DNA of 64,000 nt from positions 186,001 through 250,000 of the forward strand of contig JADNRZ010000013.1 in NCBI GenBank assembly GCA_015501605.1, written 5' to 3'. Below, in pieces: positions 1-64,000 of this stretch (the first letter of the stretch is position 1; each line of letters starts with the position of its first letter). The notes below the pieces were generated by a model that saw only the letters and a list, made by a program, of their open reading frames with translations, was not told where the DNA came from and made no database searches. Both the position numbers and the translations under genes were made by a program. The stretch is from Panaeolus papilionaceus. Its lineage: Eukaryota > Basidiomycota > Agaricomycetes > Agaricales.

Positions 1-351
1 AAGACATGAGAAAGAAAAAAAGAAACACATTGCGAGAAAGTAACGAGGACATTCCTAATCGGAAACAAAGGATGTTGTGTTGAAGACATAGAGCTCCCCG
101 TATTCTACTGTTACCATCGAGAACGCAAACCTTTCCTCGGTAACAGAGAACCAGCGCCGAGACGAGGTACATGTATCATGCTGCAGAATGGCGGTTCCGC
201 ATGATACATTACCAGAAGCCATCTGCTCGAGCTAGGTGTCGGGATTGTAGCCAGTATAGGTATAAAAGGACAGATAAAGGTATCTTAGAGCCTCTTTCAA
301 GGTTGCTCAGGCTGGTGTAGTATAAATCGCACAATTTCGAAGTTGTGTTCT
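1..351. other. Window edge, no gene recognised
   Basis: No convincing coding frame. A TATA-like tataaat at about 321-327 lies about 30 bases before the start codon of the candidate gene at 352. Confidence 0.3.
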
Positions 352-847
352 ATGTTTGCGCCAAGTAGCAGTTTTTTACAAACGGCAGCTCTGGCAATGT
401 TCTTTACGGGCACCCTTTGTGAGTCACATACTCTATGGATGCACAACTTTAACGACATATACCTTTATTTGGAGCACCCTCCAAGCTCGATAAATTCTAG
501 GTGCCGCGGAGACAAGCGAAGCTCTCCCTAACATCAAGCATAATGTGGCGTCACTGAGCGTGATAAGTGGGAATCATCCGTCTGATAGGAGCAGAAACAG
601 ATATATAAATAGTACTAATGCCTATGGGTAATAAATTAGGACAAAATATTCGTTACAAGACGGAGAGATGCCTCGAGGACTGAACATCAGGGCGAACAAG
701 AACAAGACGCTCGCGCTCCAGGTGAGTACTCCTTATTTAGAAGGTGTTTCCTAAAATGGCACAGGTGATGGCATCAGTCCACTGATCAAGCCTCAAGGCG
801 GCAAGAGTCGAGACAACAAAATTACAAACGCAGACGGTCTTGACTAG
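352..847 (+). CDS. Candidate small secreted protein, four short exons
   Basis: Four exons can be joined at GT-AG sites: 352-418, 501-559, 691-721 and 765-847. They give 79 residues with all phases closing. The N-terminus (MFAPSSSFLQTAALAMFFTG...) is a typical signal peptide, with likely cleavage near TLCAA. The remainder is short, hydrophilic and has no family I recognise. The exon 2 donor (gtgata at 560) was chosen because it restores the frame with exon 3. Reading on past it gives an alternative ending within exon 2 at the taa near 633. A TATA-like tataaat precedes the start. This could be a small secreted effector-type protein or a chance set of open frames, and only transcripts would decide. 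Confidence 0.33.
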
Positions 848-1108
848 TGAAGACCATGCGAAAGTTTAGGCTCAGGTTGAATAAGCGATTCGGGTGAAAT
901 GATGTCTTTCGACTCAATGTCAAGACTATCAACCTCCTCTTTCTCAACCAACTTCTGATCGATAAAGATCATTGCTCAATACAGCACTCCCATATATTTT
1001 CTTTCTGTGTATCTGAAGGTAATTCAATAAACATTCGAGAGGCCTTGAGACTATGAGGGGCGTATTAGGATGGTTATCTAGCATTATGCATGAATCCTGA
1101 GCTCACCT

Positions 1109-1341
1109 TCAGTGAGGTGGTGAAAGGAAATCAGCGTCCTTGCGCATTTCACCCGAATGAATTGCAGGTTCTGCCACCATCACAACGTCAATTGAGACCA
1201 ACGTCTAATACTCCCTACAATCTCTAATTAGTCAACACCCGCGATATGAAAAGACGGGTACATACCTTTTGCAACGGGCATGGCAGCCAAGTTGACGAGG
1301 AAAAGGGACCCTGCTAAAAATATGGTGCTAATAAAAGGCAT
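1109..1341 (-). CDS. Candidate small secreted peptide, two exons
   Basis: On the minus strand an ATG at 1341 opens a frame reading MPFISTIFLAGSLFLVNLAA..., a strong signal-peptide pattern. It continues over a gtatgt...cag intron (1171-1265) into a second exon that stops at 1109, for about 45 residues. A further gtgagc donor lies a few bases past the stop, so the 3' UTR may be spliced or the stop may be a decay mutation. There is no family resemblance. It lies tail to tail with the candidate secreted gene at 352-847. Function is unknown and the model rests only on the signal peptide and splice signals. Confidence 0.28.
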
Positions 1342-2766
1342 GGTTTGAATAGATGGGGTTATATGTGGAGCTCAAAGAAAGCCTTAGAGAGATATTTTGT
1401 CATATTAACTTTAGAGCCTATGTTCCACGGAATTGTGGGGTAGTTCAAAGGCCTGAAATTGGGGTATTACTGTGCCAATGCAAGTAGGTTTTATACTATA
1501 TGTCCAACGGTATTCAATAAAGTGCTATAAATACCAAGAAAGCTCATACGAGTACATTATCGTTTAACTAAAGCAAAAGGATGTGACTCGTGAAAGATGT
1601 TTCGCGCAGCAGATGCACGACACCGCCTGTATTGAAGTACAGCCCACAGAGCAAGCAGCCCACCATTGCGCGTGCCTATTTTCTGATGCTCCCGATAATT
1701 GCCTCTTTACCTCTCGCTGCTTGTCTCCAGAGGGAACTCGGTCAACAAGACTTTGCCTAGGGATAGCAAGCTTTGTCTTGCCAGAAAACCACCCTGGCTA
1801 CATAAGGGCGGAAGTTGAAAATGCTTCGATAACCACGCGCCTCATGTTGAATCCGTACAAGTATACCTAAGTGTTTATTGCGACTTATTTCACCCATCCC
1901 ATTCTTGTATATAAGCTTCCCATCCACAAGATCACTACGCAGTGTGAGATCACAGCAGAAGACTCTCATTGGGCGAATGCCGCGACACATTGTGGTCACA
2001 CGAGGGGATTGTAAAATCCAACATGGTTGTGCGAGTGAACTCCAAGAAGCCAACGTAGATGTTCTGAATCAGAAACAAAGAAGATATAAAAATCTCTCAA
2101 GCGACTTACGACCTCACACTTGTGCTGACTGCAATGGAGACTCAATGCGACCGCCTGCTCTTCGAGGTTCGAGGACCTCCTACTATGGTCGGCGGCAGAT
2201 CAACAGAATAGATGGTGCCGGAAAGTTGTATGATGTTCTGAACCTTGAAGCAATTTGTCTCATCAATAGCTCTACAAGTCAATGCTGGGACCGGGATTCA
2301 TCAATGCTTCGTAACGGAAAAGTCGATGCCGGTCGGGCTAAAGGGCCGCCAGTAGCTTTCCAGCGTATAATCTCAAACATCTTGTACATGTTAGTATGTA
2401 CTAGTCAACTTATATACGATATGTTCACAGCCTGACGGTCGTCTCAGATGTACTTTGCAACTTCGAGGTCAGCTCCAAACAATCCATTTCTACTGGTGTA
2501 TCCGAAGAAACGTGGCGCGATCCGTGACCCATAGGCACAGTACCAGTGCGCCTGCTAAGTATATATCATAAGCCAGTGTCTTAATTAAGTCCTCGAAATT
2601 CCAACGCGCAACGTCGACATACATACGAAGTACTGACGCACACATACAGGCTATACTGGTCAAAATTGTTATACAAAGAAGCTTGGGTTGGCTCATTATA
2701 TCCATACGTCTCAAGATCTAATAAAGTCCGAACGTTCAAATCCAAACAAAAATCACCAATCCACCA
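1342..2766. other. Gene-poor stretch
   Basis: Open frames of up to 185 codons occur here (for example plus strand 1878-2435), but none shows a domain, a signal peptide or plausible composition. No repeat was recognised. Confidence 0.3.
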
Positions 2767-3483
2767 CTAATTCAACTTCACCCCCTTCAAAATCCCCACA
2801 AACGGATCAGGCCTATCCGGATTCGGCTTATACTCCGTCAAATTCTGCGCCAGCGTCCTCGCATCCCTCCCCACCTTCCCATCGCCCAACATCCTCTCCA
2901 AAAACGCAGCAGCAAGATCAATCCCCGACGTCACACCCGCCGCACTCCACACCTTCCCATCCACAATCCACCTCCTATCACCCACCCACGTCACATTGTG
3001 GTTGATCAACCCGTTCGCGGCAGCGACTTTGAGTGCTACTTTATTAGACGCGACGCGGTGCCCGTTTAAGACCCCTGTTTGTGCGAGGACCATTGAGCCG
3101 GAGCATACGGTGAGGAGGCCTTTAAGGGAAGGGTCTTTCCAGACCTTCTGCACGAACTTGATAGTCGCGTCAGGGAGGACCATGAATGGATCCGGGCCAG
3201 GGACGAGGAGATAATCGAGCTTGGGCGCTTTCTCGAACGTCGTAGTGGGGATCAACGCTGGGCCTGACGACGCATTGACAGGGTTGAGGTTATGCGAGAT
3301 GTAGTGCCAGTTGATGATAGGCGCGTGATCGACGATAGCTGGGTTAACGTCTGGGTTGATGTCCGGAATAGGCTTGACGTAATCGTAGCTGTGAACCTGG
3401 AGGTAGTCCACTGGTCCTGCCATGTCGAGGAATTGGAAAGAGGGGAGTAATAAGACTCCGAATGTCCAGGTTGGATTGACCAT
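2767..3483 (-). CDS. DJ-1/PfpI family protein (class I glutamine amidotransferase-like)
   Basis: An intronless frame of 238 residues. It begins with the beta-alpha start of the fold (FGVLLLPSFQFLDMAGPVDY), which carries the Asp-x-x-Gly-Pro segment seen in PfpI/isonitrile-hydratase-like proteins. Around residues 120-140 the nucleophile elbow reads VCSGSMVLAQTGVLNGHR, with the conserved Cys. A later SAAGVTSGIDLAAAFLER segment matches the family's C-terminal helix region. The length is usual for a single-domain cytosolic member. Known members include glyoxalase III, isonitrile hydratases and stress proteins, and the substrate cannot be told from sequence. No signal peptide is seen. Confidence 0.85.
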   Translation of the reverse strand: MVNPTWTFGVLLLPSFQFLDMAGPVDYLQVHSYDYVKPIPDINPDVNPAIVDHAPIINWHYISHNLNPVNASSGPALIPTTTFEKAPKLDYLLVPGPDPFMVLPDATIKFVQKVWKDPSLKGLLTVCSGSMVLAQTGVLNGHRVASNKVALKVAAANGLINHNVTWVGDRRWIVDGKVWSAAGVTSGIDLAAAFLERMLGDGKVGRDARTLAQNLTEYKPNPDRPDPFVGILKGVKLN

Positions 3484-5339
3484 TGTGAAGCTTTCTGGTT
3501 ACGCGCTTTAGATTGTGTGTTGGCTCTGGTTTGAAAACGATTCGAAAGCCTGCTTTTATAGTGTGCAGTCGTTCCTCTATGCGTTTCGATGAGTGTGTCT
3601 GTAAGCATGTAACTGCTGCGCACCTCGATACACCAACGCGTCCGAGTAGTCTCCACTGTATCATGATCCCTGCTAACCTAAAGCGAATATCAACGCAAAG
3701 CCACCTAATGAACGATAGAAGCACTTTCGAATGTATTCAGATGACCAAAGGTTTGTAAGACAACCTCGAGGTTATCTCCTGAAGCAGTTAACACCACCGA
3801 CCGACAAACCCGCTGTTGCCTATAAAAATACGACCGCGCATGCTTCTCGAATGTCAATCAATGTGGAGTACGAAACGAACATCACAGTTCCGTTATCGAA
3901 GGACCAAATTGAAATAGAGACATAAGCGCCGAAACGCGTCGAAAAGTTCCGACATGAGACTGCCTTGTCAGTCAAAGTCGAAGCAATTAGGCGCTACAAG
4001 TTACAAAATGCGAAATTTCAAGCCAAAGTTCAAACAGGATTCAAAATGGATGATATATTGAGAAGTTTGATATCGTAAATACAGCAGGTAGCGAGAAAAG
4101 TGCTTACGCACATCCTCTTACGACTGGACACTCCTCCGGGCCGAAAAAAGATGAATTCCACATTTATCGCAATAACCAACAAGCATTCGTTCTAGAAGAG
4201 ATTCCAGACAATATTTTCAGCGTTCCAAAACAAGGAGTTCCCGAGTCAAGGCCAATATATCTCTCGCTGTTATCACGGATAAACAAAAATTCTCCAAGCA
4301 AAAGCGTGACAAATTTTCAAGACAGGGTTTACTGGTAGCGAGTTCCCGAGTCAACGCCAAGGGTTCCCGAGTCAGAGGCCTTGACTCGGGAACTTCGTGA
4401 TGTGATGCAGGCGATAAGGACCACAAGGGGATACGTCGAGAAGAAAAAAAGATGAGGACGGAGAGACGGTCACGATGGTCAATGGCCTAGACCGAGCGAT
4501 GCTGAGTAAGAATTGCGTGATTATCCGACGTTGTCCGATGATGAACCAGGGTGTTGGACGGAATAGGCGATGCGTGGATGGATGCAGGAAGTGAACAGCG
4601 GCGACCGATGGTCAAGAAAATAAACGATGACAAACAATGGGAGCCAAATGTGGGTGGTAGTGATGGGCGGTGGTAGGGCACAGTGAGCGTTCAAGGTCAT
4701 GATGAGTTAGAAGCGATGAGCAGAGGATAAACTGGATGAAGGGCGGTCATGGAAGAACATAGCAAACTGAGAAGCATACCGCTTTACTATATGTCTAGTG
4801 ATGACTATACCATACTCCAAGGTTATTAGAGTAAGAGAAAGGGAGGAGATAACGGGCTAGAAGACTGCATTCTAACGATTATATGAGATAGAAACAGGTC
4901 AGGAGGAAGGGAAGAAGGGAGAAAAAGACGAGGGATAGGTGTTTGGTGGAGGAGAGAAAGAAAAGACGCAAAGGATGCGGCATTTTTCAGCTGCCCTTTA
5001 TATTCGTGACTGAGGGATGATGTGATGAGGCCTTTGAGCGTCACGGATTAATGCGATTGGCTGCTCATTATTTCAGAGACCCCAGTCACCTTGAGGCATT
5101 TCTTTTTTCTTCGTTCGCTTAATCTGTTCCCGCAGCACCTTGCCTCACCGTACAACTTGAATGGAAAAACTTTTAGTTCTGTAGCAACACCACCACTATC
5201 ATACAATCTAAAGCCAAGACTAATTATTACATGTCCCCCAGTCTCCCTATTTTTTACCTTCTAACCCAGGCAAACTAAACATCTAAGAAAAACAAGAAAT
5301 AATCAATAAACCTCCTCATCATATGCAAAAAAAATCGAA
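3484..5339. other. Intergenic region with short inverted-repeat element
   Basis: There is no convincing gene between the DJ-1-like gene and the protease, only short frames without domains. It holds the repeat element at 4234-4396. Confidence 0.4.
4234..4396. repeat. Inverted-repeat element with internal copies of the same motif
   Basis: The 20-base arm at 4234-4253 (GGAGTTCCCGAGTCAAGGCC) is matched with one mismatch, as an inverted copy, at 4377-4396. Two further direct partial copies (GTTCCCGAGTCA core) lie at about 4340-4358 and 4362-4375. The span is about 163 bases and has no coding capacity. The layout resembles a small non-autonomous DNA element or a degenerate repeat cluster. I could not define a target-site duplication. 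Confidence 0.5.
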
Positions 5340-6620
5340 TTAAAATACCTCAAAAATAGTTTCAGAAGGCACACCCCATCCTCTAACACCTTCGATTCGA
5401 TTATCCATCCTACTCCCAAGCATAACCCCAACCACCGACCCACTATCCTCATCCACAAGAGGCCCACCACTCGAGCCTACCGTCGGCAACGGCCTAAATA
5501 GCATATGCGAAAGGCTATCATACGTTCCAGGCTATCAAATACAAGTTGTCATCAAGTCAGAACTTCGATATCTCAACAATCGATAAGCCAGAAAAAAATG
5601 CCTCACCTCTGCCTCGCGACCCGCAAAGTCTCGATACCCTAACACCTTGCCACGTACCCACCTCCCCCACGTATCTCCAACCCATGGATTCCAGCCCGGC
5701 TCAGATGGGTTCTGTTGTTGAACAAAGTGCGCTCGAATAGTCGTGTCGCGATGGACAGGATAAGGCGACACAGGTAGAGGGTGTATCGCTCCCTTTGGAA
5801 TCCGACATGACAACAGTAGCAGATCTGACCGAGGAAGAGCCGTAACCACCTCATCCACCAAATAGATGCGGAGATCATCCCCTGCGCCCACAAGCACGAA
5901 TGAGCCAGATACCCTTGCTGGTCGTTTTGTTATCTCCGATACGAACAGAGGTGAATGTCGAATCTTCAATAGTTCAACAAGGCATTCGAAAAAGACCATA
6001 TAAAACAGTCAGCCAATTAAGCCCATCAACTATACCATAACCCCATAAAGAAAGGTAGGTTTGAACACACTCACCTCTTCCAAAGTGTGCGCACACGTCA
6101 AGATCAGCGTCTCATCCCTCTCCGCATTCCTTCTCTTCGCATTCAGCGCAAACCCAGACGAAATCGTGATCTTATGCTCTCCCTCGTTCTCCAAACAATA
6201 AGCAACAGTAACCACATTCCTCGCAGCATCATATACCCCACTCCGCATATCCGGTTTCCGATCTTCAGCAGGCCGGGATTCATAGGGCAGAGAAACATCC
6301 AAGATTGTACCAGCAGAATGAATGTACTGGTGCACCAAATGCGGGAGCGACGATCGATGCTGACGAGATGCAGCTTGGAGGATGTGCCTGTCGAGGAGCG
6401 GCGGCACAGGTGGTCGTACTTTCAGCTCTTCAAACCCAGGCGGCGGTCTCGCGATGATAGAGTCTGAAACAGTGGCGAAGCTTGCGGAACCCCGAGGTGC
6501 TGATTTAGCATTACTGTCTGCTCTAATATTCGAGCATGGTTGTGAGAATAGACATCTGGTTAGTGTGAGGTTTGAAATGGATCGAGGATTTCTCCTCAGC
6601 ATTGTGGATGTGAAGGTCAC
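5340..6620 (-). CDS. Trypsin-like serine protease, possibly mitochondrial
   Basis: Three exons (6620-6075, 5963-5607, 5531-5340) close in frame to 364 residues. The triad can be read across them: His in ILTCAHTLEE, Asp in PRSDLLLLS, and Ser in VGSSGGPLVDE followed by SVVGVMLGS. This is the chymotrypsin/HtrA-type fold. The N-terminus is rich in Arg, Ser and Thr with few acidic residues (MLRRNPRSISNLTLTRCL), like a mitochondrial presequence rather than a secretory signal. No PDZ domain is present. Intron 1 lies directly after the catalytic His. The exon 2 acceptor (5964-5966, aag) is less certain than the rest. Substrate unknown. Confidence 0.75.
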
Positions 6621-7014
6621 TTTTCGAGCATGCTGGTTACTGCAAGATCACTTGAAGTTACAGTGGCGATGACGTCAAAATGCTGTGCTTTCAGGTGATG
6701 ATATCGGATAGTAGCGGACCGGGAGCCTGAAGGGCAGTCAAGATAAGTTTTCGGGCGACATACAGCTGCTAGCCATGATGTACGTGCTATTGAAGCTTGA
6801 GTGTATGGAGGTTATTGAAAGGGCGTGAGACGATCGCTTTGATGTGTTTGGATCGAGCGCCAAGTTACCCAATGGGCTTCAACGCCGACAGAGTGATTTA
6901 GTATACCAATCAACGCTTCGAGGAATACACCAAGTACGAATCACAGTATTAATTCCCAAAAAAACCCCTTGAGTTTTCGCATCTCTACTTCTTATACAGA
7001 TCCAAACCACTACC

Positions 7015-8226
7015 CTATCGAGATTCGAGCCCTTCGGACACCTGCGACTCGACCACAGCAGGCTTCTCCAAATTCAAAGGATGCCTCCACCCAACCTCAT
7101 GCCCGTTTTCCATCATCGGTTCCACAAACCCACGAAACATCCACGGCTTCGAATCAACATCACCTCCACCACTACCCACCATCTCCTCGTCCCTCTCACC
7201 CTCTTTCCTCTTCTCCTTCCCTTTCCCCTTCTCCTTTTCCTTATCACCAACCTCACCACCCATCTCCCTCGCCCACCTCATCCCATATCCCTCTACCACC
7301 CTCACCTCGTATACTAACACCTCATGCGGCAACCAATGCAAATTCCTCCACGTCGCCCCCTCCACAATCCTAAAAAATACCTCGAGCGCCCGAGCGTTCA
7401 CTACCGCGAGCGGCCCTTTGGGGTTCCCCCACCATCCCGTGGGCTCGGGTTCTTTTTTCTTCTTTTTCTTCTCTTTTGGTTTGGGAGTGTTGGTGTTCGT
7501 GGTGTCGTTTGAACCTTCGGCTTCGAGTTGTTCCGCTGCTCGTTGCGGAATCGAGTCAATCTCCCCAGGCTCAGGCGTAGGCTCATTCACAGGCACAGGC
7601 ATCGATCGATGCGCATGCTTAGCCCACGCCCTCGCACCAGCGCTCATCCCAACTCTGTTAGGCACCAAATACGCCTTCAAACACTCTTCAACGCTTGGCG
7701 GCGCCGAACCGAGTGCTGACCCCGTTGTAAGCGCGAGTCCCTGCGCGAGTTGTTTGAAGAGTGGGGTTTGGGCAAATTCTAGATCCTCTTGAGAGAGAAG
7801 CTCAGAGTCAGCGTCTTTGTTTTCGGCAGATGGGAGCACAGAGGAAGGAGGGAGGTGTGCGAGGATACGCGATACACGCACACGATCGTCATGTGCGTTA
7901 GGTAGTTCTGTGTGACCAACGCATTGAGGATCAGGAATGGGAGTTCTTGGAACCATTTCGAGAGCAATTTGCCATGGAGGTGGGTCGAAGTCAGGGACAG
8001 GCATAGGCTGCCATTCGCGTCGCTTGTACGGTGCTTGTTGACGGTCTTTTTTGGTTGTGTCTATTATTGCATCTTTCGATTCCTCGGTGAGCCCGGAGCT
8101 ACTATTTGGAGTGTAGATGTAAGATTGGGAGAGGGTGTCAGTAGGAGGAGCTGAACTCGATTCATCCAACGTGAGGGTTCCGACAGGTGGAAGCGTCTCG
8201 GTATCGGCAGGTGAACTCATAAACAA
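7015..8226 (-). CDS. Unrecognised protein with conserved-looking C-terminal half
   Basis: A single exon of 403 residues, with a second in-frame Met at residue 3. The first half is Pro/Ser/Thr-rich and probably disordered. A Lys run (KPKEKKKKKKEPEPT) at about 240-260 resembles a nuclear localisation signal. The ordered-looking part follows: a Trp/aromatic-rich stretch (GWWGNPKGPLAVVNARALEVFFRIVEGATW... LPHEVLVYEVRVVEGYGMRW), an acidic/Lys-rich insert of about 40 residues, then PWMFRGFVEPMMENG. Long frames on the opposite strand here are codon-bias shadows. I do not recognise a family. Confidence 0.65.
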   Translation of the reverse strand: MFMSSPADTETLPPVGTLTLDESSSAPPTDTLSQSYIYTPNSSSGLTEESKDAIIDTTKKDRQQAPYKRREWQPMPVPDFDPPPWQIALEMVPRTPIPDPQCVGHTELPNAHDDRVRVSRILAHLPPSSVLPSAENKDADSELLSQEDLEFAQTPLFKQLAQGLALTTGSALGSAPPSVEECLKAYLVPNRVGMSAGARAWAKHAHRSMPVPVNEPTPEPGEIDSIPQRAAEQLEAEGSNDTTNTNTPKPKEKKKKKKEPEPTGWWGNPKGPLAVVNARALEVFFRIVEGATWRNLHWLPHEVLVYEVRVVEGYGMRWAREMGGEVGDKEKEKGKGKEKRKEGERDEEMVGSGGGDVDSKPWMFRGFVEPMMENGHEVGWRHPLNLEKPAVVESQVSEGLESR

Positions 8227-9634
8227 AGCGCTGGGAGGACGAAAAGATCTGAATAGGGTGCTTTTGAGAAATTACTTGCTTCAAATTGACAGGGATTTAG
8301 AAGGTGTATTTGTCCAATCGAAGTGATCACAATGTAAACAGATGGTGGATGGGACAGTGGGTCTGAACAAGGAATCGCAGTCCAAGTGAATACGCAATCA
8401 TAACGTAAAACGTGGATCAAAATTACAGTACGTAACACTCGAGTTTTGCGCGTTTGGTCTTTCCAAAATCCCAACTCAAATGACGATAGATATACGGAAG
8501 GATTAAAGGCCAAGTGACGATAATCAACAGCATCGAGTACATCACCATTACCGATGTTGACTGATATTAGGAATGGAAGCTAACGAACAAGTTCGAAGTT
8601 CGAACCGAGTTGATTCCACACTGCACAACCACCATAACCTTGCACCCGATAGCCTAAGGATGCGAACAAAACTAGTGCTCACCGTCCGCCTGGGGTTGCA
8701 ATCAAAACGCGTTAATGGGGAAATAAGCAAACAAAGATAGAAAACCCTGGAGACTCAAGAGCCGTTGGCAGAGTTTGGGTAGGGAGGGTTTACATGACAG
8801 ATGAGCAGGGTCTGAACAAAGCAAGATCGTCGGGTGACAATGTGAAGAGTGGAAAGAGAGACAGGGGTAGCGGAGGTATAGAGTGAAAATGGAAATAAAT
8901 TGATGGAAATTAGTGGAGAATATTACTGTGGGGGGAATGTAAGCGGAAGCATCGAGGTCTCGAGATCAACTTATCCGCTTCGAGTCGTGTGATTGATTAA
9001 AAGGTATGTGATACCTGAAAATAATGTGTGCCCACTGCCCAGCGCTCAATAGGATGTTAGCCTCAGGGTCCTAACTGCAATTTAGTCTCAATGTACCTAG
9101 AAAAATACCTCAAATTCACATCTGATACGTTCAACACACTTGCCAAGATTCAAACATGCACAGAAAGCGCACATTAGAAATATTCCGCATCACGGAATTG
9201 TTCTATGTTGTTGAGTGTCGGTTAGTGGAGGGTCATCAAGAAATTTAAGGAAGAAGTAAACTGTAAACCCCCGGTCAAAGTTTCATAGCAGCTCATGAAA
9301 TAAAAGCTCCTAGAAGTCTTCTAAAAGTATAGCAGCACAGGCTCCAAAGATCCAGTCTACTTAATTGCAAAAAAAAAACACCTCGACGAACATGCATGAT
9401 GAATGAAATTCAAAAAAGCGGAAAGTGATGAAACGACCCTGATTTAGTGGCTGTGTCGTGAAAGTCACGGGTACAATTAAACTGCCATTAATCGCGCGAC
9501 AAACGAGCCCATTGTTCACTGTTCCCCTATTACGACCCATCCTTCATAAAAGACACCCACATGTACAACTTCACGTTCATTCTCTCTCAATACACCCATC
9601 TTGGTGCCACCCACCACTATCCACGACCACCGCC
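8227..9634. other. Intergenic, no gene seen
   Basis: There are only short frames without domains and an A-run near 9368. It should contain the divergent promoters of the genes at 8226 (minus) and 9635 (plus). Confidence 0.4.
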
Positions 9635-10875
9635 ATGTCATCACGAAGAGAAACCTTACGGTCAGCAACATACCTAAGATGCAGACTCCCCATCGAACTC
9701 GTGTACCTCATCTTCGACGCGCTCGCAAACTGTCCATCCGGGCTCTCCAAGCTCGTCGCGCTCCACCCGCGCTTCAAGCTCCACATCGAGCGCATGCTCT
9801 ACCAGCGCCGCGTCTACTTCAAAGACCGCTCAGCCCACATCGGGTTTCTTAGTACCATGACGAAGAGCAAGCGCCTTGCAGCGAATGTCCTGCACTACGA
9901 ACTCAGGTCGCCTGCAGAGCATGGGGGGTGGGAGACGGACGACATCGACAAGGTCGCGCCTGCCGTAGCGAATATGGTCAACCTCAGGCTGTTCCGCGTG
10001 GACATGTGGCAGCACAATCCGTTCGACCCGGACGAGCTATTCCAAGCGCTCAAGAACAAGCAGCTCGTCGTCTTCGAATGGGAATCGTGGTGCCGGAAAC
10101 AGGAGATAACAGACTTGTTAAGAACCCAACCGCACATAACGCACCTCAAGACGCAGTTCATGACCATGCCGGGAAAACCCCTTCAGAGAGAGTGTTGTCG
10201 GAAGTTGTGGTATCTGAATGGTGACAGAGCCGTGATGAATTCGATCATGCCTTATAGGAATATCGAAGTTCTGATTTGGACACCGTTGATGCCTGAAGGG
10301 AATGATCCTCTGCATCCTCTAGTAGCGGCTGCGGTCGACCGACTTCGTGCGCTGTCATACGACGGCAAGCGCGCGCGCCAACTTCCTATCCACCTCATCA
10401 ACGGTCTAGGGCGTCGACTCGAGGTGTTGCAAGTCACCTTTGATAACGCAGTAGTAAGCGCCACTCCGCCCCTCATTCTTTTACGCTTGACTCATAAATA
10501 TCACAGCACCCCGTCTTCCTCGAAGTCATCGAACGCATGACAAGCCTCAAAACACTCATCATCATGTGTTTGCACGGGGGACAAGAGGAATACATACACC
10601 TTGGAACCGAAATCCTCGCTCATATCGCCCAACCATGCCCCACGTTACAGACCATCTACATCTCCAAAGCCATCCCCTCGGCCAAGGCCATATCACCCTG
10701 GCATCCCTACGAACAATGGAGGATTACGAGGTGTCTTGCCCCGGAGCAACCTGATCCGCCTGTTGACCCGCCTGCTACGATAGTTGAGTCTGTGACTTTG
10801 CAAAAAACGGAATATGGTGATAGATTTCATATACTCGTAGACGAGATGCGGAGGGAGAAGCACCCCAGTTCATGA
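9635..10875 (+). CDS. F-box-like protein
   Basis: Two exons (9635-10453 and 10507-10875), separated by a 53-base intron, close to 395 residues. The start used is the ATG at 9635. An upstream in-frame ATG at 9458 exists but sits in poor, UTR-like sequence. Near residue 15 the segment CRLPIELVYLIFDALAN...LSKLVALHPRFK matches the start of an F-box-like fold. The rest is a Leu-rich array without clear repeats. F-box proteins bring substrates to SCF ubiquitin ligases through Skp1. It differs from the four-gene F-box family at 32-41 kb in lacking the N-terminal coiled coil. Confidence 0.55.
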
Positions 10876-10980
10876 CTGGTACCCGTATGCACATACATAT
10901 GTACAAGATAACAAATTAAATGTACTTTTATCCCCATGCCTTATGCACACACAATAGATCTCATACACATGCACATTCCT

Positions 10981-13900
10981 CTAACCCTTTCCAACATATC
11001 TCTGCTTCTCATACTCCTTCCACAGCGCCTTCAAAATCAGCTTGCCACCCGCATCGAGGCCCGACACCATCAGCGCATCCCTACTATGTTCATTCACCAT
11101 CCCACAAAGCACAAACAACCCCGCCTCGAGCGCCTTGCGCACATCCAACGACAACGCACAAAACGGGTCATTCATAACCTCCACATACGCTCTCAACACA
11201 AACGGCGCATGTTTCGAGAACGGCTTCGCTAACGATTCGGCTTTTTGTGGTGCTGAAGTAGGCGCTGATGATGAGAGGGACTTGACGGTCGTTTTCGTAT
11301 TCAGACTCTCGAGAACCCTCGACAGTGCCTTCGCATCGTCAGCTTGAAGGGGGTGTGAAGCCGCCACCCACCGCGGTTGCGTATCCATGATCAAGCTCGT
11401 CTGTTTTGCGCCAAGATTGGGGCGACATGCGCGGGTGGCGAGGATGAGCTGGCGGAGGATCATGCCCAGGTGTGGGAGCGTCTGCGAGACGAGGTCGCGC
11501 CTGAAGCGGATGAGCGCGCTGATGATGCTGGTGAGCTTGTGGAAGACAGGCGTGTCAGTGGTGCTGTCGTGGGTGGGTGATGGCGCGAGGAATTTGGAGA
11601 GGAGGAGCCAGATGGAGGCGATGTCGACGGGGCGGAGGGCTCCTTGCTGTGCATAGACAGTGGTTAGGAGGGTGGATAAAGGATGTGGATGATGTGGATG
11701 TACCTGGTTGATGCAATAGCTCGAAACGAGGTCTAATACCTCTACCCGAAGTCGACTTGAGGTAGTTACAAACACATCATTACCGCTAAACACGCTCAAG
11801 CACTTAAACACAAATTTCTGAATATGAACCAACGAATCTACAACCACGATCTCAGCCAGATCCACAACTTTAAGAAAGGCGTACTCACGAGAAGGATGTT
11901 CACGCAACAACATCGTCGCCAAATGCACTACATGCGTCAACGTCTCAACCGAGCCACAAGTCGCACTCAGCGACTCGAGTACAACATCCAACAGATGGGT
12001 ATAATCCCCAATCGGGAGCTTCCTCGTTGTCTTCCCTAGCTCTTCATCGAGGGCTTTCAATGCTACCCAACACCACATCAATAAAAAAACCTCTCAATAA
12101 TAATAAAAAGTGGAAAACAAGAAACTCACAATCCCCATCCACCACATCCAAAAATGCAACATAACACGCTATAACGATCTCCAAATGCCTCGTACGCTTG
12201 GATTCATGTTGATACCCCAACTCTAATAACAGCACCGCAAGGGTAGACAAAAACGCCTGGTCTTCCACGGCACACTTGTCCTTGTCCTTGTTCTTGGTGC
12301 TCGAAATGAGCTTTGAAGCGAGCTGAAGCCCAACGGGGGGGATGGATTGTGCTGGAGGAGAAGAGTCAGCCCCGAATAAACATATATTAGTGGAGAGAGA
12401 AAGCTCAATCCTCACATTTTCCTTCCTGCGCATTCAACCACGTATTCAACTTCAAAAGCCCCTGCCACCCCTCGATCAACTCTACATCCTCAGCTCCAGA
12501 TTCAAGTCTGGGTAACAGTGACTTCGAAAGCTGTTCTTCGAGGGTTCGTAATTGCTCTACGAAGTCAGCGGGCAATCTGTAAGATTTCATCCCAATGAGT
12601 CCCATGAATCTTATGCTTGATGAATGACAGAAGAACAAAAACGTACTTCGTATCATGCACCTCCTCCGTCAAAACCCTCACAACGGTGCTAAAACTCCTC
12701 GTGCGCACACTATGCGGTGTATTAAATAACGTAGACGAAAACTGTTGGAGTACGGTTTTCAGAGGCTCCGAGCCGGTTTTGGAGGCGGATTTCAAGAGTT
12801 TGCTACACGATTTTACGCATCAGCATGCACCCCACACAGTTAAACCAAAAGAAAGAGGGGAAGAGAGACTCACGAAGCGTACACCTCCACCAACTCAATT
12901 GTCGTTCGCACATACTCTTCCTCCTCCCCTTTACCCTCCCCATCACTTCCACCCACACCCTCCTTCATCAAATGTACCAACACACCCGCCACCTCCTCGC
13001 CCGTCTCATGCGGCACATGCCCACTATACACCGCCGCGCGCTTCATAAATATGCGCAAAACAATAAGCGGGCGTAGGCTTGGGGCTTTTTCACCTGCTTT
13101 GGAGGTGTTTTTCTCTGCTTTCCTGCTCTTCGCGTTTGCAGCGCCTTTCGTGGTCGCGGCACTCTTTGAAGTGGATACGAAACGCGCAGAAAACACCCGA
13201 TCTAGCACCCACGCGCGCTTAACGAGGTCATGTAGAAGCTGCCACGTAAAGTACTCGAGTGGGAAGTATAGCATGAGGTAAAAGAGGGAGGTGATGTGAT
13301 CCGAGACTTCGTCTGTCGAGGTTTCGCTAGCGAGGAGGTCAAGAAACACAGCTGGAGATACACTTAGATCAGATACATTAAAAATTGGGAGAAGGATGGA
13401 ATAATACCTCGTATATTCCTCATCTCCCAAAATTCAGCCGCACCAAGAAGCCTGACCAACAAATGCTCAGGACGCATCCCCTGAGCCTCTGCTGCTGCCG
13501 CCGACGACGACGACGACGAGGCGGTGGGAGGTTTGATGCGTAATATCACCTTGATGAACCTCTCTATTTGTTCTTTGGTTGCGTGTTGACTGTAACATGG
13601 TCAAGCGACGTTGGATCAGCCAACAGTTAAAAGAGGATATAGAGGGAACGGCAAAGAACGCACTCAACTACACCCAACCACCTCTCCATAACCATATGCA
13701 ACACCGCCAACGCACCCTGCGCATCCCCTCGTCCGTCATCGCTGCGGGAAAGCTGATGCGCCTCGCCGTTCCACGTCACATCCAATGAGGAGGGTGTGGT
13801 TAAAAAGTGGTTCTCGAGATATTCTAGCACCGTATCAATTATTCTCTCGTTGAATTCTTGAGATTGGGCTGATGAGGTGTTGTATAGCAGATACCTGAAC

Positions 13901-16245
13901 TATACGCATAAAAAACGTCAATCACTTGGATTTTTTCATCTATTTTTGGCGACAGAGAGCAAGAAGAAAAAGACAAGAAAAAACTTACAATCTCCAACCT
14001 CACCTCCGGTCCCCTCCCCTCACCCTCTACAACCTCCCCCAACCGCTTACACAACTTCTCCCTCACCCTCAGTTCCCCACTCGCCGTATCAAGGGCATAC
14101 AACAGCCTCAGGAACGATGCTAGGGCTACTTCCAGCCCCCAAGATGAAGACGACGACGTTGGATCGCTCTTCTTAACCCCCTTAACAACCCCCCTCACCA
14201 CCTCACCCAAAAAGCCCTCCCGCAACTCTTCAACCCTCCCCATCACATCCTCCAACACGGGTGCTGAGAGGGACTTTAGGGGTAGTGAGGTTAGGACTAC
14301 GGCTGCGAGTCTCGTGCCGAGGCAGAAGGGGCTTATCTGCTCTGACGCCGACGCAGATGAAGAAGATGAAGACCCTTGATCCACATCCATCCCCACCCCC
14401 ACCTCCGATTTTCTCTTCTTCTTCTTCGGAGGCTTCCCCTCATCCTCCTTTTCTTTTTCTTTTTCCTTATCGTTTTTCGAGGACCCCTCCAACACCCCCT
14501 CGCACCTCCCCCACTCCTCCCTCAAATAACCCATCACAAACACCACAACAGGCACCGCCTGACTCTCCGTCATAAACGTCTGAATTGCCCTGGAGAGCTT
14601 GGTCAGGAACGTGAGGTGCAGGGGGGGACTTGAGAGGTGGGTTTGGTAGGCGCTTAGGGTATGTTTTGATGCTGGGTTGAGGAGGGAAAGGTCTTGTAGT
14701 TTGAACGACGCAAACAGACTCTCGATGAGGGTGTTCATCGTCCGTGTTTTGGTGTGATAATTGAGGAGTTCGTCGAGGAATGCGAATGGGATCGGGCTCG
14801 TTGAAGAGACCTGGGTGCATATGTCATGGTTTTAGCGATATGCCGAGGGTTGTTGGTAGATAGAACTCACCCATAAGAGTTTTGGTAAAATGCGCGGTAG
14901 GAATGGTATAACGAGGTCGTAGTCAATTTTCGCAATGGTAGTTAGGCATTGCACGATATCATTTCCAGAACCTAAGATTCAATCCAATCATAAGTCCATA
15001 AAACCACTCCAAAAAGAAAGAAACACACCAATCCCACCCCCCAACCCCCCAATCGCCATCTCCTGCATCTCATTCAACACAATCCTCGCATCCTGCTGTC
15101 GACTCCCAAACAAATTCTCCCTATCCACCGTCTCCAACAACGCAGCCTTAACACTCCACCCCACCACCCCACCCCTATCCCCATCCCCCATGCCATCTAT
15201 CAGCGCCATACAAGCCTTCAAAAACCTCATCCCCGCCTCCCTAAACTCCTCCAGCGTCGCCCCAGGTAGATGCTGAGAGCCCTGGCTAAACAGCGCCCCG
15301 CGGTGTTTTTTGATTGCTGCTATGTAGGAGCGGAACACAAATGCGAGTGTGTGTAGCACGGTTTGTGGGGCTTTTTGGGAGAGGGCGGTGAGGTGCGATA
15401 TGAGTAAGTTTTCGGTGGAGGAGTCGAGGGTTTGACGGAGGATGTCGAGGTTGAAGAGGGTGTCGAGGCCTGCGTCGGTGATGGCTAGGTCGTCGGGGTT
15501 AGATGCAGATTGGTGAGTGCTGATGAAGCTGAGCCATGGGAGGAGATAGATTTGGAGGAAGGACGCGTAGAGCTGATCAAGAGTTAACGAAATGAATACG
15601 AAGACTTTTCTGGTGGCATACCTTCTTTTTATTCGAGGAATTATTCAGAGAATTCCTATAAGACGTCGCAATCAAACGCCCGAGGTGCTTATTCCCCTCA
15701 TAGACAGCATTTTCAGGTTGACTGGTAAGCCATGCTCCAAAGCACTCTTGCATACTCTCCGTAGTCATTTTCTGAGATGCAATAGACCATGTTGAGGATA
15801 TGACGTCTGTGAAGGCTTTGAACAAGGGCTCTTTTTCGATATCCGGAACAGATGGGAACACAGAGAGAAAAGCAAGCAGGATCGGGGAGAGAGGAAATCG
15901 GAGAAGCAGGGGTTTGATCCATTTCAGTGTCTGTGATTCTGTAGTGCCTTGTACGTCTCCTCCTCTCAGTAGAGACCCAAAGAGTTGCCAGTATTGTTTA
16001 TCAAGAATAGAACTCTCGGCACTATCAGAATGTTAGCGATACTATCACATACCCATCGTAATGACTCGCCTGGACTTTGATTTATCTTTTGTAAAAGTAG
16101 TGAGAATCCATTCAGCGATGATATCCTCTTTATTGGGGACATAAAATGACTTGTTGTGCCATGCGTTCCAGGCTATGTCGATCTTGGAAGACGAGGCTGT
16201 TCCGGTTGACTTTAAAGCCCTAACAAAATCTTGTGACGACTGCAT
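10981..16245 (-). CDS. URB2: URB2/NPA2-type nucleolar ribosome-biogenesis protein
   Basis: A large gene of about a dozen or more exons and very roughly 1,450-1,500 residues. The last exons end with the family's C-terminal block: FVLRAYVEVMNDPFCALSLD, KALEAGLFVLCGMVNEHSRD, and GGKLILKALWKEYEKQRY. The start MQSSQDFVRALKSTG is at 16245. Middle exons are helical and Leu-rich with Lys/Ser-rich nuclear-type linkers (for example PPKKKKRKSEVG near 14400). Yeast Urb2/Npa2 acts in early 60S assembly and 27S pre-rRNA processing. Most introns are short GT-AG. The exon 1/2 junction near 16030-16075 could not be fixed, because the best-looking donor (gtatgt) is in the wrong phase. Divergent from the RBR gene at 16581. 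Confidence 0.72.
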
Positions 16246-16580
16246 TTGTCGTTTATTTGAATGACTCCGTCTGTTAATGCATAGACTTTTGAGAGTTGAC
16301 GATGAGAAGGGCAGACAACTTTTTTTGCGGCGAATTGGCAAGACCTAACCCTAATGATGGGTTGACTATCTCCGTCCTCTCATAGCCTCTCTCTCATAAC
16401 CTCCACCACCGCCAAAGACCTTCCTAGTTCTATTCTTTGCGGTGTTGCTCAAAATGACTCCAACTGCATCACACTAGGTCATACCTCTCAGGTGGCGATC
16501 AGGTACTTCAAGTAACCGTAATGACTCGACTCGTCCTTCGCCTTCTCACCTGAGCTCTTATTTAACGCCTCTGAAAGAGT

Positions 16581-18377
16581 ATGGAATCCTCAAACAAGTC
16601 ATCTCCCACTACACCAAGTAGCGGTTGAGTTTCGCAATCCCCGAACGACCTAAACCGTTTTCACCATTTCAGCCTCGTTGATCGCCTCGACTCCTCACTC
16701 GACGATTCAACATGGCCATACCGAAGAACTCATCCAACAATGCCTCTTGTCACAACAGGATGAACTGATTGCGTTGGAGGTAACTCACTCCATATAATAC
16801 ATATGAGCACTTGCTAATTGTTTGCAGTCAATATTCCCTGATTGTATCCTCAACAACCCCGCAAACGGCTCACTCAAACTCCAAATCTCAATCCAATTCA
16901 GCGAAGCTCGCTCCGTGCTCATCACATCCCCTTCTCCTTCCTCAAGCGATGACACCAACACACCGACAGAATCCATCCAAACCCTCTCTGTCACCACCCT
17001 CCCCCCACTCGTGTTCACCATAACACTCCCCCTCACCTATCCCCTCCTCGCGCCCCCTGAAATACTCTCTGTCCAAGCTACACATGCGTGGCTTCCTGAA
17101 GTATCCGCCTTAACGCGTTCATTGCTCGCTATGTGGCAGCTTGGAGAGAACATACTGTATGGTTGGATTGATTACCTCCAAGCGGGGGAATTCCTGCATG
17201 ATCTCGGGTATATCTCAACCGATGATCAAGACTGTATCAAGTACGTCCCTCCCCTCCCTCCTCATCCTCCCAACTAACAATAATACAACAAACAGAATCC
17301 TCCACCCAGCCCCACCCATCCTCGCCCCCCTCCTCCTCCAATACAACCACACCACCACCTCCTCCCTCTTCTCCCAATCCACCTACGCCTGCTCCATCTG
17401 CCTCGAGCACCACAAAGGGTCCAAATGCATCCAACTCCCCTCGTGCTCCCACGTCTTCTGCCACCCGTGCCTCAGCGACTTCTGGGGCATGTGCATTCAG
17501 GAGGGCGATGTCGATAGAGTGGGGTGCCCTGATCCTGAATGTGTTAAGCAGAAGAGTGTGGTCGGAGAGGAGGAGGTGGCGAGAGTTGTGAGTGCGGGGG
17601 AGGTGGAGAGGTGGAGGTGGCTTGTGCAGAAGAAAGAATTTGATCGAGGTGGGTAATGACTTGAAATCAGCCTGGGCGTGATGCTAATTGTGAAAATGCA
17701 GACCCTAGTATTGTCTACTGCCCCTTCAACGGCTGTCAATCCCCCGTTCGCAAACCACAAGGCGTAGAGCCCGACTCGGGGTGGGATCGATTCAGACAAT
17801 GCGACAGCTGCCATTATGCCTTTTGCGCATTCTGCAAATACACATGGTCAGTCAACGCCTTCTCTTTCGTGGCTAATGCAGTCAGTCGCTCATGTACATA
17901 TAAAATCATCAGGCACGGTCCCATCACAGCCTGCCGCATCGAACACCGCGACCTCGTCGTGCACGAATACCTCTCCGCCCTCGAGGACTCCCCCGAGCGC
18001 GACTTTCTTGAGAAGCGGTACGGCGCAGCGCTGGTGAAGAGGCTGGTGGAACAGCACATGCAGGACGAGGCGTGCAAGCAGTGGATTGACCAGTCGACGA
18101 CGGTGTGTCCGGGGTGTGAGGTGAATGTGCAGAAGAGCGAGGGGTGTAATCATGTGAGTAGAGTTGATTATACACACAGTGTGTGCGAATGAGAGGAAGA
18201 GTATTGATGCTTTGGTGTGCGTAGATGTCCTGCTGGAAATGCACCCACCACTTCTGTTATCGCTGTGGAATAAGTTTGGACCCCGCTGCTCCATACGCCC
18301 ATTTTTCAGACGAGAAGAGTGGGTGCTTCAAGAAGCTTTTTGATTGGGAGGTTCCGGTGGGAGATGGTTGGCAATGA
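16581..18377 (+). CDS. RWD-RBR E3 ubiquitin ligase, RNF14/ITT1 type (copy 1)
   Basis: Seven exons (16581-16623, 16673-16779, 16828-17240, 17296-17648, 17702-17846, 17913-18153, 18225-18377) close to 484 residues. An N-terminal RWD domain (EELIQQCLLSQQDELIALES|IFPDCIL) is followed by RING1 (CSICLEHHKGSKCIQLPSCS...FC), an IBR (YCPFNGCQSP... CDSCHYAFCAFCK) and RING2 (CPGCEVNVQKSEGCNHMSCW). The Cys of GCNHM in RING2 is the expected thioester-forming residue. The order matches RNF14 and yeast Itt1. The first exon is only 43 bases. Without it no ATG precedes the RWD domain in frame, which fixes this start. A tandem paralog lies downstream at 19144. Confidence 0.88.
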
Positions 18378-19143
18378 TAGGTCTACAGAGATGTCGATTC
18401 TGCTGCACCACCAAAGCGTCTATGTTCGTTTCGATCATCCTAGTTATGTGTTTCAATCCCAATATGCCCATGCTATGCTTTTATCTACATGATGATACAA
18501 TATTATGTTGGCTGCAGCTAAATACACAAGAAAATTTCAAGATTTAAAAAATTCAAGATGCGTCGCGCTCGCTGCTAATGAAAGGATGTAAATCCACAGT
18601 TCACCGCATTCTCATCCAGATTACCTGGATAGCTAACACGAAGACACAGAATAAGGCTGAACGAGCGAGGCGTCTAAAGCAAAGGATTTTAAATCGAAGA
18701 GGTAACCCGACCTTACCTTAACCCTATTCCCAGTCTTACTAAGTAAGTAAATCATTAGGCACCGCACCCTGCAGAGGGAGTCATGCATTGAAACAAGTCA
18801 TTCTGCTCACCGACATCCGCTCAGACTCTCGCCGATGCTGATGGTGATTGCCACTGTCTAGCACAACGTTGACAATCTACTGCCTTGCTTGCTTTATATT
18901 GGACTCTTGCTTGACTTTTGCTGGGCTTGATATCGATAGACTCTTGTTTGATTATCGCCATTCTAGTCAACTGCGACACTTGACCGAGCGCCGAGCTTGG
19001 CTTAACCTTGATATTCAAGTCAAGGAAGCGCACAAACCTACTGTGGCGTACCCGACGATCTTGCCGCGGCCGGTTAGATCACATCCACACCTACAAGCGA
19101 AATTTCATTCCCATCTCCAATAGCTAAGCTAAGCTCGTCTACC
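18378..19143. other. Spacer between the two RBR ligase genes
   Basis: No gene recognised. It carries the 3' end of copy 1 and the promoter of copy 2. Confidence 0.4.
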
Positions 19144-19767
19144 ATGAGCAGCACGCCTACGCAATCCGAGATGGATCAGGAGAGCATCGACCAGTGTCTG
19201 TCGTTGCAGAGAGAGGAATACGAAGTTCTAGAGGTGAGTTCTCGCTCAGATTAGATGGTGATGCTTCTGCTTCGCATGCCATGCCATAACCCATCACATT
19301 AACAATTCACTCATCTAATTAACCCACTTAGTCCATCTACCCCGAATTCATCACAAGCACCACATCAGACTCTATCCTCAAACTCGAAATCCCAGTCGAA
19401 TTCTCCGAACCGCGCACAGTACTCATCTCCGAATCTACCTCGCTCACCCCGTCAACCAGCGACACGCCAGTGATCCCAACGAGGAAAGCCACACTCCAAA
19501 CACTCTCCCTCACATCCCTACCCTCGCTCCTACTGCAACTCATCCTACCCCCTTCCTACCCCCTGTTCACCCCGCCCCAGATCGTTTCGATCCGCGCCAT
19601 GCACACATGGCTCCCCGATGTCTCAGCTCTGAACCCGCTTCTCCTCGAGATGTGGCAGAAGGGCGAGGGGGTGCTATACACCTGGATGGAATTCATCCGC
19701 ACAGGCGAGTTTTTGAACAACCTCAAGCTGGTGTCGGTGGCGGATAGTGAGATTATCCTGTGCGTTG

Positions 19768-19808
<41 letters not shown>

Positions 19809-20947
19809 GGCTATATAATCTAATCTAATTTTGAACGCAACAGACTACCGCACCCCGCACCGCAAATCATCGCACCCCTCCTCACCGCCTTTGACGACTC
19901 CTCCAAATCCACCAACTTCTCCAAAAACTCGTACCCGTGCGCCATCTGCCTCACCTCCCTCAAAGGCGCCAAATGCCTGCAGCTGTCCTGCAGCCACATC
20001 TTCTGCCGGGCGTGTTTAGAAGAGTATTGGAAGCTGTGTATCGAAGAGGGCGACGTGAGTCGGGTGATCTGCCCCGAGCCGGCGTGTGTGAAGCTGGCGA
20101 AGGAGGCGGGAGAGGAGGAGGTGGCGAGGGTGGTTACGGAGGTGGAGTTGCAGAGGTGGAGGTGGTTGAGGGATAAGCGGGATATAGAAAGGGGTGAGTG
20201 GGCGACACATCTTTTGCTTGGCGTCAAAATGAATTCAACGGCGGACATTGGGCATGGTTACAGATCCTACGGTCGTGCATTGTCCGGTGGCAGTATGCCA
20301 GACGCCTATTCCCAAGCCTAAGGATATGGATCCTGACGCGGATACAGAGTCGAGTTGGAATAGGCTGAGGCAGTGTCATAAATGTGGCTTTTCATTTTGC
20401 GCTTTCTGTCGGCGAACGTGGTAAGTGGGATCAGTCAAGTCAATTTATCAATGCCGACTCATATTGTGACTAGGCATGGTCCGTTGGACAAGTGCCCTAT
20501 CGCTCAATATGAAGAGATAGCGCTGAAATATTTGGGTGCTGAAGAAGGATCGCCCGAACGTATAGCCTTGGAACAGCGTTTCGGCCGGGCTAATATCCGT
20601 CGACTTGTGGCTACATATGAAGAAGAGAAAGCGAATCTACAATGGCTTGAGCAGTCGACTATGATGTGCCCAGGCTGTCGATGTCACGTTGAAAAGACAC
20701 TTGGATGTAATCATGTAAGTCACTAGCTGACTGATGAATTTGAAGCTGGACTGAATGATCTGCATTACAGATGACGTGCTGGAAATGTAGCATACACTTT
20801 TGCTACAAGTGTGGTGTTAGGCTCAACCCTGATCAACCCTATCGACATTTCTCAACACCCGGACGGGCTTGTTTCAATAAACTATTCGATGCTGTTGGGT
20901 CTGATGATCATGAATGGGTAGAATTTGACTTTGAAATGATAGAATAA
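19144..20947 (+). CDS. RWD-RBR E3 ubiquitin ligase, RNF14/ITT1 type (copy 2)
   Basis: Six exons (19144-19233, 19332-19759, 19844-20193, 20264-20420, 20474-20714, 20771-20947) close to 480 residues. Domains follow copy 1: RWD (QREEYEVLES|IYPEFI), RING1 (CAICLTSLKGAKCLQLSCS), IBR (HCPVAVCQTP... CHKCGFSFCAFCR) and RING2 (CPGCRCHVEKTLGCNHMTCW), with the same catalytic Cys position. Five introns fall at the same places and phases as in copy 1, and copy 1 has one extra 5' intron. The two genes therefore come from a tandem duplication. Intron 2 contains an (ATCT)n microsatellite. Copy 2 has a longer acidic C-terminus. Confidence 0.88.
19769..19808. repeat. (ATCT)n microsatellite inside an intron
   Basis: About ten tandem ATCT units follow closely after the donor of intron 2 of the second RBR gene. 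The array leaves both splice sites intact. Confidence 0.9.
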
Positions 20948-21113
20948 ATGGTTGCCGGGACAACTCCTGCCCCCCCAAATTTAAATATAAATTTGTTATG
21001 TCATATGAATTGAAAGCCCGCGTTATGTTTTTGGCTGAGACCTGTGTGTGTGTTTGAGTTGGAGACTGTTAAGATTTGCTCCTATATATCTTTTAAATCA
21101 TCCATCAACCACA

Positions 21114-21132
21114 ACTCTCTCTCTCTCTCTCT
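21114..21132 (+). promoter_or_regulatory. CT-repeat tract upstream of the KH gene
   Basis: A run of CT dinucleotides, followed by pyrimidine-rich sequence to about 21190, lies about 180 bases before the start codon. Pyrimidine-rich stretches commonly mark transcription start regions of fungal housekeeping genes. The assignment is inferred. Confidence 0.35.
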
Positions 21133-21307
21133 TTCTTGTCTCTCTTGTCTCTCTTATATTTTCTCTTTTTTCCCTTCTTTTTTTCTTCTTCTATATTCGT
21201 CCCATTAAGAGACGATTTACAATCCCAACAAATCTTAATTGATACCAGTTCTTGTGTCAATACCCATCACCCAGCTCTTCATACCCGAAAAAAAAATTGC
21301 AGAAACC

Positions 21308-24300
21308 ATGGACGTCTACACAACCTCTTTTACTTATCCACGCAGGTCGCCATCCCTTCATTCACCAGCTTCCTCTCTCGATTTCCAGCAGTCCATCCCA
21401 GATTCGTATAACACTTCGCACCAGCAACAACAGCAGCATCTCCAACAACAACAGCAACAGCAGGCTGCAAAAGATGCCCCAGTCGTCGTCGATCCAGATG
21501 CAGTCCAAAAGCTCGCTCTCATGGCCATGTCCATACATAACTGCCATGTCGCTTATTACATGGTAGATCAAGGCAGGGCATGGAACTTTTACATCACTGG
21601 TGTATATCAGCAAGTCATGTTGGCCAGAGGTCTCATTCTCAAAGAATGTCCTATTCAAGTACGTTTATTCCATCCTTTCCATCTATCTCATTTCTCATTT
21701 CTTCTCATTTTTTATTTTAATCATCACTCAGCATCGTGCTGCTATCAAAGTGACGCGGTCCGAGATCCTTGATTCACCTTTCTCGAAGCCTACGTTAAAA
21801 CCTGAAGTCCGACGGAGACTCGATGACATCGCTTCCCAGACTCAGGCCCACATTGCCGTCGTCAACAGCCCCCATGCGCTCTCCAGCAGGACTCCCCCAG
21901 ACGGCATCAACAGCAGCGCAGGTTGGTCAGGCTTGGAAACGGAGAGAGTGTGCGAGTTGCAGGTCACTGGTTTGGAAGATGCTGTAGATCTTGCTCGTGT
22001 TCGTTTGCTGGTCATGCTGGATGAACTCGTGCGTACTCTCCCTCTTTCTCTCATTCGTTCTCTGTCAATTCATCATGTCTCAAACATTATATTAGAGCGG
22101 TCTCCATGCTGAAACATGCGAAATCGATCCCAAACTACATGCCATTGTCGCTGGACGAAAGAGGAGCGTTCTTCAAACCATTCAAGAGGATACAGCAACC
22201 AATATATATTACCCTTCGCCGCTGCAGGATATAACGGGCCATGATCTCAATTCGACCAACCCATCTAGCGCGGCTCGTAATAACCATATCATATGGATCA
22301 CTGGTGAATTCTTCGGCGTACAAAGAGCCAGAGACATGCTTTATCAGCTCTCAGCGACAAAGGTGCGTCATTCTCTCCTTTTTTTCTTCCTCCCCGTCGG
22401 TCCTAAAAATGCACCCATAGAGCAAATCTGTCATTTCACGCGACACAGCCATACTCCCTCGCAAGCTAGACTGGATGCTCACAGACCGCGCAGACGATCT
22501 ACGCACCATCATGAGCGACAACGCTACCTACATCCAGTTCCCCCCACTCGGCAGCTCAACGAGCCTCATTACCGTGTATGGAGACCACCGAGTCAACATC
22601 CAGAGAACGATCAGGTCCATTATGCAGCTTGTACGTCATGCCATGTCTCTGGTTGACTGCGCACCGTCCCCCCCTGACTGATGTATGTGTGTTTGTGTGT
22701 TTCATTTTGGTTTAGGCTTGCGCCTACTATGTTGGCTCGTTTTGGTTACTGCCGATCACGTTCAATGCCCTGCTGCCGCCTACGACCCTCAATACAGCTG
22801 CGATTGCGGGGCTCATTAAGCAGATTGCGGTTGCGAGTGGTGCGGAGGTTGTGTTTAAGAGTATGTGCTTCGAGTTGCATGGTTTGGAGAATGAGGTGAG
22901 GGCGGCTGTTGGTATGATACTCGAATTGGATATCGTCAAGGTAATTTTTACCCTCCATCGACTGCGCATTTTTCAGCGCTAATCTTTTTTTTTTTACCAA
23001 TAGGCATTCCATCATGAGATTCGCTTCCAAATCGAACTCTCAAATGAACACAGAGACTTTATCAGCGGCAAGAAGAACGGAAAGATCAACAAGATCATGC
23101 AGACGACGAATGTCAAGATCAAGTTTGAGACGTTCAACGACCACAACTTCCTCATCGACATTGCCGGGCCTGATGCATCCGTCTTACAAGGCCTGAGCCT
23201 GCTCCAAGAGGAACTCCCCGCAGAGATCTCGTTCCACGTTCCAGAGGGGTACCACAAGCGCATCATTGGCGTTGGCGGGCGCAGTATCCAGCGCATCATG
23301 AAGAAGTATGGTGTCTATGTCAAGTTCTCGAATGCAGAGGAGTTTGCTGCGTTGGGTGGATATAATGATAATGACGACAATGTGGTAGCTCGCACGCCTG
23401 CGAAGAACGCGGCGAATTTGGAGGCGTTGAAGCAGTCGGTGATGGAGCAGGTTAACCATAAGGTAAGCTTGGGATTATCTCCTCCTTGAGGTTGTGTGAA
23501 CATGGACTTAGCGTGTCTTGCGATTTCTTCTTAGGACAAGGACTTTGTCAATGAGACAGTATCAATTCCACGACGCTACCACCGTACGCTTCTCGGCGAG
23601 AAGAGCATCTTCATTCACGACATTGAAACGAAAACCAACTCTCGCGTTCGCTTCCCTGATAAAGAAACCGCCTCTGACGTTGTGACTATTTACGGTCCAG
23701 AAAGCCAAGTCCAAATTGCCACAACCATGCTCTTGGTACGCTTCTTTCCTTCCCTCCTATCTTTTTCTCTCTTCTCGTCTATTTTAAGCCACATTCTGAC
23801 CTCATCTTAGGATCATGTCCCCTTCGAAGCAGACATGGCAGTGCCGCCCAGCTCGGAGCTTCCCAGGCTCTGCGCTTCGAATGAATTCAGCGCGCTCGTC
23901 GAGCACGTTAAACGAGAACTGCAAGTGTCCATCTCGCCCAACTTTAGGAAGGCGGGTGTAGCGAACGGGAACTCTGGGACGGAGACGCCGACCGAGTACT
24001 CGTTCAAGTTCCGGTGCCAGCGCAGCAATAGCGACTTTTTGATCACGGCGAGGGAGATGCTGGAGCAGTTTTTGCAGAATCATAATATTCATGTGTATCC
24101 GTCGCCTACGGCGCAGGCGCATAAGAGGAACGACTCGTTTGCTGAGGCGTTCCCGCATTTTGATAGCAAGGTTTTGTCTACTGCGAGGACGAGGGGTCAT
24201 GGTATGTTGTCTCACTTTATGGTGTTGTTGGCAGATGGATTGATGTGTTTTGATTCTAGAATCGATGGATATGGGTCGTCCTGATGTTATGGCTGAGCGC

Positions 24301-24937
24301 CGTCTGCGACTAGCTAATTCATCGCCTGACGTCAAGGCTTTGTTCAATTCACCGGCTTACATCTATAATTTGGAGGCTCAGGAAGATATCGATAGCAATT
24401 ATATTCCCGCGGGAGTCCAGGGTATGGAATATTGGCAGTCACCTATGGCGCCTATTGTATGTCCGCCTTCTCATTTCTTTTTGGGTAATTGCTAATATAG
24501 TATCGCAGGGCACGGGAATGCCTCATAGGTCAAGGCATAGTCAGGACGCTATCAAGCGAGGCTCGGATTCACTGCTAGAAGCCAAACTAAAGGAACAGCT
24601 TACCAAGATGCCTCGTTCACTCAACGCCCGCGCTCAGTCCCTCGATCTTAGTGTATCGCTATCAAGGATCACAGAGTCGTCCCACTACGCCCCAGATTCG
24701 CCTACGACGTCACAGGGTGGTACGGGCGGCAACTCGAGCCCGAACTCTGCTACGGCGCCGTCGTTCCCTAGTGTGTATGGCCCACCGCAGACTCTGTCCA
24801 CGAGGTCGTCGATCATTGGCTCTATGGCTGCTAATGCTGCGTCAGGGTCTGGTCCACAAGGACAAAACCACGCGCATACTCTGAACGACGATAATGTGGA
24901 CGAGGTGGCTCGTGTGATCTCCAACTTGGGTTTATAA
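21308..24937 (+). CDS. Multi-KH-domain RNA-binding protein
   Basis: Ten exons (21308-21658, 21732-22028, 22096-22362, 22421-22630, 22716-22940, 23004-23462, 23535-23735, 23811-24201, 24260-24456, 24509-24937) close to 1,008 residues. After a Gln-rich N-terminus (residues 38-52) comes a chain of KH-like units. The clearest has the GxxG loop in IIGVGGRSIQRIMKKYG. Others are ISGKKNGKINKIMQ, LGEKSIFIHDIETKT and VAGRKRSVLQTIQ. Some units (22421-22940) are degenerate. The C-terminal 200 residues are Ser/Pro-rich and disordered. The general layout recalls yeast YLL032C-like and Bicaudal-C/vigilin-like proteins that bind mRNA in the cytoplasm, and I cannot place it in one subfamily. Confidence 0.8.
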
Positions 24938-25942
24938 GATGCTTTCTTTTGCTTGCCTTGCTCCGAGTCATTTGCGTTATTTAAACAGTGTCTTTTATTT
25001 TCTTTATTTCCTTTCTTTTTCTTTTTTCCTCGTCTCTTTTTCTCTTTTTCTGTTCTGCTCTGCCTTCACGGACAAATCTTTATTGGGGGTTTCTCAGGTA
25101 GCAGGGGCGTAAAAGAAGATATGGACTGTTTTTTAAATAATCATAATTGTCGTCTTCCCCGCCCTCCTTCTATACTCCGTCTCTCGCTGTTCATTTCCAT
25201 CTCGCCTCTGTCGCACTCTCTCTGTCTCTGTCACTCGATGTAACAAAAGTATATGTTATACAGCAGAATTCAGCGTTTTATTATATACTCTTTTTCACAC
25301 CCACTCCACACACACTACATCCTTTTCTCCTTTTCTTCTTCACTTTTCAACTCATGCTTCCACCTCCTTCATCTATAGCAATCCATCGTGTATCTCTTCA
25401 TCGTACCACGATCACCCACTCACACGCTGCTCCGTGTCATGCTGCGCTCATTTGTGTATTCATTCATCCATTACTTCCGTCGCCTCATCAGTGTGACCCG
25501 AAGTTCTCTCTCTTTCCCTTTTCTTTTCTTTGCCTTTGCTTTTCCTCGCTTCATCGTGCATCTGCATCCATCATCCAACCCTCTCTCCCATCTCGTCATG
25601 TATAGTATCTTACCATATAGCAAAACGGGCTGGTTCTTATCTTTATCGTTTTACTAATAGTCCATTGTGTATGTGCTACTTGCATGATGTACTCTCTCTG
25701 TGTGCTCTCTCTCTCTCTGTCTTTCTCTTTTTTTTAATACATTGATTCTGAAATAATGATCCATTATTGAAAGACGAAAACATCACAAAAGGTGAAAATA
25801 AACAAAAGGTTCGTTCGTTCGTATTCATAAAAAGAGTCGTATTTATGCTGGCCATAAAACAATTGAAGTAGATTATGTTCTGTGTGTATGGATGGATTAC
25901 TTATGTACAGCCTGGGCCTGATAGCGCTCAATAACACCAGCA
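24938..25942. other. Pyrimidine-rich spacer between convergent genes
   Basis: About 1 kb of T/C-rich plus-strand sequence lies between the 3' ends of the KH and V-ATPase genes. Open frames here are low-complexity and not credible. It presumably holds both 3' UTRs. Confidence 0.5.
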
Positions 25943-27571
25943 CTAAGAAGTGATCCAGGGAACCTCATAGAGAATAAAGTCGAAAAAGTCTTGATCCATA
26001 AGAGTCTGATATTCGCCCGCGAGTTCCTCGTCCGTCGAGTCTTTTCCTCCTTGGTTGGGGTTTGATCTTGGGCTAAGGTATGCGAATTGGCTTTGCAGGA
26101 TGCCAAATACCTTTTTCGCGGTCTTGGGCTCGGGCTGTAAGGGAATTATATATGAGACCTTGTGATGCGGACTGAGAGGGGAGAAGACAGACTTTGATTG
26201 CTAGACCAACGTATTCTGCGGGTAGACCATAGCGTAGCACGCTCTCGACGAATAGACGGATTACTTTGAGGTGTACGAGTATCTGGAAGGATTCTGAAAA
26301 GTTTGTGCGAGCGAAACCCAGAAGTTCCGTCTGCGAGTATCAAGATTTAGCGCCAAGTAAACATTAGGTAGACAGTGAATCAACGCACCCAGAGCTCTTT
26401 CTCTGTAGTTCCCGCTACGTCCAGCTCTTGCTGTTGCCTGGCAATCTCCTCTTCAGAGTATACGAAATCACGAACAATGAACCTGCGGTGGAGCTGTCAA
26501 TGAATGTTAGGCGGAATGATACCCGATGCTCTCACTTTCGATCACGGCACTTCTGAACAAAGTCATCATGGACGCGTTTGAAGATGACCACGCTGAAGAG
26601 GGTATACTCGTCATCTGATGAGATGAGCCTGTTCATGAAGTGATTAGCATAACTAAATGAGATTGTGAGACAACGCGTAAGATAATTACGTTGAAGTTCG
26701 AGGCACGACCATTTGAGAGATGCGTTCGTAGCTCATGTTCCATTCCTTGATGAGAGACCTTTGGGTCGATTAATGTCGTCGTCACGGTCTGCGAGGATGC
26801 TCTTACTTCGGCACTGCGACTAGCAGCGTTTCGAGATATTCTGAATCTTGGATAAAATCATCCTTTGACACGATTTCTGCCAGGGACCGGACAGACAGGT
26901 TACCCCTAAGTTATAATGTAAGCCCAGAGCAGTACGACGTTTTAATAGATCACTCACGTCTTCTTGCGCTGCATCTGCGTCAGCGATCCTTTAACCAAAT
27001 TATAATTGTTCAGTTTCGCTTTGAGCGCATTGTCAATGGCGGTCATTTCCTGAACCACAAGTTAGCATAGTAATTAGATAGCAGGTTACATACGCGAGAT
27101 GACATACGCTGTTCAACAGAGTCACCAATTCCCTCAAACTCTTCTGAGTGTCATATCGGACGTCCTTCCATTTCCAACCACCTAGTACGTACGCGTCCAC
27201 GCTCTTCTCGTCGATTAGAATATGTTGGGCCAACTTAGACGGATCATTATTGAGCAAGTTGCGTAGTGTCTCCACCGCTTTCGCGACAGCTGCTGTAAAG
27301 AAGGTTTCCTGTTTCGGCAGATCCTCAGACAAAGCAATGAGCGAATCTAGCGTTCCTGTCTGCATGCATGGAGTCTACATGAGCTATTCGCTGTTCAATA
27401 CAGACATGGGGATGAACAAGTAACCTTGAAAGTGGGTATCGTTATTGTGGCGATGTTGCGTGGGGGTAACTTGGCTTGTGAGGTGAGTTTATTGGCCAAT
27501 TTTTGGACATTACCCTGAGGATCATGACCCTGTGGTACCGAGATAAGCCAGGTGCTTTGATCTGAAGGCAT
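25943..27571 (-). CDS. VMA5: V-type H+-ATPase subunit C
   Basis: Nine exons (27571-27425, 27359-27108, 27049-26958, 26905-26807, 26758-26690, 26628-26536, 26482-26389, 26330-26193, 26134-25943) close to 391 residues, the usual length. Diagnostic segments are the N-terminus [20 protein letters not shown], the core [15 protein letters not shown] and [18 protein letters not shown], and the end [17 protein letters not shown]. Subunit C bridges the V1 stator stalks and Vo and takes part in reversible disassembly of the vacuolar proton pump. The start MPSDQSTW leaves no N-terminal targeting sequence, as expected. It is divergent from the sulfurtransferase gene, with about 210 bases between the start codons. 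Confidence 0.93.
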
Positions 27572-27783
27572 TGTGAATGTTGGCCTCGACGTCGGAGGAG
27601 TGTCTGTAAGTCGAAGGCAATCATTATCGGCAGTTGTAGCCACTTGTTGCTGTCTATTAGATTTCAAAGCTAATGATCTTATTTACGTACACCTTCACCA
27701 CAACTTTCCCATTCCGAAATCCCGAACAACAATGACAACATGACCTCTGGAGTTCTTGAAATTGTGTCTGAATCATCATCATC

Positions 27784-29077
27784 ATGGGACTGCTTCTAAG
27801 ATTGTCTGCGACAGGTCGACGTGCTGCTTTTTCTTCTTACCGCAACATGTCGTCTTCAGCTGCACCTCTCTTGCTCTCTGCTAAGCAGGCATTCGACCTT
27901 CAAAAGTCGGCTGGCTCGTCTGTTTCTATTTTGGATGCTACTTGGTTTATGCCCAACTCACCTCGCAAGTCAAAGCAGGAGTTCATTGAGAAAAGACTTC
28001 CAGGCGCACAGTTCCTTGATCTCGATGAGGTCGCCAGTCCCAATGAGCTTGGACTCAAACATATGATGCCTGACAGCCAAACCTTTGCTCACGCATGCGG
28101 TGCGTGAGCTGTGGACATGCAAGGAAAACTAAGCCTGACGTACTAGGATTCTAGAGCAATTTGGTCTATCCCCAAACACTCATGTTATCTTGTGAGAATC
28201 TGCCTGGACTATATCTGGAATATCATAGCTGAGTAACAATTCGTAGATATGATGCACATGGTGTATTTTCTTCTCCTCGGGCTCTGTTCATGTTCAGAAG
28301 CTTTGGACATGACAACTCGAGCATAATCAATGGCGGTCTACCTCAATGGGTAGAGGATGGGCTCCCCATCGAATCTGGGGCGGCGACCGGAGATGTTCAA
28401 CGTGGAAATTATCCTCCTCCCAAATTTAACGATCAAGCCATACGAAGTGAGAATCTCAAACGTCATATTTTCATTATTTTTGCATGCATTTCTGATCATG
28501 ATTCATGAAACAAGGCTATGAACAGATTGTGTCCAATTCGAAATGTGACTTAGCGGCGCAAGCGACAACCGAGTTAGTTCTGGACGCACGGCCAGGTGGA
28601 AGGTTGGTCCCATGAACTCAATTGCCCCAAAATTACGCTGAAATTTGGGAAGGTTCAAAGGCATCGACCCCGAACCCCGCCCGAACCTATCTTCGGGCCA
28701 TATGCCTAATTCGTTCTCCCTGCCTTTCAACCTTTTCCTCGAAAAGCACAAGAACAAGGAAGGTCAAGAATACTCCACCTTCCTGCACCCTGACAAGGTC
28801 AAAAAAGCCCTAGAAGATGCTGTAGGTACTGCGGAAGCGTCCAAGATAATTAGCGGTGAACGGCCAGTTGTGACAAGCTGCGGCAGTGGTATGACTGCGG
28901 GCGTTCTTTGGCTTGGACTCAAACTCCTGGGCGTCAAACAGATTGGTCTTTATGATGAGGTACGGCCAAATTTGCCCGTTGGAGATGATCGTCTCGCTGA
29001 TGGCCATCCCTTGATTTTAGTCTTGGACAGGCTATGCTATGAGGCCCTCCAGTAAGATCGAAAAGTCTGCTGCGTGA
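27784..29077 (+). CDS. Mercaptopyruvate/thiosulfate sulfurtransferase (two rhodanese domains)
   Basis: Six exons (27784-28099, 28155-28191, 28247-28446, 28515-28602, 28653-28959, 29021-29077) close to 334 residues. The first, inactive rhodanese domain runs from VSILDATWFMP through LYDAHGVFSSPRALFMF. The second carries the persulfide-forming Cys in VVTSCGSGMTAG, the Cys-Gly-Ser-Gly loop typical of 3-mercaptopyruvate sulfurtransferases. SWTGYA-type sequence closes the domain. The N-terminus from the ATG at 27784 is Arg/Ser-rich (LRLSATGRRAAFSSYRN) and reads as a mitochondrial presequence. A second Met at 27847 could give a cytosolic form. It transfers sulfur from mercaptopyruvate to thiols such as thioredoxin or cyanide. 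Confidence 0.9.
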
Positions 29078-29627
29078 ACACAATTTAAGTTCCTCGCTCT
29101 CCGTGCTCCGTTGCACAAGGAACTGAAGTTCTGAATGTTGAATGCCAACTTTTCATCGGGTTGGTCGGGGGTCGGCCGCTGTGAATTAAAATAAGTTATG
29201 CTTCAGATTGTCACATCTATGTATAAATAACTTTCGCTATCGATTTTTGATATTGACATCATTGACACCGGCACCGCACACCGTTCAAGATATTGACCAC
29301 GTTTCCAGCCTCAATTCATTCAAGACACTGCGTTGAAGCTGCGTGCAGGAAAGGCTTTTTCCGAGCACAAAGGACATATTGCTTTGAGTAGTAGTATGAG
29401 GTATTACACCCAGAATTCTATTTCCGTACGCGAGATAGTGCCCACGGACGGTTGAAAGTGATACAAATACAGTGTTAGATTGTACAAATTGCGTTGGCTT
29501 CGACTAAAAGAGTGGGGTAGATGCAGTCCTGCATTCTACGGTAGAATAAAAACGACGATAAAATTAGGAATGATGGAACTAGGATGAGAAAAAGGGCGCT
29601 GAGTGGTGGGCGGGATGAGTAATGCAT
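29078..29627. other. Spacer, no gene seen
   Basis: Convergent 3' ends of the sulfurtransferase gene and the minus-strand gene at 29628. No features recognised. Confidence 0.4.
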
Positions 29628-30359
29628 CTAATAAGCGGCCTGTAGTACGGCCATGAAAGGTGGCTGTCGGCGTTTGATTGTTCTTAGGGAGCGGGCGGCT
29701 GATGAAAGATATAAAAAATTTGGTATGAGTAAATGATCCAGTGAAACTCAAAGATTGAGATACTTACGCGTAGCGCTGTACTCCACTTGGATCCGCTGTA
29801 CATCACCTCTTCGGAGAAGAGTAAGTGTCCAGCTAAGCGACAGAAATGGTATTAGTCATGGCAGTTCTCCGTGTCAACAGTGCATACAGCATGTACATAC
29901 CTTTCCTGCAACAGTGTGTTGTAACCATTTTGTGTGACTTCTTCGAGCAGTCTTTCCTGCGCAAACAATACTGCTTTGCGATGCACATTCGCGTCTTTCG
30001 CGGGCTTCTTCAACTCCAAAATGTATGTCCTCCGAACGGTGTGATCTTTTACCGACACGATGGAATCTAAATCTAAAACCGAAATCAGCCTCGAGATCAG
30101 CAGGTGGGGCATGAAAAAAGGACAGACCATCATCATCATCCTCGTAGTACACTGGGACTGGTTCCACTGAGCAACTATGGACGACCTCCCATGGCATTTC
30201 TTTGCGACGGAAGAACATGTCGAAGAGACGAAGTGGTGAAGGACGCGACGGTGGTTTTATGCTGACACTGCTGTTTTGAGGTAGCTGTCTGAAAGGAGCA
30301 GCCACCAAAGGGATCCACTTATAAAGGTTTGGGGAAGGGGCTCTCTTCACATAAGACAA
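29628..30359 (-). CDS. Unrecognised 179-residue protein
   Basis: Four exons (30359-30128, 30072-29901, 29832-29768, 29698-29628), all with GT-AG borders and matching phases, give a continuous 179-residue frame. The N-terminus is basic and Pro-rich (KPPSRPSPLRLFDMFFRRK). A middle section, PWEVVHSCSVEPVPVYYEDD, is followed by charged helix-like sequence (RRTYILELKKPAKDANVHRK, LFAQERLLEEVTQNG) and WTLTLLRRGDVQRIQVEY. No domain is recognised. The clean splicing arithmetic supports a real gene. A Met within MFFRRKEMPW is an alternative start. Confidence 0.5.
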
Positions 30360-30652
30360 TGGAAGGATGAGGATAAAGGTCTGGAAAGGTCACTAATTGC
30401 AATGGATAGCAATTATATGCCTTAAAGCCAGTTAGTCTGTTTCTGCGTGCCTGTTGTCCAGGGGATAAATCAATGCCCAAGAAAACCGAGTCATCGATTT
30501 TTATACAAAACCCACATCCGACGGCCCAAATGCCATATCTATAACTGATTACCGTGGCGTCCCGATAGTAATCAAGGAGACATGGCGGCAATCTCGAAAC
30601 CATTTCACAATGTTGCATGCAGCTTCTCGGCACCGCCACCTCATACTGCGAT

Positions 30653-31710
30653 CTAAGCAAAGGTGACGCAGCTCCGACTGCGTAAACTGTTTAGTGCCGG
30701 AACGCCCGCAACATTATCAGGCGACGATATACGGTTTCCCAGAGGCATGGGATAAAAAGAAAGCAGGTATTTCAGCCACCTATTAGAGTGAATGCCTTGG
30801 TTCTGTATGCCGTGCAAGAGTAACCAATTGCAACTGAGATAAGTATCATGGGAAGAAGCCAGTCTGGAAAGCGACACTAACCGTGAGCCTAAACCCAGGT
30901 AAACATATCGGGTTTCGAGGAACCTGACATGTCTCTGACCTAGATGCCCTGACCGACGAAACTTACAGCCGAAAGAATTCGTGTTTACCTTGACGGCAAT
31001 CGAATTGGGAGGGTGACAATGCAACGTCTCAAAACCATCCACCTGAAGGCCCGAAGCAATTGACCTGCTACCATTCAAATGAATCTTCTCTGGCAGTGGA
31101 TTTCCCAAGAAATTGCGAATATCACCGGCCCATTTCCTCTTTCCCTGTGCACGTAACTGGATGACGAGGGGCGATGATTAGGGATCGATGACACATGCAA
31201 CCCGAAATGGTATCCTCATAGAATGATACTTGGTCGTAACGGGTCCTCGGCGGGGCCAATCAATGCTAAAAGGGCTGTTTCATATGATTTTCATCTGTGA
31301 ACCTGGGAGTGGAAAACCGGAATTTGCGTCCTAATAACTCTGCAATCAGCACAGTTATTATAATTCAAGCTGCTGAGCAATGAGCATGGCATGTGAGTGT
31401 CGGACTGCTTGCAAATTGACTTTGACAATGTCGACTGCGTCATTTAATTGTGAATATTTCCGGAGGTTGGATTCCGACCACAGTGGAATCCATTCAGATG
31501 ATGGATAAACGGCTGAAGTGGTGTAAGAGAAAGAACGCAACAAGTCAGGTTTCCGGCTGTCAAACTTCCGGGAAGATGTTTGTCATCAGCTTTCTCAATG
31601 AGCGCTAATATCCGAACAGACACTTTGGATTCACACCACTTGCATGTCCTGCACCTCATGAAACGAAATATATTCCTATGGATACTTGCACATCCCCTCG
31701 TTGTCATCAG
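30653..31710 (-). pseudogene. Coding-like remnants, gene model not resolved
   Basis: Minus-strand stretches look coding but cannot be joined into one gene. One is 31140-30653, with RKWAGDIRNFLGNPLPEKIH and, after a possible gttagt...tag intron, WLKYLLSFYPMPLG to a stop. Another, near 31580-31358, contains LLRSFSYTTSAVYPSSEW and WSESNLRKYSQLNDAVDIV. Stops and frame changes separate them. They may be the remains of one accessory gene, or a live gene with exons I failed to see. No family recognised. Confidence 0.25.
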
Positions 31711-32027
31711 TAAAATATTTCGAAGCCTTCATGTCGAGCGTGACATTTTCAAGATATTAATGGTTTGCAAACATTTAATAAGTGATCTGGGACTCGACTG
31801 GACAGGAATATATAAAGCATGGGTGTGTAGTTGGCTCCTGTTGACGCCATTCTATGAGAGCCTATGAAGCGATACAATAACAGTACATTGAAGATAGCGC
31901 AGAGGCAAAACGTAAACCGTTCACCCTCATTGGTCATCAAAAACAGCCCAGAATGTGACCTCTAAATAACAACTGAGCCACTCAAGCCTTTCCTGCAACT
32001 ACTATCACCTCATAGCTAGTCGTAGCC

Positions 32028-33943
32028 ATGCAGGCTACTCTATTCGGATTCGGCAACCGTATTCATGATCGAGTGGACTGGCCATACGAGCTATTTCATG
32101 TACGCATATTTCAACCAGTTGGTCCTCCAAGGCGACGCTCGTCTTAACCGTTTGTGCCTAAACTTAGGTTGCAGCTATTCTGCCATCCTCTTTCATTCCA
32201 TTGCTCGCTTCAAATACCCCGCCCTCCTCTTCCGATATCGACATCATCAACAACTTCAAGGCCCCCATCCTTGAGAAAATTTCTGAGTTCAATGCAAAAC
32301 AAGATGCAATCCACGACAAAATCAACAATCTTAATGACGAGTTACTACGTCTCGGGGCTGCACGGAGACCGTTCGACAAGCAAGTTGCTGCTTGTAAGAT
32401 CATAACCTCTCCTTTCCGGCGTCTTCCCGATGACATCCTGCATGAGATCGTGAAGCATTGTCCTATATCAGAGGATGCTAAGACTCACTTCCCATCGCAA
32501 TTGGCTCAAGTTTCTCGAAGTTGGCGTCGTGTGGTCCTAAATACCTCTTTGCTCTGGAAGGATGTACAGCTGGAGTGGCCACGGCATAGCGACGCGATGG
32601 ATCAGTTCAAACACTTTGCCCGTTTGTCTCGCTCTTTACCTTTGTCACTCCGCCTGGATGAACGAGTAGTCAAAGTACCAGACTTGGACGAGACGCAAGG
32701 TGCTCTGCCCTTTCTTAAATCTATAGCATTGGACGAAACTACTTTTCAGCGTTTAGAGTGCTTGGACACTTTTTCTCCCAGACACCTCCAGATGCTAGAC
32801 GTTTTGAAGGTTAACAAGCTGCCATTGCTCAAGTTCTACATGCAGATACAAACCTCCGATCATTTGGTTAGTGAAGATGGGAGGGACGAAGATTTTGAGG
32901 CCTTGTCAATCAACGAATTGTTGAAAAATGCCCCGCAACTGGCACATCTATGGTTTGGCACCGCCGACTCGTATATGGGACCGCTGCTCAGTTTGCCTCT
33001 TCATGCATTGGGACATTGGTCGCAGCTGACGACTTTGCATTTCTTTGGGTCACTCTACGTCGATGAGTGGCACACGCTACTCAAAATTTGCACCCACCTC
33101 GAGAGAGCATGGGTTCGGGTTTCGGCACCAGACGATACCGAATTTGACACCCCTGACCTTTTCCTCCTTCATACACACACTCACTTCAAAGAGCTCATCA
33201 TTCAACTCGTTGGATACGCCCATGAGATTCTGCTCCCTTTCGCTGGTTTCCGCTTCCCAAGACTCAAATCACTGCAAGTCGGATTTATCCGTACCAACTT
33301 TTTAGCTGTCCCGACTCCCGCTCAGCTTCAACCAGCAGATTTTGCAGACGTCTTCCCCTCGCTAGAAAACCTTGTTTTGATGAGCACCAATGGAGTTGAG
33401 GACCGATTTGATGAGGTTTTCTCTCTCCTCCTTGCCGTTCCAACAACAAAATCCCTCCTCACCAATTTCTGTGGCAAATACTATCTGGAATTTCTAGAAT
33501 TTCTACGTTCACCTCAGGAAGACGGGCAGTTTCCGCTTCCTGCTCTCCAAGAACTGGAAGTAGAATTTTCGCCTTCTCCAGCAAACAATTGGTCCAACAA
33601 CGGAGAGCAAAAGCTCACTGATTCGCTCTTCAAAACGTGTACCCTCCGGTCGTCAAAGACCCCATCCGAAACAAGTACGGAGAATCCAACGCCTCTGATA
33701 TCTGTGCTGCGTAATATGACTGTGCGGTACAATCCAGGAACTATGAGTGACTCCAGTGGCATCACTGGGGAGACAAAGCGGAGGATGACGCTGTACTTCC
33801 ACAACCTCGAGTTCCAGGTAGATACCATGGAGGCCGATATCGAGATGAAGGTTCGCAGTTTCACAGCAGGGTATAGGACTTTTGCTAGTCCTGTGATGAG
33901 GGACTTTATGCATACGTTCGCATTCTGGAGATTTTCGGTGTAA
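32028..33943 (+). CDS. F-box protein, tandem family copy 1
   Basis: Exon 1 (32028-32099, 24 residues: MQATLFGFGNRIHDRVDWPY...) is joined by a phase-0 intron to exon 2 (32168-33943), giving 615 residues. The order is a short conserved head, LPSSFIPLLASN linker, coiled coil at about 50-90 (KAPILEKISEFNAKQDAIHD), and F-box at about 102-145 (SPFRRLPDDILHEIVKHCPI ... VSRSWRRVVLNTSLLWKDV). A long Leu-rich C-terminal half ends in a FMHTFAFWRF-type motif. Such agaricomycete F-box proteins are thought to select substrates for SCF ubiquitin ligases, and the target is unknown. It is the most divergent member of the array. A start placed inside exon 2 would lose the conserved head. Confidence 0.75.
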
Positions 33944-34203
33944 AGCTGATATGCAGAAGATTCTTGACGCAAGAGATACCTACATATTTACCGTAAATTA
34001 TCAAACTAAGTATTGAAGTATTTGAACATCTGTTTTAAATTGATCCTCTTTTATTGAGCCGAGTTACCGGATTGGCCAAGCTATCAGTTGTTTTCTACAC
34101 ACGGGATAGGGGTGAGGAGACGCTGATCATTCAAATTGCGCATCGCGACTCTTGGAATTAAACCTTTTACCACTACCACTATCACCACGCACCAACCGTA
34201 CGT

Positions 34204-36145
34204 ATGGAAAATTTTGGACCACCCGACAAAAATCACAGTCGAGTAGAATGGCCAACTGAAATGTTTCAGGTGTGTAAATGTGGCTGACACAGGCTTGACG
34301 GCAATACTCTATGTTGGACATTACTCAGACTCACCATGTATCTATCGACAGGATTCTGTGCCCCTTCCAACTTCTTTCATTTCGCTTCTCAGTAGCAATG
34401 CAGCACCCTCTTCTTCCGACCTTGAGTTTGTGAAAGAGTTCAAGGCACCCGTTCTTGATAAGATATCCGAATGTCAGCGTGGGGAAGACGAGATAAGGCG
34501 CCAAATTCAGGAGCTTGAACGCGAATTGGAGGTGTTGCAAATCTCCCGAAAACCACTCGAAAAGCAAGTCTATGCCTGCGACGTTATTACTTCTTCCTTC
34601 CGGCGACTTCCAGACGATGTTCTTCACGAGATCATTCGACATTGCCCAATTTACTCCAAAAACCAATGTTACGCTCACTTTCCCTCAGTACTTGCACGAG
34701 TCTGTAGACGTTGGCGCAAGTTGGTCCATGGGACCTCATCTCTCTGGACGTACCTCAAGCTAGTATGGCCGAGGAAAAGCGATCCAATGGCGCATTTCAA
34801 TCACTTCGCTCGCTTATCTCGCTCCTTACCGCTCAAGATCACTTTGACTGAACTTCGGCCCTTTGAACTCAAGACGGCTTTGATGGAACTAGAAGGAAAC
34901 GATATTCTTTTCTTTTTCCGAGGCCTAATGTCGGATTTGACAGCCTTACGTCGCTTAGAGGTCTTGGAGGTCCTGGCATCCCCGAAATGCGAAATGTTGA
35001 AAATTCTCAAGGACAAAGATTTACCGTTGCTCAAATCATGCGTCCTGCTACCCCCAGGCCACGGTGGGGGCGTGGCGGATCCAGAAGAGGATCGCGACGC
35101 ATTCATCCTCATGGTCGTCCACGAACTGCTGGAGAACGCTCCGCAGCTTACGCAACTGTGCTTCGGTGGTCACGAGTTAAGCCCGGAACCGCTGTTGAAG
35201 CTCCCGCAGGAACAACTTGCGCGTTGGTCCCGGCTGACGACGCTGAACATCTCTGGTTGCGTTTATGTCGACGAGTGGTACAATCTCCTCAAGCTTTGCA
35301 ACAATCTTCAAAAAGCATTCATACCTTTGATGGCACCAGCTGACTTCCTTTTTCCGATCCCCGACCTTTCTCTTCTTCACCCCCACGAACACCTAGAGGA
35401 GCTGATCCTCCAGCATAGATCATATCACCAGCACATTTTACTTCCTTTCGCCGGCTTCTCTTTTCCAAAACTGAAGGCTCTACAGATTGGGTTTAGTGAC
35501 AAATACTCTACTTCCGAGGATCAAGTCAATCTCCAACATTCTGACTTTATCAATGTCTTCCCCTCGCTGGAGACACTTGTTCTCGACAATACCGTTGTGC
35601 TCCAAGGCGGGATCGACGCTTTCGTTCCATTGATGAGATCAGTTCCGATGACTAAATCTTTGCTCATCTCCTTCTCTGGCAAACACTTTATTGAATTCCT
35701 GAAATTTATGCGGGAACCACTTGAGGACAACTGCCTGCCTCTACACAATCTCCGCTGCCTCGAGTTGGAGTTTATACCCTCATTGGACAAACCCTGGACG
35801 AATGAAATCGAATACGAGCTCACCAAGGCGCTACTGGCAACCCGTCGAATCAGAACGCCCGTCCATCCTCTGCCAAATGACACAGAAGATGCAACTTCCT
35901 TGCCAGTTTTGGATGAAATGATCGTGCGCTTCAACCCCATTTCTCGACATCAAAAGGATTTCGACGTGCTGGAGAAGAAGGCAGACATGATCCAATTTTT
36001 CATCCGGCTTCGTTCGGAGATCGACATGATAGACGACGTTGATATCACCGTGATCCCGTTGACGAGGGATTATAGGCTGCTTGCAAGCCCCCTGATGAAT
36101 CAATTTATGTCTCCATTTGAGTACTGGAAGTCATCAATGCCCTAA
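34204..36145 (+). CDS. F-box protein, tandem family copy 2
   Basis: Exon 1 (34204-34269, 22 residues with NHSRVEWPTEMFQ) and exon 2 (34352-36145) give 619 residues. LPTSFISLLSSNAAPSSSD is followed by a coiled coil (KISECQRGEDEIRRQIQELE), the F-box (SSFRRLPDDVLHEIIRHCPI, VCRRWRKLVHGTSSLWTYL) and a Leu-rich tail ending FMSPFEYWKSSMP. Reading exon 2 back through the intron gives an apparent longer frame, but the matching exon 1 in all four paralogs shows the spliced form is right. Confidence 0.78.
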
Positions 36146-36412
36146 ATCGTAAATATCATGTAAAGATTCTACCGCCCACTACAACACTTGCGTTTCGCTC
36201 AAACACAATTGCTGTGAACTTGTGGTAAGTAATTCCCAGTTTACGACGAACTGAGGGATTGACTGTTAAGACTGTCGCACACCAGTGGCTGCAATTATTG
36301 TAACTCGCTGCAATACAGGGGCTTGTTCGGGTGACGCAGTGACGGTCCAGGTCACCCGAGCGCGAAGCTAAGCACGCGCTCCGAGCCTTTCAAACCACAA
36401 CCATACCACAAT

Positions 36413-38301
36413 ATGCAAACTTTCGAACTAGACGACGAGCAACATAGGCGAGTAGAATGGCCATTATATCTGCAGGACGTGCGTAAATCCACATCAATTT
36501 GTCTTTTAGAGCTGCCTTCTGAACTACACTTAATAAACAGGTCTCCATACCCCTGCCAACTTCTTTCATTCCGCTGCTCACCAGCAATGCACCCCCCTCC
36601 CCAGCGGATATCCAGCTAGTGAAAGATTATAAAACAGGCATTATTAAACAGCTATCTGAGAGCAAGCGTAAAGAGGACGACATCCAGTCGAAAATCCTGG
36701 AGCTCCAGTTGGAACTGACTAAAGTCAAAAATTCTCGTCAACCTCTCAAAAAACAAGACCATGCTTGCGACATCATCTTGTCTCCTTTTCGCCGTCTTCC
36801 TGATGATGTAATTCATGAAGTTTTTCAACATTGCCCCATCTATTCAAACGCCAATGAACAACACACGTCTGGCAAGCATTTTCCTTCAACGCTCTCTCAA
36901 GTCTGCCGACGCTGGCGCAAGCTGACGCACGGGACCTCATCTCTCTGGAAGGACATGAGGCTCTTATGGCCCAGGAAACACGATGCAATGAAATTATACG
37001 ACCACTTCGCTCATTTTTCTCGCTCCATGCCGCTTACACTCACTCTGGATGGAGGCATATTACACTATAAAGACGCCGCAAGTAATGCTCTGCTTTTCGT
37101 CCAGCGTTTAATGTCAGATGTGGCAGTTACCCGTCGCCTTGAGGGTTTGGAGGTTGTGGGCCCCCTACTATTTCAGGTGTTACAAACCATGGAGGGGAAA
37201 AAGTTTCCTCTGCTCAAGTCCTGCCTAATGCTGCCCATGAAAAACGGCGACCTTATTAAAGGGGACGTGGAAGAAGGAGAGGAAGAAGAATTCGATGTTT
37301 ACTTCTCTCTCAACAAACTACTGGAAAATGCTCCACGACTCGTGCAGTTGTGCTTTGGCGGACGGACCATGAACGCAGATTCATTAGTGGACCGTCCACA
37401 GCAAGACTTCCGATGTTGGTCCCAGCTGACAACATTGTATATTTCTTCGGGGTCCATTCGAGTCAATGAGTGGCATTCACTTCTTAAGATCTGTCGCAAC
37501 CTCGAGAGGGTTTGGGCGCCAGTTACAGAACAAGAAGCAGATATCGACTTTTACTTGAATACCTCTCAACCCTATGTGCACCCTCACTTGCGAGAAATGG
37601 TTCTTCATTATGAAGAACATTACCAACACATTCTGATCCCCTTTCTGGGTTTCCGTTTTCCGAAGCTTGATGCATTGCAAGTTGGATTCCACAGCTGCAG
37701 TCTTTCCGATCCTGATATGCAGGCCGATCTCAAGGCTTCAGACTTCCTCGACACCTTCCCCTCCCTGGAGACCCTCATCATCCGAGACACCTCTGAAGTT
37801 GATGATGGAATTGGCGGTTTTATCCCTTTGCTAGAATCTGTGCCGACGACTAAATCTCTGATTATTTGCTTCTCCGGCAAATATGTCTTAGATTTTTTGA
37901 ATTTCATCCAGAAACCGCTCAACACCAATCGTCTACTTCTACATAACCTCCGCAACCTCGAGCTCGAATATTCACCTTCCCTGCGAGATCCATGGTCAAC
38001 CAAATTTGAACAACGATTCACTGCAGCATTGTTGAGAACCCGTGAACAGAGGTCGTTAACTCGATCATTTTACAAGATGATAGTTCGTTACAACAACGCA
38101 GTGTCTCCACACAAAGAGGTGGTTTTTTGGAAGACGGGAAAAGATATGGCTTCCTACCTTCGGCGTCTTGACCATGAAATATCCTTGATGGATGATGTTG
38201 ATATCAATGTTCTCCTCGAGACAGACGATTATAGGCGTGTTGCGAGCCCGTTGATGAGACGGTTCATGGTTTCGTTCGAGTTTTGGAAACCATTACTTTA
38301 A
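36413..38301 (+). CDS. F-box protein, tandem family copy 3
   Basis: Exon 1 (36413-36478, with QHRRVEWPLYLQD) and exon 2 (36541-38301) give 608 residues. It shows the same head, coiled coil (KQLSESKRKEDDIQSKILEL), F-box (SPFRRLPDDVIHEVFQHCPI, VCRRWRKLTHGTSSLWKDM) and C-terminal Leu-rich domain ending FMVSFEFWKPLL. It is closest to copy 4 in both protein and flanking DNA, so these two are the youngest duplicates. An acidic insert (GDVEEGEEEEFD) lies in the Leu-rich part. Confidence 0.78.
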
Positions 38302-38580
38302 ATATGTTATCCCTGTTCAAAATCTTGTCATTATGCCCTCTTGTTTTTTCCTACCTAATTCCATTCATCTGTTGTTGAGCATGCCCTGTCAGTTGAACGC
38401 CAGAGTTGCATCCGACTGTCATTATGCTACCTGGATAACCCATAAAAGCTATCAGGCATACCTTGAGGATTTGGCTTCAACACCGCTATTGTTGGTACCA
38501 TGCTGCTTTTTAACTCTTGCATGCAGTAACAAGTTCACTTAGAAGAGTATATGGGATCAATACAAACTCAACACTCAACA
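38302..38580. repeat. 3' flank of F-box copy 3, duplicated after copy 4
   Basis: Sequence after copy 3 recurs in diverged form after copy 4 at about 40940-41210. Shared points include tgcatgca with acaagttcacttagaagag/cagctcagttagaagag and a trailing catatggga/tatatggga. It shows that the duplication unit extended past the coding region. Confidence 0.6.
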
Positions 38581-38867
38581 CTATAAACACATTGTTTGGG
38601 GTCGTGGAAGTTGATTCGAAGTTGTTGGGGGGTTGTTGATGTAAATATAATGTCAACGTTTTTGTTTCGTACGAACGCGATTACTGTGAACTGGTAATAA
38701 AAAACTTTAAGACAAGGTTCAATTTCTGAGAAAAAGGGGCAATGAGCATGAATTCTAGTTCGCTAAGTTCGTGGTTTCCTAACCGGGTCACTGTAGCATG
38801 AAGCTAAAAGGTCGCGTTCACGGACGCGTTCTTTGAATCAAACCACGACCACACATCGACAAGAATA

Positions 38868-39023
38868 CTATCATCGACCAGTACTTCGTTCCAACCGGAA
38901 CTTCGTGCGGTCACGAAATTTAGCGGGGAAAAGTGACAGCTCGTTCCCGAGAGTGACAAATTCCCCGCCAACACGTAACGCGGCACGAAGTCCTGGTTAA
39001 CACGAAGTACTGGTCGGTGATAG
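38868..39023. mobile_element. MITE-like palindromic element with TA target duplication
   Basis: A 156-base insert is nearly a full inverted repeat. The left end CTATCATCGACCAGTACTTC mirrors the right end (reverse complement CTATCACCGACCAGTACTTC), with pairing continuing inward for over 40 bases. An inner stem pairs around GCGGGGAA/TTCCCCGC. It is flanked by TA at 38866-38867 and 39024-39025, as produced by Tc1/mariner-type transposases. It has no coding capacity. The second TA supplies the A of the start codon of F-box copy 4, and the paralogous upstream sequence of copy 3 lacks the insert. Confidence 0.8.
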
Positions 39024-39024
39024 T

Positions 39025-40932
39025 ATGCAAAATCTCGGACAAGGCGACGAGCAACATGAACGAGTAGAATGGCCAATTTATCTGCAAAATGTATGTAAGA
39101 GCACATCCAGTTAGCCTTTTTACAACTACTGTATTCTGCTTACTGAACACGTTATTTATCCACAGGCTTCAATATCCCTGCCAACTTCGTTCATCCCGCT
39201 GCTTAGCGGCAATGCACTCCCCTCTTCAGCAGATATCAAGCTTGTGAAAGATTTCAAGGCAGGCATCTTTGAAAGAATCTCTGAGTCCAAGGATATAGAG
39301 GAAGATATCAGAACTAAAATCCAGGAACTCGAGCGCGAATTAACCGAAGTCAAGTATTCGCGTCGACCTCTCGAAAAGCAAGCCTACGCTTGCGATGTTA
39401 TCACATCTCCCTTCCGCCGACTTCCAGACGATATCATTTACGAGGTGTCTCAATACTGCCCTATCTACCACGGTAAACGACACTTTCCCTCAACATTAGC
39501 TCAAGTCTGCAGACGGTGGCGCAAGCTGGTACATAGGACCTCATCTCTCTGGAAGGAGCTAAAGCTTTTTTGGCCCAGGGAACACGATCCAATGACACTG
39601 TTTAATCACTTTGCTCATCTATCCCGTTCCATGCCGTTTACACTCACCCTGGATGGGAGCGCATCAGGGAAAGACGATGCAAGGCATATTCTGCTCTTCC
39701 TTGAGCGTTTATTGTCGGGTGAGATAGTTGTTGACCGCCTAGAGGCTTTGGAGGTTCAGGGACCACTACTATACAGGGTGCTGCAAACCTTGGATAGAAA
39801 AAAGTACCCTCAGCTCAAGTCCTGCCTGATACTACCCATGGAACACAACGTCATTATCCAGGGGGAGGCGAAAGGAGAAGCGGAAATGTTATATGACCCC
39901 TACTTCGCTTTTAACGAATTGTTTAGATATGCCCCACAGCTAGAACAACTGTGGTTTGCTGGACCGTCCATGCACGCAGGCTCGCTGATAGGTCATCCTG
40001 AGGACTTTGGATGTTGGTCCCAGTTGACAACATTGCACATCTCGGGCACAATTCGTGTCAAGCAGTGGCACTCCCTCCTCAAGTTCTGCAACAATCTCCA
40101 GAGAGCTTGGGTTCCCGTTGCGGAACAAGAAACAGAAGCTGACTCTTATTTAAATCTTTCGCCAGCCTACGTGCATCATCACTTGCAAGAACTAATCGTT
40201 ACATACGAGCATCACTATGATCACATCCTTCTCGCTTTCGCTGGCTTTCACTTCCCGAAGCTGCATGCATTGCAAGTTGGATTTCACGGAGAAATCTATC
40301 TCTCTCTTACCGACCAGGCGACTCTCATACCTTCAGACTTTCTCAATACCTTTCCGTCACTGGAAACCCTCATCATCAAGGACTCCGACGAAATTGAAGA
40401 TGGATTCGACGGTATCATCCCGCTTCTCCGTGTTGTTCCGACGACCAGATCTATCCTCTTTTCCTGCACTGGCGAACGTATGTTGCGGTTTTTGAACTGC
40501 ATCCAATTACCATCTGAAACCCCACTTCTGCCTAATCTCCTTGACCTCGAGCTAGAATTGCTCGTAACCTCCTCATATGCCTGGTCAACGAAACTAGAAG
40601 AGCGGCTCACCAACGCACTATTCGACACCAGTCGGGCGAGGTCGTCGACCCTCCTATTACTCAATACTCCAAAAGATGCACAATCAGTACAAGTGTTGCA
40701 TGAGATGAAACTACGTTACAACCCGTGGGTCCTTCACATCCAAGAGGACGAATACGCACAGACGAAGTCAGACGTTATATCATACTTCTGGCGACTTCAT
40801 CACGAAGTATCCTTGCTGGATAACGTTGATATAACTGTGGACTTGAATGAGACCGACTATAGTAGGCATATGGCGACCTCTTCAATGAGAAATTTCATGG
40901 ATTTGTTTGAGTTTTGGAAAACCACGGTTTGA
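39025..40932 (+). CDS. F-box protein, tandem family copy 4
   Basis: Exon 1 (39025-39090, with QHERVEWPIYLQN) and exon 2 (39166-40932) give 610 residues. The layout is head, coiled coil (RISESKDIEEDIRTKIQELE), F-box (SPFRRLPDDIIYEVSQYCPI, VCRRWRKLVHRTSSLWKEL) and Leu-rich tail ending FMDLFEFWKTTV. The reading frame is intact throughout. The MITE-like element ends at the base before the T of the flanking TA, so the whole near 5' leader is now transposon sequence. Translation may be affected, because the leader can fold into a hairpin directly before the AUG if transcription starts upstream of it. Confidence 0.76.
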
Positions 40933-40939
40933 CAATAAA

Positions 40940-41210
40940 CCCTTTGGCAGCAACCCTCGCTTGTACTAATACTTATACCCTCTTGTCTTTCATGCATAAT
41001 GACATTCGTCTTTTCTTGAGTATGCCCCAGCCTACACCCATGTCAGAACGTAAGAGTTATGTCTAACTAAGATAGCACGTTGCTGCCCGAATAGCCCGCA
41101 AAAGTTGTCATACATGAGGATCGGCGCATCTATCATTGTGCAGCTCTGTTTTGAACTCTTACATGCAACAAACAGCTCAGTTAGAAGAGCATATGGGACG
41201 AATGCGAGCT
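40940..41210. repeat. 3' flank of F-box copy 4, diverged copy of the flank of copy 3
   Basis: Diverged duplicate of 38302-38580 (see that entry), in the same orientation and spacing relative to the stop codon. Confidence 0.6.
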
Positions 41211-41435
41211 ACCACCGTTTCTACGGGATCCTGTGCAGAATGCCGAAGGTATTTACGGCAAACCCACTCTTGTGCTCTCACGTCGCAATACTCCTTCAAA
41301 AATTCAACATGTTGACCACTGTTCTGATGTTGTTTTCGTATTTATTTATTTTATCTCAAGTTCGAAACTAAGATGTGATAGGTCAGTGATAGCTCGTTCC
41401 TTGGCAATGATGTCGCTTCCTCTAACGGCGCTAAT

Positions 41436-42785
41436 TTCAAGAACTTTTCCGTGCAAAGCTTGCAGGCTGTGTGGTTCGTCCTCCTGTCATAATCGTCTTG
41501 ACTCTTCTTATTTGCTTCACAGACGCGGGTGTTCAGATATCTGCCCTCATGGTATGTACAGGGAGTCTTCTTGATACACTTCAAATAGTCTGCGAACCGT
41601 ATTTGATGACCTATTTCAATAGGAACGATGCAGACAGTCAACCTGAAAGGTAACAAGTCAGTCCACGTTCGTCGATGGTACACAAACGCCCAAACACCTG
41701 ACTTTTTTCATCTTTCAGGGTGCTGAAAAACAATGCTGAGAAGTTATCTGACTTAGTTGTGGGCCATGGCCTTTGGCCTGGCATGTACGAGTCCCATATT
41801 CTGGTAGAATATGACTCGTTCCTTGATGCTGAATTAACTTCGCTGCCGCTCGAATGACTCAAAAGTTGAGGTCTCGGTGTACTCCTTATCTGAGGTCACG
41901 TGTCAGAGAGATTTTCATAAAGCGGGATATAGAACGACTCCCCTAAGGGGGACTCGTAAAGAAGTGGACCAACTCAAAGCAAGGGTAGACGAACTAGAAG
42001 GCTTGTTAGCGCAGACACCTATCAGTGTCAGTGCTATGGTTCCGAGAAAAGGACCTGGCACCACATCCAAATAGGCTCGATTCGTGAAGAGACTTGGAAA
42101 ACTTCTGATAGACGAATGGAAAGAGCTAAATGACCTTAATGCCATCGAGACATCAAGAGACTATTCTGGGAAGTCGTATCCTTTGACGTTTGGTCGGTAA
42201 GTTAATTCGATGACCCTCACATTTCGACCTGATCAAACAACCAGATATCTTCTACCTTTTCAGAGTTTTGCGACCACCATTCTTCTCAATGAACTACCTC
42301 GCATGCCCCTATCCATCGAACACTGTCACGGTATGTAGCGTAACAGGCGTTGGATCGGAAGGTACCATCCCACCCTTCCTACTAACGTGAAAAATGCCAA
42401 CTAAACGCGTTCAACAACTCCAGCCCTCGACTGGAAATATCAATTTACATCGACGTGTATTTCAACGGTTCTTGAACATCTTCAAAGCCTTCCACAACCA
42501 CCTCCTTATAGCGCAACCATCGACGCAGACCGGATCATCCGTTCGTTTCCTCTCCCAAGTTGTACCTCTGATGCTGTGGGGGTAGCATCGCTCGAGGAGG
42601 AGACCCACGTGTATAACTGGTCTGCAGTTCTCGAAGTAGCCCTTCAAGAATATGTTCCATTCGCTGTGGTAGAGATGAGTAGGCCCCCTTCCCCTTTTGA
42701 AGTAAACTTGATGGGATATTTTCTGAACAATCGCCTTTTACCTGGGCCTCGCTTTCCTGCACCGGGTCTACATAAAATCTGCAAC
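41436..42785 (+). other. Unresolved multi-exon coding traces
   Basis: Exons 41523-41551, 41623-41649 and 41719-41857 join in phase to 65 codons (RVFRYLPSWNDADSQPERVL..., GHGLWPGMYESHILVEYD) and end in a stop. Further on come a heptad-like stretch (KEVDQLKARVDELEGLLAQ) near 41970-42020 and a frame reading KLLIDEWKELNDLNAIETS. The latter crosses a gtaagt...cag intron into VLRPPFFSMNYLACPY. Last is a long open frame at 42425-42785 (VYNWSAVLEVALQEYVPFAV). The parts cannot be joined without a frame problem near 41860-41930. This may be one gene with missed splice sites, two genes, or a decaying gene. No family recognised. Confidence 0.3.
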
Positions 42786-43044
42786 GCATAAAAATTGAGA
42801 CGACCCAGTATCGACACCTTATGCATACTCTGTCAATTCGGTGCTCAAGAATGCTTCGCATCGAGGGCCTAGCCGCACTTCATACAAAGCACAGCGGTGT
42901 TACTCTTTTCTCAACCTTACTCTGGTCTTCGATGGTCCTTGCTTGTATATGTGTAATTAATTACCCTACTTTTCGAATGCCGGATGGATGCAGGAAATAA
43001 CTGAAGACAAAATTTCCGCAGAATACACTTGCAAACTTCATAGT

Positions 43045-43620
43045 AGCCAGTTCACGATGCACCGAAGCCAAACGCGTCATGCAGCTCATGAACCAAGGGC
43101 TCGCGCTTTTCGAGAAAACCACAACAGGGGGACGTTCGAGAGAATCATTCGTGAGTATCGCAAGCCCCGAACCTTTTCCAGCTGACTAGATTCGCACACG
43201 GGCCGCATAGACCGCTTTACGGTCTCTGCAAAGTCAAGCATCCATCTCAATCGCAACGGGCAAGCCATTTATATCGACTCGAATCGCGCAAAAGATATCC
43301 GTTGTGGAGCCATTCGGTCCAGTTGCGACGTTCCCGTTTTCGTATTCAAAGACTACACAAGAAGTCGATGTTGTGCATATTCTAGAGCTTGACCTTAGGT
43401 TTCAAGGATTCCTCAGGAACAAGCTCAAACTCGAAGCCAACTTTGAATTTGACGAGGGCCGCGCTGAATTCTGCACCACCACCACTCGTTTCAAATGTTC
43501 CTAACCTCGAAGCCTATACGAGCCAAGCTGCCGACGTGCCAGCGCCCGAATTGAGAAGAATATTTGGAGGTGGTGCAAGCACAAAGCCTAACGCACCAGC
43601 GAGATCTCTGGGTTGGTAGC
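43045..43620 (+). other. Coding-like traces, possibly the same or a neighbouring gene
   Basis: A frame reading TEAKRVMQLMNQGLALFEKT reaches a gtgagt donor near 43151. After it come FTVSAKSSIHLNRNGQAIYI (about 43215-43275) and then, in another frame, FGPVATFPFSYSKTTQEVDV up to a stop at 43504. The composition looks like protein-coding sequence. No start codon, no full model and no recognised family. Confidence 0.25.
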
Positions 43621-43795
43621 ACCAGTGATCTCAGGTACATATGTACATAGTTCTTGGCGAACTCTTGGGGGACCCAACGAGCGTTTAAGTGCTTCCAATT
43701 TGACGTAATTGTGAAAATGATCTCTCTTCAAGTTCTTGGCCATATGTCATACTTTACAAAGTACAGGTTCGACGCTCGTTAATTACAACTACCCC

Positions 43796-44636
43796 TCAAA
43801 GCATCACAACGCCCAATACAGCCACAACACCAACCAAGCCCAGGACAAAGGCACTCTGGCCTGCGCTCCTCAAAGCGGTATTCGTATTCTTCGAAGGCGG
43901 CGCCGACGTCGACTGCGTCGCTGATGCGCTTGTAATATTTTTAGTACACGGCGGACCGAGGGCACCTTGTTGTGCGCTGTCATCTAGGGTCAAATCGGCG
44001 CATTGATACAGTGCACCGTCGCCGCCGTCGAATAAGACCTGACGTCCATCCATGCCGCGGGGTTAGGATCGAATACGAGTAAGTATTACGTTTAAGAGAG
44101 TTGAGGAAGTAAAAAGGCTCACCTGAACAGTTACGTTTTGCCCGTTTGTGAGGCCCGTTGCATTTGAGCTTTTGAGGTCGAGAGAAACGCAGACGACGCC
44201 TTCGCCTGTGGCTTGGAAGAACGCGTTGACTTGTGAGAAATCGTTGAACGAGGTTGCGTTGGTGGTGGAGATGAAGAATGCGGCTGGGGTGAAGCGTATT
44301 GTCAGCAACAATTAGAGCATAGATGAGAGAAAACGGGGATAACTCACAGACCCAGTCTGGGTGCTCTGAATTCCAGCTGAACACACCGCCGGTCAATGGG
44401 AATCGAGTGCGGTTTGCTGTAGGGTTGGTGTATCCATCTGTAGAGAGAGGAATGCATCAGCACCACTCCCAAAAAATCCGAATGTTCGAGCAGCATGGTA
44501 GTAACAACGTACCGCAGAAACTGGGTTCATCATCCTCCACGAAAACACCACGCGGGGGTGGATATTGTAACTGGAAGTGGGCATGCACCGTCGTCGCAAG
44601 GAAGAGCGAAATCGCAAGGTGGAAGAACGAGAACAT
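43796..44636 (-). CDS. BIM1-like/X325 copper-binding secreted protein, GPI-anchored (copy A)
   Basis: Four exons (44636-44513, 44437-44348, 44283-44123, 44038-43796) close to 205 residues. A signal peptide ([19 protein letters not shown]) should be cut before His, giving a mature N-terminal His-Phe as in copper His-brace proteins. The family pattern follows: [39 protein letters not shown], then [11 protein letters not shown] and [11 protein letters not shown] Ser/Thr-rich linker and hydrophobic tail ([17 protein letters not shown]) form a GPI-anchor signal. The fold is LPMO-like, but known members (fungal X325, Cryptococcus Bim1) bind copper and act in copper acquisition or the cell wall rather than cutting polysaccharide. 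It is a paralog of the gene at 45956. Confidence 0.85.
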
Positions 44637-44796
44637 CGCTGTAGTGGACCAAGCTAGTAGGCCGGTAGTAGACAGGAAGAATGACCAGATGGTAGCTCAA
44701 GTTGGGTTTAGTGCGACACTAGTGCTAAGACGCCGAAGTCAGCGAATGAAGAAGCTGAGGTGTAAGGAAAAGCTAAACGCCGTCCTGAGCCGACGT

Positions 44797-44806
44797 CTTT
44801 TATATA
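44797..44806 (-). promoter_or_regulatory. TATA box of BIM1-like copy A
   Basis: TATATAAAAG on the minus strand, about 160 bases upstream of the start codon. Copy B has a TATA box at nearly the same distance. Confidence 0.55.
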
Positions 44807-45955
44807 TGACCCAACCTCTCTTCTCTCGGTTACGAAAGTGGATACTCACAGATAATTAGACACACTGCTATGTGAACTTTGCTGCTGGCGAGATCGGTTA
44901 TACACTTATATACAGATGAAAAGATTTTTTTAGAGGCTGCCACTAGTACCTATGAGCTATTTTTAGATCGTTGACAGGGCTGGGGATGTGACAGCTTTTT
45001 GTGCTTTATATTTTTCGATGGTGACAACCATCTATCTTATCGCGCCTTCGACGTAGGGTTGATTCTGGGGTGGGTCAATTAACAGTGGGAAAAACTAATA
45101 GATAAAGCCTCCCGCGAAGCTCATCAATAGTGCATTCAGTGTGCACCTCGTTTGCTTCGAGGCTTCGAGCTACTGCTACCTCGTATCCTCGAATGGCTAG
45201 TGTAGCCACTGCGAACTTTTAGTACTTGCGATTACCCAGCTGACCTGTCTATGACTTCATCCTTCTCATGCAACAAACACCTTTCAGCACCTGTGCACTG
45301 AAGATCCCAATTAAATCGCGGTAAAAGAGCGGCCAGATCGTCATTTTCAGTATGTATAAATATAATATCATCACATATGTAGCGTAGGCGTCTGCGTCCT
45401 CGTGCCCTGGGTCAGCCGCCCAATTTCGAATCCCCGATGGGCCAAATCTAGCTGAACGAAAAGGTGCCGCATGATTTTGACATGACATTGGATCATCAGA
45501 AGGCCTTCTTCTCCACAATCTGAATCAATTCAATTCAGTTCCTGTCAGTGCCAGTCGTTGTCAATGTTATGTCATCCTGAGCTCTGAACGTATGGATATA
45601 TTGCCTATCAGTACCTTCAAGTTCTTGAGATGATAATCCATGAACAGTTACACTTCAAGAAGCAGAAAGACAAAGTCCAGTCGAAAGTTGGAAACGAATC
45701 AGACCGTTATGCTTGTACTCCTTCCCGTTCGATTCGATATCATTCAAACCCAGTAATAATTTGTAAGTGCAAATGAGTACATCCAACACGAAAATATGCA
45801 CAGGTGTAAAATCCGAAGAGTTCAGATGCGATAAGAAATAAGGTCATGCAATGCGTAACATGCTTTTGCGTAGGGGGTCGTAATATTAAGATCATGATGG
45901 GGTAAAGCGACCAGTAGGGGTCGTCGAGGCGAAAGCGAAGGGGTTCGCTTTAGCT
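44807..45955. other. Spacer between the two BIM1-like genes
   Basis: Upstream region of copy A and 3' region of copy B. No other gene seen. I found no exact TTTGCTC copper-response motif on either strand, only a near match (ctttgctgc at about 44878). Confidence 0.4.
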
Positions 45956-46813
45956 TTATAGCACGGCAGCGACAGCACCGACCAAGCCAAGGAAGACAGC
46001 AGTGTATGCTGACAACTCATGGGACAATCCAAAGGCAGCACCACCAGCAGGAGCAGGGGTCTGGCTGGGGGTTCCGTGACTGCCGCTGTGTCCTGAAGAG
46101 TCGGTGGCGTTCTCGCAAGTGAAGTCGCTCACGCTTGTGAGGTTGGCAGAGAGGGTGAGGTCAGCGCACTGAAGGATCAAGGAAATGATGTTAATTTCCG
46201 TGATAATAATTATCTATAGAATGAACAAACGCACCTGGTAGAGGTTACCATCGCCACCTTCGAAGACGACTTGAATAGTGACGTTGGAGCCATCGCCGAC
46301 ACCTGGGATGTTAGCAGCGGAGATGTTGAGGGGCATGCAGAAAGTTCCGGCATTGTCCTCGTGGGCGAAACCCCTGACGAGCTGCTGCTGGCCGTTGGCG
46401 GTGAAGTTGTCAAAGTTGTTGGGGTTGGAGACGGTGGAGATAATCACTCCAGCTATTATCAAAGAAGAAGGAAGAGATGATGAGAAACAATGAACAACAA
46501 CGACGATAGAAGACAAAGATGCCCACCAGTCCAACCAGGGTGTCCAGCGCGAACGGAAAAGATACCACCAGAGAGAGGGAACACAGTCCTGTTAGTTGTA
46601 ACGTCGGTGTGGCCACCTATAAACGAACAACGAAAATCATAATGAGGATCCCAGATATAAATAACTAGACGAGGAATATCTCAATAACGTACCGCAGAAC
46701 TTGGGCTCATCGGCAGCGACAAAGGCACCACGAGGACCGGGGTAGAGGAGACGGAAGTGTGCGTTCGCAGAGGCGAAGAGGCATGCAAGGAAGGTGAAGG
46801 TAGAGAACTGCAT
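45956..46813 (-). CDS. BIM1-like/X325 copper-binding secreted protein, GPI-anchored (copy B)
   Basis: Four exons (46813-46693, 46616-46527, 46452-46235, 46168-45956) close to 213 residues. The signal peptide MQFSTFTFLACLFASANA ends before His-Phe-Arg-Leu, which becomes the mature N-terminus. Shared family features are YPGPRGAF, EPKFC, NRTVFPLSGGIFSVRAGHPGW, GTFCMPLNIS and [11 protein letters not shown] Ser/Gly/Pro-rich linker and hydrophobic end (YTAVFLGLVGAVAAVL) predict a GPI anchor. The His of the HP motif and the N-terminal His are the expected brace ligands. Three introns match copy A in place and phase, showing tandem duplication. The CTR transporter gene lies about 1.2 kb upstream on the same strand. 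Confidence 0.88.
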
Positions 46814-46963
46814 CGTGATACTGAAATGAAGCGTAGATGTCGTCGAAGAAAAAGGGCGAGACGGGTGACTCAAAAGACAAAGCAAGCTCAACGGCGAGAT
46901 GAGAACTTGGAGCAGAGAATGGAGGAGATAAACCTGCAATGAAGAAAGCACAAAACGTTGTGT

Positions 46964-46973
46964 CTTTTATATC
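46964..46973 (-). promoter_or_regulatory. TATA box of BIM1-like copy B
   Basis: GATATAAAAG on the minus strand, about 150 bases before the start codon. Confidence 0.5.
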
Positions 46974-47995
46974 AAACCAAGAGCTAAGAGAGGGTTCAAG
47001 CTGATCTATCGAAATTTCAACACCATCGGAGCGGTCCTAGGTCTGCTCATCAGCCCGATGCCATTGATTTCGGTTCTTGGATTTTCGATTTTCTTTTTTT
47101 TTGATTTATCTTGCCTTATCGGTATCCGGACGAATTTCGCAAAAAGTACCCTGACAGTCAACACCGTACATCCGCTGTGACATTCCAAGAAATCGCAATA
47201 AATCTCAAGACAGTGAAAAAGTTTTTCAAGCCAAAAGCCTTGGCCGAACGGAATGCCCTTGTCACACTCGATTAATGCCAAGCCTTTGTCGTCCCGTCTT
47301 CCCTGCGTGCACTCCGATGGTCTTCTGAATCTCAAGCATGTTGTTGACATTAAGTACGATTGAGACGTAGAAACTTAGTGTGTAGATAGCTTTGTTGAAA
47401 TGCCTGAATCTATTCACCTGGGCATTGTGTTGCAACGGCGATGTGTATGGCTCCAACCGCTTAACCGCGCCAACGCCATCGCCGTACTTACACCGTGCAG
47501 GTCCTCATCGGATCCCAAGCAAAAAGAAAACCGACACGCAAGGCAGGGTATAATAACATCTTGTAGGGTTTTCAGGCCTTTTCGACCTGTGGAACAGACA
47601 GACAGCCACACACGTCAAGACACTCCAAGGTCCCAGTGAGAACGGCGAACACAAAACCGCATCAGCTGACACCCTGCGCAAAGAGGCCGCGAATGTGCGT
47701 GTCGAATAGCAGGTACACATCTACACAATGTGTCCCAATCAATCACACCCCCAACTCGTTCATTCATCACAACGGTGTATTGCACTTGAGCTTGAGTCCA
47801 GACAACGCCTCAAGGGGCTTACAAAAGCGATGACTATCATATCACACACACCAAGCAAGAAGGTGAAAACGAAAAGGAACGGGGAAGGAAACATAAGGGG
47901 TGAAATGAAAGTTCAAAGTTGTTCCTGGTGAGATCACCGTCGAAAGACATCATTTTGATTCTTGAATCCGATGTGTAGCGAAAGGCCAATGGGGT
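46974..47995. other. Spacer between BIM1-like copy B and the copper transporter
   Basis: No credible gene, only short frames. It holds the upstream region of copy B and the 3' region of the transporter. Confidence 0.4.
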
Positions 47996-48752
47996 CTAAT
48001 GAGCACCACCATCCATGGGGGCAATCCTACCAAACAGAATTTCTCCCACTCCAAGGCCAACAACGATGCCGATGATGTACGCAGCTTGGAAGGTCCTATA
48101 CATTCGATGTTAGAGCGAATATCCAACGTCAAGAATACTCAGCTGCACTCACATAACAGCCAACATGAGCAGATACGTGATGAACATCTGCACCGCAAAC
48201 AGGATACCGCGCGGAATATCATGCGACGGGATGAACGGCGGAATATGCCTGACAATCGACAGTCGAGGCTGCTTGCGTCCGGCATCCGCTGAGGTCTCTG
48301 CACTCTGCTCCCGGGAGAGCTCTTGTATGTCTTGCGCAGATACCTTCTCAGTCGAGTCGCCAAAGCGCCGATTAAGCTTCGCAGCGAGCGCGCGATCGGT
48401 AGCGTAAGTCATCGCACGCGCCCTAATTAACAGAATCATAACGAACATTAAATCACATTAATATTTCATTCGATGACCTTCAAGAAAAAGAGTAAACCAA
48501 AAGAAAAAACACAAACCTTTGACGCCAATGCAAAGTAAAGGCACCACGGACGGCAGCAAGGTAGCGCTCAAGCATGGCCAGCAAAAACAGCCCAATGGCC
48601 GCTCCTGCAAGTGCACCAGCCGAACTAGGTGCCCACGCTTCAAAGAACAGGAAATCGCCGCCCGCGACGTGCAGATAGGGCACCATCATCGCATGAGCAG
48701 ATGAATCTGTCATTGTCGAACCAGAGGAATCTCCGTGTCCCGCGTGCGACAT
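47996..48752 (-). CDS. CTR-family high-affinity copper transporter
   Basis: Three exons (48752-48517, 48422-48153, 48095-47996) close to 201 residues. The N-terminus is rich in His and Met (MSHAGHGDSS, AHAMM), as in extracellular copper-binding domains. TM1 is about GALAGAAIGLFLLAMLERYL. A charged cytosolic loop with EKVSAQDIQELSREQ follows. TM2 contains the Met-x3-Met signature in YLLMLAVMTFQ, with intron 2 inside its last Met codon. TM3 has Gly-x3-Gly in VVGLGVGEILFG. These are the defining features of Ctr trimers that carry Cu(I) across the plasma or vacuolar membrane. It is short, like Ctr1/Ctr4/Ctr6-type fungal members. It clusters with two BIM1-like genes. Confidence 0.93.
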
Positions 48753-49922
48753 GATGATAGTTCAATAGAAAGAGAAAAAATCGGGATAGGGCTGGTGAAA
48801 TCAAAAGCGAAGGGGCTGTTCGGGAGAATGTCGTGGTTGTTGGACGACAAGTAGCGAATTCGAAGTAGGTTGTTAAAGTAGGTTGCAAATGGAAATTGAA
48901 ATGAATTGGTCATTCACACCACAGCCTAGCCAAAGTACGCTGGGTTTGGAACGGGCCGGATAATGCCGAGTAACGAGGTCAAGGAAAGAAGACAAGAACA
49001 CAAGCCCATTTGATGCTTATCTGTTCAAGTGCCGCGATGTTCATAGTTCGCTATCTTATCCACAAGGAGGGGATTGAAAAAACCATACGAAAGTCAAGAC
49101 CCGTGGTCGATAGAAGAACAGAGCCGGTCAACGGATAAGGGAATTTCAAGCGTACGGGTGATGGATAACGCTAGACAGGAGAAGATAGAGAGATTGGAGC
49201 AGTCCATAAATTTGCACGCTTGAGAAAGAGAGATAGGGAAGCTAGAGATATGGTTGGGCAGAAGAGACCTAGCACATGAAGCACGAATTATTTTTGGCAT
49301 GATGTTGTAAGCTTTTGGCAGTTTGTGGTAACGGCGTTGAGTAGAGGTCAGCCGATGTCTGGTAGACAGAGAGTGGCAAGCCAAATGCAATTGAGGCTGC
49401 TTGTGAGATATAGCTAGGGCGTTTGATAGGTGTATCCTTAACGAGATATGTTGTGAAAGGGTGGAGAGCACCAGAACGGGCAAAGCAGAGGAGGTTGTCC
49501 GTCACCAGCTGTCGTCAATAAAAACGCTCATAACATAGAATAAATCCATAGAGAAGCGTTGCTTTTGCAAGCAGAGAAAGAGGACACATAGAGAGCCAGA
49601 CATTGTGGTGGCATGATACAGAGATGGAAGAAAGATTGAAAGGACAGAAAAGCAACGCAGGAGAAATGTTGCGGCATTTTTGCGGAGCCTTAATCATGGA
49701 CCTCTGACACTCCTATTTGTTCTCACGATAATATTTGAAAGGCATCTCGTGATCCGTGTTTCATCAGCATTGCCTCATCCCGATTGATTCCTTCCCACTG
49801 TGTTCAACAAATGTGTCGTCAATCTCTTCAACCAGTCGTCGACGGTCAACGCACTCTTGAGCTTCAGCTTTATCATCCACCTTAAGCTCCTGTCCTACTT
49901 TTCTAGCTGACTGAAAGTTAAA
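48753..49922. other. Spacer, possible unassigned short frames
   Basis: About 1.2 kb between divergent genes. A minus-strand frame at 49510-49269 (CFARSGALHPFTTYLVKDTP..., ending CFMC) follows a possible intron acceptor at about 49511. I could not complete a gene around it. No repeats seen. Confidence 0.3.
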
Positions 49923-50612
49923 ATGCTCCGTAACGCTCTCTCTCGTTCTACCCGAACACTTTCACGCACCACGCTCGCATCGACACCTTCTAGATTCTCA
50001 AATGTCGTGTCTCGCCCTGCTCTTCTCTCTGTTCGCTTGAACTCTTCAGATAGCGGAAAGGCACCTAAAACACCCGAACAGCAAGCCAAGAAAGCTGCTT
50101 TGGAAGCTAGAGATAACCTCCAGCGAGACTGGGATGCTAAAATCTTGAGCTACGAGGAGTTGTTGCCAAAGACTCAGAGCCCATCGCCCGTTCGTGTTAT
50201 TCTTCCATTCTATATTTGAACGCACCTAACATGGTGTTTAAATTTGTGTATAGAATGCATACCTTATTGACGTCCGTGAACCAGACGAGGTTATTCAAGG
50301 AATGATTCCTTCCGCTGTCAACCTTCCCCTCTCCGTGCTCCCCGCCGCACTCAACCTCCCCTCAGCGGAGTTCAAAGAGAAATATAGTTTCTCTAAGCCT
50401 AAGAAAGACCAAGAGGTCACTTTTTACTGCCGTAGTGGTATGAGGAGTAGCACCGCCAGTGATGTTGCAAAGAGGAACGGATACACGAAGTGAGTCGTGC
50501 TTTTGTGTTATGGATTACGGTTTCGTTGCTGATGTTTTAATGCAGCATTTTGAACTACAAGGGCTCTTGGTTGGAGTGGACAGAAAAGCAGGGCTCTAAG
50601 CCTTCTGCGTAA
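49923..50612 (+). CDS. Mitochondrial single-domain rhodanese (thiosulfate sulfurtransferase-like)
   Basis: Three exons (49923-50189, 50254-50489, 50546-50612) close to 189 residues. The N-terminal 45 residues are Arg/Ser/Thr-rich without acids (MLRNALSRSTRTLSRTTLAS), a textbook mitochondrial presequence. The rhodanese fold reads NAYLIDVREPDEVIQG, then the active loop FYCRSGMRSSTA with the catalytic Cys, and ends YKGSWLEWTEK. The Cys-Arg-Ser-Gly-x-Arg loop matches thiosulfate:glutathione sulfurtransferases such as yeast Rdl1/Rdl2 and human TSTD1. The frataxin gene starts about 320 bases downstream in the same direction. Confidence 0.9.
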
Positions 50613-50934
50613 TCTTATCTCGAACTACAGTAGATGATATGTTTTGGGGGAGTTATGTGTTTAAATTTTCACAATTCCAAATGGTCATCCTCGACTTGTC
50701 TTTCCCTGTCGACCACGTTAAACTCGCTGCATGTATCAGTAATAGTCATATCTGTGACTACGTACCTCTACGACGTTCCTGTCTAAAATATAGCACAAAA
50801 TATCTTGAAATGACGTTCAAAACCCTATAAATGACGAACCCATAAACCCTAACCTAATAACACCTTGCTACACCGAAACTGTAACCGGGACCTTCCACCC
50901 TCATCTCAATCCAACTTGTGCAATAACCTGAACC

Positions 50935-52032
50935 ATGTCCCTGCTAACCTCTTCTGTCCGGTCTATTCTCCGTTGCTCGAGTAAACCTAATGCTGGAACA
51001 TCCTATGCTGTCCGAACACTGTCAACTACATCTTCTGCGCCTACATGGACATGTCGTGCGCGCACTCCAAGTGCAAGTCTGAGTTTGGCAACAAACACGT
51101 CTCGTGTGTATTCTAAGAGAACAAGTTCATCGCCGCTGGTGCATAGACGAAGAATGGGGAATCCTGCGGCGCCTCAAGGGGCTTTGAGGTGTGTTTGTTG
51201 TCTCCCGCCTCAGGATTTAGGGAAGGGGATTGATGGTTGCTTGCCTTTTCTTTCCTTTCGAATTGCACTGCTCTGTTCACTACCTCGCCCTGTTTGTTCT
51301 GAATGGACGGGTCATGGACGGGGAAATAAAGCGATATCCCCATGGACACGTATCATCAGGTTTCGGACCATACGATGGAGCAGTTGTATGAGGAACTAGA
51401 AGCCCTTATTGATGAGCAGGGCGAGCCGGGGTATGAGGTTGAGTATCATGTTAGTATCGTTACGCTCTCTTTGCTTGCTTCACGCCTTTCTCTCTCTTTA
51501 CGTTCCTTCGTTTCTCTGTTTGATATGCTTTCTCTTCACGTCCCTGTCATTCTGTGCCTTTCTAGACACACTATAACGTCACACTATTAGACTCTACTTA
51601 CCCATATCCACTCTTCAGTCTTCATCCACAACCTAACCTAAATTCATCTAACTAACACCTTCTATCACAGAGTGGAGTCCTAACACTCAACCTTGGTCCC
51701 CGAGGAACATATGTGATCAACAAGCAGCCGCCGAATAAACAAATCTGGTTATCGTCTCCCGTAAGGTATGCACTTCACATGTTTCTTTATTTTCCACCCC
51801 ACCCCTCCTACTCACTCCATACTCATGCACCGATACTAACCAACCCCTCCCCAGCGGTCCCAAACGCTACGACCTGACCCCCAACGGCGAATGGACCTAC
51901 CTCCGCAACGGCATCACCCTCGACACGCTGCTCAACACTGAGCTGAACCAGGTATTCATGCAGCGTGTAGAGTTTGATTTGAGTATTCCAATGGAGAGGT
52001 TGGGTGTGTGGAATGGGAGTGGGGAGTCGTAA
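50935..52032 (+). CDS. YFH1: Frataxin, mitochondrial iron-sulfur assembly factor
   Basis: Four exons (50935-51188, 51332-51449, 51671-51765, 51855-52032) close to 214 residues. A long Ser/Thr/Arg-rich leader (about 85 residues) is the mitochondrial presequence. The frataxin domain starts with helix 1, [18 protein letters not shown], bearing the acidic iron-binding ridge. The beta sheet follows ([38 protein letters not shown]), then the final helix LDTLLNTEL. The Asn-Lys-Gln-x-x-x-x-Gln-Ile-Trp-Leu motif is the family's ISU-contact strand. It activates the cysteine desulfurase on the Isu scaffold. Introns 2 and 3 fall inside the domain. Confidence 0.92.
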
Positions 52033-52723
52033 GCTTTGGGGAGATAAGTAAATGTGGATGTGTGATAGGAAGAGTAGACGTTGGAGTTGTTGGATAATAT
52101 TAATTGCATTGGAAGGTTGACTGGAAGATGTTCAATCTGAATTTTAACGAATTTTTTTAGTGTTACAAGCATGAATTCTAGGTCTAGAAACCCTCATTCT
52201 CGTCCATGAATCAAGGAGACAAGCCTTAAAAACTTGGAGCAACAACGAAGGTTTCTATCTCGTAAGGTGACAGGGGCAGAACGAGGAATAACAATGATGT
52301 GCCTATATTACAAGAATGCGTGGACTACTTACATGATGTGCGATGCAATAAGTATACGAGCTAAACGTGAATAAGAATGGGGATGCGCAAAGCAAGAAAA
52401 AAAAGCAGTTCGACATAACTGGTTATGGAATGGTGATGTAAAAATTGAGTGACCGGTGAATAAACTGAATGCGATGATGGACAATGTGATAAGAAGGGAT
52501 AGAAGGAGCGAGACAACGAGGCAGGAGTCATTGATTCATGACAGGGTGCGCAGAAAGGGACACAACCAGAACAAGACGATTGTATATGAATATGAGAATG
52601 CAAATGGGTATCGCTAGATACGACGATAAAGGGAAAGCAAAAACAAGACTAGAAGTGAACTCTAGGCGTGAGTGATAATGGGTGTAGGGGAGGAACGGAA
52701 ATTTGACGGGGGTCAACTGGTGT
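52033..52723. other. Spacer, no gene seen
   Basis: Convergent 3' regions of frataxin and the minus-strand gene at 52724. Confidence 0.4.
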
Positions 52724-53545
52724 CTATGATGATGGTGGGAGGTGTCCTGCATCCAGAGGTTCCAATTGTTTTCGACGCGACAGAAAAAGTGATCCAAGAA
52801 GTCTAGCATCGTAAAAAGGTTATTTAAGAATGAGTAAGATTTTAAAGCACGGAAAAGGAATTCAAACACACCTATTGGTATTTTCATATCTCTCTGTGAC
52901 GCGACTCACTTCTTCAGAGATAACCCCGTCCTCCTTGCTATCCACAGATCTATGCCACTCTTGACGCCGAGGAGATAGCATACCACCTGAAGGTGAATTA
53001 GAAGGTTGATGAGACGAAGCATTGTCAAACTGCAGTGGTTGTAGCAGTGGTTGTTGCTGTTGTTGATAAAGATAACTCTGATTTTGCAGCAGCGCATTAC
53101 CAAACTGGTGCTGCAAGCCCGAACCCGAGGCAGCAAGGTACGACGACAGCCCTAGATTCTGCACAGGAGAAGCAAAGAGAAGTCTATGTTGATTCACAGT
53201 GTGCAGTTCTCTAAGAAGCTGATTTGTGCTTTTGTAAGGTGACGCGTAGTGGGCTTGTTGGCTAGGAATAAACTCAGGGTTGCCCCTTGACAATGCGTCT
53301 CTGTTTTGTTCAAATTCATCTTCGTCACTTTCGTAGTACTCTTCATCGTCGTCGTCAAACCTAGCTAGGTGGTGCTCGTGAGGTTTAGCCCATCCTCTGG
53401 ATGAGCCGTCTAATGAAGGAGGGAGGGTTCTTCGTTTCTTATGATGGCGTTCGATGAGACCGAGGTCAACGGGATCAGTGATGAAGGGTGTTTCTGAAAA
53501 CGTTGGGATAGGTGGAGGACTCGCTGGACGTTGCCTCTTGAGCAT
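52724..53545 (-). CDS. Unrecognised small protein, probably nuclear
   Basis: Two exons (53545-52872 and 52802-52724) close to 250 residues. The intron (gtgtgt...tag) was chosen because it joins RVTERYENTNR to LLGSLFLSRRKQLEPL, an ordered C-terminus. Reading on without it stops after two codons. The protein has a basic PP-rich start with a KKRR cluster, an acidic Asp/Glu/Tyr patch (ARFDDDDEEYYESDEDE), the motif YKSTNQLLRELHTVNQHRLL, and a Gln run (YLYQQQQQPLLQPLQ). No named family recognised. Confidence 0.6.
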
Positions 53546-54005
53546 TGTAGGACAATGGCGGGGAGGTTTATCGTATGTTGTGGTGGTGGTGGGAGAGGTG
53601 AGAGTGACTTACGCAGGCATAAGACTCAGGATGGCGGCGGAATTTGGGCCTTCGTCATAATTAATTGATTTACTCTTTTAAGCTTAATTACAAATCAATG
53701 TTTACTTATTAACATCTTGTCTTTAAAATCAAAGGGATTTTATTTACTTGTTAGATAGTTATACTAGTCTACTTATTATCATACAGGTTTATCTAAACAG
53801 CCGAAGAAAAAAGGACTGGAATTAAAATAAATTTAAAGTTTACCAACTTTAATTTCGCTCATACAAAAATAGGTGACAATGCTTAGGTAAGGTTGTGTGA
53901 GGTTGGTGGGCCTCAAGTCATGGTCACAGCAAGCAAGCAGGTTACGACGCCCCACACACCAGACACGACATCCAGTGTAACCTAGTCGAATTCAGTCTAT
54001 CTATC

Positions 54006-56921
54006 ATGTCAGACGATATGTTCGCAGCCATGGGTATATCCGGCTTTGGCAAGACTGTCCAGAAGAGACAGCTCGACCCAACCAGATTCGACAAGAACAA
54101 AAGGGACGAGGTGCGTTTTTTTTGTTACATCACTATGATAATTTTCATATACGTCCTCTCAACTCAATAGTCTTACTCACTTTTCTCGATTTAATTGATA
54201 CAGAAACAATCGCCTGCTGCGCCTGTAGCTGGTCCCTCAAGTTTGGCGCTGCAGAAATCTCAAAGACGGGCGGTAGAAAAGGAGAATGACGACGATGATG
54301 ACGAAGACGAACAAGGACCAATGCCGCCTCCTCCTAATAAAGACCAGAACGGAGACTTCCAAGAACCAGAATTTGAACCTTCTGGTGACGAAGAAGATGA
54401 AGATGATGGTCCCCAGTTTCCTATAACGCATGAGGTCACTTTAAAGGATCACACAAAGGTCGTTTCAGCGCTTGCACTCGATCCATCAGGCGCCAGGATC
54501 GTGTCTGGCTCCCATGACTATGACTGCAAGCTGTGGGATTTCGGTGGTATGGACATGCGCTGTAAGCCCTTCAAGAGCTGGGAGCCCGCTGGGACATATT
54601 ATGTGTGTATGCATGTCATACCTTCATTTCATTTCGTTCATTCCTCGTTTCATTCAAGACGCTCATATCTGTATCTTGCATTGCCATTTTTAGGTCCACG
54701 ACCTCAGGTTTTCTAATGACGGGAGTAAATTCCTTTGTATTTCGGGTACTACCCAGCCAAAGGTGTTTGATAGGGATGGCGAAGAACTGTACGTTTATTT
54801 ATTCCACACCACCCCCCAAGCGCATGTGCCGCAACTGAACTCTCAGGGCTGTGTTTGTCAAGGGTGATCCATATATACGGGATATGAAGAATACTTCGTG
54901 AGTCAAACGACAGTTATTTATTCACCTTGCCTAATCCATTGTATGCTTACACATACCACTCTCTTTTTACATTACTGCTTTGCAACAGTGGTCATGTAGG
55001 CGAAGTGACATCGTGTGCTTGGCATCCCAAAGACCCCAAGCAGTTTATCACAAGTTCTGCAGATTCCACCATTCGGTATGTCAGATCAAAATCCGCCCGT
55101 GGTGGCTACTGCTTCCTTTTCTTATCATGGAGGAGTGTTGGGCTAATCAATGAAACCATTTCGACTGACTCGTTCATTACAGGATATGGGACCTTGACAA
55201 TAAGCGGAAACAGAAGACTGTCATAGTTGTCAAATCCAAGGAGCGTGGTGCTAGAACAAAGGTCACAGCCTGCAATTATTCACCTGATGGCAATCTCATC
55301 GGAGGAGGTGCGCTCCTATTTTTTCTCTTTGCGGCGTAGTGATGGATTAGACTGATATGAAACATCTCATTGTTTAGTGTGTCTCGATGGAGCATTGCAT
55401 ATGTGGCAGACGAGTTCCAACTTTGTGAGACCGAACATGACGATCGAGAACGCGCACGTCAAAGGAACAGAAACGGGTTCGTTGGTGTTTTCAGTGGACA
55501 AGCAAACGGTGCTTACACGGGGTGGAGATGATACGGTGAAATGTGAGTTTTTGTTTGTCCATCAATTGTTGTTTCGCATACCACATGCGAAATCGATGTA
55601 AAGAACACTTTATCTGATGGGGTTGTGCGTGTGCATATGCAGTATGGGACCTCCGCGCGTTCAAAAAACCCCTTGCTGTTCATTCCGGGTTGACAACGCT
55701 TTATCCAAATACGAATGCTGTGTTTAGTCCGGATGATAAATTTGTGATCACGGGTGCAGGGGCTTCGTCAAGAGGGGGTCAGGGGAGATTGGTGTTTTTG
55801 AAGAAGGATGGATTGGAAGAGGTGAAATCGCTAGCTGTGGACACGACGCCAGTACGAGTGGCATGGCATCCCAAAATCAATCAGGTTAGTAGTACTTGTT
55901 GTCCCTTCCCGCCTTCATGCTGTCTATCCATGGGTCTTTGCATGTTTATATCCGTGTTTACCGGTTGCCTTGCATGTTTAGATTGTCACAGGGTTGTCGA
56001 ACGGGCAGATTGTGGTGCTATACTCGCCAACGACGTCGCTGAACGGAGCCAAGTTGCTGTTGAACAAGGGACCGCCTAGGAAGGTGACAGTGGAGGATAT
56101 GTCTGATGCGCTCTCTGCTCCTACTATTTTGACGCCGCATGCGCTACCTATGTTCCGTGATCTGGATCCAGGAAGAGGCACAAAGAGGAAGCGAGAAAAG
56201 GATAGGATGGACCCGAGGAAAAGCAGACGTCCCGATTTGCCAGTCAGCGGGCCCGGAAAAGGAGGAAGAGTGGGTGCCAGTGCTACTCAGCATATCGTAC
56301 AGAATTTGGTTCGGGATACAACTCGAGACTTGGACGTGAGTCTTCATTCTATTTGTTGTTTTTATTATAATTCCTTCCATTATTATTATTTCTTTCATTT
56401 TTACATGGAATGGCTTTTGTAGAGGGGCATAAATTACTTTTTTCCATGGTGCCCCTCTCTTGTCGCTCTTGTGGCGGGAACCCTTCGTTACAGATTTACC
56501 CTTTGATGGATGGAAGCGGTGATTGTTGTTGATGTTGGGTTTAATGGGTTCCCACGTCTCATTTTAAATGCTCTGACCCTCTTCTTTATTTACTCGAAAC
56601 TTATTGCTCATTGACTTGTTTTTTTCTCTCTGATAGCCAAGAGAAGCTTTATTGCGGTATGCAGAAGCAGCAGAGAAGGATCCGCAGTGGACAGCAGGTA
56701 AGCATTTTAGTCGATCTCCTTTCTTTGGTTTCTTGGATGTTCCTTGTCGGCATGCTAGCACGTGCCGAGACAAATTTGTTATTTTGGTTTATTTGTTTGG
56801 GTTGAGGGGTGACGTGGCGGCTGATTCCGAAACCTTGTTTTTTGTTGCAGCTTGGAAAACGAACCAACCAAAGCCAGTATTTGCTAAAGATTACAAGGAG
56901 GATGATACAGAAGATAAGTAG
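54006..56921 (+). CDS. WDR70: WDR70-type WD40-repeat protein
   Basis: Eleven exons (54006-54110, 54204-54602, 54694-54788, 54847-54897, 54989-55075, 55183-55307, 55378-55542, 55643-55884, 55982-56335, 56637-56697, 56851-56921) close to 584 residues. The N-terminus MSDDMFAAMGISGFGKTVQK and an acidic linker are followed by WD repeats. These include DHTKVVSALALDPSGARIVS...KLWDFGGMD, GHVGEVTSCAWHPKDPKQFI and GGDDTVKLWDLRAFKKPL. The end, ALLRYAEAAEKDPQWTAAW, is typical of WDR70. Orthologs are nuclear and have roles in DNA double-strand-break repair and histone H2B ubiquitination. Intron 9 (301 bases) is unusually long for this window. The start is about 460 bases from the divergent gene at 53545. 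Confidence 0.9.
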
Positions 56922-57138
56922 AGTATATTACAATATAAAATAGGAAGATTTAGTAGGAGGAAGGGAGAGGGACGCGGAGAATGGGAAAGAAGTTGAAAGA
57001 GGATGGCCCCTGCGCGGGAGATCTGAACCTTAAATTCTCTGAGCTATAAAGACCTAACACCCTTCGGATCCCCCTAACTCCCCAAAAATCTTCCCTTGCT
57101 CTCTATAAGTAACGCTGTGACCGTGACGCGTACCCATC

Positions 57139-60055
57139 ATGAACCACGCAGGTCACGCTTATCCCAACAACATCAACGACGACGACCAAATACCCTCTGA
57201 CATCGTCAACCACAACGGACACAACCAGACCAACGGTATATCGCCAAAATTAAATGGAATTCAGTCCTTTAATGCTCCTTCTCCGGCGACAGACTCTCCA
57301 GCGACTCCGGTCTCTAATGTAGCGGCTCCAGACGTCAAAATTGACATGGACTATCAGGAACAGGAGAGCGATGCCCGCCATGAACCTTTTCCAATCAAGC
57401 TCATCGATGACCAGCTCGACAAGGGCCATGTCGTCACTGAGATCACTAGTAACGATCAAGGTAACATCATCATCAAAAGACTACATAATAGCTTTGCCTT
57501 TTTTTTTTTCACAAGTCTCAAAATTTTTACGCTCTCTTTCCTTTTTCAGGAACTCCTCCCGTCCATCCTCCGACAACTACAACAACGACGACCAACAACA
57601 ACGTCAATAATATGAAGCATCCAAATGGTCATACATCTCCCTCACCACATCACCAGCAGCATCAACATCCAGACGATATCGTTATGGCAGACACGGATTC
57701 CCAGTTGGCTCATACTCCAGGAATTTCTCAAGATTTTTCAATGGCTAGCATTGACACCAATTACAACAGTCAGCAGTCGACAACTCGTTCATACCCAGAT
57801 GACAATGACGATCAAAGGGAACCACCAGCGAAGAGGGCGAGAGTACATTCAGACGCGGATATGGCCTCTACAGCTCATGTGAGTAAACCTTGTTCTTCTG
57901 TGCGCCAGTATGGGCGTGCTAATTAGGCCTCTATGCCCCTCGCCGCTCATTTCTAAAGTCCGCCACTCCACCTCCAGCGTCCGCAGTCATGTCCCATGCT
58001 ACCAGCCCAGTTCCACCCCCACCAACTTCTTCAACAACAGCACCACCAACAACAGCGACTTCAACCATGTCGTATGCAAACTTGGAGTCTACCCTTTCTA
58101 TAAATCAGTACCGTTTCTGTCTATCTACAATTCGTTCTTTGAAGAAAAGCAAGGATGCCGCCCCGTTCTTGCGACCTGTTGACCCTGTTGCGCTCAACAT
58201 TCCTCATTATCCTTCCATTATTAAGACGCCTATGGATGTTTCGACAATTGAGCGAAAGCTGGCGTCTTCCAATCCTGCAAAGCCTGATCCCAACGACTAT
58301 AACCCTCGCTATCTCAATGCCGACGAGTTTTCAGGGGACGTTCGTCAGATTTATAACAACACCGCGACGTTCAATGGTCCTGAACATGTCATTACGGCAA
58401 TGGGAAAGAGAATGTTGGAGCTCTTTGAGAAGATGATGAAGAACATGCCTGCAAATGAGGTATGTGGCTCTTTTAACTATCACGCTCTACAATTTGATTT
58501 AGTTTTCTTTGTTGTACTCTTTTTCTTTTTCGCTTGCTCTTAGAAGCCTAAGCCGCCTCCCGTCAAGAAGATTGAGAAGATTGCTACTCCCCCACCACCT
58601 CCACCTCCCGTTGTTGCACCACCACCAAAGAAACTACCTCCTGCTGCGCGCCGAGCGTCAACGTCAGTGCCTGTCATTCGCCGTTCAGACCGTCCAGAAG
58701 CCGAACCTGCTTCGGCGGCTCGGCCCAAGCGCGAAATCCATCCGCCTCCGCCAAAGGATCTTCCATACCAGGATTTGCCTAAAAAGAGAAAGCACAAGAA
58801 GACACAGGATGATGGGACAGCGGAGCAGTTGAAGTATTGCAACAAGATTTTGCAGGAGATGCACAAGAAGCAGCATTGGACGATTGCCAACCCTTTCTAC
58901 GAACCTGTCGGTATGTACTTTGTTTCAGTGATTTCTTTATGTGCATATATGCTGAGCTTTTTTATCGTTAGACTGGCAAAAGCTTGATATCCCAATGTAT
59001 CCTAAAATCATCAAGAAACCAATGGATTTGTCGACTATGCGGCGAAGGCTTGATGCCGGGCATTACGAGACGGCGCAAGGCTTCTATGACGATTTTAAGC
59101 TCATGATCCGCAACTGCTTCACGTTCAACCCCCCTGGTAGCCCTGTCAACAGCGCCGGTCAGGATCTCCAGAGACTTTTCGATGAAAAGTGGAAGGGTCT
59201 TCCACCGCTGATTACGCACGAGCCGAGCGAGGATGAAGAGGATGAGGAAGATGACTCGGAGGTGGAGAGGCAACGTACGTGCTTTTGTGACGTGTGTTTT
59301 TAACCTTTTCCGATGGAGGCTGACCTTTTTTACAGGTGCTATTGCTCAGATGGAAAGCCAGATTGAAAGCATGCGTGACAAGCTCACTCAGCTCAAGAAT
59401 AAGGCACCTAAGGAGAAGAAGAAGAAGGAAAAGAAGGAGAAAGCGCCCGTTGCCTCAACATCCAAGCCACCACCAAAGCCTCCCAAGGCTGCTCCTGCCC
59501 CACCGCCCAAGAAGAAATCGAAGAAGCCTATTGCGGACGACGATGTTCTTACCTTTGACCAGAAGAAGGACTTGAGCGAGGCTATTGGCAGATTGGAGGG
59601 GGCACCTCTGGAACGTGTTATTCAAATCATTCACGAGGGGGTGCCAGAAATCAGAGACGTAAGTACACGTTTTGTCAATTCAAATATGCTCTGTTTACTA
59701 ATAATTATACTACTACTTTCAGAGCACGGAGGAAATTGAGCTCGAGATTGATCTCCTTCCAGCGGCGGTCCTCACCAAATTGTACAACTATGTTATCCGA
59801 CCTATCAAGCAGCAGCAGGCCGCGCCGAAACGTAATCGCACGGGCAAGGGAACAGGCACAGGAGGGTTGAAGCGCAAGAGCATGGACGAGGAGAAGGAGG
59901 CGGAGAAGATTAGGCAGCTTGAGGAGCGCATGGCGTTGTTTGACCGGGGTGCAGATGCGTCGGGCCACTCGGCGTCTGCGCGACGACACCACGACAGCGA
60001 ACACTCATCAGACTCCAGCTCTGGATCAGATAGCTCTGGCAGTGATTCAGAGTAA
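57139..60055 (+). CDS. BDF1: BET-family double-bromodomain chromatin reader
   Basis: Seven exons (57139-57460, 57550-57878, 57959-58459, 58544-58910, 58972-59274, 59336-59658, 59723-60055) close to 825 residues. A disordered Asn/Pro/Thr-rich N-terminus precedes bromodomain 1 (INQYRFCLSTIRSLKKSKDA... IKTPMDVSTIERKL... NTATFNGPEHVI) and bromodomain 2 (NPFYEPVDWQKLDIPMYPKI... NCFTFNPPGSPVN). Both keep the acetyl-lysine-binding Asn. A coiled coil (IAQMESQIESMRDKLTQLKN) and Lys-rich stretch lead to the NET domain (LTFDQKKDLSEAIGRLEGAP... EEIELEIDLLP), and the tail is Ser/Asp-rich. BET proteins (yeast Bdf1, human BRD4) bind acetylated histone H4 and recruit TFIID. Confidence 0.94.
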
Positions 60056-60881
60056 AGCTCAGCCAGTCGTTATCGTGTCGGTGCGCTGTGCATCGTACCC
60101 CCCTTTTTTGCTGTTTCGTGTGTTTCAACCGTTGTTTTTGGACTCGCTGTTCTCCTCTTTCTGTTGCTCTCTCCTCTCACTCTTATAATTAGCTAGTAGT
60201 TGATGTTATATTCCCTGGCTTCATCGTAGTGATGTTGTTTCACACCTCCCAACCGTTCCGCTCGTTTTTGTCGCGCCTCTCATTCATTCATGTGTTTGAA
60301 GTGGAGCAAGAAAATGATAGGAGCGTCGTTCCCTCGTTATGTGTCTATTCTTACCGCTTGCTACCGATGTTGTCCATAAATTCCATTTGATATTTTTTTT
60401 TGCTTTTCTTTGAAATCATAAGCGGGTCACACAGTCCCCCCCTTTATTTTTCTTTTCTTTCCTGTGATTACGGGTACCTTAGTTGGCTTGTTGAATTGTT
60501 GCGAAGCGTCGCTTCGTCGTCCAGTAGTAGTATCCTACATGTTTGAGCCCTTTTCACTGTCTTATCGATCATCAATACAAATTCACCCCCACATATATCA
60601 ATTCAAGTGTTCACAACAGTTCAAAGAGATGATAACCATTTAGGTTGCGGGTGTTTGTTTCCATGGTCGAGTCAACGAGGGTTTGAGATGTATTCAATTA
60701 GAAATGGAGGTTTGTAACATGGCGTTATGACAAGCTCAGAAGGAGTAACAAAAAAGTGAAAAAAAGACAAGGGACGAAGACACAAGGGAAGAAGAGTTCA
60801 AAGGATGAAGTAGTACACTAACATGAGGACGATGCGTGGCGTTTGGATTTCTGATTCCAGTGTAGTCGTGTCAGAATTAGC
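60056..60881. other. Spacer between convergent genes
   Basis: Convergent 3' regions of the BET gene and the G-patch gene. T-rich tracts, no gene. Confidence 0.5.
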
Positions 60882-62806
60882 TTAGCGTTTACGACCTATG
60901 CCCTTCTGGAATTGTTGCCAGTTGGACCTTACGGGTTGGGCTGGGGCTGGGGGTGCAGGTGCTTGAGAAGAGGGTGATGCTGCAGGTTGAGGAGGTGGGC
61001 GATTATTTGATGGTGGTGGCGGTGGATGGGAAGCGCCGAACGATGATGGAGGAGGGGGAAGGGCACCGTAAGATGAAGACGGGGGTGGTGGAGGGCCACC
61101 GAATGAGGGGGGAGGGGGAGGTGCTCCAGAAGGAGGAGGGGGAGGGGGAGGCTGAGAAGGTGCAGCTGGTCTGAACCCTGAGCTCCTCCATCCACCAGAC
61201 GACGTTGGGGGGTCATTTGTCCTGGATGACTGGGCAGATGCTGCAGGAGCAAAACCTTGACTCTTCCAGCCACCTAAACCTCTTGGTTCTTCCATTGAAG
61301 ACGGAGGTGGAGGGGGTGGTGGTGCGGCGTAACTAGGTTGAGGTGCATTATGACTAGCACTCGCAGTAGAACCACTTTGATAAGAATGAAGATTGCTGAT
61401 AGAGTGTGAACTGCCTGTGTCTAAAGATGTCCAACCTGCATTGCGGAAAGTGGGGAGATGGCCGGAAGAATGTGTGTTTCTTCCACTTGATGAAGACGAT
61501 GATGGGTGCGCCGATGCTGCGTTGTTGTTGACAGTTGATGAGGACGATGAAGATACCGATGAGATCGCATTTGCATTGGTATTCTCTGACGAGGAGGAAG
61601 TGGATCCAACTGTAGCCCACCCTGAACGCTTAAAGCCAGCTCCTCCTGCAGAAGTTGAGGCACCGGTGGGAGCCATCCCAGGACTCGCAGATACAGAGGC
61701 CCAACCACCTCTTTTCGGTTCCGCCGCTCTCCCATCGTCCATTGTTGTATCACTGCCAGCCGCATTACTGACATCTGAGGTAGGAGCCAAGACAACAGAA
61801 GTAGCAGCACTTAATCCGGAGGGTTTGGGGACCTTCACACCCGCTGCCGCAGCTATTTTGCGGAGCTGCTTCTCTTCACGTTTACGCTCTTTCTCTTTCT
61901 GCTTGTCGATTTCGTCTTTAGCTTTGATGCGGACGTTGGCCTGCATGTCCTTAAACCTGGCTTTATGGTGATGCGCGTACGAGTTGGTGTGTTCATCGTA
62001 TTGAGCGACTGTCTTGAACTGCTTGTCGCACAGCGTGCAATAAAATGCCCGCAGTGTGGATGATATTTCAGACTCGAGCGCAGTCTTTCGGGCTACATTG
62101 TCCTATTATTGTAAATGCCATGAATAAAACGTTGTACTCATGTGAGTCAAAAGTATCATGGGCATGCACACACCTCACGGAGCTTTCGTTGTTCCTCGCT
62201 TTCCTTTTGCTGACGCTCGGAATCAAGTTCACGGCGTTGGGACACCGTTGTTTCGATCATGCGCACATCTTGAGTTGTTTTTCCAAGACCTGTCAAATCT
62301 GATTTAATGGTGAATGGGACTGGATCCACCCGACCTATGTAAATAAATTCCAGGAATAAGTCAACTGTGAGAGATGGGGATTTATCACAAGGTCCCCACC
62401 ATCTGGAGACAATCCCACTGGTTGACCTTCAACCCAGCCTAGCTTTGCGAGGAGTGCAAAACCTCTGTTTGTGGGCTTGATCTTGGTATCGACGGTGATG
62501 ACCTCACGAACAGGCTTGCTGACATATTCATCGTACTTGTCAAGATGGTCTTCGCCATCGACGTCCATGGGGTCATCCACGGGAGAAGGTGAGCGAGAGA
62601 CGAGAGAAATGTCATCGTCGTCGTCATCGTCATCATCTTCTGGTCTTGTACGCTGGAGGTGAGGAGGAAACGGAAGGCAGGGGAGTCACGTCGACCAAGA
62701 TGAGGGATGAAGCTGGATAGAGTACCTTGAAACCATTTGGAGACGATGGATCCTCTGTTCTTTCCATTGGAATAGAATTCCATCGAGCTATCGCCTGCTC
62801 TGACAT
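60882..62806 (-). CDS. G-patch and C2H2 zinc-finger protein (GPATCH8-like)
   Basis: Four exons (62806-62726, 62652-62400, 62334-62174, 62102-60882) close to 571 residues. After MSEQAIARWNSIPMERTEDP and an acidic patch comes a G-patch-like segment, NRGFALLAKLGWVEGQPVGL, split by intron 2. A charged helix (ETTVSQRRELDSERQQKESE) precedes a U1/JAZ-type zinc finger, FYCTLCDKQFKTVAQYDEHT...H. A basic helix (KQKEKERKREEKQLRKIAAA) follows. The C-terminal half is low-complexity with repeated Gly-Gly-Trp-x-Ser units (RGGWASVSAS, KRSGWATVGS, GGWRSSGFRP) and polyproline. It resembles GPATCH8/ZNF804-type proteins linked to RNA processing. It shares a 229-base divergent promoter with the FANCM/Mph1 gene. 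Confidence 0.78.
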
Positions 62807-63035
62807 TATAATAAAGAGATTAAAATCAAAAAAAGGTGTTCAAAGAGTATAAGCAGGTTCAGTAACCAAGTCAATAAAGTGTCAGTGGCTCTGCTGAGTC
62901 TGCTCGTTAAGATTCGATCACATGATTCAAACGCGTAAATTGAGACTCAGAAATGACACAAACATTGACGTGAATTCGTTCGTTGCTTCATTCCACTCTC
63001 ATTACGTTTCCTACTCGTCCTCAGTTCTCTGAACC
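62807..63035. promoter_or_regulatory. Short bidirectional promoter
   Basis: 229 bases separate the start codons of the G-patch gene (minus) and the FANCM/Mph1 gene (plus), so both promoters must share or overlap here. No TATA box was recognised. Confidence 0.5.
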
Positions 63036-64000
63036 ATGAGCGAGGATGAGTACTTTGGATTCGACGACGACTTTGATGCATCAGCATTACAGCAACTAGA
63101 CGCGATTGAAGCTGCTGCAATTTCGCCAAAAAAGACAAATCCGACTCAATCAAATCCGCCTCTAGCTCCTATTCAACCTCCAAAGCGACCCCAACCTCTC
63201 CGACAAGACTCCTCCTTTGACGACATTACATTCAACGTTGATGATTCTGAACTACTAAGACTCGATAACTTTATTGAACATGCGTACCAAGGCAAAGCGC
63301 AACCAATGTTAGGACCATCACGGGCCTCGACTAGTAATAAGCAGCAAACTACACTCTTTGGAGACATCTTACCACCGCCACCACCGACTGCTTCTTCTTC
63401 CAAGCCTAGGGCGCCAATTGAGCGTATAAAGTCATCAGGACCATCTCATGGATTGTTTGGACACAAGGCGCCCAAGACGAAGAAATGGGATCATACAGAA
63501 TTTGCGAAGACCGGGTTGAAGGGTCCGGCCAGAAAGAAGGGCAAAGACAAGGAGACGGAGAACGAATACCATGATCAAGACGTGGAGTTTGAACAATTTC
63601 CTCAGCCGTTGGCCATACCAATGTTACAAGGTATGCCATGTCACTTCAACTTTTAACTAACGCTAACGGATGTGCTTAGCTGGGTACGTTGTTATATTCG
63701 TTTTGTCTAAATCAAGAAATCCTGACTTCATCATTGACATATCCTTAAATCGCTCCCAGACCGGTATGCTATTTCTCCGTTAAAGTATACCTTAATCTAA
63801 CCAACCTCTAGCCCGCTCCTCCCAAAGTGAAACCCGATCTGCTAGAAGCAAAGCACTGGATATTCCCTGTCAACCGACCAAAACGCGACTACCAATTTAA
63901 CATCATAAAAAACTCTCTTTTTGACAATACTCTCGTTGCTTTGCCCACCGGTCTTGGAAAGACCTTCATTGCTGGTGTTATTATGTTAAATTGTAAGCAG
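63036..64000 (+). CDS. MPH1: FANCM/Mph1-type DNA helicase, 5' part (cut by window end)
   Basis: Exons 63036-63630, 63680-63683, 63760-63763 and 63812 onward read in one frame. The N-terminus ([20 protein letters not shown]) and a disordered segment lead to the family's domain start: [20 protein letters not shown], then helicase motif [20 protein letters not shown], with the Walker A Gly-Leu-Gly-Lys-Thr. Orthologs (S. cerevisiae Mph1, S. pombe Fml1, human FANCM) are DEAH-type 3'-5' translocases that unwind D-loops and reverse stalled replication forks. Two 4-base micro-exons are needed to link the N-terminus to the helicase domain in frame. The gene is incomplete only because the window ends. 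Confidence 0.9.

Follow-up and report, generated by a model that had tools for sequence, protein, structure and literature searches.

The window analysed here comprises the whole stretch of 64,000 nucleotides from the assembly of the dung mushroom Panaeolus papilionaceus (G000:C5:186001-250000; C5 measures 1,552,141 bases). It contains three consecutive minus-strand genes within a total span of 4,957 bases. The first is a CTR copper transporter gene (48752-47996; exons 48752-48517, 48422-48153 and 48095-47996) encoding 201 amino acids. It is followed by two X325/BIM1-like genes, BIMA (46813-45956; exons 46813-46693, 46616-46527, 46452-46235 and 46168-45956; 213 amino acids) and BIMB (44636-43796; exons 44636-44513, 44437-44348, 44283-44123 and 44038-43796; 205 amino acids). 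The intergenic region upstream of BIMA, between CTR and BIMA, consists of 1,182 bases (46814..47995), and the one upstream of BIMB, between BIMA and BIMB, of 1,319 bases (44637..45955). Spliced models with GT-AG introns, three exons for CTR and four for each X325 gene, gave intact proteins for all three genes. Pfam profiles assigned CTR to PF04145 (E 1e-32, 114.2 bits) and both BIMA (E 8.1e-29, 101.3 bits) and BIMB (E 8e-28, 98.1 bits) to the BIM1-like family PF20238 (cut-off 27), with the match covering the whole domain in either protein. These models and matches confirmed the arrangement described in the initial annotation, in which a CTR gene lies beside two BIM1-like/X325 genes in a row on the minus strand.

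The Met-x3-Met and Gly-x3-Gly motifs that had been ascribed to the transporter are present as conserved M165-x3-M169 and G182-x3-G186; the family is defined by MxxxM in TM2 and GxxxG in TM3. Judged by eye, the predicted signal peptides of the two X325 proteins end in A-N-A and V-H-A, with His-Phe next. Both proteins terminate in a hydrophobic tail (mean hydropathy 2.45 and 2.86 over 15 residues), which is preceded by a Ser/Thr/Pro/Gly-rich stretch. Such a tail is found in 108 of the 110 X325 homologues of at least 195 amino acids among the matches listed. The tails of BIMA and BIMB are consistent with a predicted GPI signal.

The N-terminal His, an inner His and the Asp of a GGDG loop are the putative copper ligands (BIMA: H19, H66 and D138; BIMB: H20, H67 and D132). 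The three BIMA residues were invariant in all 24 aligned sequences, LaX325 included. A larger alignment of 121 sequences comprised BIMA, BIMB and 119 of the best 120 of 191 X325 matches, the merged entry P0095 being left out. Here, all 119 rows having a letter at a given His position kept that His; 119 of the 121 sequences had the Asp, and the remaining two had Glu. By count, the GGDG Asp corresponds to residue 122 of LaX325. In the available text of PMC7529816 the third copper ligand is described as an Asp carried by a Gly-rich loop, in agreement with the GGDG Asp. The legend of a supplementary figure, as quoted in PMC11766592, mentions a GGDGN loop and gives two His plus Asp as the ligands of copper. 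An alignment of EDNAG with TGEGV, by which BIMB would be devoid of the Asp ligand, was rejected because that column is not conserved and the conserved GGDG Asp is present in BIMB. As judged from the alignments, BIMA and BIMB thus keep the residues of a putative copper site composed of a histidine brace plus Asp. For the two secreted His-brace-type proteins with predicted GPI anchors noted initially, the PF20238 assignment and the ligand residues stood, and the putative anchors are seen as hydrophobic tails.

The fold was modelled for BIMA. Its best protein match, P0001, also comes from P. papilionaceus and is identical over its 168 residues (BIMA 1-168); it is almost surely the same gene and therefore not independent evidence. 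The AlphaFold2 model of P0001 (pLDDT 89.4, pTM 0.83) superimposed on crystalline LaX325 (6ibh) with a TM of 0.90 and an rmsd of 1.7. LaX325 accounted for all of the best four structural matches, and LPMO chains among the 50 matches listed reached a TMq of 0.50 or less. Membership in the LPMOs calls for an open equatorial copper position and an LPMO as the closest structure; here the Asp ligand residue is kept and LaX325 is closest. The model therefore predicts for the BIMA domain an LPMO-like fold as in LaX325. The Laetisaria arvalis protein (PDB 6ibh, 6ibi and 6ibj) thus has the same ligands and, according to the BIMA model, the same fold. It is 48% identical to BIMA in the 24-sequence alignment (match E 2.5e-44), and BIMB is farther off (E 2e-25). 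LaX325 is known by its structure, and we know of no description of its gene context.

Exon-by-exon searches of the 50.85 Mb assembly, from which diverged copies may escape, found BIMA and BIMB as the only PF20238 matches, and the same two genes only with BIMA as query. Three CTR loci were detected, on C5 (the window), C20 and C56. A ferric reductase gene (PF01794, PF08030; locus L021) adjoins the C20 CTR on the same strand. Hence, a copper-uptake partner lies beside two of the three CTR loci, X325 at C5 and the reductase at C20, the C56 flanks having been searched for CTR pieces only. No ferric reductase was found in the window among six PF08030 matches, which were the best-scoring candidates. 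With one X325 locus in 50.85 Mb, any of three CTR loci would by chance fall within 5 kb of it with a probability of about 6e-4, which speaks against chance neighbours.

Linkage in other species was judged from species names, locus tags and the lengths of contigs in lists of protein matches (X325: best 120 of 191; CTR: best 120 of 129 and best 120 of 237). Twenty-seven species had a named row in both lists. Marasmius tenuissimus and Agrocybe pediades, whose rows stem from different assemblies, were excluded, leaving 25; Termitomyces Mi166 was kept outside the 25 because its single row is a merged model. In 20 of the 25 other species, CTR and X325 were located on one contig of identical size, among the matches listed. 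By chance about 1.7 of 25 would be expected, and the probability of reaching 20 is near 1e-23, under a model in which genes per contig are proportional to contig size and genomes of 30 Mb are assumed. The pairing is thus not peculiar to this assembly, and an assembly artefact or chance neighbourhood confined to this one genome is extremely improbable.

Besides Panaeolus, six species have the two genes near each other. Consecutive tags were found in Hebeloma (440165/440166) and Hohenbuehelia (007648/007649); locus tags of the Hebeloma kind are not known to be strictly positional. Small contigs bring the genes together in Collybia nuda (32 kb), Leucogyrophana (51 kb) and Hygrophoropsis (76 kb). 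The sixth case is P0095 of Termitomyces Mi166, in which CTR is followed by a BIMA-type X325 in the same order as in Panaeolus. It is more likely a merged gene model than a true CTR-X325 fusion because its CTR portion breaks off ahead of the third membrane segment and its X325 portion opens with a signal-like stretch of its own. In the remaining 15 of the 20 same-contig species, linkage means a shared scaffold of 154 kb to 4.7 Mb. The linked species presumably belong to the Agaricales, Boletales, Russulales, Polyporales and other orders. CTR and X325 thus share a contig, in places closely, across several orders. Viral contigs were considered as a source of the linked DNA and dismissed, as no relative was found among 24 pattern matches.

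No shared contig was seen for Fomitopsis serialis, Paxillus rubicundulus, Moniliophthora roreri, Amylocystis lapponica and Termitomyces T112. The CTR rows of these five are clusters of two or three sequences, so the contig listed may be that of another member. In a CTR tree, all 21 same-contig CTR rows fell on the side of the window CTR, the branch between the sides being weak (support 24). The F. serialis and M. roreri rows fell on the side of the C20 CTR, together with a second CTR of Artomyces, and are likely paralogues. Paralogy does not explain P. rubicundulus, A. lapponica and Termitomyces T112, whose CTRs group with the window CTR. Many further species have a row in just one of the two lists. 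For Panaeolus cyanescens, Psilocybe cubensis and a number of other close relatives, a CTR is listed but the best 120 of 191 X325 matches contain no entry; X325 may be lost or unannotated there.

The outer segment of the transporter also differs between the window CTR and the C20-side CTRs. In the window CTR this segment is about 25 residues long, includes four Met and has no signal-like start, whereas the C20-side CTRs, readable in 9 of 12, contain six to nine Met and look signal-like at their starts when judged by eye. This contrast hints at a division of labour, and the rule is not clean. A general rule that X325-linked CTRs have a Met-poor outer segment proved not clean and counts as a hint at most, since at least eight Met were counted in 3 of the 20 readable sequences (of 21) and several starts look wrong.

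To place BIMA and BIMB, a tree was calculated from 63 sequences, namely LaX325, BIMA, BIMB and 60 rows chosen from the best 120 of 191 matches, with the rows assigned to their presumed orders. BIMB fell inside a group of 26 rows (SH-aLRT 100), which contains 17 rows from Russulales, Boletales, Polyporales, Gloeophyllales, Punctularia and Plicaturopsis and nine from Agaricales including BIMB. The 36 rows outside this group, among them BIMA, are all Agaricales. This spread among orders suggests that BIMB represents an old and widespread type and BIMA an extra Agaricales copy, here situated between CTR and BIMB. Rooting the tree on LaX325 speaks against this, as the 26-row group then lies within Agaricales rows; however, that root is one long branch, so the rooted tree does not settle the direction between BIMA and BIMB. 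Both types occur on one contig in all four other assemblies listing both (Lyophyllum, Laccaria, Hypsizygus and Tricholomella), with X325 tags one or two apart in Hypsizygus and Tricholomella. Other double copies were of a single type: Fomitopsis schrenkii and Pisolithus orientalis each have two BIMB-side copies on a single contig, and Coprinellus micaceus and Ephemerocybe angulata each carry a BIMA-side pair whose members lie on separate contigs. Two X325 proteins with consecutive accessions are reported for Crucibulum laeve in the accessible part of PMC11766592.

The initial annotation had regarded the three genes as linked and possibly co-regulated. Physical linkage within 4,957 bases holds, whereas no motif common to the three promoters was found. 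The Mac1-type sequence TTTGCTC was absent within 1 kb upstream of CTR, BIMA, BIMB and the C20 CTR. Over the same distance, the BIMA promoter alone contained one TTTGCGCA at -869 and one TGCTCA at -231, the latter motif being at or below background (2.4 expected in four promoters). A shared Mac1-type site was therefore rejected as a basis of common regulation. The Ace1-type pattern occurred once or twice per promoter in all four, near background. Across the 700 bases upstream of each of the three genes, no 8-mer was common to all and a single 7-mer was shared, compared with a mean of 6.8 in random window triples. The genes may instead have a degenerate or different motif in common, and the two copper-fist loci of the genome (C2 and C12) provide candidate regulators. 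Co-regulation of CTR, BIMA and BIMB is unproven and has no computed support.

The lack of a motif common to the three promoters and the tandem arrangement with gaps of 1.2-1.3 kb and no common promoter favour passive synteny, that is, an ancient neighbourhood which has simply stayed intact and in which CTR and X325 are not tied by function or regulation. Against this, the linkage spans several orders of a group where local gene order tends to decay quickly. Moreover, CTR and X325 are already partners in Cryptococcus (PMC9258870). We consider passive synteny unlikely.

We know of no report of Cbi1/Bim1 linked to CTR1 in Cryptococcus, the closest known system. According to the available text of PMC9258870, Cbi1/Bim1 of Cryptococcus is strongly induced in low copper via Cuf1, is GPI-anchored and interacts with Ctr1. 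The Panaeolus locus resembles the C. neoformans pair in its two families and in the histidine brace plus Asp; the GPI anchor of Cbi1/Bim1 compares with a predicted GPI-like tail in the Panaeolus X325 proteins, and copper hand-over to the CTR importer is proposed for Cryptococcus and, by likeness, would apply to Panaeolus (PMC7529816, PMC9258870). In contrast to the single Cbi1 described for Cryptococcus in these sources, as far as their accessible text goes, Panaeolus has two divergent X325 genes adjoining CTR.

Copper-uptake genes also lie side by side in the Mac1-controlled CTR-FRE clusters of Fusarium oxysporum (ctr3/fre9 and fre12/ctr1b), which are induced together in copper shortage and contain Mac1 sites (PMC11563359, in the portion available). 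There, the partner is a reductase and the genes are divergent, whereas in Panaeolus the partner is X325, the genes are in tandem and no Mac1-type site was seen in all three promoters. In Pseudogymnoascus destructans, copper shortage raises both CTRs along with two of three BIM1-like genes, according to excerpts of PMC12113139 and PMC13208438. Its BLP2 (VC83_03095) and FRE (VC83_03096) have successive tags and are both induced in copper shortage; the neighbour of BLP2 is thus a reductase and not a CTR, the adjacency being read from the tags since the word 'adjacent' is absent from the main text (PMC12113139). Loss of the Isaria X325 homologue IcFBR1 lowers a CTR3 transcript (PMC9695133, available in part).

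X325 proteins are LPMO-like, yet no sugar-cleaving activity is shown for those tested in the part of PMC7924993 at hand. They may act mainly in the wall or in development, with copper binding secondary and CTR supplying copper to something else. In the available text, IcFBR1 affects synnema formation and its loss is described as a developmental phenotype (PMC9695133), Cbi1 has an effect on the chitin and chitosan of Cryptococcus (PMC9258870), and X325 proteins are among the major secreted proteins of C. laeve on all tested media (PMC11766592). These ties of X325 homologues to morphology and wall phenotypes (PMC9695133, PMC9258870) count against a copper-acquisition cluster. A role mainly in the wall or in development is nevertheless quite improbable in our judgement, given copper ligands that are almost invariant and the ties of the X325 gene to a copper importer gene in those 20 of 25 species, among the matches listed.

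Taken together, the locus probably represents a copper-acquisition gene cluster conserved in Agaricomycetes, where X325 proteins anchored in the wall would hold copper beside a CTR importer. By analogy with Cbi1/Bim1 and Ctr1, BIMA and BIMB would be secreted, GPI-anchored at the cell surface and bind copper in the wall. Copper, once reduced, would pass from X325 to the importer encoded by the neighbouring gene, and the linkage would persist owing to a joint need for the genes when copper is short. A more far-reaching scenario is put forward tentatively, and we regard it as possible though rather doubtful. A linked module of CTR and wall-anchored X325 may predate the split of the main Agaricomycete orders, and BIMA may have been added in Agaricales between CTR and BIMB. 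This could have resulted in a two-step extracellular relay, the paralogues holding copper at different places or affinities before an importer with a short outer segment. A second module of ferric reductase and a Met-rich CTR could fulfil a separate role in the same genome.

The component families are all already known, and the element that appears new is the linkage of CTR and X325. No description of it was found in the literature searched, which consisted mostly of open papers, partly in excerpt, with the founding X325/Bim1 papers outside it. The locus offers a compact three-gene deletion target for a laboratory mushroom. The association with a copper importer gene recurs in Agaricales, Boletales, Russulales and Polyporales and provides independent genetic evidence for copper import as a long-standing task of X325 in mushrooms, and its occurrence in many mushroom species suggests that these little-understood proteins help to feed copper into the cell.

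Upstream of the CTR (copper transporter, PF04145) gene of the copper cluster, a rhodanese-domain gene followed by a frataxin gene is located on the plus strand (window 49911-52032), and both are oriented divergently from the cluster. Elsewhere in the window, four long plus-strand ORFs of 591, 632, 592 and 605 aa lie in a row at 32168-40932 and, judged by eye, look like tandem paralogues. Scanning of the last of these, the only one scanned, revealed an F-box-like domain with a score at the cut-off. By visual comparison, the product of a 243-aa minus-strand ORF (2767-3498) resembles a DJ-1/PfpI-like protein.

A second CTR gene of P. papilionaceus adjoins a ferric reductase gene on the minus strand, at about 3494-7919 of the surrounding locus (L021, contig C20, 233000-242900), and the outer segment of the encoded transporter is Met-rich. 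Two distinct CTR proteins (P0265 and P0159) were also observed in Gloeopeniophorella convolvens, encoded together with an X325 (BIM1-like, PF20238) gene on one 1.25 Mb contig; they perhaps represent a duplicated importer.
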